A stretch of DNA of 64,000 nt from Notolepis coatsorum (Eukaryota > Chordata > Actinopteri > Aulopiformes > Paralepididae), in NCBI GenBank assembly GCA_963971535.1, contig OZ020589.1, positions 54,689,743-54,753,742 of the forward strand, in the 5' to 3' direction. The translations under genes were made by a program, and so were the position numbers. Each line of letters starts with the position of its first letter. Within the stretch, counting starts at the first letter, position 1. The notes beneath the pieces are model-generated. The model searched no databases. It saw nothing but the letters and a program-made list of their open reading frames with translations, and was not told the origin of the DNA. Positions 1 through 64,000 of this stretch are shown here, one piece after another.

Positions 1-860
1 TGCGGGAGAGTCAAAGTACAACGTTTGGTCTTCGAAGTCCACGCGGAGGCGAGCTGGGTACAGCATTCCAAAGCGAATGTCTTTCTTGTACAGTCGGGCT
101 TTCACGTCATTGTAAGCCGCGCGCTTGCGGGACAGTTCGACGCTGAAGTCAGGGTAGAGTGAGATCTTGTGGCCATGGTATCGCAGATCCTCTCTTCTCT
201 TCCCAAAAACACGCTCCTTGTCCTGGTAGTTGTGGAAAAGTACAATGAACGCTCTCGGTCTGGGGTTGTTTCCTCCGGCTTTATTCTCTTTCCCCAGCCT
301 GTGGGCGCGAGACAGTATGAGCGGCGTGGGGAAAAAATTAGCCCCACAAATATCTGAGAACAATTCGGTCATGAATTGGATTGGATCCGAGCCTTCCATT
401 TTTTCAGGGATGCCGATCACTCTCAAGTTGGCTCTGCGCGAGCGGTTTTCAAGTTCATCCAACTTGTTGGCCAGCCGAGCGTTCTCCGTTTTGAGTTGAG
501 CATATGCGCCTTCCATCTCGACGACTCTGTCGCTGTAGTCAGACAAGCCCGATTCGACAGAGGTGATCCGTTGTCCGTGTATATCCAGCGTGGATTTTAT
601 TGCCTCCAGGGTCCTATTCACCGGTGTGAGAACTGCGTTTAGCAGCGAGGTGACCACTGCCGTCGTGTCGGTAAGTATGGCAGTACGGAGGTTCTCCAAG
701 TCGTTGGGCAAGGCTGGCGTCGCTTTGGCTGGGGAATCAGGCATGTCTTTAGCTCTACTAGCAAGTTCAATAGCCCCACTAGCAAGTTCAATAGCTTCGA
801 GGCTAGCAGCAGTTGCCTTCGATATTTCTCTTTTATCAATTCTCTTTGCTCTTCCCGTCA
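1..860 (-). CDS. L1/Tx1-type LINE ORF1 protein, C-terminus beyond window
   Basis: An ATG at 860-858 opens a minus-strand frame that stays open to base 1 (about 286 codons). The N-terminal 80 residues are low in motif content. A coiled-coil-like stretch follows, then the family hallmark RRANLRVIGIPE, and further on RAHRLG, PRAFIVLFHNYQDKERVF and a KRAAYNDVKARL/YPARLRVDF block. That order is the RRM plus C-terminal domain of L1 ORF1p (Transposase_22), an RNA-binding chaperone that coats the LINE RNA. No frameshift or stop is visible, so the copy may be young. ORF2 would lie to the left of the window. The 5' UTR would be 861 onward. The family is well supported; the clade (L1 versus Tx1) is not resolved. 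Confidence 0.82.
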
Positions 861-1514
861 TGTTGTGAAACGTAGTGCAGTATTCGTCTTTTAGTCTTAA
901 AGTTTAGATGGTGCATTGTATTTGTAGCATGTCGCTTGTCAAATAAATAGATAGTTTGCAAGTTGTGCGGGAGCCACTCTAAACACGTCTATCCCGTCAC
1001 CATGCTAAACCGGAAGTCGTGTACAAATAATCTAAGCAAATGAATCTCATTTGGTGTATTTAACCTCGATTCATTTTGTTTGCATGCCACCCATCTTCCA
1101 GTCAAAGTACTATTATGATTGGGAATATTGTCACTGCTCCGTGGTTACTCCTGTCTGTAGAAACACCACAGTACTGGATTTGATTTGAGTGCTTCATGTG
1201 CGACATCAATCGAGTCGAGTGGGGCGCTATAACACATTGGCTTCGGATTTAGTGCGCGCACTAGTGAACTTCGCCTCCCATTTGTTCCGACGGGTCGGTA
1301 CATTTGGAATTTCTTCTGCAGTTCATCTGTAAAAGTACATTCTTTGGCATTGTGAATGTGAGCTGCGCTCCACTCTGTCCCCTCTTCCTCTGTTTGTGTG
1401 TGAGTGTAGTTGTAGAGCCGCCCACAAAGCTTCTCAGGGATTACGTCACACACGCAACAGATTACCGTAGTATTCTGTGCAATGCGCCAGTCAATTTAAG
1501 TATATGCAAACGGT
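861..1514. other. no gene seen; upstream side of the LINE
   Basis: I see no convincing coding frame. A 102-codon minus-strand frame at 1145-1453 has no recognisable motif. The part next to base 860 may be the LINE 5' UTR. The segment ends against a hAT-like terminus. Confidence 0.4.
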
Positions 1515-1624
1515 CGGTGAAAGCCGGACATTTTCATGCATTTATAAACCCCCCCCCGGACGGCCCGGACAGGGCGTGAAAAGAGGACATGTCCGGCCAA
1601 AAGAGGACGTTTGGTCACCCTACT
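1515..1624 (-). mobile_element. hAT-Tip100/Zaphod-like transposon terminus (fragment)
   Basis: Read on the minus strand, the sequence begins GGGTGACCAAACGTCCTC, then CCGGACATGTCCTCTTTT, then a G-rich run. This resembles the ends I remember for Zaphod/Tip100-type hAT elements (CAGGGGTGACCA followed by a GGACATGTCC motif). Only one end is visible, so no target duplication can be checked. Confidence 0.4.
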
Positions 1625-1775
1625 CTGAACCCCTCACCCCAGATACGATGCAATAACAAAGCAGAGCCGTGACACCAGTTGCAGCACGCTACAAAGTGCA
1701 TATACCTGTTAGGGTAATAGCTTTACATCCTGCACGCCAGCCACAGCTGATAACATACGGTTATCCTATAACCAT
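1625..1775 (+). repeat. dispersed repeat copy R1
   Basis: Shares CCTCACCCC, GATACGATGCAAT and CTGCACGCCAGCCACAG blocks in the same order with 4335-4480. It is a diverged direct copy of the repeat described at 4335 and 4890. Confidence 0.5.
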
Positions 1776-4334
1776 AGTTATATGAGTATAGCGACCGCTC
1801 TGCGCTCTAGTGGAACTATCCCTTTATCCAATCTAGCACTGAATAATCTTTCTCCACATGTACACACCCATCCACCTGGCCACACCCACATCCACTCCTC
1901 TACATAAGCAGGGTCGTGGCCATACTGACAGCTCCTTCCGAAGTCTTTCACCACCGAAGGCAAAGACCACGGGGTCCTCAGTGAGTCACCGTATGTTATA
2001 TATCGTATAGCTTACGCTCTGCGCTCTAGTGGAACACAGGAGCTGAACAGAGCGGAAGCTCGACAAATGTACCCGCTGAGGCCCCCCACAGCCATCTGAA
2101 CCGGGGAGGACCCGAGCCCCCGGACCCCCCTAGAGGGGGACGGGAGGGAATCGGATCCGACTGTGCGAAGAGGGTTTAGTAACTCAACGCACAGGGTGAG
2201 CAGATCGTGAGACTTACCTTCACACAGAAGGACCCGCGACTACTCAGGCGCGCATCCCACATGCCACTAGGGAACGAACGGGAAGGAAAAAAAACCTGTG
2301 CACAACCCCTAACATCACAGGGTCAAAGGCCAAGAACCCAACCCCGTGGAAAGGCCGTAGCAGCGGAGCGCGAAGGAGGACCCAGCCCCAGGAACAGCCT
2401 GAGGGCCAGGACCCCCCGGAAAAGGGGGCCTGGTGAGGCCAACGATGCCGCAGCATCAAGACCCCACCAGACGTCACTAGTGACACCACCCCCCACATCG
2501 CCAGCGTATCGGACAGGGCCCAATCCAAGAGCAGGCCCTTCCCCCCTACAGCACGCCGCCCTGAAGCACTCCACAGAGTCTACACCCCCACAACACTGTG
2601 GGGCCAGTCGGCGCACCGGGGAGACAACCCCCAAAGAGGTTGATCCCTCAATCCTGGCAACAGGTCAAAAGCGTAACTCGACCTGTGCCCGGAGCACTGC
2701 GGACTAGACAGGCGCCTAAGGGGTCTACTGAGAACAGCACCCTGGCGGAAGGGGCGTTCGGTATGCTGTGCACCATGTCGCAGCCTCCACAAAAACCTGA
2801 CCCCTTAGAGAGGCCGAGGCAGAGAAGGCTGACATGATTGGCAGACGTCATGAAAAGTGCGGGGGCACACTCGCAGGCAGATGGGGTCAAGCCTGGCCTA
2901 ACCCGAGAGTCGACTCCGCTATCAACACACATTTTAACAGGAGGCGGTTGTTCCCTTAACCCACCAAGAAAAACCTAGAATCAGAGTGTTTCAGTTTTCA
3001 AAGGGTTAACCCAGGCCAACAGGTCGACGGGAATGAGTCCGGACCTGGGACTGGCGGACCGGGACCTACACAGGGATGCCTAGAGGGGTTGACAGCAACC
3101 ACCTCGACAGCCCCCTCCCATACCTGCCCAGCAGGGGGAGAGAGGAGTGACACAATGGAGAAGGACCAGGCCCCCTAACACAGCGCAAGGTACAACACAG
3201 TATGGACCAAGCACGTCACTGTTATGGGCAAGCCGTAGTGGCATACACATGACACACATATCCACAACATCAATCCCCGCGAAGCCCGGACCGACCCGGC
3301 ATTTTCCCCCCGGAAAAGCACTAAGTCCTTCGGGGTACCAGAACAGCAGATCTGCGCCCCGGCGGACAACGGGTTAACTGACTTGGTCCGGCGTGACCAG
3401 AATCAGTCCCGCCTCCTAGTCACGCAGCCATCCCCAGTCGTAAGAGGGGGGTAGGTACGTGTGTCGATCTAAAACATCACAGAGGGCGCCACCAAGATGG
3501 ACAGAACGTGAATGCACTACACCTGGTGGCCAACCTCATGGGCGCGAGACCCCTCCGCCAATGTAATGATCTACACCGTCATCTCCCCCCGGAGAGTCAT
3601 CGAGTCTTGCACTGGCGCTCGGTAGAGACAAAAAATCTCCTTCCTAGTCGCCTGCATAAAAAACGCCGTTTTTACAAATTGGGCAACCAAGGGGCGCCAG
3701 CCCAAAACAGTGGTTCCACATAGGAACGCTATATGCACGTAAAGAACCCGAAACACATCAATGGTGAATTCTAACAAGAAAACACCAGACGACGTCCCCT
3801 CCTTGCTGTCTGGGACGAGCAGCAGGAAGCCGGTCAATAAGACACAGACACAGGCCTTATATGACACGACTGAGGGCAACCCCGTCAATTCCGCTCCTCA
3901 CATAAGAGGGGAAATACAGAAGTTCCCCCAGAGAGACCTCCACGTGAGTACAATTGAAAAAGATACATGCAATAATAATTGGGCCAAGTGACCAACAGCC
4001 CAATACACACTGTAATAGAGAGCAGAGCAGAAAACGAACAGTTTTCAACGAATGCAACGCTTCATCCAACTTTGACAAAGACAGCGGTCTGCAGCACAGA
4101 GCCTGTAACCTCATGGACGTCTCCTGGCCAATAGGAAATGCACCCAGTGACGTATCCCATGGCCAGGGGGAAAATCCCGTGACCCGCCCATTCTAACAGG
4201 GAGTGGAACCAGGGAACCCCCCCCTTCCCCCTCCTTGTGACACGCTGCCCCTCAGCCGACAGGGAAAACTGCCAGGCAGGAGATCCCACCTCCCGGCCAA
4301 TCAGTAAAGAGGGGGGAGGATTTTATCAGCCCAC
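1776..4334. other. long GC-rich segment, no recognisable gene
   Basis: About 2.5 kb between repeat copies R1 and R2. The phrase CTCTGCGCTCTAGTGGAAC occurs twice (near 1800 and 2014), about 215 bp apart, which suggests a short internal duplication. Frames of 60-166 codons on both strands are Pro/Arg-rich translations of GC-rich DNA, with no motifs and no consistent strand, so I do not call them genes. It may be the body of an unrecognised non-autonomous element flanked by R1 and R2. Confidence 0.4.
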
Positions 4335-4865
4335 CCCTCATGACCCCTCACCCCTGATACGATGCAATGACAAAGCAGAGCCATGACACCAGTCATACCA
4401 TGCCACATGAAGTGCATTTATAGGGTAACACGGTAACAGCTTCACATTCTGCACGCCAGCCACAGACGATAACCTCGCCTGTGCAAAAACTGGTTTCATA
4501 CATGGCTTCAGGCTCATGTGCGAACCTGCCACCTGCATTTTTACACCTTTACCTAAAGGAAGAAGAAACACAGACCAAGAGAGGGGCCAAGGGCCCTGGT
4601 ACAAGAGCTACACATGTAACTTCTGTAGGCCAACACCTAACCCAGTTGTGGATCCTAAACGTGAATACGATACACACAACCCTCCAGCCATGGTTTTTTA
4701 TGATGAGAGAAGACATAAGTCCTCGATTAAGTGCTGGTCACAGGCCTTGCTAAATCCACATGACAGCGACCAAACAAGTTTCAGAGAAAATGCCTCTCTC
4801 TAAGCAAGAGCACATTCCCAGCAGAAGCCGAGGGATTTACACCGTATCCCCAAAAATATAGTGAA
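4335..4865 (+). repeat. dispersed repeat copy R2 (about 500 bp)
   Basis: Lies in direct orientation with 4890-5385. Shared blocks in order: CACGCCAGC, a GCCACCTG block, CCAGTTGTGG, an ACACACAAC block, and a block reading CCAAA..TAGTGAA..AACA..TTTTGTA. The pair looks like an old tandem duplication of about 500 bp. The last block recurs inside the hAT element near 15830. Confidence 0.5.
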
Positions 4866-4889
4866 TCAACACACATTTTGTAAACAAAA

Positions 4890-5397
4890 TCATATTTGAG
4901 GCGTTACCCCTGATATGACGCCAATTGTGTAGAGTAAGCTTTACGTCATGCACGCCAGCACAGCCGAAGACCCTGTTTGAGCTCTGCTTATGTGTGAAAA
5001 AAAGTTGCCACCTGTTATTTTCATCATTACCCACAAGTAAGAATAACAAGAGAGGGACTCAGCCCTCGATCACATGCCACTATGCACATCATTGTAGGGT
5101 AACCCAGCCAGTTGTGGGCGCAGCCACGTTGTCTAAACGTTATATGAAGACACACAACTTCTCATCATACAACAAAAAACCCAGTTCATGTTTACTCACG
5201 TAAAAAACAACGCTGTTCCTAGGTAGAGAGAAAGGCACAAGCCTTGGCCAACGCTAACCCAAGCTATTCAAAGCGACCAAGACAATTCACACACAGCACA
5301 TGTCATATCTCCAAATGTAGTGAAGTAACATATGTTTTGTAGACAAAGACATCGTTATTAACAAAAACATTCGGGAGGGGAAGCATCTTGAATGGAA
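4890..5397 (+). repeat. dispersed repeat copy R3, related to DNA inside the hAT at 15197
   Basis: Diverged second copy of the 4335-4865 repeat. Its right part (AAGACAATTCACACACAGCA, then TATCTCCAAATG, then ATCGTTATTAACAAAA and CATTCGGGAGGGG) is nearly identical to 15805-15905 inside the hAT element. It is therefore probably a remnant of a related hAT family. At 5401 a CAGTGGAGGCTGCTGA motif common at ends of fish DNA transposons begins. Confidence 0.5.
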
Positions 5398-5526
5398 ACC
5401 AGTGGAGGCTGCTGACCAAATTTTTAGGTGAAGCACAAATTATTATATTATATTATATATTAAATAATATTTTTAAAACATCCCCCACTGTGTGTCAGTG
5501 GTCAGTGGACACAGATGAAAACATAT

Positions 5527-5755
5527 TAACATTAGGTGACAGCGGACCTGACCAGATGAAAACATATTAGGTGACAGCGCACCTGACCAGATTAAATCAT
5601 ATTAGGTGACAGCGCACCTGACCAGATGAAATCATATTAGGTGACAGCGCACCTGACCAGATCAAAACATATTAGTTGACAGCGCACCTGATCAGATCAA
5701 AACATTTTAGGTGACAGCGCACCTGACCAGATCAAAACATATTAGGTGAAGGTGA
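5527..5755 (+). repeat. 35-bp minisatellite, about 6 copies
   Basis: The unit reads roughly GGTGACAGCGCACCTGACCA followed by GATNAAATCATATTA. Copies differ by single substitutions. The array abuts a LINE 3' fragment. Confidence 0.85.
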
Positions 5756-5759
5756 CCAG

Positions 5760-6120
5760 GAAGCCACAGACTCATACCCCCCCGACACTCAACTAACCGC
5801 CTCGGACAGTCCTTCATACCAGTGGCCATCAGGCTCCACAACAGTGGGCAGCAACTGCTGCCAGACATCGACCTAGAACTAATAGGAACCCAAGTAGGAC
5901 AATAACACTACCTTATGCATACTGCACCTTATGTGGATACTGTGATACTGTGAATAATGAATAATGTATATTTCAGTTAGATAGTTAATTATATTGACCT
6001 ATTTGTTTACACTGCTTGTGTTGTTTTCACTACCTGTACCCCCCCCCCCCTTCCCCCATGCTGCTATGATGCCTGAATTTCCCCAAGGGGATCAATAAAG
6101 GAATATCTTATCTTATCTTA
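5760..6120 (+). mobile_element. LINE 3' end (RT C-terminus plus 3' UTR), L2/Rex-like
   Basis: The plus-strand translation of the first 110 bases gives NRLGQSFIPVAIRLHN, the usual end of this LINE ORF2 type, followed by stops. The UTR ends CCCCAAGGGGATCAATAAAG and a TATCT-type tail (ATCTTATCTTATCTTA), the common 3' signature of fish LINEs. Only the tail is present, as expected for a 5'-truncated insertion. Confidence 0.65.
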
Positions 6121-6617
6121 AAAGGAAAGATGAAATTACCTACCTGGGTTCCATCCTATAGAGGCAAATCTTTCCTGTGACAAAATGGGATCCAATGTAA
6201 TAAAACTAAGTCAACCAACAAACTAGATTCCTGTACCGGATCTCCTCTCTGGTAAACAAGAATACCTTGAAGACTCTAACAGGAGCACTCATTCAAGGGT
6301 ACTACGACTATGCTTGCACCTCATGGTACCAAAGCACCTCAAAGGCACTAAAAACAAGATTACAAACATCACAAAACAAACTGGTCAGACTACTGCTTGA
6401 CCTTACTCCTAAAACCCACCTCACCCCTGTCCACTTTGACAACCTAGGATGGCTTAGAGTAGACGACAGAGTACAGCAACTTGCAATGGGCCTGGTCTAC
6501 AAGATACACTACACCACTAAGATACCCATGTGCATGTCGAAATACTTCCCAAAGGTCAGTGAATACCACGACCACAACACCAGAGGGAGTTCCACAAATC
6601 ATGTTCAACCCAGATAA
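6121..6617 (+). mobile_element. LINE family 2 fragment (RT C-terminal part)
   Basis: The translation matches, nearly residue for residue, the region after the RT core of the longer copy at 27389-28850 (GALIQGYYDYACTSWYQS, then LGWLRVDDRVQQLAMGLVYKIHY). It breaks off at NHVQPR into A/T-rich DNA. The first 140 bases carry small indels relative to the other copies. It cannot encode a working enzyme. Confidence 0.8.
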
Positions 6618-7042
6618 AATAATTTAAAAAGTTAAAAAAATTATAAAAAAAAATTATAAAAAAAAAAATTTTAATAAAAGAAAATAGTCATAACTTAGAA
6701 ATGAGATTGCATAGGTCTATGAATCGATATCGCGATTCTGTTTCGATTAATTGCCCAGCCCTACAGAGTGTACAGTAAGTTAGCTTGGTGATTATCATTG
6801 TGATGTAGGCTAAGCTGGCTAGCTACTGTTAGCATACAAGCACTGTAGCCTACTTACTTTTTCATCCACAACGTTTTTTCTGATCCAGATGCATAAGTCC
6901 ACTTCTTCATGTTGCTCAGTTGCTGGTTTATACTTCGGTCCTAATGTTGGCGCAAAGTTTAATTTAGCCTGACTTGACTTGTTATAGCTGTACATCTTAC
7001 TAACTACTAAACAACAACTTTCTCATAGTCTCAACTTTCACA
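6618..7042. other. A/T-rich DNA with one hAT-like end, no gene
   Basis: 6618-6680 is homopolymer-rich. Near 6715-6762, read on the minus strand, AGGGCTGGGCAATTAATCG resembles hAT termini, but no partner end is seen. The rest has no recognisable content. Confidence 0.35.
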
Positions 7043-7292
7043 TAGTCAAAACGGGTCCAGCTGCATGTCCGGAGGATAGGTTTAGCTCGGGCCAATCTCA
7101 AGTTTCTCAAGTTTCTTTATTAGTTGTCATACAGAAGTACAGAATACTTTTATACAAAATGCTTCTTTATGTTACATTTTGTATAAAATTATTCTGTACT
7201 TCTGTATGACAACTAATAAAGAAACTTGAGAAACTTGAGATTGGCCCGAGCTAAACCTATCCTCCGGACATGCAGCTGGACCCGTTTTGACT
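7043..7292. repeat. 250-bp near-perfect palindrome (119-bp and 118-bp arms)
   Basis: Left arm 7043-7161 and right arm 7175-7292 are reverse complements, with one mismatch that I can see and a 13-bp spacer (7162-7174). Each arm includes a LINE-type tail (CTTTATTAGTTGTCATACAG and its complement) plus about 55 bp of non-LINE flank. The RNA or single strand would form a very long hairpin. Confidence 0.9.
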
Positions 7293-7624
7293 TTGCAATG
7301 CAGCAATCTCTGATTGGATTTGCAAGGCTGCCAATCATATTCAACCTCCGTGTATTGGATGTCAAGGGCTGTCAATCAATCAACCCTCCATTCAATGGCA
7401 AGAGTTTAACTGCACAGACCGTGCTTAGATGAAGTTAATAGCCTATTTTGATTCGCTGTTATTTATTATTTATTTAACAATGGGTCACACCTGTGAAGTT
7501 TTCTTCACGAATAATTACTGCAGGCAATACTGCAGTGCAGGCCTGCTCAGAGCTGTCAATTTTGGCAATTTTTGAAAGAAAAAAAAATTCACTGGCATTT
7601 TTTTACAGAGGAAAACATTTATAA

Positions 7625-7674
7625 TAAAAAAATAATAATAATAATAATTAAAAAAAAAATATATATATATATTT

Positions 7675-7737
<63 letters not shown>
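7625..7737. repeat. A/T microsatellite, (AT)n at the core
   Basis: AAT runs lead into an uninterrupted AT dinucleotide tract at about 7680-7736. Confidence 0.95.
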
Positions 7738-7739
<2 letters not shown>

Positions 7740-7794
7740 TATATGTAAATTAATAATAATTATGAATTATGAGTGAATTTGTGTTTCACGTGTT

Positions 7795-8159
7795 GTCATA
7801 GAGAAACCTCCACTGATGGAAACATCACTGCCTGGTATGGAAACAGCACGGCACAGGACAAGAAGGCCCTACAGAGAGAGGTGCGCTCAGCCGAGCTTAC
7901 CACGGGTATTGCACTACCACCCCTGCAGGTCCTATACAACAAGAGGTGCAAATCCAGAGCCTGCAGAATAATGAAAGACCCTCACCACCCCAACAACACC
8001 CTGTTCAAGCTGCTGCGGTCAGGCAAACACCTGCGAACACCAGCAACTAGGACAGAGGGACTTCGGCTCAGCTTCTTCCCCCAGGCCATCAGAGCCTTGA
8101 ACACTGAACTCTCCACACACAAGCACACATGAGCACATACACAACACACACACTGTACA
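7795..8159 (+). mobile_element. LINE family 1, RT C-terminal region, interrupted by the LTR array
   Basis: Plus-strand translation shows TAWYGNSTAQDKKALQREV, then LPPLQVLYNKRCKSRACRI, then RLSFFPQAIRALN, the typical C-terminus of fish L2/Rex-like LINE ORF2. The stop is at 8130-8132. The 3' UTR is cut at 8159 by the gypsy-type array and resumes at 14986, then is cut again at 15196 by a hAT and resumes at 17295-17302. Confidence 0.8.
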
Positions 8160-9084
8160 TGTTAGGGTTTGTAACCGACCTCAAGCGCAACGGCACAGAG
8201 AGAGTTGTTTCAGAGTTAGCCAAAGCAAGGGCGTATTTATTTTCAGAGTTACAAGATTGAATTAAGTTGAGCAACCGAACAAACGGGGAATCTGGCATGT
8301 GAAGATTGTTGCGGCTCTGCAGATTCTCCCAGTAGGTGGTGGTGAGGAATTAGCTTGTGACGTCTGAAGCCGCTCTGCAGATCCTCCCAGCTTTCACTCC
8401 CGGTGGAAACTAAATCTGAGTTAGCCCAGCGCACAACAGAAACAGAGAGGTGACTGATCCAATAAATATCCAAGTGACTTGATCTTCGGTGTACCACACA
8501 CAGTTAGCAGAGTCCAGAGAAAAAACAATACGGTAATCCAAGGTGTAAATCCAACACAAAAAATAGGTGAGAACAGTATACACAAAAACGGGATCTCTTC
8601 GGTGTTTCACAAACACACAAAAAACTGGTGATCCAAAAATAACTGTTTCCAAAAACTCACCAGAGCGCAACGCGTAAAGCGGGCAGATAACGAGGCGCAG
8701 CTCCGAACGGGGAATCAGGTTCTCCACAGGGATTCTTCACGAAAGTCCTGGAGTGCAACAGACAGGGAACAGCGACGGGGAAGACAGGCAAATGCAGGAG
8801 TTATTCAAAACGATCCAACATCGATAGTAGGGGGATCAGGGTATATAAAGCCACAGGGCGCTGATTACAAGCTGTGACAGCTGCGGGATGAAATTGATCA
8901 TTGCTCCAGAAGCGTGTGGTGGGGAGAGCACCAATCAACACAGCACTTTACAGGAACGGAGCGTGTGGCGGGGAATGCAATTAATCAACAAAGTACCTTA
9001 AAGGGACGGAGCGTGTGGCGGGGAACGGACCAATCATCACAGTACTTTAAGAAGCCTGTGGTGGGGAAAGAACCAATCCTCACA
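8160..9084 (-). repeat. LTR copy 1 (3' LTR in element orientation)
   Basis: 925 bp, starting TGTTAGGGTTTGTAACC and ending AACCAATCCTCACA on the plus strand. It lacks an 11-bp GA-rich piece present in the other two LTRs (near 8410). Minus-strand TTTATATACC near 8840 is a plausible TATA box, and minus-strand AATAAATACG near 8240 a plausible polyadenylation signal. Confidence 0.92.
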
Positions 9085-10040
9085 GTACCCCCCCCTCCAC
9101 GGGAGCCACCCGGCGACCCACTCGGCCCCGGCCTGCCCGGACGGGACCGAAGGAAGCCGGCGAGCAGGGGCACTGGACAGGGGGACAAAGACAGAGGCCC
9201 GGAGAGGGGGACCGGAGACGGGGACAGAGGACCGGCGAGGGAGGCCGGAGACGGGGACTGGGACCCGACAGCGGAGGCCGGGCACGGGGACAGAGGACCG
9301 GCGAGGGAGGCCGGAGACGGGGACTGGGGCCCGACAGCGGAGGCCGGGCACGTGGACAGAGGACCGGCGAGGGAGGCCGGAGACGGGGACTGGGACCCGG
9401 CGAGGGGGCTGGACGGCACCTGAAGACACTGGGCATGACAGGAGGGGCCCCACCCCCTGATGGTGCCGGAGGACCAGGCGACGTGGGGCTCATGCAGCGC
9501 GAGCCAAGGCCTGCCCAGGACCACAGGGACAAGAGGAGAGCTGGTGATGAAAAACTGGAGTCTCTCAACGTGGTTACCAGCAATGGTGAGAAGGACTGGA
9601 CAGGTGCGTTGAGTGACGTCAGCCAGGCGGCGATGATCCAGCGCGAAGACCTCCAAGGGCCTCTCGAGGTCCTCAAGTGGAATGTTTGCCCACGTGGCAT
9701 ACCCAACGTCCATGAAACTCCCATCAGCACCAGAGTCAATGAGTGCACCCACCGTCGCCCGCTGCTCCGCCCAGGCTAGGGTGACGTCCGCCAGACGGTT
9801 AGGTGGTGCACGGGTGGGGGAACAGGAAAAACGGCTCACCAGGATCTCCTGGGGTCCCGGCGAGCCTGGTCTTCTTGGCCGGGTAGGGCAATTGGAGACA
9901 CGGTGTCCATCCCGGCCGCAGTAGAGGCAAAGGCCGGACCTGAGCCTAGACTCCCGTTCGGCCGGGCTAAGGCGGTTGCGTCCCAGCTGCATGGGTTCCT
10001 CCTCAGTCACGGCTCGGGAGGGAAAAAACCCACCAGTCAC
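8985..10040 (-). CDS. body 1: zinc knuckle and retropepsin-like protease, pol missing
   Basis: The frame contains a CCHC knuckle (CLYCGRDGH followed by a Cys, about residues 38-51), then an aspartic protease core GALIDSGADGSFMD, then LGRPWLALHEP. Full-length gypsy-type elements continue here into reverse transcriptase. This frame instead enters three 66-bp Ser/Pro-rich repeats, crosses the polypurine tract and stops about 100 bp inside the LTR. The first codon of the open frame is GTG, not ATG, so the protein would need readthrough from gag. It could supply Gag processing for itself or for trans-mobilised relatives. Confidence 0.75.
   Translation of the reverse strand: MTGGFFPSRAVTEEEPMQLGRNRLSPAERESRLRSGLCLYCGRDGHRVSNCPTRPRRPGSPGPQEILVSRFSCSPTRAPPNRLADVTLAWAEQRATVGALIDSGADGSFMDVGYATWANIPLEDLERPLEVFALDHRRLADVTQRTCPVLLTIAGNHVERLQFFITSSPLVPVVLGRPWLALHEPHVAWSSGTIRGWGPSCHAQCLQVPSSPLAGSQSPSPASLAGPLSTCPASAVGPQSPSPASLAGPLSPCPASAVGSQSPSPASLAGPLSPSPVPLSGPLSLSPCPVPLLAGFLRSRPGRPGPSGSPGGSRGGGGTVRIGSFPTTGFLKYCDDWSVPRHTLRPFKVLC
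9215..9415 (-). repeat. 66-bp GC-rich tandem repeat, 3 copies (body 1)
   Basis: The unit encodes 22 residues rich in Ser, Pro, Ala, Gly and Leu on the minus strand. The same array lies at 12200-12395 in body 2. It sits where pol should begin. Confidence 0.85.
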
Positions 10041-10064
10041 GGAGGGGGCAGGACGGTCAGCACT

Positions 10065-11075
10065 CTAGAGGCGGCCGCCGGGAAAGGGAGCCCCTGAGCG
10101 GAGGTCGATGGCACAGTCGTAAGGCCGTTGAGGCGGAAAGACCTGAGCCCTGGACTTACTGAAAACCTCCTCGAGGTCGTGGTACTCGGGGGGTACGTCT
10201 GGGGTACTGAAAACCTCCTCGAGGTCGTGGTACTCGGGGGGTACGTCTGGGGTACTGAAAACCTCCTCGAGGTCGTGGTACACGGGGGGTACGTCTGGGG
10301 GTCCCCGTCGTGCTCGCTCACGCCTTCTCTCCCGGAGGCATCCGTCGATGCGGATAGCGAGGCTGATCAGGCCCTCGAGAGAATCGGGCTCCTCTTGGGT
10401 CGCGAGCTGGTCCCTTACTGCGTCGTTGAGCCCCCTCAGGAAGGTGAGACGAAGCGCTTGATCGTTCCAACCGCTCTCCGTTGCGGCCAGTCTGAACTCC
10501 AGCGCGTAGTCTCTGACACTGCCACTGTCCTGCCGGAAGGTGCCCAACCGAGCTCCTGGGTCCTGGCCACGGGCTGTGTGGTGAAAAACCCTGCGGAGCT
10601 CTGCCACGAAGTCTGGGTAGGAAAAACAGAAATCAGCCCCCATTGCCCAGGAGGCAGTAACCCACTGTGCTGCTTGGCCCGTGAGCAGGTTAGTCATGTA
10701 GGCTACTCGGGATCCCTCTGACGAAAAACGGCTGGGTTGATGATGGAAGACCAACTCACATTGCATGATGAATGTGGCACAATCCTCGAAGTTACCATTG
10801 AACAGACGTGGTTCGGAGAGACGGGGCTCCCGAGGTGCGAGGTCTGCCGCGGGTGGTGAGCTGGCCGAGACTCCTGGGACAGGTGGGGTCAAAAGCAGAG
10901 TGTTTAATGATGTACGGAGAGCCTGAATCTGGTGCAGAGCAACAGCCTGCTGATACTCCTGAGTGCCAATGGCATCCAGAATAAGCTGGACCTCGGCCCG
11001 GAGGTCCTGTAAAGCGGCCGCAACCGCACCCAACTGTTGGGTGTGGTCGTTGACCAACTCGATCTGGACCGCCAA
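10065..11075 (-). CDS. body 1: gypsy-type Gag with a displaced RT N-terminal segment
   Basis: The central region has the retrotransposon Gag/capsid pattern (AAQWVTASWAMG, then YPDFVAELRRVF, then VRDYALEFRLAATESGW and FLRGLNDAVRDQLA). After it, where only a linker to the zinc knuckle is expected, comes a segment of YHDLEEVFS, then KSRAQVFPP, then YDCAIDLRSGAPFPGGRL, which is the N-terminal entry into reverse transcriptase in this family. A 48-bp unit encoding TPDVPPEYHDLEEVFS gives three YHDLEEVFS blocks here and two in body 2. A TAG stop ends the frame just after GGRL; body 2 has a Tyr codon there. No in-frame ATG exists. The leftmost codon I use is TTG, and the frame is open back into the LTR. 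Confidence 0.75.
   Translation of the reverse strand: MAVQIELVNDHTQQLGAVAAALQDLRAEVQLILDAIGTQEYQQAVALHQIQALRTSLNTLLLTPPVPGVSASSPPAADLAPREPRLSEPRLFNGNFEDCATFIMQCELVFHHQPSRFSSEGSRVAYMTNLLTGQAAQWVTASWAMGADFCFSYPDFVAELRRVFHHTARGQDPGARLGTFRQDSGSVRDYALEFRLAATESGWNDQALRLTFLRGLNDAVRDQLATQEEPDSLEGLISLAIRIDGCLRERRRERARRGPPDVPPVYHDLEEVFSTPDVPPEYHDLEEVFSTPDVPPEYHDLEEVFSKSRAQVFPPQRPYDCAIDLRSGAPFPGGRL
10145..10300 (-). repeat. 48-bp in-frame tandem repeat inside Gag
   Basis: Three tandem blocks in body 1 and two in body 2 (near 13135-13230). The unit encodes a 16-residue piece of the displaced RT segment. The copy number differs by one unit between the two otherwise near-identical bodies. Confidence 0.9.
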
Positions 11076-11126
11076 CGCTGCCCTAACCCTCTCTGTGTCG
11101 GCTGAGGTCGTCAGGTTGGATTGTAA

Positions 11127-12062
11127 TGTTAGGGTTTGTAACCGACCTCAAGCGCAACGGCACAGAGAGAGTTGTTTCAGAGTTAGCCAAAGCAAGGGCG
11201 TATTTATTTTCAGAGTTACAAGATTGAATTAAGTTGAGCAACCGAACAAACGGGGAATCTGGCATGTGAAGATTGTTGCGGCTCTGCAGATTCTCCCAGT
11301 AGGTGGTGGTGAGGAATTAGCTTGTGACGTCTGAAGCCGCTCTGCAGATCCTCCCAGCTTTCACTCCCGGTGGAAACGGAGAGAGAGAGAAATCTGAGTT
11401 AGCCCAGCGCACAACAGAAACAGAGAGGTGACTGATCCAATAAATATCCAAGTGACTTGATCTTCGGTGTACCACACACAGTTAGCAGAGTCCAGAGAAA
11501 AAACAATACGGTAATCCAAAGTGTAAATCCAACACAAAAAATAGGTGAGAACAGTATAAACAAAAACGGGATCTCTTCGGTGTTTCACAAACACACAAAA
11601 AACTGGTGATCCAAAAAGAACTGTTTCCAAAAACTCACCAGAGTGCAACGCGTAAAGCGGGCAGATAACGAGGCGCAGCTCCGAACGGAGAATCAGGTTC
11701 TCCACAAAGATTCTTCACGAAAGTCCTGGAGAGCAACAGACAGGGAACAGCGACGGGGAAGACAGGCAAATGCAGGAGTTATTCAAAACGATCCAACATC
11801 GATAGTAGGGGGATCAGGGTATATAAAGCCACAGGGCGCTGATTACAAGCTGTGACAGCTGCGGGATGAAATTGATCATTGCTCCAGAAGCGTGTGGTGG
11901 GGAGAGCACCAATCAACACGGCACTTTACAGGAACGGAGCGTGTGGCGGGGAATGCAATTAATCAACAAAGTACCTTAAAGGGACGGAGCGTGTGGCGGG
12001 GAACGGACCAATCATCACAGTACTTTAAGAAGCCTGTGGTGGCGAAAGAACCAATCCTCACA
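11127..12062 (-). repeat. LTR copy 2 (shared middle LTR)
   Basis: 936 bp with the same ends as copies 1 and 3. It is flanked by body sequence on both sides and has no target duplication, which marks it as the internal LTR of a tandem array. Confidence 0.92.
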
Positions 12063-14049
12063 GTACCCCCCCCCTCCACGGGAGCCACCCGGCGACCCAC
12101 TCGGCCCCGGCCTGCCCGGACGGGACCGAAGGAAGCCGGCGAGCAGGGGCACTGGAGAGGGGGACAAAGACAGAGGCCCGGAGAGGGGGACCGGAGACGG
12201 GGACAGAGGACCGGCGAGGGAGGCCGGAGACGGGGACTGGGACCCGACAGCGGAGGCCGGGCACGGGGACAGAGGACCGGCGAGGGAGGCCGGAGACGGG
12301 GACTGGGGCCCGACAGCGGAGGCCGGGCACGGGGACAGAGGACCGGCGAGGGAGGCCGGAGACGGGGACTGGGACCCGGCGAGGGGGCTGGACGGCACCT
12401 GAAGACACTGGGCATGACAGGAGGGGCCCCACCCCCTGATGGTGCCGGAGGACCAGGCGACGTGGGGCTCATGCAGCGCGAGCCAAGGCCTGCCCAGGAC
12501 CACAGGGACAAGAGGAGAGCTGGTGATGAAAAACTGGAGTCTCTCAACGTGGTTACCAGCAATGGTGAGAAGGACTGGACAGGTGCGTTGAGTGACGTCA
12601 GCCAGGCGGCGATGATCCAGCGCGAAGACCTCCAAGGGCCTCTCGAGGTCCTCAAGTGGAATGTTGGCCCGGGTGGCATACCCAACGTCCATGAAACTCC
12701 CATCAGCACCAGAGTCAATGAGTGCACCCACCGTCGCCCGCTGGTCCGCCCAGGCTAGGGTGACGTCCGCCAGACGGTTAGGTGGTGCACGGGTGGGGGA
12801 ACAGGAAAAATGGCTCACCAGGATGTCCCGGGGTCCCGGCGAGCCTGGTCTTCTTGGCCAGGTAGGGCAATTGGAGACACGTGTCCATCCCGGCCGCAGT
12901 AGAGGCAAAGGCCGGACCTGAGCCTGGACTCCCGTTCGGCCGGGCTAAGGCGGTTGCGTCCCAGCTGCATGGGTTCCTCCTCGGTCATGGCTCGGGAGGG
13001 AAAAAACCCACCAGTCACGGAGGGGGCAGGGCGGTCAGCACTGTAGAGGCGGCCGCCGGGAAAGGGAGCCCCTGAGCGGAGGTCGATGGCACAGTCGTAA
13101 GGCCGTTGAGGCGGAAAGACCTGAGCCCTGGACTTACTGAAAACCTGCTCGAGGTCGTGGTACTCGGGGGGTACGTCTGGGGTACTGAAAACCTCCTCGA
13201 GGTCGTGGTACACGGGGGGTACGTCTGGGGGTCCCCGTCGTGCTCGCTCACGCCTTCTCTCCCGGAGGCGTCCGTCGATGCGGATAGCGAGGCTGATCAG
13301 GCCCTCGAGAGAATCGGGCTCCTCTTGGGTCGCGAGCTGGTCCCTTACTGCGTCGTTGAGCCCCCTCAGGAAGGTGAGACAAAGCGATTGATCGTTCCAA
13401 CCGCTCTCCGTTGCGGCCAGTCTGAACTCCAGCGCGTAGTCTCTGACACTGCCACTGTCCTGCCGGAAGGTGCCCAACCGAGCTCCTGGGTCCTGGCCAC
13501 GGGCTGGGTGGTGAAAAACCCTGCGGAGCTCTGCCACGAAGTCTGGGTAGGAAAAACAGAAATCAGCCCCCATTGCCCAGGAGGCAGTAACCCACTGTGC
13601 TGCTTGGCCCGTGAGCAGGTTAGTCATGTAGGCTTTCCCTCTGACGAAAAACGGCTGGGTTGATGATGGAAGACCAACTCACATTGCATGATGAATGTGG
13701 CACAATCCTCGAAGTTACCATTGAACAGACGTGGTTCGGAGAGACGGGGCTCCCGAGGTGCGAGGTCTGCCACGGGTGGTGAGCTGGCCGAGACTCCTGG
13801 GACAGGTGGGGTCAAAAGCAGAGTGTTTAATTATGTACGGAGAGCCTGAAGCTGGTGCAGAGCAACAGCCTGCTGATACTCCTGAGTGCCAATGGCATCC
13901 AGAATAAGCTGGACCTCGGCCCGGAGGTCCTGTAAAGCGGCCGCAACCGCACCCAACTGTTGGGTGTGGTCGTTGACCAACTCGATCTGGACCGCCAACG
14001 CTGCCCTAACCCTCTCTGTGTCGGCTGAGGTCGTCAGGTTGGATCGTAA
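12063..14049 (-). pseudogene. body 2: decayed gag-protease copy
   Basis: Same content as body 1 (Gag core, displaced RT segment, zinc knuckle, protease, Ser/Pro repeats) with several lesions. A stop codon lies near 13830 where body 1 has Ser. A net 7-bp loss near 13630 shifts the Gag frame. A one-base loss near 12880 shifts the frame immediately after the zinc-knuckle CLYCGRDGH. It does have a Tyr codon where body 1 has the TAG stop after Gag, so each body is broken in different places. Confidence 0.85.
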
Positions 14050-14985
14050 TGTTAGGGTTTGTAACCGACCTCAAGCGCAACGGCACAGAGAGAGTTGTTT
14101 CAGAGTTAGCCAAAGCAAGGGCGTATTTATTTTCAGAGTTACAAGATTGAATTAAGTTGAGCAACCGAACAAACGGGGAATCTGGCATGTGAAGATTGTT
14201 GCGGCTCTGCAGATTCTCCCAGTAGGTGGTGGTGAGGAATTAGCTTGTGACGTCTGAAGCCGCTCTGCAGATCCTCCCAGCTTTCACTCCCGGTGGAAAC
14301 GGAGAGAGAGAGAAATCTGAGTTAGCCCAGCGCACAACAGAAACAGAGAGGTGACTGATCCAATAAATATCCAAGTGACTTGATCTTCGGTGTACCACAC
14401 ACAGTTAGCAGAGTCCAGAGAAAAAACAATACGGTAATCCAAGGTATAAATCCAACACAAAAAATAGGTGAGAACAGTATACACAAAAACGGGATCTCTT
14501 CGGTGTTTCACAAACACACAAAAAACTGGTGATCCAAAAAGAACTGTTTCCAAAAACTCACCAGAGCGCAACGCGTAAAGCGGGCAGATAACGAGGCGCA
14601 GCTCCGAACGGGGAATCAGGTTCTCCACAGGGATTCTTCACGAAAGTCCTGGAGAGCAACAGACAGGGAACAGCGACGGGGAAGACAGGCAAATGCAGGA
14701 GTTATTCAAAACGGTCCAACATCGATAGTAGGGGGATCAGGGTATATAAAGCCACAGGGCACTGATTACAAGCTGTGACAGCAGCGGGATGAAATTGATC
14801 ATTTCTCCAGAAGCGTGTGGTGGGGAGAGCACCAATCAACACGGCACTTTACAGGAACCGAGCGTGTGGCGGGGAATGCAATTAATCAACAAAGTACCTT
14901 AAAGGGACAGAGCGTGTGGCGGGGAACGGACCAATCATCACAGTACTTTAAGAAGCCTGTGGTGGGGAAAGAACCAATCCTCACA
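14050..14985 (-). repeat. LTR copy 3 (5' LTR in element orientation)
   Basis: 936 bp, nearly identical to LTR 2, followed on the right by the GTACA target duplication and the resumed LINE 3' UTR. I could not recognise a tRNA primer binding site next to it. The first body bases (minus strand TTACGATCCAACCTG) do not begin TGG. Confidence 0.92.
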
Positions 14986-15196
14986 GTACACGCTCACACA
15001 CTAGCAGCCACTTTAACATGAGCACACACACACTCATGCTGCACACGCTAACACTTATGGTCACTTTACAAAAGGAAAGGTCACTTTAAGAATAGTATAG
15101 TATAACTTTGAGATTGTATAATATAGCATTGTATAGCAGTGTACATAAAGACCCAGTGCCTCATCCGTAGCTAACAGTATATTGCACTACCACAGG
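14986..15196 (+). mobile_element. LINE family 1 3' UTR, continuation between two insertions
   Basis: Continues the CA-rich UTR broken at 8159 and is itself broken by a hAT at 15197. The 8-bp ACCACAGG at 15189-15196 is repeated at 17295-17302. Confidence 0.75.
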
Positions 15197-15303
15197 CAGG
15201 GCCGCCTGGGAGAAATGCGAGGCCCTGTGCGAGATTTTTTTCTTTTTCATACAGTCAACATATTCTTAAATAATAGCGCTGCCCGAGGCTGGGCATGATA
15301 CAG

Positions 15304-15626
15304 TCAACATATAGCAAGAGAGAGAGCGAGAGAGAGCTCCCGTTCTACAGTCAATATACAGTGTACAGAGAGAGAGAGAGAGAGAGAGACACATTGGAAA
15401 GAAATTGAAATGCTATTTGGCCCTAAACAGAGAGTACACAGTGGCAGAATACCTGAGCACTGTGACTGAAGATCCTTGACTAGGTACAGACTCAGCGAGC
15501 ACAGCCTAGCCATCGAGAAAGGCCGCCATAGGCAGACTGTGTGTGTTAGAAAGAGAGAGAGAGAGAGAGAGAGCATGTGTGTTTGTCGTGTGTGTGTGTG
15601 TGTTAGAGAGAGAGCATGTATGAGAG
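15304..15626. repeat. GA/GT-rich simple sequence tracts inside the hAT
   Basis: GAGAGA runs near 15311, 15366 and 15553, and a GT run near 15590. Confidence 0.85.
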
Positions 15627-16614
15627 ATCCAAAAGGACAAAGATCAACACTTAAATCCAAAGAGAAGAGGGTCTATACCAGAGAATACAAAGCAGCAAGG
15701 AGCCAATGGCCGACATCAGCTAAATAGGCTAGCCAGGTACTGACACCAGGCCACACACAGCTTTGGCCAACGGCCCAACGCTACCCAAGCTACACAAACG
15801 ACCAAGACAATTCACACACAGCACATGTCGTATCTCCAAATGTTGTGAAGTAACATATGTTTTGCCTGGAAAAAAACATCGTTATTAACAAAACATTCGG
15901 GAGGGGAAGGAAGGAAGAGTAGGGTAATGTCATTACATTTTCATTCATCTTACCTACACCAAGGAACGCAGGGCGAAAGGCCGCAACACAGTTCTCCACG
16001 TTGACGAAAGGCCTCTCGCTGGCGGGACAAAAAGAAGCTATGGCCGGAGCCTTGTCATGGTGCAGGCCCGACTACATCTTCTGTCAAAGATGATGTCGTA
16101 GTCAGAGTGCCAGAATCCCCTGCTATTCTCACGGCTAATGTCAATGGTCGTAGCACAAGCTAACAGCTAACTCTAGGCTAACTGATAGCATCAAACTAAC
16201 GTGCGCAGCCGGCAGCTAAAGTCGTAGCTAAACAGCTAACTGGCTAACAGTTAGCTCAACCCGGCTATCGCTAACCATTAGCTAACGCAGAAGCAAGCTA
16301 TGCGGCTACCACTGAAAAATTGTACAACATGAGAAAAGCAATACAGGTGCTGACACCAGGCCACACACCGTTAGCTACTAGTACTACAACAGCTAGTCGG
16401 CCAGTTTGGCTCCAGAGAGAGAGAGAGAGAGAGAGAGATCCACGGCGGGAATAGAATAGGTTGCATGAACTCACCATAACGCAGTATCAATGGTAAAGTT
16501 GGAAGGAGACTTTCCGTGGAGATGAAAAGTACCAGTCCCTTGGGAGTCCTAGTTTATCTGCCACACGTTAGCACTAGATAACTTAGCAATTAACTAAAGG
16601 CAGGGACACGTAAC

Positions 16615-16697
16615 TAGCGTTAGCTAACGCTAGCTAGTGTTAGCTAACGCTAGCTAGCATTAGCTAACGCTAGCTAGCATTAGCTAACGCTAGTTAC
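16615..16697. repeat. palindromic GTTAGCTAACGCTAGCTAG tandem units
   Basis: Four short units built on TTAGCTAA and GCTAGC palindromes. They lie between two segments (around 16590 and 16700) that are themselves inverted relative to each other (GCAGGGACACGTAACTAG and CTAGTTACATGTCCCTGC). Confidence 0.75.
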
Positions 16698-17148
16698 ATG
16701 TCCCTGCCCTTAGCAAATTGCTACTAGTACTAGCCGACATAGCTATAGCCTGACTGAAGGTTCTTCTAACATGCAACAACTTTCATCTTCAGTCCATCTG
16801 CCGAACATCCTCTTCGTCTTGGCAAAGTTGGCATAACCATCATACTTGGTATTGATAACAAGCTTATGGCCCACGGTGTAATTTCTTCTGATCCATGCTG
16901 CTTTTGAAAAGACATCCACTCGCTCCTCTGAATAGTGCTGAATAGATCCCTGTACCTCGTGGGTCCGGGAAGAGCCCGGAAACACTATTCTAAAATCTGT
17001 AGAGCAGCAGAGCCGCAGAAACCGGAACACTGCAGTCTGCAGAGCCGCAGAGGCAGGAACAAGTCAGACACATTCTACAAACGTGTCTAATGTGAAATAT
17101 ATAAGCATATAAGCAAAACTAGATTTTAGGTCTGTGATGAAAAAGGGC

Positions 17149-17251
17149 CTCGCGGGAAGGGGGGCCTCGCAAAAAAAATTAAAAAAAATAAAAAATAAAA
17201 AAAAATACATTTTTTTTTTTTTTTTTTGCGAGACCCCCCTTCCCGCGAGGC
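17149..17251. repeat. GC-armed inverted repeat with A/T loop at the hAT right end
   Basis: CCTCGCGGGAAGGGGGGCCTCGC on the left pairs with GCGAGAC..CCCTTCCCGCGAGG on the right across an A-rich then T-rich centre. The centre can itself pair, giving a long hairpin. Confidence 0.85.
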
Positions 17252-17294
17252 CCTGTGCGACCGCACTGCTCGCACACCCCCTGAGGCGGCCCTG

Positions 17295-17519
17295 ACCACA
17301 GGACCTAGCATGTCCTACCATGCTCTGTAAATAACTCATGTACATATACCGATATGCCCTACTTGTTTACTTGTTTATTGCACAATGCCATTCTACTGGA
17401 TTCCTATTATATCATTATATATTACTATTGTATTATGCACAATCGCTGCGGGCAAGATCCCCCACATTTCATTGTATACTTGTATGCTGTGACAAATAAA
17501 ACTCTTGACTTGACTTGAC
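17295..17519 (+). mobile_element. LINE family 1 3' UTR, final segment with tail
   Basis: After the second ACCACAGG the LINE UTR resumes and ends with TTTCATTGTATACTTG, a GCTGTGACAAATAAAACTC polyadenylation-type end and a CTTGACTTGACTTGACC tail. Confidence 0.7.
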
Positions 17520-17700
17520 CTGGAAGGAAGGAAGGAAGGAAGAGTGGGGTAATGTCCATTGGACATCTTACCTGCACCAACCCAGGTAGCCAGCATAATC
17601 GTCCCGATTCAAGTTCAAGTTTCTTTAATAGTTGTCATACAGAAGTACAGAATACCTTTATACAAAATGCTTCTTACTGTTACGCTCCAGAGACTGTGCT
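17520..17700. repeat. GGAA tract and a minus-strand LINE tail
   Basis: GGAAGGAAGGAAGGAAGG at about 17521 leads into DNA resembling 15901-15960 in the hAT. At 17608-17690 the sequence CAAGTTTCTTTAATAGTTGT, read on the minus strand, is a LINE tail like those in the 7043 palindrome. Confidence 0.55.
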
Positions 17701-17733
17701 AGACAAGATAAGTATGAGTCCCGGCACGGCACG

Positions 17734-17905
17734 CCAAAGATGAGCCGGATCTGGCCCGGTAATGGTTGCCGGGCCAGAGCCGACGCCGGCTCGCCAAATA
17801 TTAGCCGGCTCTGGCCCGGCAATGGTTGCCGAGCCAGAGCCGACTCCGGCTCGCCAAAGATTAGCCGGCTCTGGCCCGGTAATGGTTGCCGGGCCAGAGC
17901 CGAAG
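17734..17905. repeat. 60-bp palindromic minisatellite, about 3 copies
   Basis: Each unit contains CTCTGGCCCGG-(T/C)AATGGTTG-CCGGGCCAGAG, a strong hairpin, followed by CCGAC.CCGGCTCGCCAAA.ATTAG. Loops differ by single bases between copies while the stems stay mostly paired. Confidence 0.85.
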
Positions 17906-18737
17906 TTTCAGTCAAGCGACCTGCACAACGCCGCCCCCACACACACACGCTACTGCATCAAAGTTACTACTTATGATTAACAAAGGCATTCGTTTTGTGG
18001 CATTAACATTATATAGTTACACGTTCAATAACATCAGCGTATTTACCGGACCATAGCAAGGCAAGCATTACTCAATTCATATCTCAGTTCCTTCCTTTGC
18101 TCAGAGCGTGCTGAGTTGTGCCCATTCTGCAGTCTGTTAATAAAGTTTTCAATCAGTGTATAGAACGAAGGGCTTTATTATAACATTTGTTGCAGTAAAA
18201 TCATTATGCCTCGTTTAGTACTCCTGTGGAGCGCTGGTAGTCCACTCGTGGCCGGCGGGGAGCCAACGTTATTAGCTTTGTTGTTGATCTCGTGAAAATC
18301 AATGGCGGACATCCAGGAAGTAAAAAACGAATACGCGCTTGCCGATTGGTGGTAACAGCAGAGGCGGGTGCAAGTGGTGTGACGTAATTGGCAGAATCGA
18401 CTGTCAATCAAAATTGTTCTGTTGCATTGCTTTGGTTGAGAGCTCTGGTTGAGAGATAGTGCTACATGGCATGGTGGAATTAATACCATAAACATATTTC
18501 TCAATGTTTCCTTTTTTAAGTAAGTAAAGAGGCCTATGTTCATATCGGTGAGCACAATTTGTAACACAAAAAGAGAGACGTGTAGCCTATTTATTTAATA
18601 TTTTATTTATTCATTTTATTATTATTATTTTATTTGTTGCCATGGCTAAAATAATAGTCAAGCATAGGGCTAAAACATTTTCATAAACAATAATATAATT
18701 TTTTGTTATTTGGTTATAATAAGGGCTTTTCTATGCA
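17906..18737. other. no gene recognised
   Basis: A short piece at 18110-18160 (CCCATTCTGCAGTCTGTTAA, then TAAAGTTTTCAATCA) is a plus-strand LINE family 2 tail. A 129-codon minus-strand frame at 18178-18567 has no motif. The remainder is unassigned. Confidence 0.4.
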
Positions 18738-18905
18738 TTTGTCTGATTGATTGATTGATTGATTGAAAGCTTTATTGACAGACTGCAGAGTGGGTACAGT
18801 ACAGCTCAGTGGACTGGAGGATGAAGACCAGAAAAATACTTTCGGCTTTTTTACATAAGGGTCCGCCATTTTCAATTCATCAAAACATTTAGAGACATAC
18901 AAATT
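18738..18905 (-). mobile_element. LINE family 2 3' UTR end, minus strand
   Basis: TGATTGATTGATTGATTGAAAGCTTTATTGACAGACTGCAGA..GGGTACAGTACAGCTCA in pieces matches the reverse complement of the 3' UTR at 28700-28850, including the short tandem tail at the very end. Confidence 0.75.
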
Positions 18906-19007
18906 ATTAAAAAAAAAATCCACAAATATCGGTATCAGCCGATTGTGTTAGTTGAACAATCGGTATCAGTATCGGTGACAAATTTTCATATCGGTGCATC
19001 CCTATCA

Positions 19008-19565
19008 TAAAGCTAACGTTAGCTGCACTCATAGCAGCGTGTTGATGTAGCCTCATAAAGCTAACGTTAGCTGCACTAATAGCAGCGTGTTGAGGTAGCC
19101 TCATAAAGCTAACATTATCTGCACTCGTAGCAGCCTGTTGATGTAGCCTCATAAAGCTAACGTTAGCTGCACTCATAGCAGCGTGTTGATGTAGCCTCAT
19201 AAAGCTAACGTTAGCTGCACTCATAGCAGCCTGTTGATGTAGCCTCATAAAGCTAACGTTAGCTGCACTCATAGCAGCGTGTTGATGTAGCCTCATAAAG
19301 CTAACGTTAGCTGCACTCATAGCAGCCTGTTGATGTAGCCTCATAAAGCTAACATTAGCTGCACTCATAGCAGCGTGTTGATGTAGCCTCATAAAGCTAA
19401 TGTTAGCTGCACTCATAGCAGCATGTTGATGTAGCCTCATAAAGCTAACATTAGCTGCACTCATAGCATCCTGTTGATGTAGCCTCATAAAGCTAACGTT
19501 AGCTGCACTCATAGCAGCCTGTTGATGTAGCCTCATAAAGCTAACGTTAGCTGCACTCATAGCAG
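19008..19565. repeat. 48-bp minisatellite, about 12 copies, open on the minus strand
   Basis: The unit contains the palindrome AGCTAACGTTAGCT, then GCACTCATAGCAG, then GTTGATGTAGCCTCATAA. Because 48 is a multiple of 3 the array is open on the minus strand (repeat MSAANVSFMRLHQQAA). I regard this as repeat translation, not a gene. Confidence 0.92.
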
Positions 19566-19678
19566 ACAATTCCTCGCGGGGGAAATTGTGAAAGTGTGGG
19601 TGACGCCTGTGCACTGCCGGCCAACGGGAGAGGGTCTGTATTGTCTCTATGACAAACAGTTCAAAAGATACAAAAGAG

Positions 19679-21170
19679 GTGGTTGCTAGGGTGTTATACC
19701 TGGTTGCTAGGGTGTTTCTAGGTAGTAGCTAGGGTGTTATAGTTAGTTGCTAGGGTGTTTCTAGGTGGTTGCTAGGGTGTTTCTGGGTGGTTGCAAGGGT
19801 ATTTCTAGGTGGTTGCTAGGGTGTTCTATGTGGTTGTTAGGGTGTTTTTAGGTGGTTGCTAGGGTGTTGTGGTTGCTAGGGTGTTTTTAGGTGGTTGCTA
19901 TGGTATTTCTAGGTGGTTGCTAGGGTGTTCTATTCGGTTGTTAGGGTGTTTCTAGGTGGTTGCTAGGGTGTTATAGGTGGTTGCTAGGGTGTTATAGGTG
20001 GTTGCTAGGGTGTTATAGCTGGTTGCTAGGGTGTTATAGGTGGTTGCTAGGGTGTTATAGCTGGTTGCTATGGTGTTATAGGTGGTTGCTAGGGTGTTTC
20101 TAGGTGGTTGCTAGGGTGTTTCTAGGTGGTTGCTAGGGTGTTATAGGTGGTTGCTAGGGTGTTATAGGTGGTTGCTAGGGTGTTTCTAGGTGGATGCTAG
20201 GGTGTTATAGGTAGTTGCTAGGGTGTTATAGGTGGTTGCTAGGGTGTTATAGGTGGTTGCTAGGGTGTTTCTAGGTGGTTGCTAGGGTGTTTCTAGGTGG
20301 TTGCTAGGGTGTTATAGGTGGTTGCTAGGGTGTTATAGGTGGTTGCTAGGGTATTTCTAGGTGGTTGCTAGGGTGTTATAGCTGTTTGTTAGGGTGTTTC
20401 TAGGTGGTTGCTAGGGTGTTATAGGTGGTTGCTAGGGTGTTATAGCTGGTTGCTAGGGTGTTTCTAGGTGGTTGCTAGGGTGTTCTATTCGGTTGTTAGG
20501 GTGTTTCTAGGTGGTTGCTAAGGTGTTATAGGTGGTTGCTAAGGTGTTTCTAGGTGGTTGCTAGGGTGTTATAGGTGGTTGCTAGGGTGTTTCTAGGTGG
20601 TTGCTAGGGTGTTATAGGTGGTTGCTAGGGTGTTTCTAGGTGGTTGCTAAGGTGTTATAGGTGGTTGCTAGGGTGTTTCTAGGTGGTTGCTAGGGTATTT
20701 CTAGGTGGTTGCTAGGGTGTTATAGCTGGTTGCTAGGGTGTTTCTAGGTGGTTGCTAGGGTGTTATAGGTGGTTGCTAGGGTGTTATAGCTGGTTGCTAG
20801 GGTGTTTCTAGGTGGTTGCTAGGGTGTTCTATTCGGTTGTTAGGGTGTTTCTAGGTGGTTGCTAAGGTGTTATAGGTGGTTGCTAGGGTGTTTCTAGGTG
20901 GTTGCTAGGGTGTTATAGGTGGTTGCTAGGGTGTTTCTAGGTGGTTGCTAGGGTGTTATAGGTGGTTGCTAGGGTGTTTCTAGGTGGTTGCTAAGGTGTT
21001 ATAGGTGGTTGCTAGGGTGTTTCTAGGTGGTTGCTAAGGTGTTATAGGTGGTTGCTAGGGTGTTTCTAGGTGGTTGCTAGGGTGTTATAGGTGGTTGCTA
21101 GGGTGTTTCTAGGTGGTTGCTAGGGTGTTATAGGTGGTTGCTAATGTGTTATAGCTGGTTGCTAGGGTGT
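19679..21170. repeat. 21-22-bp minisatellite GGTTGCTAGGGTGTT(ATA or TCTA)GGT, about 70 copies
   Basis: Two unit types alternate (GTTATAGGT and GTTTCTAGGT endings). A marker variant TCTATTCGGTTGTTAGGG recurs at about 19931, 20486 and 20830, showing higher-order duplication inside the array. The right end runs into a LINE fragment. Confidence 0.93.
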
Positions 21171-21530
21171 TGGCCCTGGAGGAATGTAGGGACTCGAGGG
21201 AGGGAAGGGGGCAGCCGATCACACTCGCCGCTGATCGTATCACCCGCTGCAGCTTGGCCTTGTCCCTGACCGTGGCTGCAGGGAACCAGGTGATGATGGA
21301 GAGGGTGAGGATGGACTGGATGATGGCGGTGTAGAACTGGACCATCATAGTCCTCGGCAGCCTAAACTTCCTCAGCTGACGTAGGAAGAACATCCTCTTC
21401 CGGGCCTTTTTATTGAGAGTGATGGTGTTCAGCTCCCATTTCAGGTCCCGGGAGAGTGTCATGCCGAGGAAGCGGCAGGACTCCACAGAGGCCACCGGGG
21501 TGCCTCCCAGAATGATGAAACCCAAGGTCG
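21171..21530 (-). mobile_element. LINE family 1-like RT C-terminal fragment
   Basis: Minus-strand translation gives VESCRFLGMTLSRDLKW, then KKARKRMFFLRQLRKF, then QFYTAIIQSILTLSIITWF and KLQRVIRSAASVIGCPLPSLE, the same protein region as 7795-8132. The frame then runs into the adjoining minisatellite. Confidence 0.8.
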
Positions 21531-22330
21531 CTTTACAATCAAGAGGGCTAGGGAAATGGGGCAGTAGGGGAAAAGGGGAGCATGAGGGCAGGTAAGGGAT
21601 AATGAACCTAATTGTTGGAGCCAGATTCAGTCCTTAATATTTATTTAGTTAAAAATATGAAGCAATATTGTTTGGAAAACGATTTGAAATGAACTTGATT
21701 GATAACATCTTTTATTTGTTATGACTTGGATGTGTGTTGCTTCAACAACGTGAACAACGCTATGGATTTGGAACTTTAGAAATTGGAAACAGGACACCAT
21801 GCAACGGGAATAAGCCAGCACACCTCCACGTCATCCGGTAGGAATCCATTCACGCTAAACAAAGCTTCAAGTAAATGACAATAAATACTCTTTTCTATAA
21901 ACCAAACAATTCATCTCAGCTGTTTTCTTACGGAAAAGCGCATGCTTTTCCACAACCAAGGCTGTGGATCTCACATTGTCAAAAACCAGGCATGCAATAC
22001 TTGCGCCTTTGTTTAAGGAACATCACTGGAATTGATTGCTGGAAATAACGTTACGTTTGTTTGCTTTGAAGATTGTGTATCGAACATTCCACGTTACTAC
22101 TGGGAACGAGGTTAACTATGGACGGAGTTCAATGAATGGATACGCACCACTCATTGGATGCGCGTCTGTGAAGCACTGACGTCATTTCATAGTGTTATCT
22201 GTCGTCAGATAATAATCAAGAAACAAATCAAGTCGAAGTATCAGTCGACAACGATGTTTGAATTAAATTGAAAAACATGTGCAATAAATGCACCATTTCA
22301 GTTATTTGTTGGAACCAAATCAAACATTAA
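21531..22330. other. no gene or repeat recognised
   Basis: Moderately A/T-rich unique-looking DNA. A small TATA-poor region precedes the small frame at 22337; nothing else is assignable. Confidence 0.4.
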
Positions 22331-22336
22331 AGGAAA

Positions 22337-22621
22337 ATGGAACGTTTGGTGGAAGAAATTGACGCTGTACATTCCAATAGATTACAAGAATTGAAAGCAT
22401 CTAGAAGCGCCAAATTGGGTGTTTTAACCAGAAGGAAAAATGAAATCTTTGATTTAATGAAGCATACATGCCAGGTGGAAATTGTTAAATCAAAAGTGGA
22501 AAACGAGTTCAACAAAGCATATCAAGAACTGAATGATGTAAATGATTGTGTCAAAACTTTATTGTCACCAATGCCCAGCAATGAAGTCAAGGTCTTTCTG
22601 AGACATAAAGGAAACTGGTAA
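22337..22621 (+). CDS. small coiled-coil frame, possible exon
   Basis: A 94-codon frame begins at an ATG with A at -3. It is charged and helical in character (repeated Glu/Lys/Leu, for example EIVKSKVENEFNKAYQELND), which suggests a coiled coil such as the central rod of a TRIM-type protein. The last residues are followed by CTG-GTAAGA, a good splice donor that overlaps the final codons, so the frame may be a first coding exon rather than a complete protein. The last 55 bases are duplicated at 34296 upstream of the intact TRIM gene. I do not recognise the family. Confidence 0.4.
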   Translation: MERLVEEIDAVHSNRLQELKASRSAKLGVLTRRKNEIFDLMKHTCQVEIVKSKVENEFNKAYQELNDVNDCVKTLLSPMPSNEVKVFLRHKGNW

Positions 22622-22665
22622 GAAACCAGCCTTCAAACAAATCAGTAAATCAATCAATGAAATAA

Positions 22666-22674
22666 CGAGAGAGA

Positions 22675-22742
<68 letters not shown>

Positions 22743-22860
22743 AGAGAGATAGAGATATAGAGAGAGATAGAGATACAGAGAGAGAGACATAGAGAGAGAG
22801 AGAGAGAGGAAATGAGAGAGTGAGATAGAGAAAGAGAGAGAGAAAGAGAGTGTTTTATTC
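22666..22860. repeat. GA/GAGAGATA simple repeat
   Basis: A GA dinucleotide run (about 22680-22732) is followed by interrupted GAGATA units. The unit B counterpart (34389-34473) is a purer GA run. Confidence 0.93.
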
Positions 22861-22967
22861 AGTATGTTTACCATTTTGCCTGTCTCTCTTTGTGCTTATG
22901 AGTTTTAGTGGGGTTTGACAAAGTAAGCTAATTAGAGGTAGTTGATGCCGATAGAAAGTCCTGAACT

Positions 22968-23006
<39 letters not shown>

Positions 23007-23062
23007 ATCTTCTATCTATGAATCACAGTAAAATAGACACCGTCTCTTTAAAGCGACTCCTC

Positions 23063-23220
23063 CCCTGGACAGCTAGAACCAGGAAGCACCTCCCACCCGT
23101 GACGCGTTCAGAGTTTACTCTATAACCAGGAAGCACCTCCCACCCACACGATCAGAGTTTACTATAAATAACCAGGAAGCACCTCCCACCTCCCCCCGAT
23201 CAGAGTTTACTCTTCCTGAG
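23063..23220 (+). promoter_or_regulatory. TRIM copy A upstream region with repeated AACCAGGAAGCACCTCCCACC
   Basis: Three spaced copies of AACCAGGAAGCACCTCCCAC, each followed within 30 bp by CAGAGTTTACT, lie directly upstream of the TRIM copy. Unit B has two copies (36095-36165). They sit where the promoter/5' UTR should be. A TATAAATAA-like stretch occurs at 23164. The regulatory role is inferred from position only. Confidence 0.4.
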
Positions 23221-23231
23221 AAAACAAAACC

Positions 23232-24382
23232 ATGGATGAACATAAAGGCCATGATACAGTCTCAGCTGCAGCAGAAAGGACGGAGAGACAGAAAGAGCTT
23301 GGCAAGAGTCAGCAGAAAGTCCACCAGAGAGTCCAGGAGAGAGAGAAGCGACTCAAAGAGGCCCGACAGGTTGTTGATTCTCTCAATCGCTCTGTTGATA
23401 AAGCAGTGGAGGACAGTGGGAGAGTCTTCACTGAGCTGATACGCTCCTTGGAGACGAGGCGCTCTGAGCTGAAGAAGGTCATCAGAGCCCGACAGAGGAC
23501 CACAGTGACTCAGGCTGAAGAACTGCAGAAGAGACTGGAGCAGGAGATAGCGGACCTGAGGAGGAGAGCCACTGAGCTGGAGCAGCTCTCACACACAGAG
23601 GACCACATCCACTTTCTAAAGAGTCACCCCCCCCCTCTCCAGTCCCAGTGAACTCACCCAGCATCAGTGTCCTTCCTCTCCTGTACTTTGCAGATGTGAC
23701 TCAGGTCATGTCTGAGCTGAGAGACAAACTACAGGACGTTCTGGAAGAGCAGTGGCCCAGAATCTCAACAACAGTGAATGCAGTTAATGTTCTACTGCCA
23801 CCAGAGCCCAAGACCAGAGCTGACTTCTTACAATATTCCTCTCAGATCACACTGGACCCAAACATAACACACAGAAAACTGTCTTTGTCTGAGGGGAACA
23901 GAAAAGCAACACGGATGCAGCTAGAGCAGTCATATCCTGATGATGATCACCTAGAAAGATTTATTTACTGGCCTCAGGTTCTGGGTACAGAAGGTCTGAC
24001 TGGACGCTGTTACTGGGAGGTGGAGTGGAGTGGAGCGGTTTCTGTAGCAGCCTCCTACAAATACATTCATAGAAGAGGCACTGAGGATGACTGTGTATTT
24101 GGAAAAAGATCTAAATCCTGGGCTTTAGGGTGCAGACAAAGTGATTACTTCTTCAGCCACAATAACGAGTACATAACAGTACCGGGCCCCCGGTCCTCCA
24201 GAATAGGAGTGTACCTGGATCACAGGGCAGGTACTCTGTCCTTCTACAGCGTCTCTGACACCATGACCCTCCTGCACAGAGTCAACACCACATTCACTCA
24301 GCCTCTCTATCCTGGACTTGGGGTCAGCTTCTCTATCTCTGGACTGGACCCTGGGGAGGCTGAGTTTTGTGAGCTGAAGTAG
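23232..24382 (+). pseudogene. TRIM copy A: RING and B-boxes deleted, frameshifted
   Basis: Aligned with the intact copy at 36228, a deletion of about 560 bp joins the 5' leader to codon 178, removing RING, B-box 1 and most of B-box 2. An internal Met is left in a favourable ACCATGG context. The first frame (23232-23651, 139 codons) covers only the coiled coil. A run of nine C instead of eight near 23627 shifts the frame and stops it. A second frame (from 23648 to the TAG ending at 24382) carries the whole PRY/SPRY domain and keeps the usual CYWEVEW motif. It therefore cannot make a RING E3 ligase. It could still express a coiled-coil fragment. Confidence 0.88.
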
Positions 24383-24514
24383 AGATCAGTGACGTTCACA
24401 GCTCCTCTACCCAGGGTTTGGGGTTTAAATTGATCTAGAAGATGCTGAGTTGTGAAAGATGAGGTAATTAGGAGTTACATTCATTCACTCAGTCACTCTA
24501 TTGTTGTTCTGAAG

Positions 24515-24790
24515 GACACACACACTCACTCACTATGATGTTCTGAGGGACACACACACACTCACTATGATGTTCTGAAGGACACACACTCACTATTGTT
24601 GTTCTGAAGGACACACACACTCACTCACTATGATGTTCTGAGGGACACACACACACACTCACTATGATGTTCTGAAGGACACACACTCACTATGTTGTTC
24701 TGAAGGACACACACACACTCACTGATGTTCTGAGGGACACACACACACATGCACGCACACACATGTATGTTTTTTTTTTTTTTTTTATTC
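24515..24790. repeat. degenerate repeat of TGATGTTCTGAGGGACACACACACTCACTA, then T run
   Basis: About seven imperfect units of roughly 30-45 bp in the 3' flank of TRIM copy A. The equivalent in unit B is 38050-38240 with fewer units. Confidence 0.8.
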
Positions 24791-24939
24791 TCTAAATAAC
24801 GTGAGCCATAAATTAAAGGCATTTTAATATTTGTAGAGCTGCCTTGGATTTCAACTTTTTTATAACTATTTTACAGATTACTTTTGTTTTTCTACTTTAA
24901 GTGTAAATGCCATAAGAATACAGTAAATTACCGGGTCTG

Positions 24940-25050
24940 TCTATTCGCTTAGGAAGAATGACCATTCATTGAATATTGTGCATTTTGTCTTTTGTTCTTT
25001 TATTCTTACTAAATAAACGTGGACATCTAAACCCAGAAGGACCCGTGTGG
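24940..25050 (+). repeat. direct repeat with polyadenylation signal (first of two)
   Basis: AAGAATGACCATTCATTGAA through TAAATAAACGTGGACATCTAAA recurs at 25970-26060, and both recur in unit B at 38415-38500 and 39290-39375. Each contains AATAAA, so they are plausible alternative 3' ends for the TRIM transcript. Confidence 0.65.
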
Positions 25051-25069
25051 ATATTTGATATTTGATAGA

Positions 25070-25131
25070 TCCTACTGTCTCTCTAGAAGCTCATACTGGC
25101 TGCATATCTTTTCTAGTGTCTATCTAGTTTG
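25070..25131 (+). repeat. single monomer related to the 42-bp minisatellite at 49702
   Basis: CTCTAGAAGCTCATACTGGC followed by TGCATATCTTTTCTA and GTCTATCTAG matches the repeat unit of the array at 49702-51801. The same single copy exists in unit B near 38548. It is a likely founder sequence. Confidence 0.75.
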
Positions 25132-25224
25132 GGGTTTAAATCGATCTTGAAGATGCTGAGTTGTGAAAGATGAGGTAATTAGGAGTTACATTCACTCAGT
25201 CACTCTTATCATTGTTCTGAGGGA

Positions 25225-25423
<199 letters not shown>

Positions 25424-26576
25424 TATGTTTAGCTTTGTTTCTAGTTTCTAGCCTACCGGGGTAAAGTTTGTTTGATTAGATCTTTGCATATTCACACATT
25501 TGATTCCTATCTTCAATACCTCTGTCCCTTTGCATGTGGGGACAAATCTTTATTTTCATACTCAGGGTAGGTTGGACAACAATATGCAACCATTGTATTT
25601 GTATTTGATCACCTTTGGTCATTCTGGTCATTACTGTGGGATTTGGGCCGGTCTCTCCTCTCTCTGTTCCAGGGGGGGTTGGTAACAATGTGGGGGCCGG
25701 ACCTCCATGGGGAGGTGGATTCTGCCTATAACCTTCTCCCTCACCTCTTATCCCTGGGCAGCCGGGACACTTCATATACGGGACACTCTTCTATCTTCAA
25801 GGCCTTCGGTTGAACCCACAGCCAGGATGTGTGGGGCATGTTTCAGTCGTAAATGCAACTATATTGTTTAAGAACAGACCCACCTGCGTTATCAGAAGAG
25901 CTCAAGGAGAGAGAGAGTTGTTCTTCTGGTGGCAGACTTTGAGGGAGACAGACCTAGATAAGAGCTGGTTTAGGAAGAATGATGACCATTCATTGAATAT
26001 TGTGCATTTTGTCTTTTGTTCTTTTGTTCTTACTAAATAAACGTGGACATCTAAACTCAGAAAGACCTGTGTGGATATTTGCTTGAAACTTGCCGTTTCA
26101 CTGACTGAACCTCAATAGAACTTTGAACAAAACGCAAAGGAATTGACTTGAAGTCACTATTTCCATGTGCTACATGAGAAATGCAGTTAAAGTCTAACAT
26201 TACCAGTGAAATTCAATAGTGGTCAAATAGAAACATAAGTATACTCTAGTCTACAGTATCAATTATGTGTGTATGTGTACAGCCCACCCTGTTATAAATA
26301 TACAAATAACTATGCTAAGTCTATTCACGGTACAAATATAGCTAACTCTATCTTATGTCTACTCCCGGTACAATATATTGTAGCTATAATAAATATAAGT
26401 TTATCCTGTGCAATATATACAGTACTCCATACTAAGTCTACCTTGATCTGTACATGGAATATAAGATATTTGGAACTTTCTGAACCTATTGTAAATCGTA
26501 ATATAGATCAGTTTTACTATGTTTGCAAACATTGCCAACATACCCAAAGTGTTTCAGCCACAGAAGACAGAACAAA

Positions 26577-26745
26577 TACAAGCAGCTTACTGTTGTCTAG
26601 TGTTGGTCAGTCAGTCTTACTGTTGTCTAGTGTTGGTCAGTCAGTCTTACTGTTGTCTAGTGTTGGTCAGTCAGTCTTACTGTTGTCTAGTGTTGGTCAG
26701 TCAGTCTTACTGTTGTCTAGTGTTGGTCAGTCAGCAGGAGATGAA
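26577..26745 (+). repeat. 30-bp minisatellite, 5 copies (unit A form)
   Basis: Units read CTTACTGTTGTCTAGTGTTG followed by GTCAGTCAGT. In unit B (46117-46495) the array has about 53-bp units that add CAGGAGATGAA..CAGG..CTCCAGT. The two copies amplified different registers of the same sequence. Confidence 0.88.
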
Positions 26746-27388
26746 CACAGGCTCCAGTCTTATGTCCGGTGGTGGAGCTACACATTCATGTATGTTTGGA
26801 TCAATTACCTTTAACATATTCAATCTAGCCAATAACAAATGCACACATTTGGATATGATCACTTTTCCCTTTGGTGGAATACGTCAGATAACCTTTCTGT
26901 TTCAATATGATGCATAATTAAATAGTTCCAAGAGTAAATGATTTTATTTGTGTTAAATTAGGAAAATTATAAGGTAACTGTACATATTTTCATATAAACA
27001 TTTAATAAGTATAACATAATTAATCATAAAATGAGTTACCCATGAAATATAAAGGGCAATGTATAGTGTGTGTATACATAATATAAAAATAACAACACTT
27101 TCACAAGTTCATAGTTCATTCAAAATATATATTGATTTAAGTATCCAACAGGACTTGACATAAACATTTGTACAGTAATGATGAGAGACAAGTTATGCAA
27201 CATACCTGCACTCTATTTCAGTTCACTGAAGATATCATATCTTTCCTTATAAAATAACAACATGTTGTAAAGGTCAAAGGTTGTGCAAGATCTTCAAGCT
27301 TTGTCCTTGGACCATATCTTGTTCCACATATGAAATAAATAATCCATAATAAATAGGACTGTTAGTTATTTTGTATATTATCTATAGA
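26746..27388. other. A/T-rich duplicated DNA, no gene
   Basis: Present three times in the window: here, at 46500-47120 and in part at 49113-49553. I see no coding frame or known element. Confidence 0.5.
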
Positions 27389-28850
27389 ACAGCTGGAGCA
27401 ATCCTACCTGGAGGGGAGAGAACAGATGGTAGAGGTAAACGGTACTCTATCCCCCCCCCCCTCACAGTGAGCTGTGGTGTTCCACAAGGAAGCATACTAG
27501 GACCGCTACTCTTCCTAATTTATGCAAATGACATGTCGTCAGCCTGTGACTGCAACTTGTTCCTGTTTGCGGACGACTCAGCCCTGCTGGTCTCTGACAA
27601 GAACAAGTTGCAGGTTGAAAAAACCCTCAGCTCGGAACTAGGCAAAATCTGCATATGGCTCGCCGACAACAAACTATCATTACACATGGGCAAAACAGAG
27701 TCCATTCTCTTCGGTTCAAATAACAAACTCAGCAAGACCGACGGCTTCTCAGTTACAGTGGGTGACAATATTGTCACAAGGAAAGACGAAATTACCTACC
27801 TGGGTTCCATCCTAGAGGCAAATCTTTCCTGTGACAAAATGGCATCCAATGTAATAAAAAAAGTCAACCAACGAACTAGATTCTTGTACCGGATCTCCTC
27901 TCTGGTAAACAAGAATACCCTGAAGACTCTGGCAGGAGCACTCATTCAAGGGTACTACGACTATGCGTGCACCTCATGGTACCAAAGCACCTCAAAGGCG
28001 CTTAAAACAAAATTACAAACATCACAAAACAAACTGGTCAGACTACTACTTGACCTGAACCCCAGAACCCACCTCACCCCTGCCCACTTTGACAACCTAG
28101 GATGGCTTAGAGTAGACGACAGAGTACAGCAACTTGCAATGGGCCTGGTCTACAAGATACACTATACGACCGGGGTACCCATGTACATGTCAAAATACTT
28201 CCCAAAGGTCAGTGAATACCACAACCACTACACCAGAGGAAGCTCAACAAATCATGTTAAACCCAGATTCGGCTCAAACAAGGGACTAAACACGTTTAGC
28301 AATTATGCCACAACAATGTGGAACGCCCTACCTAAAGCTGTAAAGGAATGTGAATCCCTACCCACATTCAAAACCGCTCTTAAAGAGCACCTACAGGAGG
28401 CTGCAATTCGAAACTGGCCACCGTAAATGCCCAAAACCCCCACCACCTCCTAATAGACAGTCTCCTCTCCACCGCATGTATATATTCCCTCCCCGCCGTA
28501 TGTATATTTCTCTCCCACCCACCCACCCCCTCCTAATGTACAGTCCCCTCTCCATCATATGTATATACTCTGTCAGGATCTAGGGGTAACAGTACTGTAT
28601 ATTTGAATACCGTTTATGTCACAAATGTATCAGTACTAAATACCTATATGTCCCTATGCCATAAATGTCATGTATGTTGTGTATGTCATAAATGTCTATA
28701 TGAATTGAAAATGGGGGACCCTGATGGAAACAAGACAAACGTCTTTCTCAGGTCTGCATCCCCTTAACAATTGTATGTATTGAGCCGTACTGTATTGTAC
28801 CCATTCTGCAATCTGTTAAATAAAGTTTTCATTCATTCATTCAACACATT
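27389..28850 (+). mobile_element. LINE family 2, 5'-truncated (unit A)
   Basis: Plus-strand translation shows the reverse-transcriptase blocks GVPQGSILGPLLFLIY and FADDSALL (the FADD variant of the YxDD active site). A long C-terminal region follows, ending NYATTMWNALPKAVKE and LPTFKTALKEHLQEA with a stop at 28424-28426. A C run near 27451 shifts the frame between SYLEGREQMVEVNG and LTVSCGVPQG. The 3' UTR ends with AATAAAGTTTTCATTCATTC. The clade (Jockey/RTE-like) is not resolved. It is a dead copy without the N-terminal half and endonuclease. Confidence 0.85.
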
Positions 28851-29217
28851 TTCAAACAGACACAAAGGCTGATTATAGCACTCTGAAATTGAAATGATAT
28901 AACATGTCACTGTTATTTGCTATAGAAACACTGCTAGGAGTAGTTTAGTATATTGTATACTGCGCTGAATTAACTAGCTAAGTGTTTTATTCACAATGTG
29001 AAATCAGATATTGCATAAAAATCTAGTAAATAGAGTCGCGGCTGAGATGATGGAAATACTTTAGATGTGATGTGATGTTATTTATGTTGTTCTATTGCTT
29101 AATCACTTCCTGTAGTAACATTTACAGAAACATGTTACATTATGGTTCACTGCAGATTTGGAAAGGCCGTCACCAGGGTTAACATTCTAACCATAAGCAT
29201 AGAGATGCGTGTAAACG

Positions 29218-29450
29218 GTAAATGGCTGCATTTATATACTAGCACTTTTATCCAAAGCTCTTTACAATTTGTTCCTCACATTTTACCCATTCACTCACAC
29301 ATTCACACACCGACGGCAGAGGCAAGGTGCCAACCTGCTCATCGGGAGCAATTAGGGGTTAAGTGTCTTGCTCAAGGACACCTCGACACGTTGCCCGGGA
29401 GGAGCGATAATCGAACCGCGAACCTCTGGATTACCAGACGACTGCTCTAC
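29218..29450. repeat. short dispersed repeat, SINE-like
   Basis: Runs from GGCTGCATTTATATACTAGC through TTAAGTGTCTTGCTCAAGGA to ATAATCGAACCGCGAACCTC. Reversed, the last part resembles a pol III B box (GGTTCGATTA). This type of sequence is widespread in fish. Unit B keeps the left part (48922-49111) and then breaks. Confidence 0.5.
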
Positions 29451-29601
29451 TCTGTTGTGTGTCTGCTGAGCAAGGGTAGAATTACCTATGGAGTCAATGG
29501 AAAGAAGACAGACGCATAATGGGGTAAACCGTTGTCAGAACTCAGGTAATTTTGACAGTCTTTCAATGCCATTATGTATGACTAGCAATCTGTCTGAGTC
29601 G

Positions 29602-29790
29602 ATGAGTGATTGATTGATTTTATTGATGGATTAAAAACAAAGGATAACATGAGAGAGTAAAACCCTTATTTCCGTCATGGTCCCACTGATGAGAGCTTTC
29701 TTATGTCTAACTACGTTTCGTATTGTTTACATCAGGGTCCCCCATTTTCAATTCATCATAACATATATGACATACACGACATACAGATAG
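29602..29790 (-). mobile_element. LINE family 2 3' UTR fragments, minus strand
   Basis: TGATTGATTGATTTTATTGA and, after an interruption, TTGTTTACATCAGGGTCCCC..ATTTTCAATTCATCA are reverse complements of the LINE family 2 UTR. Unit B (near 49580) reads GTCGATGAGAGCTTTCTTAT without the first piece, an empty site with GATGAG at the junction. Confidence 0.65.
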
Positions 29791-30656
29791 ACAGGCCTGG
29801 TGTGTTATCGTTGTATTAATTGTCATACTGCACACGATAACCATTAAATATAAGGATCTTGAATACAAGGTGTAGTGGTTTATGCCCTATAGTCAATACA
29901 ATGACAAGAGATCTTTGGACGGGCCATTGTAACACTTGGCAACTCTCACTGATTTACAGTATAAACTGGTGGCAGATTATAATGGACACAAGATGGCGCT
30001 ATTCACCATACAATCATTAGACTCTTGCCTTCATTTGCACCTTTCCAATGTCGTCCCAGTACACCTAGGCCCCGTTCCTTGTACCTGGATAACTGAGTTA
30101 GCCGGATAACTTTAACTGGATAACTGAGTTAGCCGGACTTTCCGGTTCCCCGTACGTGGATTTTCCAAATCACCATGACAACAGATCCAAAAGTTTGAGC
30201 CTGGTCGAAAGCAGAGTTTAAGTTCAAGTTAGCCTGAACCATCGCCACGCCCCCGCAAAGAAGTGACAGCCCGTTTCCTGAAACTATTCCCACAGTCTAC
30301 GATCTGCATTATACCATTCTGAATTACGTTTTTGTGCTCCATTCTTCCAGAGGGGGCTTTTGAAATGTAAAATAGACCCAAAATGCTGATACTAAATTCA
30401 CTTTGTCCTAAATAATGCACGTTATATATACCGTGGCGCTCGCTCGTGCGATGTACACATTATGTGGTTATTTTAATTGTAACTGGGATTAAGATGTCTG
30501 ATGAGATGCGCTGTTTGACGGATTTGAGAAATTGAATGAGCCGTTGACGTCACATTAATGAATGAGGATAAAGAGATAAACTTCATTCAAAACAAAGGAT
30601 ATTCTAAACACGGGTCTCTCGTTCATTAATGTATAAACAATGAATTTATCCCATCT

Positions 30657-30727
30657 GGCACAGTGGTGCAGCTGTAGTGCTCAAGCCTGCCAACCCAGTG
30701 ACCGGGGTTCAAAACCCGGTGTTTCCA
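30657..30727 (+). tRNA. tRNA-Gly-like sequence inside TIR copy 1 (probably pseudogene)
   Basis: A box-like TGGTGCAGCTGTAG, an anticodon loop CTGCCAA with GCC, and B box GGTTCAAAACC lie in tRNA order and spacing, and a T run follows at 30735. Arms are only partly paired. It is a tRNA-derived pol III-type sequence rather than a proven tRNA. Confidence 0.4.
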
Positions 30728-30880
30728 ATATGATTTTTTTGAATATAATATTAATGATTATACGCCAAGGTAGCCTGGTTTTAAGTTAAAATATTATAAA
30801 TCTACATGCATTGAGGATGTCATTCTTTATATAGCTCTCAACGTGCACCAAATTGAATTATTCCTATATTGCAAAAAGAA

Positions 30881-30954
30881 GGAAAAGACTAGGGTCTCGA
30901 ACCCCGGTCGTCTGCGTGATAGTCAAAACAACAACCCGTTAGACCACATTGGAG
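30881..30954 (-). tRNA. tRNA-Glu-like sequence inside TIR copy 1 (probably pseudogene)
   Basis: On the minus strand, TGGTCTAACGGGT is an A-box match and GGTTCGAGACC a B-box match. The anticodon position reads ATC here (TTC in the other two copies). It converges with the Gly-like sequence. Confidence 0.4.
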
Positions 30955-31435
30955 ATAAGTTAAAGATCGACTATACATCAATCAATGGGTAAGAGAGCCG
31001 TATCGTAATTCTGTATAACAGTTAACTAATTATTTTCGCTAGCAAGATCTCATTTGATTATTCAATCCAGCAGGCAAGTTTAAAGAAATATAATCTGATT
31101 GATTGAGGTAATGAGGGACTTAAAATTAGCCTATAGATAACGCATTTAACTTGTCGGCGAGGCGATTGAGCCGTATTGCAATCTGTCAATAAAGTTTTAA
31201 ATCAATTAATCAATCAATGCCGTTAGAGAATCAGGATCTCTGCCATCGATACGTGCTGGCTTTTCGCCTGAAGCGGCCGCGCGCATTTAGCCTGAGTCGC
31301 AAGTCTGGCTTGAGTTAACGAGACTGAATCCACCTTCGAGGAACAGGAAAATCCCGGCTTCGAACATCGGGTTAACTGAAGCTGGATAATGACATCTTGA
31401 TCGACTTAGTTGAACCAGGTACAAGAAACAGGGCC

Positions 31436-31758
31436 CTGGTGCTGTGCTGGTAAAGACACAATGACATGATGCAGATATTTTACATTGCAAAATTAGCTGG
31501 AATGCTGCCATCTGATTAGGTTAAAGAGGCATTTCACCAAAACAACAGCGGCAATTTATTTTACAAATAATCTCCCACACATCCAAAAACTCTAAACAGT
31601 TTTGCACATATTAATTTAGTTTGACAGTTATTGAGAGTAATGAGTTTTCATATGGCAACCAGTAATGTCATCGGGGACACTGACTCCTTGTGTTGTGTTA
31701 ATCACAGCTCAATTAAATGATAAGGTAGCAGTCCCTATAAGACAAGATATTGCTATTT
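31436..31758. other. no gene recognised
   Basis: Short unassigned stretch between a TIR element and a LINE tail. Confidence 0.4.
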
Positions 31759-31996
31759 CATGAATGAATGAATGAATGAAAACTTTATTTAACAGATTGC
31801 AGAATGGGTACAATACAGTACGGCTCAATAGACACAATTGTTAAGGGGATGCAGACCAGAGAAAGACGTTTGTCTTGTTTACATCAGGGTCCCCCATTTT
31901 CAATTCATCAAGACATTTATGACATACAGATATACAGTACTGTTTCATCCTGACATTTATGACATACAAGATATACAAATATACAGTACTGTTAAG
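31759..31996 (-). mobile_element. LINE family 2 3' UTR, minus strand
   Basis: Starts with the reversed tail (ATGAATGAATGAATGAATGA then AAACTTTATTTAACAGATTG) and continues through CCCCCATTTTCAATTCATCA, the reverse complement of 28690-28850. Confidence 0.85.
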
Positions 31997-32010
31997 AGAA
32001 AGAGATCATA

Positions 32011-32800
<790 letters not shown>

Positions 32801-32844
32801 TGAGGGGGAAGAAACTGTACATTGGAGGGGGGGGGGGGGGGGTT

Positions 32845-34035
32845 GGAAATGTCTTCGGTTCAAATAACAAACTCAGCAAGACCGACGGCTTCTCAGTTAC
32901 AGTGGGTGACAATATTGTCACAAGGAAAGATGAAATTACCTACCTGGGTTCCATCCTAGAGGCAAATCTTTCCTGTAACAAAATGGCATCCAATGTAATA
33001 AAAAAAGTCAACCAACGAACTAGATTCTTGTATTAGATTCTTCTCCTCTCTGGTAAACAAGAATACCCTGAAGACTCTGGCAGGAGCACTCATTCAAGGG
33101 TACTACGACTATGATTGCACCTCATGGTACCAAAGCACCTCAAAGGCACTAAAAACAAGATTACAAACATCACAAAACAAACTGGTCAGACTACTGCTTG
33201 ACCTTACTCCTAGAACCCACCTCACCCCTGCCCACTTTAACAACCTAGGATGGCTTAGAGTAGACAACAGAGTACAGCAACTTGCAATGGGCCTGGTCTA
33301 CAAGATACACTACACAACTATGGTACCCATGTACATGTCAAAATACTTCCCAAAGGTCAGTGAATACCACGCCCACAACACCAGAGGGAGCTCTACAAAT
33401 CATGTTAAACCCAGATTCGGCTCAAACAAGGGACTAAACACGTTTCGCAATTATGCCACATCAATGTGGAACGCCCTACCTAAATCTGTAAAGGAATGTG
33501 AATCACTACCCACTTTCAAAAACACTCTAAAAAAACACCTACGTGAGACTGCAATTCGAAACTGGCCCCTACAAATGTCCTAACCTAGTTGTACAGTAAA
33601 TGACCAAGTAAGGCTTTGTCAGTATTCCAATATACAGTGTAAAATGTGTGTGTGTCCCCTACCCAACCCCCCCCCCCCCCCCACCTCCAATGTACAGCCC
33701 CCACCCACCCACCCAACCCCACCCCACCCACCCAACCTCCTCCAATGTACAGTTTCTACGTCAAATGTATATACACTCTTTTTCTGGACACCTTTGTATC
33801 ACAAACAGTACTGTATTTGCAAATCTGATATGTCATAAATGTATAGATGTAGCAGTACTGTCTATCTGTATGTCATGTATGTCATATTATGTTATGATGA
33901 ATTGAAATTGGGGGACCCTGATGTAAACAAGACGAAAGTCTTTCTCTGGTCTGCATCCCCTTAACAATTGTATGTATTGAGCTGTACTGTACTGTACCCA
34001 TTCTGCAATCTGTTAATAAAGTTTTCAATCAATCA
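32845..34035 (+). mobile_element. LINE family 2 copy, 5'-truncated and broken
   Basis: Starts inside the RT palm (GSNNKLSKTDGFSVTVG) and continues to the C-terminus (stop near 33583) and a complete 3' UTR with an AATAAAGTTTTCAATCAATC tail. A small insertion near 33030 breaks the frame. The bases just upstream (AAACTGTACATTGGAGGGGG) are an inverted copy of its own 3' UTR motif at 33672-33750. Confidence 0.82.
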
Positions 34036-34187
34036 AAAACAGCTGTAAAGGAATGTGAATCACTACCCACCTTCAAAAACACTCTCAAAGAACACCTACG
34101 GGAGACTGCAATTCGAAACTGGCCCCTGTAAATGTCCTAACCCAGTTGTACAGTAAATTACCAAGTATGTCAGTATTCCAATGTACA
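34036..34187 (+). mobile_element. second LINE family 2 3' piece in tandem
   Basis: Repeats the ORF end (AVKECESLPTFKN-type codons) and the start of the UTR directly after the first copy's tail, without its own tail. Confidence 0.75.
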
Positions 34188-34386
34188 GTTATCATATTAA
34201 CAACTGTAATCATGGGTTTTATAGGTTTTCATTGCATTATCATTTCATATATATAACTTTGCTCATGAAATGATAATTACTGCAGATTTACTTTGACACC
34301 AATGCCCAGCAATGAAGTCAAGGTCTTTCTGAGACATAAAGGAAACTGGTAAGAAACCAGCCTTCAAACAAATCAGTAAATCAAAT

Positions 34387-34388
<2 letters not shown>

Positions 34389-34473
<85 letters not shown>
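34389..34473. repeat. (GA)n microsatellite
   Basis: About 42 uninterrupted GA units at the same position as 22666-22860 in unit A. Confidence 0.95.
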
Positions 34474-34479
<6 letters not shown>

Positions 34480-34488
34480 TTGAGTATG

Positions 34489-35892
34489 TGTAGTAATTTC
34501 CTGCGCTATTTGTTCTGATATAAATCAGAACCTAATCTAATCTGCTCTGCGTTGTGATTCAAAACCTTTAACGCCTTGGAAATTACTTTAAACAAAGACT
34601 TGAGGTCTTTGTTATGACGATCAGCGGTGCAGCAGGAGAAAGGAGAGGAGAGGGTAGTTAACAGCAGCTGTTTAATCAAAGTTAAGAGTGTATACAAATT
34701 ACAATTAAGAATGCTATAGTTGTGATCAAGACACTATGCCGTCTGTGACCCCAACCAGGCTAATATTACAGTAGAGTTGCTAAGTTGTTGATGAGCTCTG
34801 TTCCCTTGCTAGTGAACAAAGCATAGTTCTGTTTCTCCCTCCAAAATGTTCTCTGTCCGTTGATTCCCCTCTGCTTCCGCCGCCGTCTGCTCCTGTGTGT
34901 AGAGATGGGTGTGGTCTCCTCCTCGGTGATTTGGGTTTCAGAGTGTTCTCCTCCTCGTCACCACACCCCAGCTCTTATAGCAAAGGCCTGGAGTCTCTCG
35001 TGATGTCATCAGAGTGACCTCACCAGACGTGTTTCCTCCAATCCCAGGCCTGCTACGTTTGGATTTGAAACAGGGGGTTGTCCTTACACAGCCAACTGAA
35101 CCTTCCTTTGTTCTCCAGTCAGAGACCCAAACCATCTAACAACCCAATTTGAGGTATTCATTTCATAATACATATATTTGAATTATAATTAATTACATGA
35201 ACCCAGAGATATCATACTTAAACACATTATACTTGTACACATTCTGTTATCATTAAGACTAGTTTCACCTTAAGTGAAACCAATCTTCTTCTACAAGGGA
35301 TTTAAATCTGTACCACAAAGTCTGCTGACTTTCAATGAATTGCTACCAGGTCTAATCATTCTTTTAGCTTACATCAATATCTTCTATACAGTTTCATTAA
35401 TAATATGCTTTTATACAGTTTAGTATGCACATATTTAAGTATTTGCCAATGTAGTTTCAAACGTGACCCTCATTTCAAACTCTGTGATTCCCAGCCATAA
35501 ACCTGGCCTACATTATATCATTAGATTCAAGATTATGTCCTCAATAAAACAGGGTTTTCTATAGTTCATATTAAATTAATCTAATCATACTAATAGTCAT
35601 TTAAACCTGTACTTATTATTACAGAGAATGGAGACGTTTGCCCCTCCCCTGCCAGCTGCAGTAACCCTGAGGCATAAGGTGTCAGCTTCCTGTTCCTATA
35701 ATCAGTCACAGAACCCGTTTAACAACCTTTGATCTATTGTTTCTTCAGCTGCCAGGGACTATATGCAAACGACCTCCTGTGGTGCTTCCCCCGTCTGTTA
35801 CAACACACACACAATCTTGACATGCTTCTACTAAAACACATTAGTTTGATCTGAATACCAGTTATGATCTATGTTCATTAAAAACTACCACA
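34489..35892. mobile_element. solo LTR candidate, 1404 bp
   Basis: Begins TGTAGTAATTTCC and ends ACTACCACA. It is flanked by TATG on both sides (34485-34488 and 35893-35896). Unit A reads CAGTATGTTTACC uninterrupted at the same point, a clean empty site. Size, TG..CA ends and a 4-bp duplication fit an LTR left by recombination. It contains no coding frame. AATAAAAC at 35541 could be a plus-strand polyadenylation signal. The family is unknown. Confidence 0.65.
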
Positions 35893-36094
35893 TATGTTTA
35901 CCATTTTGCCTGTCTCTCTTTGTGCTTATGAGTTTTAGTGGGGTTTCCTTGACAAAGTAAGCTAATTAGAGGTAGTTGATGCCGATAGAAAGTCCTGAAC
36001 TAAGTAAAAAAAAAAAAAAAAAACATCTTCTATCTATGAATCACAGTAAAATAGACACCGTCTCTTTAAAGCGACTCCTCCCGTGGACAGCTAG

Positions 36095-36227
36095 AACCAG
36101 GATGCACCTCCCACCCGTGACGCGTTCAGAGTTTACTCTATAACCAGGAAGTACCTCCCACCCACCCGCGTGATCACTCTTCCTGAGAAAACAAAACTTA
36201 AGCGTGTCGTTGTCTTTGTAGAATAAA
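36095..36227 (+). promoter_or_regulatory. TRIM gene upstream region
   Basis: Two copies of AACCAGGA(A/T)G(C/T)ACCTCCCACC precede a 5' leader ending GTAGAATAAAATGG. GTCTTTGTAG just before the ATG resembles a splice acceptor, so an upstream non-coding exon is possible. Confidence 0.35.
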
Positions 36228-37931
36228 ATGGCGCAGCAAGGAGTTGATCTGGACCGGGACCAGTTCCGCTGTTCTCTCTGTCTGGATCTACTGAAGGATC
36301 CGGTAACTATTGCCTGTGGACACAGCTACTGTATGGGCTGTATTACAGACTGCTGGGATCACGGTGATCAGACCGGGATCTACAAATGTCCCCAGTGCAG
36401 GGAGACTTTTACTCCCAGGCCTGCTCTGAAGAAAAACAACATGCTGGCTGAAGTGATGGAACAACTAATGAAGACAGGACCCCAAGATGCTCCTCCTGAT
36501 CACTGTTATGCTGGACCTGCAGATGTGGCCTGTGATTTCTGCACTGGGAGAAAGCGGAAAGCCCTCGAGTTCTGCCTGGTATGTCGGACCTCTTTCTGTG
36601 AAACTCACCTCCAGCCTCATCATACTGTACCTCCGTTAAAGAAACACAAGCGAGTCAAAGCCTCCACACAGCTTCAGGAGAACATCTGCTCTCGTCATGA
36701 CAGGATTCTGGATGTTTTCTGTCGTACTGATCAGCAGTGCATCTGTTATTTGTGTTCCATGGATGAACATAAAGGCCACGATACAGTCTCAGCTGCAGCA
36801 GAAAGGACGGAGAGACAGAAAGAGCTTGGCATGAGTCAGCAGAAACTCCACCAGAGAGTCCAGGAGAGAGAGAAGCAACTCAAAGAGGCCCAACAGGATG
36901 TTGATTATCTCAATCGCTCTGCTGATAAAGCAGTGGGGGACAGTGGGAGAGTCTTCACTGAGCTGATACGCTCCTTGGAGACGAGGCGCTCTGAGCTGGA
37001 GAAGGTCATCAGAGCCCGACAGAGGACCACAGTGATTCAGGCTGAAGAAGTGCAGAAGAGACTGGAGCAGGAGATAGCGGACCTGAGGAGGAGAGACACT
37101 GAGCTGGAGCAGCTCTCACACACAGAGGACCACATCCACTTTCTACAGAGTCACCCCCCCCTCTCCAGTCCCAGTGAGTCTACAGACTCATCCAGCATCA
37201 GTGTCCTTCCTCTCCTGTACTTTGCAGATGTGACTCGGGTCATGTCTGAGCTGAGAGACAAACTACAGGACGTTCTGGAAGAGCAGTGGCCCAGAATCTC
37301 AACAACAGTGAATGCAGTTATTAATGTTTTACTGCTACCAGAGCCCAAGACCAGAGCTGACTTCTTACAATATTCCTCTCAGTTCACACTGGACCCAAAC
37401 ACAACACACAGAAAACTGTCTTTGTCTGAGGATAACAGGAAAGCAACATGGATGCAGCAAGCGCAGACTCAGTCATATCCTGATGATCACCCAGAAAGAT
37501 TTATTGGATGTGCTCAGGTTCTGGGTAGAGAAGGTCTGACTGGACGCTGTTACTCGGAGGTGAAGTGGAGTGGAGCGGTTTCTGTAGCAGCCTCCTACAA
37601 AGACATGAGTAGAACAGGCACTGAGGAGGACTGTGAATTTGGATTCAATTCTAAATCCTGGGCTTTAGTTTACAGACAAAGTGATTACTTATTCAGCCAC
37701 AATAACAAGCACATAGCAGTACCGGGCCCCCGGTCCTCCAGAATAGGAGTGTACCTGGATCACAGGGCAGGTACTCTGTCCTTCTACAGCGTCTCTGACA
37801 GGACTGACACCATGATCCTCCTGCACAGAGTCAACACCACATTCACTCAGCCTCTCTATCCTGGACTTGGGGTCAGCTTCTCTATCTCTGGACTGGACCC
37901 TGGGAAGGCTGAGTTTTGTGAGCTGAAGTAG
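36228..37931 (+). CDS. TRIM family E3 ubiquitin ligase (RING, B-boxes, coiled coil, PRY/SPRY), intact
   Basis: Single-exon frame of 567 codons from an ATG in good context. RING C3HC4 at residues 15-57 (Cys15, 18, 30, His32, Cys35, 38, 54, 57) should bind zinc and an E2. B-box 1 is at about 104-140 and B-box 2 at about 151-190, followed by a coiled coil at about 192-300 for dimerisation and PRY/SPRY at about 378-567 for target recognition. This is the full domain set of the expanded fish TRIM group (TRIM16/25-like or finTRIM-like), many of which act in antiviral signalling; that role is family knowledge, not shown here. Residue 443 is Ser where unit A and most SPRY domains have Trp (CYWEVEW). 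A shorter sister copy lies at 23232. Confidence 0.9.
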   Translation: MAQQGVDLDRDQFRCSLCLDLLKDPVTIACGHSYCMGCITDCWDHGDQTGIYKCPQCRETFTPRPALKKNNMLAEVMEQLMKTGPQDAPPDHCYAGPADVACDFCTGRKRKALEFCLVCRTSFCETHLQPHHTVPPLKKHKRVKASTQLQENICSRHDRILDVFCRTDQQCICYLCSMDEHKGHDTVSAAAERTERQKELGMSQQKLHQRVQEREKQLKEAQQDVDYLNRSADKAVGDSGRVFTELIRSLETRRSELEKVIRARQRTTVIQAEEVQKRLEQEIADLRRRDTELEQLSHTEDHIHFLQSHPPLSSPSESTDSSSISVLPLLYFADVTRVMSELRDKLQDVLEEQWPRISTTVNAVINVLLLPEPKTRADFLQYSSQFTLDPNTTHRKLSLSEDNRKATWMQQAQTQSYPDDHPERFIGCAQVLGREGLTGRCYSEVKWSGAVSVAASYKDMSRTGTEEDCEFGFNSKSWALVYRQSDYLFSHNNKHIAVPGPRSSRIGVYLDHRAGTLSFYSVSDRTDTMILLHRVNTTFTQPLYPGLGVSFSISGLDPGKAEFCELK

Positions 37932-38703
37932 AGATCAGTGACGTTCACAGCTCCTCTACCCAGGGTTTGGGGTTTAAATTGATCTAGAAGATGTTGAGTT
38001 GTGAAAGATGAGGTAATTAGGAGTTACATTCATTCACTCAGTCACTCTATTGTTGTTCTGAAGGACACACACACACACACACTCACTATGATGTTCTGAG
38101 GGACACACACACACACTCACTATGATGTTCTGAAGGACACACACTCACTATGTTGTTCTGAAGGACACACACACACACACACACTCACTGATGTTCTGAG
38201 GGACACACACACACATGCACGCACACACATGTATGTTTTATTTTTTATTTTTTATTCTCTAAATAACGTGAGCCATAAATTAAAGGCATTTTAATATTTG
38301 TAGAGCTGCCTTGGATTTCAACTTTTTTATAACTATTTTACAGATTATTTTTGTTTTTCTACTTTAAGTGTAAATGCCATAAGAATACAGTAAATTACCG
38401 GGTCTGTCTATTCGCTTAGGAAGAATGACCATTCATTGAATATTGTGCATTTTGTCTTTTGTTCTTTTATTCTTGCTAAATAAACGTGGACATCTAAACC
38501 CAGAAGGACCCGTGTGGATATTTGATATTTGATAGATCCTACTGTCTCTCTAGAAGCTCATACTGGCTGCATATCTTTTCTAGTGTCTATCTAGTTTGGG
38601 GTTTAAATCGATCTTGAAGATGCTGAGTTGTGAAAGATGAGGTAATTAGGAGTTACATTCACTCAGTCACTCTTATCATTGTTCTGATGGACTCTCTCAC
38701 ACA

Positions 38704-38735
<32 letters not shown>

Positions 38736-39636
38736 TACACTATGTTTAGCTTTGTTTCTAGTTTCTAGCCTACCGGGGTAAAGTTTGTTTGATTAGATCT
38801 TTGCATATTCACATATTTGATTCCTATCTTCAATACCTCTGTCCCTTTGCATGTGGGGACAAATCTTTATTTTCATACTCAGGGTAGGTTGGACAACAAT
38901 ATGCAACCATTGTATTTGTATTTGATCACCTTTGGTCATTCTGGTCATTACTGTGGGATTTGGGCCGGTCTCTCCTCTCTCTGTTCCAGGGGGGGTTGGT
39001 AACAATGTGGGGGCCGGACCTCCATGGGGAGGTGGATTCTGCCTATAACCTTCTCCCTCACCTCTTATCCCTGGGCAGCCGGGACACTTCATATACGGGA
39101 CACTCTTCTATCTTCAAGGCCTTCGGTTGAACCCACAGCCAGGATGTGTGGGGCATGTTTCAGTCGTAAATGCAACTATCTTGTTTTAGAACAGACCCAC
39201 CTGCGTTATCAGAAGAGCTCAAGGAGAGAGAGAGTTGTTCTTCTGGTGGCAGACTTTCAGGGAGACAGACCTAGATAGGAGCTGGCTTAGGAACAATGAT
39301 GACCATTCATTGAATATTGTGCATTTTGTCTTTTGTTCTTTTGTTCTTACTAAATAAACGTGGACATCTAAACCCAGAAAGACCTGTGTGGATATTTGCT
39401 TGAAACTTGCCGTTTCACTGACTGAACCTCAATAGAACTTTGAACAAAACGCAAAGGAATTGACTTGAAGTCACTATTTCCATGTGCTACACGAGAAATG
39501 CAGTTAAAGTCTAACATTACCAGTGAAATTCAATAGTGTTCAAATAGAAACATAAGTATACTCTAGTCTACAGTATCAATTATGTGTGTATGTGTACAGC
39601 CCACCCTGTTATAAATATACAAATAACTATGCTAAG
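37932..39636 (+). other. TRIM 3' flank, unit B
   Basis: Collinear with 24383-26300. Contains AATAAA at 38478 and 39352 in two copies of a 90-bp direct repeat, a short CA tract at 38698-38738 and the single founder-like monomer near 38548. No separate gene is supported. Confidence 0.6.
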
Positions 39637-40840
39637 TGTTACAAAGGGTCAGATTAAACCGAATATATATATATTTATTGCTTGAGATCCCATGTATACT
39701 ATTTGTATATCGTTTGATATCCCTTGTATATTCTTTGTACATATACACGGAATATCCCTTTACCTGGTACAGGACAGACCATAATATTCGTTCTCCTATT
39801 GGAAGCGATCCCCTAGGCGCCACGGCCATACCCCCAATGTCTAGTTCAAAGTCACCGCTAAGACATGTCTCAACATGCCCAGGTTTGCGCAGGAATACGA
39901 GACAGAAATGAGGTTGGCACTAGATTATTCACCGTACGTATAAATACGTCGCAGGTGGATACAGCAGCACTTAGCCTAAAGTCAAGTTACCCTCAAACGA
40001 GTTAACCCAACAAGTTGAAGCCTTCATCACGAGTCAACGACCAAGTGAAGTGAGCAACCTTGCGTCTAAATAGAGCACTTATAACCGCGTGCGAATAGGA
40101 TAGTAAAAGTGTCAGAGCTTAGTGAAATAACATCAAGTTCGACCTAGTTAATGTGAAGTACCGTGCACAGGAGAATCTACACCGGTGAATGCAGAGCCTT
40201 TTCCGGCTGGATTATTGCTTTGGTACTGTGGCTGCTGGAGCAGAGAACCGTCTACCCCGCTGCTGTGTGGGATTTACCCGTGAGGAGCATCACTCGAGCC
40301 CGTCTCTAGGAGGAGGCTGGCTGGCTTTCATCCATGCTGCACGCATACTTGGATTATAGCTGCTGCTTTCGTCTGCCGATCAAGGGAGTAATGTACCGCC
40401 TCCCGTAGCTGGAGCTTATTGATTCCCCGTTGATCCAGACTTTTGCATTCGAACATTCCTCCCCCCTGCTGGCTTACAACCGGAGGGAACCCCCTTAGTA
40501 TCTCCAGCTGACCTACTAGTGTACCATATATAATTCTTATGTTACAGGTGGTATTAATTATCCCCTGCGTAATATGCTCATGGACTTACGCTCTTGACCT
40601 ATTCATGCACATTCTTCGCCTTACAAGCGCAACTCTAATTCTTAATAAATGTACAATAATCTTGGTGCTCTTCTAATAAATATTCTAAACAGTACTTTCT
40701 TGTTAAGCCGTGTTATTGTGGGGGTGTTCATCACATATACCTGTGTACTGTATGGCCAGTAGTAATGTACATAACGCAGTAGTGGTTTAATGATACCATA
40801 CTTATTCAATACAGTCAGGGAATTGTACCCCTCAGTTACA
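39637..40840 (+). repeat. BEL/Pao 5' LTR
   Basis: 1204 bp, TGTTACAAAGGG to CTCAGTTACA. TATAAATACG at 39938 is a plausible TATA box, and AATAAATATTC at 40674 could supply the polyadenylation signal. Confidence 0.93.
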
Positions 40841-40842
40841 AT

Positions 40843-40860
40843 TGGTCCTTCGAGCCGGAT
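40843..40860 (+). promoter_or_regulatory. tRNA primer binding site of the BEL/Pao element
   Basis: TGGTCCTTCGAGCCGGAT starts two bases after the LTR end. It begins with TGG, the complement of a tRNA CCA end, and has the form typical of BEL/Pao elements. Confidence 0.85.
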
Positions 40861-40898
40861 GGTAATTAGCGTAATATTAATATAATATTAATATTGAC

Positions 40899-42002
40899 AT
40901 GGCCAGCGGTGAACACTCCACAAACGGCTCTCCTAAGCTAGAACGCCCGACGCGCAGACGGCAGCCACCTTCTTACCTAGAGGACTACGCCGCCAGTCTA
41001 CTACCTAGCTTTATACAGACGTTAAAGGCGGATAAAATAAGTAAAGCGGATAGCCAAAGTATGTCAAACCCTACCGACCAGGCGACCCTGCCAGTAGAGA
41101 CCCTAGTGGGTTCTAACGTAACTGACCAAGCTCACGGGGGGGACCAGGAGGGACATGACATGACTTTACCCCCCGACAACGGCAACGGGACAGTCCCCGG
41201 AGAGCTCCAGGATAAAGAAAGCGCTCCAGGGACGGAACCCGACCCACTACCAGAAGAGACGCACACCCAGGAGATGGACCTCCTCGGACCGCGACAGGAG
41301 AACGGATCTCCAACGAGCACTGCCAGAAGCCGATCACCTCCGCCGGTGTCTTCCCCCAGCGAAGCGGACAAGATGCTGGCGCAGGCATTCATCGCCACCC
41401 TGGCAGCCTCCACCGAACGCGATCGACTTCAAGCGCAACAGACGAGCGAGCGCGAACAAGCTGCAGACCAACGAGAGCACCTTCACACGCAACTCCAAGC
41501 GCAAGCCCTCAGTGAACGCGAACATTCTGCAACCGAGCGAGAGCGCTTCCAGGCGCAACAAAGGAGTGAAGACGACCGCATAAGACTGGAGACCAGACGC
41601 CTTCAGACGGAAGAGAACATTGAAAGAAGCCGCGCCGATGCACAGTGCGCCGCCGCCAATGCACAGCGCGACGCCGCCCATGCCAGCGCCAATGCACAGC
41701 GCGACGCCGCCAATGCCCAGCGCGAAGCAGTGCGCAATGCCGCCCATGCCCAGCGCGAGGCAGAGCGCGACCGGCTGCAGGCGCAGATGATGGAAAAATT
41801 GATTGCCATGGCGACACCCCCTCTCTCCGCACGGAGCTCCTGGAGATCATCACGACAAGGGTCTAGGACACATTCCCCTACCCGACCAAGCGACCCGGGA
41901 CCCCGCCAACAGGAGGATCCTGTCCACGTCTCCGAACCCCCTCCCCGCCGGTCCTTACGAGACCCAGCAACCGGGAAGAACCGGACCACGCCGAGAGACT
42001 GA
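40899..42002 (+). CDS. BEL/Pao Gag N-terminal part
   Basis: 367 codons from ATG. It starts with a basic patch (RPTRRRQPPSYLEDYAASLL), then an acidic linker. From about residue 165 to 305 there is a very long helical Glu/Arg/Gln/Ala region, including NAQRDAA-type units (near 41650-41770), likely a coiled coil. The frame stops at 42000-42002. The next Gag domain starts in the same frame at 42300, and the intervening 300 bases read best in other frames, so gag is interrupted by small indels or the two parts are separate proteins. Confidence 0.75.
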   Translation: MASGEHSTNGSPKLERPTRRRQPPSYLEDYAASLLPSFIQTLKADKISKADSQSMSNPTDQATLPVETLVGSNVTDQAHGGDQEGHDMTLPPDNGNGTVPGELQDKESAPGTEPDPLPEETHTQEMDLLGPRQENGSPTSTARSRSPPPVSSPSEADKMLAQAFIATLAASTERDRLQAQQTSEREQAADQREHLHTQLQAQALSEREHSATERERFQAQQRSEDDRIRLETRRLQTEENIERSRADAQCAAANAQRDAAHASANAQRDAANAQREAVRNAAHAQREAERDRLQAQMMEKLIAMATPPLSARSSWRSSRQGSRTHSPTRPSDPGPRQQEDPVHVSEPPPRRSLRDPATGKNRTTPRD

Positions 42003-42299
42003 ACAGAAGACTCCAGGACCTAGCAGAGGAAGAGGAAGAGGAGTACTCTGGACCAGGAGGCCCAGTACAGCCCCGACCAGCAGCAACGTACTCTGGACCA
42101 GGAGGCCCAGTACAGCCCAGACGTCAGCCCCGAGTCACTGCGCTACAAACCCCCGACTCAACTCACGGGTGAGTTTGACGCACCGCCAGCCCCGAGGAAC
42201 AGCACCTGGGTACTCGGGCTTCGGTACCCGCCAAGTACCAGCCCACGACGACACGTACGGAGAGACTCGCCCAGGAGGCCTCTCCCCCAACGCTCACCG

Positions 42300-44525
42300 A
42301 TGTGTCAGCCATCCATGGCATCGTACCTTGGCACACCGACGTTCCCGGATTTTACACGCGAGGACAGAGCACAGTACACGGAGCTACGGATGTGCTTAGA
42401 GACTATGCTGTCCGACGTCCCAGACGAGACGTACAAATATGCTATCCTCCTCAAGCACCTGAAGGTGCCCAGAGCGCATAATATAGCGCTGGCATATTCC
42501 AACTCAAGTACCCCATACACCGCGGCTCTAGTAGCCCTCGACCAGCGCTATGGACGCATATGGGACTACGTGATACAGGAAATAAGAGATATCGACCGCC
42601 TCCCCCCAGCCAGAGACAATAGAGCATTGGACGACCTCTCTATCAAGGTACAGTCCCTGGTAGGGATGCTGGGGTCCCAAAAGGAGAAAGGGATATATGA
42701 ACTGTATGCTAACTCTAATGTAGAAAGGATATTAGAGAAGCTCCCCCCCGCCCGACAAGAGCGTTTTCGGCGGCAGAGAGACCACCGCGACCCCAACGGC
42801 CCAGAGGCATCCCTCCTAGACCTATCTGAGTTCCTCGCCAGGGAGGTCAGCAGCCTACGACTGGACACGTTCATGTGGAGTGGACCAAGCCCAAGACCAG
42901 GACCTCGGGGATCAAATGATAACCGCCGGTCGGTGACCGTTATGCACCAAGCCGAATCAGTACCGCAGCACAAGAACCACAACACCCCCTTGACGAAAGA
43001 GGAGTGGAAGATTGAATGCCAGTACTGTGAAGGGGAACATCGGCTGTATCAATGCGACCCTTTCAAGAAGCTGACCACGGACGAGGTGAGTCAGTGGATC
43101 AAAGACCACCGCCGCTGCTTCCGCTGCGCGCGCAGCCATATGGCAGCTGAGTGCCGTTTGAAGAAGAAGTGCGGCAGGTGCGGCGGCGCCCACTTGGAGG
43201 TCCTGCATGATATCAACAGGCGTCCGCCAGGACAACAAAGTGGGCCCGTCACGGTAATGTACCAGGCCGAGGCGGTGGCACCAGTACCGAAGATCCACCA
43301 GACCGCCCCCTGGTGTACCGACTGCTACAGCAGACACTGGGAGTCACGGTGCTACTCGGACGACCGCGAGTCGGCACCACTCCAGAAGATCCAAAGCAAC
43401 CGACCAACAGGAGTGCTCCACATTGACCAGCATAGTGGGACCCCCCGAGTGCTCATCAAAGTGGTCAGAGTGCTCCTGAGCTACGAGGACAAGGTCCTGG
43501 ACACTTACGCCGTCCTGGACGATGGGTCTGAAAAGACTCTCCTCCTCGCTTCCGCCGCAGCCCAGTTGGGCCTGCGGGGTGCCAAAGGTACCATGACAAT
43601 ACGTACCATCAGAAGGGACCAGAAGACCATAAAGGGTGAAAATGTCTCCTTCAAGATAGCAGCGGTGGACCAGCCCGAGAAGCAGTATAGTATTACCAAC
43701 GTCTTCACCAGCCACGACATAGGCCTATCACAGTACACCTACCCCATCCCACAGCTGATGGCGAAGTATGTGCACCTACGTCAACTACCTATACCGCTTA
43801 TCGACGGCGCCACACCGACCCTGCTCATCAGCTCTGACCACGCGGACCTCATTCTCCCAATTGAGGCGGCCCACATCGGACCCAAAGGATGCCCAGTCGC
43901 GGTTCAGACCCGACTGGGGTGGACGCTCCAGGGCCCCCTCTACGGACTTGACAGTCAACCCACGTCTACACGCTGCCTACACACAAAGGCGAGCGACACC
44001 GGCCACTCCCTCGTACAGCCCATTGAGAGGCTATTGACATTAAGCGAGAGGCCTGTGAGAGAACCGTGGGCACAAGAGGGAGTTCGGAACTCCACCCCCC
44101 TCAGCTGCGCTCCAGACGTAGCTGACCTCGAACCCAGCACCCCAAGCGACTCCTTGATGGGGCGGCCAGAACCGGCCCCTCCTCAGACGGGGTACAGAGC
44201 AAACAAGAGAAACAGACGGAGGAGGTGGAGGCGCAGCCAAGCACAGATCAAAGCAGTCTCAGGCCCGCTTCCTCCTAACCCCCCTACCATCCCTTCCAGC
44301 CCGTCAGAAGCGGGTCAAGGACGGGGACAACTTAAAAGTGGACACAGTCGTCGTTATCATAGACCAGTCACTACCCCGAGCTGCGTGGCCGGCCGGCCGC
44401 GTAAGCAAAGTGATCACTGGTGCCGACGGAAAGGTCAGAGCGGCAGAAGTGCTCGTCCAGGGGCGGACATACACCCGACCCGTGGCGAGGCTGATAGAGT
44501 TGCCAAGGCTCCCCGACTCTCCTAA
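42300..44525 (+). CDS. BEL/Pao Gag (DUF1759-like), zinc knuckles and DUF1758 protease
   Basis: 741 codons. Residues about 10-160 match the BEL Gag pattern (PTFPDFTREDRAQYTEL, then YAILLKHLKVPRAH). Cys/His clusters follow at about 240-252 (CQYCEGEHRLYQC), 273-290 (CFRCARSHMAAEC) and 293-305 (CGRCGGAHLEVLH). The protease-like DUF1758 domain spans about 380-545 with the core AVLDDGSEKTLL and later GWTLQGPL. In complete elements RT, RNase H and integrase follow. Here the frame enters unrelated Pro/Arg-rich translation, and the neighbouring frame carries only the extreme C-terminal pol domain. Confidence 0.85.
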   Translation: MCQPSMASYLGTPTFPDFTREDRAQYTELRMCLETMLSDVPDETYKYAILLKHLKVPRAHNIALAYSNSSTPYTAALVALDQRYGRIWDYVIQEIRDIDRLPPARDNRALDDLSIKVQSLVGMLGSQKEKGIYELYANSNVERILEKLPPARQERFRRQRDHRDPNGPEASLLDLSEFLAREVSSLRLDTFMWSGPSPRPGPRGSNDNRRSVTVMHQAESVPQHKNHNTPLTKEEWKIECQYCEGEHRLYQCDPFKKLTTDEVSQWIKDHRRCFRCARSHMAAECRLKKKCGRCGGAHLEVLHDINRRPPGQQSGPVTVMYQAEAVAPVPKIHQTAPWCTDCYSRHWESRCYSDDRESAPLQKIQSNRPTGVLHIDQHSGTPRVLIKVVRVLLSYEDKVLDTYAVLDDGSEKTLLLASAAAQLGLRGAKGTMTIRTIRRDQKTIKGENVSFKIAAVDQPEKQYSITNVFTSHDIGLSQYTYPIPQLMAKYVHLRQLPIPLIDGATPTLLISSDHADLILPIEAAHIGPKGCPVAVQTRLGWTLQGPLYGLDSQPTSTRCLHTKASDTGHSLVQPIERLLTLSERPVREPWAQEGVRNSTPLSCAPDVADLEPSTPSDSLMGRPEPAPPQTGYRANKRNRRRRWRRSQAQIKAVSGPLPPNPPTIPSSPSEAGQGRGQLKSGHSRRYHRPVTTPSCVAGRPRKQSDHWCRRKGQSGRSARPGADIHPTRGEADRVAKAPRLS

Positions 44526-44553
44526 TGACGACCATGACCCACTGACTTTGTGA
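44305..44553 (+). pseudogene. remnant of the pol C-terminal DUF5641 domain
   Basis: In a different frame from the upstream gag-protease, the codons read RQKRVKDGDNLKVDTVVVII, then DQSLPRAAWPAGRVSKV and GRTYTRPVARLIELP, the SH3-like domain at the end of BEL/Pao integrases. It shows that several kilobases of pol were removed by an internal deletion, leaving both ends of the coding region. Confidence 0.75.
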
Positions 44554-44648
44554 ATTGCCCTACTCCTCACAACGGACATTGAGTAGTGGACAAGGCGGTT
44601 AATCTGTCTCTGCTTATCTAATTAGGTGCGGACTAATTAGGAGGCGGC

Positions 44649-45850
44649 TGTTACAAAGGGTCAGATTAAACCGAATATATATATTTATTGCTTGAGATCC
44701 CATGTATACTATTTGTATATCGTTTGATATCCCTTGTATATTCTTTGTACATATACACGGAATATCCCTTTACCTGGTACAGGACAGACCATAATATTCG
44801 TTCTCCTATTGGAAGCGATCCCCTAGGCGCCACGGCCATACCCCCAATGTCTAGTTCAAAGTCACCGCTAAGACATGTCTCAACATGCCCAGGTTTGTGC
44901 AGGAATACGAGACAGAAATGAGGTTGGCACTAGATTATTCACCGTACGTATAAATACGTCGCAGGTGGATACAGCAGCACTTAGCCTAAAGTCAAGTTAC
45001 CCTCAAACGAGTTAACCCAACAAGTTGAAGCCTTCATCACGAGTCAACGACCAAGTGAAGTGAGCAACCTTGCGTCTAAATAGAGCACTTATAACCGCGT
45101 GCGAATAGGATAGTAAAAGTGTCAGAGCTTAGTGAAATAATGTCAAGTTCAACCTAGTTAATGTGAAGTACCGTGCACAGGAGAATCTACACCGGTGAAT
45201 GCAGAGCCTTTTCCGGCTGGATTATTGCTTTGGTACTGTGGCTGCTGGAGCAGAGAACCGTCTACCCCGCTGCTGTGTGGGATTTACCCGTGAGGAGCAT
45301 CACTCGAGCCCGTCTCTAGGAGGAGGCTGGCTGGCTTTCATCCATGCTGCACGCATACTTGGATTATAGCTGCTGCTTTCGTCTGCCGATCAAGGGAGTA
45401 ATGTACCGCCTCCCGTAGCTGGAGCTTATTGATTCCCCATTGATCCAGACTTTTGCATTCGAACATTCCTCCCCCCTGCTGGCTTACAACCGGAGGGAAC
45501 CCCCTTAGTATCTCCAGCTGACCTACTAGTGTACCATATATAATTCTTATGTTACAGGTGGTATTAATTATCCCCTGCGTAATATGCTCATGGACTTACG
45601 CTCTTGACCTATTCATGCACATTCTTCGCCTTACAAGCGCAACTCTAATTCTTAATAAATGTACAATAATCTTGGTGCTCTTCTAATAAATATTCTAAAC
45701 AGTACTTTCTTGTTAAGCCGTGTTATTGTGGGGGTGTTCATCACATATACCTGTGTACTGTATGGCCAGTAGTAATGTACATAACGCAGTAGTGGTTTAA
45801 TGATACCATACTTATTCAATACAGTCAGGGAATTGTACCCCTCAGTTACA
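44649..45850 (+). repeat. BEL/Pao 3' LTR
   Basis: 1202 bp, preceded by the purine stretch AGGAGGCGGC and followed by the CTAAG target duplication. Confidence 0.93.
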
Positions 45851-46116
45851 CTAAGTCTATTCACGGTACAAATATAGCTAACTCTATCTTATGTCTACTC
45901 CCGGTACAATATATATATTGTAGCTATAATAAATATACGTTTATCCTGTGCAATATATACAGTACTCCATACTAAGTCTACCTTGATCTGTACATGGAAT
46001 ATAAGATATTTGGAACTTTCTGAACCTATTGTAAATCGTAATATAGATCAGTTTTACTATGTTTGCAAACATTGCCAACATACCCAAAGTGTTTCAGCCA
46101 CAGAACAAATACAAGC

Positions 46117-46495
46117 AGCTTACTGTTGTCTAGTGTTGGTCAGTCAGCAGGAGATGAAAACAGGGCTCCAGTCTTACTGTTGTCTAGTGTTGGTCAGTCA
46201 GCAGGAGATGAAAACAGGGCTCCAGTCTTACTGTTGTCTAGTGTTGGTCAGTCAGCAGGAGATGAAAACAGGGCTCCAGTCTTACTGTTGTCTAGTGTTG
46301 GTCAGTCAGCAGGAGATGAACACAGGCTCCAGTCTTACTGTTGTCTAGTGTTGGTCAGTCAGCAGGAGATGAACACAGGCTCCAGTCTTACTGTTGTCTA
46401 GTGTTGGTCAGTCAGCAGGAGATGAACACAGGCTCCAGTCTTACTGTTGTCTAATGTTGGTCAGTCAGCAGGAGATGAACACAGGCTCCATTCTT
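46117..46495 (+). repeat. 53-bp minisatellite, about 7 copies (unit B form)
   Basis: Units read TACTGTTGTCTAGTGTTGGT then CAGTCAGCAGGAGATGAA and CAGGCTCCAGTCT. The first copies have AAACAGGG where later copies have CACAGG, so the array carries two subtypes. Confidence 0.9.
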
Positions 46496-46499
46496 ATGT

Positions 46500-47120
46500 C
46501 CGGTGGTGGAGCTACACATTCATGTATGTTTGGATCAATTACCTTTAACATATTCAATCTAGCCAATAACAAATGCACACATTTGGATATGATCACTTTT
46601 CCCTTTGGTGGAATACGTCAGATAACCTTTCTGTTTCAATATGATGCATAATTAAATAGTTCCAAGAGTAAATGATTTTATTTGTGTTAAATTAGGAAAA
46701 TTATAAGGTAACTGTACATATTTTCATATAAACATTTAATAAGTATAAAGTAATTAATCATAAAATGAGTTACCCATGAAATATAAAGGGCAATGTATAG
46801 TGTGTGTATACATATATAAAAATAACAACACTTTCACAAGTTCATAGTTCATTCAAAATATATATTGATTTAAGTATCCAACAGGACTTGACATAAACAT
46901 TTGTACAGTAATGATGAGAGACAAGTTATGCAACATACCTGCACTCTATTTCAGTTCACTGAAGATATCATATCTTTCCTTATAAAATAACAACATGTTG
47001 TAAAGGTCAAAGGTTGTGCAAGATCTTCAAGCTTTGTCCTTGGACCATATCTTGTTCCACATATGAAATAAATAATCCATAATAAATAGGACTGTTAGTT
47101 ATTTTGTATATTATCTATAG
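46500..47120. other. A/T-rich duplicated DNA, no gene
   Basis: Unit B counterpart of 26746-27388. Part of it is duplicated again at 49113-49553. Confidence 0.5.
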
Positions 47121-48535
47121 AACAGCTGGAGCAATCCTACCTGGAGGGGAGAGAACAGATGGTAGAGGTAAACGGTACCCTATCCCCCCCCCTACCGCTA
47201 CTCTTCCTAATTTATGCAAATGACATGTCGTCAGCCTGTGACTGCAACTTGTTCCTGTTTGCGGACGACTCAGCCCTGCTGGTCTCTGACAAGAACAAGT
47301 TGCAGGTTGAAAAAACCCTCAGCTCGGAACTAGGCAAAATCTGCATATGGCTCGCTGATAACAAACTATCATTACACATGGGCAAAACAGAGTCCATTCT
47401 CTTCGGTTCAAATAACAAACTCAGCAAGACCGACGGCTTCTCAGTTACAGTGGGTGACAATATTGTCACAAGGAAAGACGAAATTACCTACCTGGTTCCA
47501 TCCTAGAGGCAAATCTTTCCTGTGACAAAATGGCATCCAATGTAATAAAAAAAGTCAACCAACGAACTAGATTCTTGTACCGGATCTCCTCTCTGGTAAA
47601 CAAGAATACCCTGAAGACTCTGGCAGGAGCACTCATTCAAGGGTACTACGACTATGCTTGCACCTCATGGTACCAAAGCACCTCAAAGGCACTTAAAACA
47701 AAATTACAAACATCACAAAACAAACTGGTCAGACTACTACTTGACCTGAACCCCAGAACCCACCTCACCCCTGCCCACTTTGACAACCTAGGATGGCTTA
47801 GAGTAGACGACAGAGTACAGCAACTTGCAATGGGCCTGGTCTACAAGATACACTATACGACCGGGGTACCCATGTACATGTCAAAATACTTCCCAAAGGT
47901 CAGTGAATACCACAACCACTACACCAGAGGAAGCTCAACAAATCATGTTAAACCCAGATTCGGCTCAAACAAGGGACTAAACACGTTTCGCAATTATGCC
48001 ACAACAATGTGGAACGCCCTACCTAAAGCTGTAAAGGAATGTGAATCCCTACCCACATTCAAAACCGCTCTTAAAGAGCACCTACGGGAGGCTGCAATTC
48101 GAAACTGGCCACTGTAAATGCCCAAAACCCCCACCACCTCCTAATAGACAGTCTCCTCCCCACCGTATGTATATATTCTCTCCCCACCGTATGTGTATTT
48201 CTCTCCCACCCACCCACCCCCCCCCTAATGTACAGTCCCCTCCCCATCATATGTATATACTCTGTCAGGATCTAGGGGTAACAGTACTGTATATTTGAAT
48301 ACCGTTTATGTCACAAATGTACCAGTACTAAATACCTATATGTCCCTATGCCATAAATGTCATGTATGTTGTGTATGTCATAAATGTCTATATGAATTGA
48401 AAATGGGGGACCCTGATGGAAACAAGACAAACGTCTTTCTCAGGTCTGCATCCCCTTAACAATTGTATTGAGCCGTACTGTATTGTACCCATTCTGCAAT
48501 CTGTTAAATAAAGTTTTCATTCATTCATTCAACAC
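47121..48535 (+). mobile_element. LINE family 2, 5'-truncated (unit B)
   Basis: Same insertion as 27389-28850. It has further lesions: the C-rich run now joins directly to CTACCGCTACTCTTCC, deleting the GVPQG block, and one G is lost in CTACCTGGTTCC near 47493, which shifts the frame between ITYL and the C-terminal part. The stop is at about 48115-48117 and the 3' tail is present. Confidence 0.85.
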
Positions 48536-49112
48536 ATTTTCAAACAGACACAAAGGCTGATTATAGCACTCTGAAATTGAAATGATATAACATGTCACTG
48601 TTATTTGCTATAGAAACACTGCTAGGAGTAGTTTAGTATATTGTATACTGCGCTGAATTAACTCCTCATCAAAACGTTATGGCTAAGTGTTTTATTCACA
48701 ATGTGAAATCAGATATTGCATAAAAATCTAGTAAATAGAGTCGCGGCTGAGATGATGGAAATACTTTAGATGTGATGTGATGTTATTTATGTTGTTCTAT
48801 TGCTTAATCACTTCCTGTAGTAACATTTACAGAAACATGTTACATTATGGTTCACTGCAGATTTGGAAAGGCCGTCACCAGGGTTAACATTCTAACCATA
48901 AGCATAGAGATGCGTGTAAACGGTAAATGGCTGCATTTATATACTAGCACTTTTATCCAAAGCTCTTTACAATTTGTTCCTCACATTTTACCCATTCACT
49001 CACACATTCACACACCGACGGCGGAGGCGACCATGCAAGGTGCCAACCTGCTCATCGGGAGCAATTAGGGGTTAAGTGTCTTGCTCAAGGACACCTCGAC
49101 ACGTTGCCCGGG

Positions 49113-49553
49113 ATGATGCATAATTAAATAGTTCCAAGAGTAAATTATTTTATTTGTGTTAAATTAGGAAAATTATAAGGTGACTGTACATATTTTCATA
49201 TAAACATTTAATAAGTATAAAGTAATTAATCATAAAATGAGTTACCCATGAAATATAAAGGGCAATGTATAGTGTGTGTATACATATATAAAAATAACAA
49301 CACCTTCACAAGTTCATAGTTCATTCAAAATATATATTGATTTAAGTATCCAACAGGACTTGACATAAACATTTGTACAGTAATGATGAGAGACAAGTTA
49401 TGCAACACACCTGCACTCTATTTCAGTTCACTGAAGATATCACATCTTTCCTTATAAAATAACATGTTGTAAAGGTCAAAGGTTGTGCAAGATCTTCAAG
49501 CTTTGTCCTTGGACCATATCTTGTTCCACATATGAAATAAATAATCCATTATG
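49113..49553 (+). repeat. additional copy of 46643-47085
   Basis: From GATGCATAATTAAATAGTTC to AAATAAATAATCCAT the sequence repeats 46643-47085 with few changes. It breaks in abruptly after CACGTTGCCCGGG and leaves to DNA matching 29570 of unit A, so it is a separate local rearrangement. Confidence 0.85.
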
Positions 49554-49701
49554 TATGACTAACAATCTGTCTGAGTCGATGAGAGCTTTCTTATGTCTAA
49601 CTAGGCCGCCATTCAAAATGCCATTCCAGCATTCGTCCCTATGAGACGGTTCTAGTAAAATTCTGCACCAATGCCAACTGTTTAACAGGAGTATATGCAA
49701 C

Positions 49702-51801
49702 AAGCTCATCCTGGCTGCATATCTCTTCTACTGTCTTATCTAGAAGCTCATCCTGGCTGCATATCTCTTCTACTGTATCTAGAAGATCGTCCTGGCTGCA
49801 TATCTCTTCTACTGTCTTATCTAGAAGCTCATCCTTGCTGCATATCTCTTCTACTGTCTTATCTAGAAGCTCATCCTGGCTGCATATCTCTTCTACTGTA
49901 TCTAGAAGATCATCCTGGCTGCATATCTCTTCTACTGTCTTATCTAGAAGCTCATCCTGGCTGCATATCTCTTCTACTGTCTTATCTAGAAGATCATCCT
50001 GGCTGCATATCTCTTCTACTGTCTTATCTAGAAGATCATCCTGGCTGCATATCTCTTCTACTGTCTTATCTAGAAGATCATCCTGGCTGCATATCTCTTC
50101 TACTGTATCTAGAAGCTCATCCTGGCTGCATATCTCTTCTACTGTCTTATCTAGAAGCTCATCCTGGCTGCATATCTCTTCTACTGTCTTATCTAGAAGC
50201 TCATCCTGGCTGCATATCTCTTCTACTGTCTTATCTAGAAGCTCATCCTGGCTGCATATCTCTTCTACTGTCTTATCTAGAAGCTCATCCTGGCTGCATA
50301 TCTCTTCTACTGTCTTATCTAGAAGCTCATCCTGGCTGCATATCTCTTCTACTGTCTTATCTAGAAGCTCATCCTGGCTGCATATCTCTTCTACTGTCTT
50401 ATCTAGAAGCTCATCCTAGCTGCATATCTCTTCTACTGTCTTATCTAGAAGCTCATCCTGGCTGCATATCTCTTCTACTGTCTTATCTAGAAGCTCATCC
50501 TGGCTGCATATCTCTTCTACTGTCTTATCTAGAAGATCATCCTGGCTGCATATCTCTTCTACTGTCTTATCTAGAAGCTCATCCTGGCTGCATATCTCTT
50601 CTACTGTCTTATCTAGAAGCTCATCCTGGCTGCATATCTCTTCTACTGTCTTATCTAGAAGCTCATCCTGGCTGCATATCTCTTCTACTGTCTTATCTAG
50701 AAGCTCATCCTGGCTGCATATCTCTTCTACTGTCTTATCTAGAAGATCATCCTGGCTGCATATCTCTTCTACTGTCTTATCTAGAAGCTCATCCTGGCTG
50801 CATATCTCTTCTACTGTATCTAGAAGCTCATCCTGGCTGCATATCTCTTCTACTGTATCTAGAAGCTCATCCTGGCTGCATATCTCTTCTACTGTCTTAT
50901 CTAGAAGCTCATCCTGGCTGCATATCTCTTCTACTGTATCTAGAAGCTCATCCTGGCTGCATATCTCTTCTACTGTCTTATCTAGAAGATCATCCTGGCT
51001 GCATATCTCTTCTACTGTCTTATCTAGAAGCTCATCCTGGCTGCATATCTCTTCTACTGTATCTAGAAGCTCATCCTGGCTGCATATCTCTTCTACTGTC
51101 TTATCTAGAAGATCATCCTGGCTGCATATCTCTTCTACTGTATCTAGAAGCTCATCCTGGCTGCATATCTCTTCTACTGTCTTATCTAGAAGCTCATCCT
51201 GGCTTCATATCTCTTCTACTGTCTTATCTAGAAGCTCATCCTGGCTGCATATCTCTTCTACTGTCTTATCTAGAAGCTCATCCTGGCTGCATATCTCTTC
51301 TACGGTCTTATCTAGAAGCTCATCCTGGCTGCATATCTCTTCTACTGTCTTATCTAGAAGATCATCCTGGCTGCATATCTCTTCTACTGTCTTATCTAGA
51401 AGCTCATACTGGCTGCATATCTCTTCTACTGTCTTATCTAGAAGCTCATCCTGGCTGCATATCTCTTCTACTGTCTTATCTAGAAGCTCATCCTGGCTGC
51501 ATATCTCTTCTACTGTCTTATCTAGAAGATCATCCTGGCTGCATATCTCTTCTACTGTCTTATCTAGAAGCTCATCCTGGCTGCATATCTCTTCTACTGT
51601 CTTATCTAGAAGCTCATCCTGGCTGCATATCTCTTCTACTGTCTTATCTAGAAGCTCATCCTGGCTGCATATCTCTTCTACTGTCTTATCTAGAAGATCA
51701 TCCTGGCTGCATATCTCTTCTACTGTCTTATCTAGAAGATCATCCTGGCTGCATATCTCTTCTACTGTCTTATCTAGAAGATCATCCTGGCTGCATATCT
51801 C
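49702..51801. repeat. 42-bp minisatellite (with 36-bp variants), about 50 copies
   Basis: Units read ATCCTGGCTGCATATCTCTT then CTACTGTCTTATCTAGAAGCTC. Some lack CTTATC (36 bp), and GCTC alternates with GATC at the unit end. Both lengths are multiples of 3, so one frame stays open for over 800 codons. I treat it as non-coding. A single related monomer is in the TRIM 3' flanks (25070 and 38548). Confidence 0.95.
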
Positions 51802-51829
51802 TTTTTTTTGTGAGCTCCGTGCACAGACG

Positions 51830-53094
<1,265 letters not shown>

Positions 53095-53232
53095 TCAACA
53101 CGGAGTGTGCGTACAACCCGTGTACGCACGTGTGATAAATCCCAATATTTTTGTGCGTACACACATTCTAAATTCTGTGCTTAAGTACGAAAATAGAACA
53201 CTTTCTAAGAATTGTTGATAAATGAGGGCCCT
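53095..53232 (-). mobile_element. Harbinger-like transposon end
   Basis: Read on the minus strand from 53232 the sequence begins GGGCCCTCATTTATCAACAA, then contains GTGTACGCAC and CGTGCGTACAC motifs. A GGGCC(T/C)CATTTATAA start with repeated GCGTACGC is typical of fish Harbinger elements. Only one end is seen. Confidence 0.5.
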
Positions 53233-53573
53233 GGCCTCTGTTCCCTGGGCTCGGCTGTGCTCAGCCAGCATGGAGGCCAGTCTCTCCTGGATCTCCGACA
53301 TGGCCCTCTGGGTGGCCTGGTGGCCGGCATGAGCCTCGGACAGCAGAACCCAGGCATCGAAATCACTCCTCCCACCCGCATCACCCATCTTACAACCAGC
53401 CGGCATCACCGCGCTCTCAGATACTCTGGACGATGATTGCTTCACTCTTTGCCTCGTCTCCAGCTGTAGAGCTGTTGTGGCTGGTTGGCTGCTGGCTGCT
53501 ATCTGATCTGTTGTGGCTGGTTGGCTGCTGGCTGCTACCTGATCTGTTGTGGCTGGTTGGCTGCTGCTACCTG
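53233..53573 (-). repeat. 36-bp repeat region within an unassigned minus-strand frame
   Basis: GATCTGTTGTGGCTGGTTGG then CTGCTGGCTGCTACCT repeats two to three times and continues beyond the TIR element at 54956-55035. A minus-strand frame (53095-53586) reads SSQPATTDQVAA repeats followed by a helical-looking segment. I cannot assign it, and its end is translated transposon terminus. Confidence 0.6.
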
Positions 53574-54176
53574 GGCCCCGTTCCATGTACCTGGATAACT
53601 GAGTTAGCCGGATAACTTTAGCTGGATAACTGGGTTAGCCGGACTTTCCGGTTTCATGTACGTGGATTTTCCAGATCACCATGCCAACAGATCCAAAAGT
53701 TTGAGCCTGCTCGAAAGCAGAGTTCAAGTTCAAGTTAGCCCGATCACGCAGAGCCACGCCCCCGCAAAGAAGTGACAGCTCGTTTCCTGAAACTATTCCC
53801 ACAGTCTACGATCTGCATTATACCATTCTGAATTACGTTTTTGTGCTCCATTCTTCCAGAGGGGGCTTTTGAAATGTAAAATAGACCCAAAATGCTGATA
53901 TTAAATTCACTTTGTCCTAAATAATGCACGTTATATATACCGTGGCGACGGTGGCGCTCGCTCGTGCGATGTACACAAAAATGTGGTTATTTTAATTGTA
54001 ACTGGGATTAAGATGTCTGATGAGATGCGCTGTTTGACGGATTTGAGAAATTGAATGAGCCGTTGACGTCACATGAATGAATGAGGATAAAGAAATAAAA
54101 CTTCATTCAAAATAAGGAATATTCTAAACACGGGTCTCTCGTTCATTAATGTATAAACAATGAATTTATCCCATCT

Positions 54177-54247
54177 GGCACAGTGGCCCAGCGGTAGTGC
54201 TCAAGCCTGCCAACCTTGCGACCCGGGTTCAAATCCCAGTGTTTCCA
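54177..54247 (+). tRNA. tRNA-Gly(GCC)-like sequence in TIR copy 2
   Basis: This is the best-preserved Gly-like copy: A box TGGCCCAGCGGTAG, anticodon loop CTGCCAA (GCC), B box GGGTTCAAATCCC, end GTTTCCA, then a T run (54255). The order matches tRNA-Gly(GCC). The acceptor stem is not convincingly paired, so it may not fold as a working tRNA. Confidence 0.45.
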
Positions 54248-54400
54248 ATATGATTTTTTTGAATATAATATTAATGATTATACGCCAAAGTAGCCTGGTT
54301 TTAAGTTAAAATATTATAAATCTACATGCATTGAGGATGTCATTCTTTATATAGCTCTCAACGTGCACCAAATTGAATTATTCCTATATTGCAAAAAAAA

Positions 54401-54474
54401 GGAGACGACTAGGGTCTTGAACCCCGGTCGTCCGTGTGAAAGTCAAAAGAACAACCTGTTAGACCACATTGGAG
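54401..54474 (-). tRNA. tRNA-Glu(UUC)-like sequence in TIR copy 2
   Basis: Minus strand: A box TGGTCTAACAGGT, anticodon region ACTTTCACA (TTC), B box GGGTTCAAGACCC. A T-rich stretch follows. It converges on the Gly-like sequence about 150 bp away. Confidence 0.45.
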
Positions 54475-54955
54475 ATAAGTTAAAGATTGACTATACATCA
54501 TTCAATGGGCAAGAGGGCCGTATCGTAATTCTGTATAACAGTTAACTAATTCTTTTCGCTAGCAAGATCTCATTTGATTATTCAATCCAGCAGGCAAGTT
54601 TAAAGAAATATAATCTGATTGATTGAGGTAATGAGGGACTTAGAATTAGCCTATAGATAACGCATTTAACTTGTCGGCGAGGCGATTGAGCCGTATTGCA
54701 ATCTGTCAATAAAGTCTTAAATCAATTAATCAATCAATGCCGTTGAGAATCAGGGTCTCTGCCATCGATACGTGCTGGCTTTTCACCTAAAACGGCCGCG
54801 CGCATTTAGCCTGACTCGCAAGTCTGGCTTGAGTTAACGAGACTGAATCCACCTTTGTGAAACAGGAAAATCCCGGCTTCGAACATCGGGTTAACTGAAG
54901 CTGGATAATGGACATCTTGATCGACTTAGTTGAACCACGTACATGAAACAGGGCC

Positions 54956-55338
54956 CTGATCTGTTGTGGCTGGTTGGCTGCTGCTACCTGATCTGTTGTG
55001 GCTGGTTGGCTGGTTGGCTGGTTGGCTGGTTGGTTGGCTGGGTGGAACGGCATGACCAGTGTGTGGAAATCCAACCTCCCCGTCAAATCAAGCTCAACTT
55101 CTTTCATGAACATTATATAAGAAAGGTTGAGATCCAAGGCAGCTCTACAGATTTTAAAAAGCCTTTAATAAGTGGCTTACATTATTTAGAATTTTTTTTT
55201 AAAAGTCCAACATGTTTCGGCCTACATGGCCTTCTTCAGGGTGTTGCTGTGACAAAAACAATACTGTGACTAAATAGAGGAAAAAAGGAAAAAACACACA
55301 CAACTCAGGGAGACACTAATTACAATGGGGGACAGCTG
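54956..55338. repeat. GGCTGGTTGGCTG repeats and another repeat fragment
   Basis: Continues the 36-bp repeat interrupted by copy 2 and degenerates to GGTTGGCT units. From 55195, CCAACATGTTTCGGCCTACA then TGGCCTTCTTCAGGG is a motif recurrent in fish repeats and may be the distal part of the Penelope-like element at 57142, because its minus-strand neighbour is that element. Confidence 0.5.
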
Positions 55339-55818
55339 GGCCCTGTTTCTTGTACGTGGTTCAACTAAGTCGATCAAGATGTCATTATCCAGCTTCAGTT
55401 AACCCGATGTTTGAAGCCGGGATTTTCCTGTTCCACGAAGGTGGATTCAGTCTCGTTAACTCAAGCCAGACTTGCGACTCAGGCTAAATGCGCGCGGCCG
55501 CTTTAGGTGAAAAGCCAGCACGTATCGATGGCAGAGATCCTGATTCTCTAACGGCATTGATTGATTAATTGATTTAAGACTTTATTGACAGATTGCAATA
55601 CGGCTCAATCGCCTCGCCGACAAGTTAAATGCGTTATCTATAGGCTAATTTTAAGTCCCTCATTACCTCAATCAATCAGATTATATTTCTTTAAACTTGC
55701 CTGCTGGATTGAATAATCAAATGAGATCTTGCTAGCGAAAATAATTAGTTAACTGTTATACAGAATTACGATACGGCTCTCTTACCCATTGATTGATGTA
55801 TAGTCAATCTTTAACTTA

Positions 55819-55893
55819 TCTCCAATGTGGTCTAACGGGTTGTTCTTTTGACTTTCACACAGACGACCGGGGTTCGAGACCCTAGTCGTCTCC
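55819..55893 (+). tRNA. tRNA-Glu(UUC)-like sequence in TIR copy 3
   Basis: This is the best-preserved Glu-like copy: TGGTCTAACGGGTTGTTC (A box), TTTTGACTTTCACACAGACG (anticodon arm with TTC), GGGGTTCGAGACCC (B box), followed by CTTCTTTTTG, a pol III-type terminator. Confidence 0.5.
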
Positions 55894-56046
55894 TTCTTTT
55901 TGCAATATAGGAATAATTCAATTTGGTGCACGTTGAGAGCTATATAAAGAATGACATCCTCAATGCATGTAGATTTATAATATTTTAACTTAAAACCAGG
56001 CTACTTTGGCGTATAATCATTAATATTATATTCAAAAAAATCATAT

Positions 56047-56117
56047 TGGAAACACCGGGTTTTGAACCCCAGTCGCTGGGTTGGTAGGCTTGAGCACTAC
56101 CGCTGCACCACTGTGCC
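56047..56117 (-). tRNA. tRNA-Gly-like sequence in TIR copy 3
   Basis: Minus strand: TGGTGCAGCGGTAG (A box), anticodon loop CTACCAA (ACC, altered from GCC), GGGGTTCAAAACCC (B box), then a T run. Confidence 0.4.
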
Positions 56118-56722
56118 AGATGGGATAAATTCATTGTTTATACATTAATGAACGAGAGACCCGTGTTTAGAATATCCTTTGTTTTGAATGAAGTTTATCT
56201 CTTTATCCTCATTCATTAATGTGACGTCAACGGCTCATTCAATTTCTCAAATCCGTCAAACAGCGCATCTCATCAGACATCTTAATCCCAGTTACAATTA
56301 AAATAACCACATAATGTGTACATCGCACGAGCGAGCGCCACCGTCGCCACGGTATATATAACGTGCATTATTTAGGACAAAGTGAATTTAGTATCAGCAT
56401 TTTGGGTCTATTTTACATTTCAAAAGACCCCTCTGGAAGAATGGAGCACAAAAACGTAATTCAGAATGGTGTAACGCAGATCCTAGGCTGTGGGAATAAT
56501 TTCAGGAAACGAGCTGTCACTTTCTTTGCGGGGGCGTGGCTCTGCGTGATCCGGCTAACTTGAACTTGAACTCTGCTTTCGACCAGGCTCAAACTTTTGG
56601 ATCTGTTGTCATGGTGATTTGGAAAATCCACGTACATGGAACCGGAAAGTCCGGCTAACTCAGTTATCCAGTTAAAGTTATCCGGCTAACTCAGTTATCC
56701 AGGTACAAGAAACAGGGCCCTG

Positions 56723-57141
56723 GTCCCAATTAAATGAAGGCAAAGCAACATTCTCAACTTGAGTTGAAGTAAATATACAATAATACTAAATAGAAAAACA
56801 AATTTGTATATTATATAAGTATATATACACACAAGCTCAAAATATTATAACAACATAAAGAAATGAGTCAAAAATAGAATAGATCAATAATAATATAAAC
56901 AATTACCAACAATTATCAAAAAACAATTATCAAAAAACAATTATCAAAACAACAACAATGTAAGAGCATTGAGTAATGCATGACAAAGAATAATAATACT
57001 ATAATGTAATCTACTTAGCCTATAAAAGTGACAGTATGTCCGTAGAGTCATTTAAACCTGTAAAGAGGTGGCCTGTAGTCTATCAAAATACAATAAATAA
57101 CAATGTATAAATACAATAAATAAATAAAGTGATCTACTGGC
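56723..57141. other. A/T-rich DNA with a partial duplicate of the Penelope-like 3' end
   Basis: 56999-57088 repeats 57130-57209 (GCCTATAAAA, TCATTTAAACCTG, GGTGGCCTGTAGTCTATC). The rest is A/T-rich without features. Confidence 0.45.
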
Positions 57142-57350
57142 CTATAAAAATGATACCATGTCTATGGAATCATTTAAACCTGGGAGTGAGGTGGCCTGTA
57201 GTCTATCGATCCAGCGACTTTCTTTCTGGTTTAGAATTTGAGATGTGCCACAGAACAAGTGACACTTTTTGACAATGACATCCTGGGTCGTTCCTATATG
57301 ACCAGTATGAATCTTGGAACTGAACTCTCTCTTATAAAAAATGGAACTGA
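57142..57350 (-). mobile_element. Penelope-like / GIY-YIG element, C-terminal remnant
   Basis: Minus-strand translation gives KIHTGHIGTTQDVIVKKCHL, then LNQKESRWIDRLQATSLPGLN and DSIDMVSFL before a TAG stop (57144-57142). KExxWIxxLxxxxPxGLN is the usual end of GIY-YIG-bearing Penelope-like polyproteins of fish. The upstream part is lost. Confidence 0.55.
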
Positions 57351-57879
57351 GCCTTTATATGTCTCCATAGAAAATGTCTGTGAAAAGCTGTGAAAAGGGA
57401 GTGAACCAACAGAATGATTCATTCATGGGCCTCTGGAGAGGAGAGAGACAGGGACGGAGGAGAAAGAGCTGTGTAATGTTAAACCCTTTCAGACGGGGAG
57501 GGTTGCTGGTTGAAGTCTTGAATCAGAAGAGGAAGGAGAAGAGAGCAGATTATAATGACTATAATGTAATGTAAACTAATGTAATATAGTACACCGTGTA
57601 CTGTATTGTACCTGTATATCTCTGTATATGTATGTGGTGGGCTATGTAAGATATATTACGGAAGTCTGCCTCGCCCTCGTCCCAGAACGAAAGAGGCCCC
57701 ATGCAGTAGAGAAGTGACCGGCTGGAATGCAAGGCCAAGAAGGGGGGGCGCTAGTCAGAGGGGCATTGTATTCTTATAAATTACTTGATTTGATATGTAA
57801 CTGCAAAGTAACAAATAACTGAAGGAGGGATATGACACGTAATGTACGGTGATTGGAGCTATGTACTGACGATGGCGTG

Positions 57880-58019
57880 ACGTGACGGACCTTATAAAAA
57901 GGGCCAACTGGCGAGAGCAGAGTGAGATTTTTACACTGAGCTGGAGAGAGAAGAAGAATGTTACTTAGAGACTTTTTTGAGAGATTTTGAGGAGAAGACT
58001 GAAACCTGATATATAACGG
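57880..58019 (+). promoter_or_regulatory. TATA promoter and first non-coding exon upstream of the macro-domain frame
   Basis: CCTTATAAAAAGGGCC at 57889-57904 is a strong TATA box. A start near 57920 would give an exon of about 100 bp ending ATAACGG before GTAAGG. The sequence from about 57570 could be U3 of a 5' LTR, but the matching 3' LTR would lie outside the window, so LTR versus host promoter is open. Confidence 0.5.
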
Positions 58020-58150
58020 GTAAGGATGGAGATGTATTTTTGCATTGTAACTTTACCAGTAATAATAATAATAATAATAATAATGATAATGTGCTGCAAT
58101 GTGCCTGTATTGTGCCTAATATATGATATAAAAAAGAACTTTTTCCCCAG
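58020..58150 (+). other. probable 131-bp intron
   Basis: Donor GGGTAAGG at 58019-58025, branch-like CCTAATA near 58116, and acceptor AACTTTTTCCCCAG ending at 58150. An AAT run (58061-58082) sits inside. All three splice signals are close to consensus and in the right order. Confidence 0.55.
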
Positions 58151-58185
58151 ACGGAGGAGGAGGAGAAAGGCTTTATCCCTACGGA

Positions 58186-58433
58186 GTAAAAGAAGACCTA
58201 TGCTTATGCATTAAGGCAAATAGAAGTATGGCTTTAATACGTTAGAGTAAAAGACCTATGCTTATGCATTAAGGCAAATAGAAGTATGGCTTTAATACGT
58301 TAGAGTAAAAGAAGACCTATGCTTATGCATTAAGGCAAATAGAAGTATGGCTTTAATACGTTAGAGTAAAAGAAGACCTATGCTTATGCATTAAGGCAAA
58401 TAGAAGTATGGCTTTAATACCTTAGACGGATTA
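58186..58433 (+). repeat. 61-bp tandem repeat, 4 copies
   Basis: Unit: GACCTATGCTTATGCATTAA then GGCAAATAGAAGTATGGCTT and TAATACGTTAGAGTAAAAGA. It immediately follows the probable second exon start. Confidence 0.92.
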
Positions 58434-58834
58434 GGGAAATGGACCTCCTCTGAATATAGATAGTCCTTCCCAGTGCAAATATAAATTAAAAGATTCCGCA
58501 ACTGCAATCACTCGACCTAAGGTCGATGACTGACGGGGGTCGGAACGGTGCATTCGCTGTCTCTTGTCGGTCAGTGGTAACAACAACATTTTGTAGACTC
58601 GGTTGGTCCTGCGTGTCAACCATTTCACAGGACGCTGTTTGAGGTGTAGATAGGCAGACCAATGAGTTATGAAGTTATCGATCTGACCTAAGAGGGAGCG
58701 TGGGCATTCAACATGGCGTCCCTGGCGAGTGGGCATTTATACTAACCAAAATAGGTGCTAAAACGGCCGAAGAAGACAGGACTACTGTCAAAATCCTCTG
58801 GAGTAAAAATTAAATTACAGATTTGGCTAAATCA

Positions 58835-59258
58835 AAAAAGTAGGAGGTTCTACTTAAACAAAGGATCACGCTTAAAGTATATTTTTGTGATTGCGGTAAA
58901 AAGGTTTACTCATGACTAAAAAGTTACGTAATGTTTTCTTACAGTCAAAAAAGAAAAAAGTAGGAGGTTCTACTTAAACAAAGGATCACGCTTAAAGTAT
59001 ATTTTTGTGATTGCGGTAAAAAGGTTTACTCATGACTAAAAAGTTACGTAATGTTTTCTTACAGTCAAAAAAAAAAAAAAAAAGTAGGAGGTTCTACTTA
59101 AACAAAGGATCACGCTTAAAGTATATTTTTGTGATTGCGGTAAAAAGGTTTACTCATGACTAAAAAGTTACGTAATGTTTTCTTACAGTCAAAAAAGAAA
59201 AAAGTAGGAGGTTCTACTTAAACAAAGGATCACGCTTAAAGTATATTTTTGTGATTAC
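58835..59258 (+). repeat. about 120-bp tandem repeat, 4 copies
   Basis: Unit begins AAAAAAGTAGGAGGTTCTAC, continues CGCTTAAAGTATATTTTTGTGATTG in pieces, and ends GTAATGTTTTCTTACAGTC. TTTTCTTACAG in each unit resembles a splice acceptor. Copies differ mainly in the length of the A run. Confidence 0.92.
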
Positions 59259-59311
59259 TGTGAAAATTCTGCTGGGTGAAGTTGCAGTGCAAAAATCACT
59301 TTCATGCTTTG

Positions 59312-60372
59312 TTCACAGAAAAGCGAGGGCTTCCTAGCCCAGAGACACTGTTTGTGAGCGGAGTGTGGATGTGAAGCGAGTCAAAACGACCGTTCACAGA
59401 AAAGCGAGGGCTTCCTAGCCCAGAGACACTGTTTGTAAGCGGAGTGTGGATGTGAAGCGAGTCAAAACGACCGTTCACAGAAAAGCGAGGGCTTCCTAGC
59501 CCAGAGACACTGTTTGTGAGCGGAGTGTGGATGTGAAGCGAGTCAAAACGACCGTTCACAGAAAAGCGAGGGCTTCCTAGCCCAGAGACACTGTTTGTAA
59601 GCGGAGTGTGGATGTGAAGCGAGTCAAAACGACCGTTCACAGAAAAGCGAGGGCTTCCTAGCCCAGAGACACTGTTTGTGAGCGGAGTGTGGATGTGAAG
59701 CGAGTCAAAACGACCGTTCACAGAAAAGCGAGGGCTTCCTAGCCCAGAGACACTGTTGGTGAGCGGAGTGTGGATGTGAAGCGAGTCAAAACGACCGTTC
59801 ACAGAAAAGCGAGGGCTTCCTAGCCCAGAGACACTGTTGGTGAGCGGAGTGTGGATGTGAAGCGAGTCAAAACGACCGTTCACAGAAAAGCGAGGGCTTC
59901 CTAGCCCAGAGACACTGTTTGTAAGCGGAGTGTGGATGTGAAGCGAGTCAAAACGACCGTTCACAGAAAAGCGAGGGCTTCCTAGCCCAGAGACACTGTT
60001 GGTGAGCGGAGTGTGGATGTGAAGCGAGTCAAAACGACCGTTCACAGAAAAGCGAGGGCTTCCTAGCCCAGAGACACTGTTTGTAAGCGGAGTGTGGATG
60101 TGAAGCGAGTCAAAACGACCGTTCACAGAAAAGCGAGGGCTTCCTAGCCCAGAGACACTGTTTGTAAGCGGAGTGTGGATGTGAAGCGAGTCAAAACGAC
60201 CGTTCACAGAAAAGCGAGGGCTTCCTAGCCCAGAGACACTGTTTGTAAGCGGAGTGTGGATGTGAAGCGAGTCAAAACGACCGTTCACAGAAAAGCGAGG
60301 GTTCCCTAGCCCAGAGACCCTGTTTGTAAGGAGAGACTGGATGTGAAGCACAGTCGAAAAGACCGTTCACAG
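59312..60372. repeat. 81-bp tandem repeat, 13 copies
   Basis: Unit: GTTCACAGAAAAGCGAGGGC then TTCCTAGCCCAGAGACACTG, TTTGTGAGCGGAGTGTGGAT and GTGAAGCGAGTCAAAACGACC. Copies are almost identical (TTTGTAAG, TTTGTGAG or TTGGTGAG variants); the last is diverged. The length is a multiple of 3 and the minus strand is open for 349 codons, which I treat as coincidental. Confidence 0.95.
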
Positions 60373-60520
60373 AACTGGAAGCTAACTAGCTCGCCATCCG
60401 CCAACAAGCCAGGGGTGTACTGAATGCTAACTGGATGGCTACCTAGCCCGAGGCTACGTGACACGAAGCCAGGCGGAAGCTAACTAGCTCACCATCGGCT
60501 AACAGACCAGTGCTAACACG

Positions 60521-63500
60521 ATGTCTCACAATCATTCCCACACCATAGAGGAGGAATTACCCTCGGAGGAGAGATTGGGGGTGTTTATACCCGACCTGGG
60601 TCTGGACTACCCAGGAGAACGGGAGGACCGCCCTGAGTCCCCTGATACGTTTGCAGGAAGTGAGGAATTCACAGAACCAAGCGAACCCCTATATCCAGAG
60701 CTGCCAGCTGGACAGCAGGCCGTAATTGGAACACGAACGGTTCCGAAGGCTACGGCCCCTGCATACTGGCCCGAAGGCCTGGGACTTCAGGGACAGTGGA
60801 GCCCCCTGCCCCAAGTCCCTACAACACACTCTACGCCAGAGGAGCAGACCATGCCCCCTGGCATGTCAAGGTTGAATGAAATCTCATGTACTATCAAACC
60901 CAGATCTCAACCAGGAAACCCTAAGCATATACAGCACCTATGGGTCTGCTCCATATGGTTACAAAATTTTGTACCAAAAGGAAACCACACCTTTGTGGTT
61001 AACCCAGCCAACAGAGGCCTACGTAATGGGGGGGGAATGGCAAAAGCCATACAAGACATGGCAGGACCCGGCTACGCCGAATGGTGTGCAAGAGAAGTGG
61101 CCAGACAACCTCATAACCTCCTTAAGGATGGCACAGTGCTGGTAGGAGTCCCCTACCTACTTAAAAATAAGGGTTACGAGGGGATACTGACAATTGCCAT
61201 GCAAGACATACTGCCCGGAACAGACCTTGAAAGCCAAACCCGAGTACTCCTGGCATATTACAGGAGCATTTTCAGACAAGCCCAGAGAATAGGCATAACA
61301 AGCCTAGTCATGACACTGTTCGGAACAGGGATCTGGCACTATGACGTCAACACGAGCATATGGTGCTTCTTGGAAGCCTACCAAGAAATACCGGCTGCAT
61401 CCATGGCAGTGGTCTTGCTAGTCCCGGACAAATACCAAGCAAACACAGTGCGCAGAGCTCAAATGGAGGCATGGCCATCACATTACCGAAATGGCTGGGG
61501 AAATCTGTTCGAAGAAATTGAGCCCACTATGGTCGGAGACCTCACACAGGTCATGAACGAGGTGGCATACAGAAACCAGACATGGTCTGGTCCTCAGGGA
61601 ACACCACGGGAAGCGAGTCACTCAGAACAGAGGGCCCAAATCACGTGGCCCCCGTCTGGACCCGGGAGGATGTATGAGGAAATACCAGACACTCGGCCTC
61701 CCAGCACTGAGAGAGAAGGCTCAGGGGGTTTCACTAACCCTGGAAGCCCTGCACTCCAGTTTTCCGGTGCGAGGCACACCCAGGAGGGGGTGACGCAGGA
61801 ACGTAGTCAGGACTCAGGAGCAGACGCGGACCAAGCACGGCCTGTACCCCCTCACAAGTACATCAGCCAGAGGGATCCCCGCTCCATTAGTGACCCCTCT
61901 GGATGTGAAATGAGGGAAGTTACTAGCGGGGGACAACTACAGACGCTGGGGGGATCAGCTACACCAATGGCTACATCGACCCCAGGGCGAGATTACTCCC
62001 TGGGGTACTTAAGCCCAGGACCACGTGTTCACGAGGAAGTGAAACAAGCGAGAGCAGCCTCCACCTCTCGCCGTGGTGAACACTCCGGGGCGAGAGGAAT
62101 ATCTACCGACTCTCACAAAGAAACACCAGACATAACAGTCACTAACTACCCAGTCTGGACCGACAACTCTGACGCACCATGGTCGATTCTCACCTTCACT
62201 GGACCATCTTTGACGAGCTATGGTAGATGGGAAACGAGCATGGTAGCGGCAGGAGGCGCTTATTACCGGAACCTGAGGAAACAGGTGATGGAAATAAGGA
62301 CCAAAGAACCCCTAAAACCGGGCAAGGCAGTAATCACTGAGTGTGATTATAATGTGTTTCACGCGGAGAAAGTTGTCCATGTGACACTGAGCCAAAACAG
62401 GTACAATAAAATACAGTCCTCACAAAAGAACTGGGACAATCTGGTGTCCCGGATGAAGGATCTACTGCAGAGAAGAGAAATCTATGCTGGCCATGGTACC
62501 AAGGACATGCCCTACCGACTAGCTATAAACCTGATGTGGGGCAGGTCTCGAGTATATGGCCAAAGAGGCATATGGTTGGGGGAGGCAGTAGTCCACGCAA
62601 TCTCAACCATAAGAAGTGCAAAACACACGGAAATCTGCCTCATGGTAGAACCCAAGGACCATGAGGGAATAACCCAGGCCTTGACTGAAGCAGGAGAGAG
62701 TGAGGAGGATGAGGACAGTGAACCGGCATCGATACCCCTCAATCCCCCTCCAGACACTGAGGGGTCGGGAATTGGACCCAGGAAGGAAAAGTCCAATTCC
62801 CAGAGCTTCTCCCGAACAACAGAAAGAGGGAGATCATCCACTCCCCGGAAACCAACAGTACAGTTTGAACCAGAAAGGGATGGACTTGTCAAATCCCGGG
62901 CTAAGAGTATTCTTAGACGACTAGGCTGTCCCCAGGAGTCAGGGGACGACCCGACAGATAGCGGACCGGAGTATACTGATTCAGATCAGGACTCAGGAGA
63001 AGAGAGAGACCTGGATCGGTCGAGCTCCAGAGCCTCCTCAATGTCCTCATCTAGGTCAAGATCTAGGGAGAGAGTTCGGTACCCAAGGGGCGAACCTCCT
63101 AGGCCTCGGAACAAGAGAGCCAAACCGGTCAAACTGAGACCTATAGGCCCCGGGCCCCCCCTGAAGGGCACCGCCTTCCAGTCACCTTCAGGCTTGACCT
63201 GGAGCTCAGGATTGGAGGACGTCTCCGACGAAAGTGAAGGAGAATTGGCAGGAGAAGAAACAGGGGATATTATGCCAGCATATCCCGTGACATGGAGGAA
63301 GGCTCGGGCCTTAGCACGGTCACCTGAGGCAGAGAAAGTGTTGTCTCACGCGGGAATAACGGAACCATACAAGCATGCATATTTACATGCTGGCTATGAC
63401 GTACTGCGCGAACAAGTGTACAAACGGGACAGGGCCATGGCCGAAATAGCCAGGAGAGAAAGACACTGGTTGAACAAAGCCCCGTCCATAAGCCCAATCC

Positions 63501-64000
63501 GAGCCCTGGGACACGGCACAGGGGAACACCGCCCGGAGGTAAGCCCTCACTCCATACTGGCCCAATCTCCCGGAGACATATACCGACCAAGAGGAAAGAG
63601 TTTACATACCGATAGGAGTCTGTATGACAGTGCCCAATATGGAGAAAGCAACAAAGCACAAGAATTATTGAGCAAAACCCAAGTGCTCAAGAAACTGGCC
63701 CCAGAAATGAATCATGGGGAGACCCAGGCTGCTTATATCCATAGGATTGCTCAGATTTTTCATGGGTCCCCTCTCTACGATGACCCGGATGCCGCTCGCA
63801 TTTTGCGACACCTCAAAGGACTGGAGATCCCCGAAGGGGCATCTATGGCCCAAATGATGGAAATAGAAGTGAGAACCCCCGGTCAAGATCCAGGGGAAAA
63901 TATGGTGGAGAAACTAATCCCACAGGTGAGAGACGGGAGTGTGTCTCTCACTGTTGCAGCGGAATCAGTCATACGTGGAGGACCTGTGCAAGGATCAGGC
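60521..64000 (+). CDS. macro-domain polyprotein, possibly Gag-like, 3' end beyond window
   Basis: ATG at 60521 (A at -3; in-frame TAA at 60500) opens a frame with no stop to the window edge, 1160 codons. Residues about 125-305 form a macro domain: VVNPANRGLRNGGGMAKAI (Asn161, Asn164, Gly170-172), then GTVLVGVPYLL and a second loop GTGIWHYD (268-275), the ADP-ribose/phosphate-binding loops. Residues about 550-720 look like a second macro fold with altered loops (AGGAYYRNL at 577-585, PGKAVITE at 600-607, FHAEKVVHVTL). Then come an acidic linker, a Ser/Arg-rich basic patch (832-875), a charged helical segment (about 920-985) and 1048-1160, where HGETQAAYIHRIAQIF weakly recalls a capsid major homology region. 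Likely role inferred: Gag-like protein of a large retroelement with ADP-ribose-binding or hydrolase domains. A host macro-domain gene is the alternative. Confidence 0.7.
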   Translation, partial: MSHNHSHTIEEELPSEERLGVFIPDLGLDYPGEREDRPESPDTFAGSEEFTEPSEPLYPELPAGQQAVIGTRTVPKATAPAYWPEGLGLQGQWSPLPQVPTTHSTPEEQTMPPGMSRLNEISCTIKPRSQPGNPKHIQHLWVCSIWLQNFVPKGNHTFVVNPANRGLRNGGGMAKAIQDMAGPGYAEWCAREVARQPHNLLKDGTVLVGVPYLLKNKGYEGILTIAMQDILPGTDLESQTRVLLAYYRSIFRQAQRIGITSLVMTLFGTGIWHYDVNTSIWCFLEAYQEIPAASMAVVLLVPDKYQANTVRRAQMEAWPSHYRNGWGNLFEEIEPTMVGDLTQVMNEVAYRNQTWSGPQGTPREASHSEQRAQITWPPSGPGRMYEEIPDTRPPSTEREGSGGFTNPGSPALQFSGARHTQEGVTQERSQDSGADADQARPVPPHKYISQRDPRSISDPSGCEMREVTSGGQLQTLGGSATPMATSTPGRDYSLGYLSPGPRVHEEVKQARAASTSRRGEHSGARGISTDSHKETPDITVTNYPVWTDNSDAPWSILTFTGPSLTSYGRWETSMVAAGGAYYRNLRKQVMEIRTKEPLKPGKAVITECDYNVFHAEKVVHVTLSQNRYNKIQSSQKNWDNLVSRMKDLLQRREIYAGHGTKDMPYRLAINLMWGRSRVYGQRGIWLGEAVVHAISTIRSAKHTEICLMVEPKDHEGITQALTEAGESEEDEDSEPASIPLNPPPDTEGSGIGPRKEKSNSQSFSRTTERGRSSTPRKPTVQFEPERDGLVKSRAKSILRRLGCPQESGDDPTDSGPEYTDSDQDSGEERDLDRSSSRASSMSSSRSRSRERVRYPRGEPPRPRNKRAKPVKLRPIGPGPPLKGTAFQSPSGLTWSSGLEDVSDESEGELAGEETGDIMPAYPVTWRKARALARSPEAEKVLSHAGITEPYKHAYLHAGYDVLREQVYKRDRAMAEIARRERHWLNKAPSISPIRALGHGTGEHRPEVSPHSILAQSPGDIYRPRGKSLHTDRSLYDSAQYGESNKAQELLSKTQVLKKLAPEMNHGETQAAYIHRIAQIFHGSPLYDDPDAARILRHLKGLEIPEGASMAQMMEIEVRTPGQDPGENMVEKLIPQVRDGSVSLTVAAESVIRGGPVQGSG

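What the first reader, a model, noticed from the sequence alone, without database searches (positions are those of the whole stretch)
60521..64000. Very long open frame with a macro domain at the N-terminus of a retroelement-like polyprotein
Codon-by-codon reading gives 1160 sense codons without a stop. The macro domain carries both hallmark loops (NPAN..GGG and GTGIW). Canonical fish LTR elements and retroviruses are not known to me to carry macro domains in Gag. Macro domains are otherwise used by some RNA viruses and PARPs to read or remove ADP-ribose, a host antiviral mark. A retroelement that encodes one would be a notable counter-defence module, or a captured host gene.
Basis: partly seen in the sequence, partly recalled or inferred. 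Interest (0 to 1): 0.93.

Follow-up and report, generated by a model that had tools for sequence, protein, structure and literature searches.

The report
Retroviral-type Gag with ADP-ribose-binding macro domain
A long reading frame that looks like the structural (Gag) protein of an endogenous retrovirus in what is probably a fish genome carries a macro domain, the kind of module other viruses use to read or erase ADP-ribose marks made by antiviral host enzymes; fish retroviruses with macro-domain proteins are already on record, but this one is built into the structural-type protein itself.

The parts
57873..57890 (+). rival primer-binding-site candidate, 15 of 18 bases to a recalled tRNA-Arg end (5 leading bases)
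   Evidence: 21 of 1000 simulated upstream regions reach 15 of 18 for some tRNA
58184..58426 (+). 61-bp tandem repeats (4 copies), in the 5' LTR if the site at 58714 is the primer-binding site
   Evidence: assignment is inference
58480..58490 (+). TATAAA (58480) and ATTAAA (58485) as possible LTR promoter / poly(A) signals
   Evidence: pattern match only; TATAAA also occurs at 57775, 57893 and 58127
58714..58725 (+). putative primer-binding site, 12 of 12 leading bases (13 of 18 without gaps) to the 3' end of tRNA-Asn, directly after ...TTCAACA (presumed LTR 3' end). LTR start not determinable without the 3' LTR
   Evidence: tRNA ends recalled from memory; 6 of 1000 simulated upstream regions have 12 leading matches to some tRNA
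58834..59256 (+). leader tandem repeat, 120 bp x 3.5
59311..60374 (+). leader tandem repeat, 81 bp x 13.1, 97% matches
60521..64000 (+). Gag-like ORF, 1160 codons, open at the window end (full-length relatives 1382-1401 aa)
60689..60703 (+). LYPEL (res 57-61), ALIX-type late-domain motif; [LM]YP[ED]L in 5 of 6 N-termini, not in P0010
60749..60760 (+). ATAP (res 77-80), PTAP-type late-domain motif; TAP in 6 of 6 (PTAP in 3, ATAP in 3)
60998..61354 (+). macro domain core (res 160-278); conserved block 60857-61555 (res 113-345)
61001..61036 (+). macro loop 1 NPANRGLRNGGG (res 161-172); N161, N164, G172 invariant in 6 of 6
61322..61336 (+). macro loop 2 GTGIW (res 268-272); G268, G270, W272 invariant in 6 of 6
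62111..62686 (+). conserved domain 2 (res 531-722), possible degenerate second macro domain
   Evidence: not proven
63023..63145 (+). RS-rich / basic stretch (about res 835-875), ...SRSRSRERVRYPRGEPPRPRNKRAKPVKLRP
63221..63460 (+). most conserved block (res 901-980; 60-64% identity to relatives); modelled helical at low confidence (blocks of pLDDT 48-61)
63641..64000 (+). capsid-like helical region (res 1041-1160), cut by the window end inside the presumed CA C-terminal domain

Best explanation
The frame is most of the gag gene of an endogenous retrovirus or closely related LTR element in a vertebrate, probably fish, genome. Shown: a genuine macro domain lies inside a long protein of conserved layout (N-terminus with LYPxL and [P/A]TAP motifs, macro domain, second conserved domain, RS/basic stretch, helical C-terminal region). 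Inferred: the C-terminal region is a capsid, the motifs recruit ALIX and TSG101 for budding, and the macro domain, being part of Gag and so present at assembly sites and in particles, binds or removes ADP-ribose that host PARPs put on Gag or on proteins around it, blunting an antiviral mark. The catalytic asparagine, third glycine and loop-2 aromatic are kept; the usual adenine-contacting aspartate is not evident, so binding may be altered.
For: Macro: Pfam E 2.1e-10 above cut-off, Pfam Macro listed for 4 of 4 full-length relatives and 5 of 5 at E up to 10, profile vs AF1521 E 1.1e-9, with coronavirus-type nsp3, p200 (rubella, recalled) and PARP14 chains further down. Gag: four full-length relatives; YPxL together with [PA]TAP within residues 1-130 of 5 of 6 sequences, against 0.04-0.12% of shuffles per sequence for YPxL plus [PA]TAP or PSAP; a 12-base leading match to tRNA-Asn upstream, seen in 6 of 1000 simulated regions; ranks 1, 3, 5 and 10 of the VIA-align list (617 chains aligned, 50 entries shown) are the PNMA2 capsid, Gag CA-SP1, PEG10 CA-CTD and prototype foamy virus capsid. 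Activity criteria of PMC10221186 (passages read), Asn/Ser and Gly flanking loop 1 and a small or hydrophobic residue then Tyr or Phe in loop 2, are met in the window copy if Trp is accepted as the aromatic.
Confidence: 0.57

Rival explanations
1. Same Gag, but the macro domain is not an ADP-ribose eraser: it is a degenerate binder of RNA, nucleotides or protein that helps genome packaging or chromatin tethering, as for the SARS-unique macro domains and macroH2A (recalled).
For: Relatives change one or both of the first two glycines of loop 1 (N-Q-K-G, N-G-A-G, N-Q-R-G, N-R-A-G, N-G-E-G) and no conserved Asp is seen at the adenine site in 6 sequences; Trp replaces Tyr/Phe in loop 2. RS/basic stretch nearby. 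Recurrent loss of activity in viral and host macro domains is documented (PMC10221186, passages).
Against: N161, N164, G172, G270 and W272 are invariant in 6 of 6; D226N of SARS-CoV-2 Mac1 kept activity while D226V did not (PMC7729036, passages), so loss of the Asp need not abolish it.
Confidence: 0.25
2. A domesticated, host-serving Gag-derived gene rather than an element's own gag.
For: Frame fully open over 1160 codons; Gag proteins of recently active zebrafish ERVs are needed in development (PMC10996621, passages).
Against: Possible primer-binding site and LTR-like signals upstream; several divergent full-length relatives and one copy that looks decayed (P0010, domain 2 lost) exist; leader repeats of 97% matches.
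Confidence: 0.08
3. Structural protein of some other mobile element or virus (not LTR/retroviral) that shares the macro module.
For: No pol or 3' LTR in hand; capsid resemblance weak; primer-binding site not settled.
Against: Late-domain motifs, Gag-like order, possible primer-binding site.
Confidence: 0.1
4. A host macro/PARP gene or captured host exon misread as a retroelement.
For: Macro domains are common in vertebrate PARP9/14/15 and MacroD proteins (known).
Against: No break of the frame in 3.5 kb and no PARP or other cellular domain in 1160 aa; best profile matches are AF1521, a MacroD-type enzyme and viral macro domains, PARP14 last of 16 rows (E 0.005); late motifs and capsid-like region in the same frame.
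Confidence: 0.03

Closest known systems
[quoted passage not shown] 2009, as summarised by Naville & Volff 2016, PMC4977317)
   Same: Fish ERV context and a macro-domain protein encoded by the element (passages read).
   Different: The review speaks of additional open reading frames; here the macro domain is inside a Gag-like frame. Basta 2009 itself could not be read, so it may already describe this layout.
Coronavirus nsp3 Mac1 / archaeal AF1521 macro domains
   Same: Loop 1 N-x-A-N...G and loop 2 G-x-aromatic pattern.
   Different: Carried by a structural, Gag-like protein rather than a replicase or free enzyme; Trp in loop 2; adenine-site Asp not evident.
Foamy-like endogenous retroviruses of fish and amphibians (PMC5512871)
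   Same: Long elements, tRNA-Asn primer-binding site in newt FLERVs and galago foamy virus (section 6 read); Gag without CCHC knuckle (recalled for foamy viruses); foamy virus capsid among the look-alikes.
   Different: The two fish FLERVs characterised there use tRNA-Lys, and no macro domain is mentioned in section 6 or the passages found; no pol here to test.
EIAV p9 and HIV-1 p6 late domains (recalled)
   Same: LYPxL-type motif; in HIV-1 also P(T/S)AP close by.
   Different: Here both motifs lie near the N-terminus of the protein, before the macro domain.

Membership tests
Macro domain (PF01661) | Profile match above the curated cut-off | tested here: met
   41 bits vs 22, E 2.1e-10; Macro listed for 4 of 4 full-length relatives and P0010. 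NCBIfam equivalog models are not reached
Macro domain (PF01661) | Loop 1 asparagines and glycine (N..N...G) | tested here: met
   N161, N164, G172 in 6 of 6; full GGG in 1 of 6
Macro domain (PF01661) | Loop 2 G-x-G, small/hydrophobic residue, aromatic | tested here: met
   G268, G270, W272 in 6 of 6; residue before W is I, Q, T, T, T, A, so Q in 1 of 6
Macro domain (PF01661) | Asp contacting adenine | tested here: inconclusive
   No conserved Asp in residues 139-158; alignment of this stretch to AF1521 is ambiguous
Macro domain (PF01661) | ADP-ribose binding or hydrolysis | not testable with these tools
   needs protein
Retroviral Gag | Late-domain motif | tested here: met
   [LM]YP[ED]L 5 of 6, TAP 6 of 6 (PTAP 3 of 6); motif match, budding not tested
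Retroviral Gag | Capsid fold | tested here: inconclusive
Retroviral Gag | Major homology region | tested here: inconclusive
   GE.QA.Y..R in 6 of 6 sequences that cover it (P0001-P0006) is MHR-like (recalled), but the capsid-CTD match starts about 50 residues later
Retroviral Gag (Orthoretrovirinae) | CCHC zinc knuckle in NC | tested here: not met
   0 of 4 full-length relatives; the window copy is cut before this part; spumaviruses lack it too (recalled)
LTR retrovirus/retroelement | Primer-binding site after the 5' LTR | tested here: inconclusive
   tRNA-Asn at 58714, 12 leading bases (6 of 1000 simulations), but tRNA-Arg at 57873 has more total matches, 15 of 18 (21 of 1000)
LTR retrovirus/retroelement | Paired LTRs, protease, RT, integrase, env | not testable with these tools
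   window ends inside gag; the genome search unanswered
Epsilon-like fish ERV with macro protein (Basta 2009) | Pol phylogeny among epsilonretroviruses | not testable with these tools
   no pol; paper not held
Foamy-like ERV | Pol phylogeny with spumaviruses | not testable with these tools
   no pol in the window
Macro-PARP (PARP9/14/15) | PARP catalytic domain | tested here: not met
   only Macro found in 1160 aa at E up to 10

The most novel reading that the evidence does not exclude
Probability: 0.3. Interest if true: 0.85.

Novelty: new variant of a known kind. Interest (0 to 1): 0.55.

Why it matters
Viral macro domains are known chiefly from replicases of plus-strand RNA viruses, where they counter PARP-made antiviral marks. 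A retroviral structural protein that carries one would place this conflict at assembly or at the incoming capsid, and would make it directly testable whether fish PARPs modify Gag. It also gives a sequence handle (macro plus late motifs plus capsid-like block) to find the whole lineage in fish genomes and date the capture. If Basta et al. 2009 already place the domain in Gag, this is only a new member.

Tried and rejected
Second macro domain by profile-profile comparison of A2 with A3: probability 0.2%. PDB profile search with A2: 2 chance-level rows. AF2 of domain 2: mean pLDDT 41, too poor to rely on; Foldseek PDB best E 2.0. Capsid by sequence: nothing in Pfam at E up to 10, chance-level PDB rows. 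Foldseek of the capsid model against BFVD and PDB: no capsid named in the 50 rows shown of each. Relatives in IMG/VR with A3 and A6 and in GTDB genomes with A1: none, each scan resting on two short peptide patterns. Rfam over 56-64 kb: none. LTR start by inverted repeat to the LTR end: best candidates only 6 of 8 bases; blastn at E 1e-5 shows no second copy of 57000-58713 in the window apart from an 80%-alike local pair at 56992-57207, self-matches inside 58100-60400 left out; the LTR start is left open. The MHR-like motif at 1066 was first taken as the MHR; the capsid model puts the CTD later, so the claim was dropped to inconclusive. A claim that Ser/Thr at residue 144 replaces the adenine-site Asp was made by eye (note) and dropped because the alignment there is ambiguous. 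The primer-binding site was first counted as met; on checking, the tRNA-Arg candidate was tested too, the status was lowered to inconclusive and the confidence from 0.6 to 0.57.

Full report
Observation. The frame 60521-64000 (+) starts with ATG, has 1160 sense codons and runs off the window. The other five frames of the stretch have 39-53 stops each; the chance of such a frame is about 1e-22. Pfam finds one family, Macro, at residues 160-278 with E 2.1e-10. phmmer and profile searches of the PDB give archaeal AF1521 (E 1.1e-9 with the five-sequence profile), MacroD-type enzymes, nsp3 macro domains, a viral p200 chain (rubella, recalled) and, last of 16 rows, PARP14. NCBIfam macro models match only far below their cut-offs.

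Relatives. A search of 5.8 billion proteins gave 4 hits among 7989 candidates scored, all 1382-1401 aa, 37-38% identical by BLASTP (96, 96, 95 and 59% of the query covered by the best local alignment), from contigs whose longest are 4.6-14.4 kb, source 'ena', without organism names. Two further searches added C-terminal fragments P0006-P0009 and P0010, 802 aa, in which domain 2 is lost and the frame looks decayed. Identity of the window copy to P0002-P0005 by block: N-terminus 24-26%, macro 45-48%, linker 23-30%, domain 2 36-39%, RS linker 39-44%, block 901-980 60-64%, linker 20%, block 1041-1152 49-58%.

Macro pocket. N161, N164, G172, G268, G270 and W272 are invariant in 6 of 6; the full GGG is in the window copy only. 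[quoted passage not shown] the window copy meets this if Trp counts. In SARS-CoV-2 Mac1 the adenine-contacting Asp tolerates Asn but not Val (PMC7729036, passages); here no conserved Asp is seen, and the alignment there is ambiguous.

Prior art. [quoted passage not shown] Basta 2009 is not held; a SARS-CoV-2 Mac1 paper cites it for the kinship of viral and cellular macro domains (PMC10499221, passages). Among the rows listed, searches show no title or abstract start that describes a macro domain inside Gag. Term searches of PMC8672886, PMC6001957, PMC9040795, PMC10996621, PMC5512871, PMC7599744 and PMC4299795 turned up no macro domain in the passages shown. This is not proof that none is in print.

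Mechanism. Most likely the domain acts on ADP-ribose on Gag or nearby host proteins during assembly or entry, countering PARP-based defence (inferred; about 45% by my estimate). A degenerate binder role is the main rival.

Limits. No pol, env or 3' LTR is in hand. No macro-domain structure was predicted.

Noticed in passing
window 36228-37928 and 23576-24379 (+): TRIM-type gene (RING, B-box, coiled coil, PRY/SPRY) and a second PRY/SPRY-bearing partial copy about 12.7 kb upstream; TRIMs are often antiviral and multicopy in fish (recalled).
   Followed up: partly
window 40843-44525 (+): Another LTR-type element: 18-base perfect tRNA-Tyr primer-binding site at 40843 followed by long ORFs with zinc-knuckle-like cysteines by eye; Pfam names no retroelement family there.
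   Followed up: partly
window 8878-13700 (-): Two near-identical copies, about 3 kb apart, of a Gypsy-type gag region with the same internal minisatellites; the one copy scanned matches Pfam Retrotrans_gag, with a Ty3_capsid match below its cut-off.
   Followed up: partly
window 30068-31436, 53569-54956, 55338-56724: Three copies of a 1.38-kb repeat, 96-97% alike; one ends about 2 kb left of 58714.
   Followed up: no
window 59302-60366 (-): The 81-bp leader repeat (27 codons) is open over 354 codons on the minus strand, most simply an effect of a repeat length divisible by three.
   Followed up: partly
window 49702-52176: 42-bp minisatellite of about 50 copies (49702-51803, 96% matches) followed by a 115-copy ATA run.
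   Followed up: no
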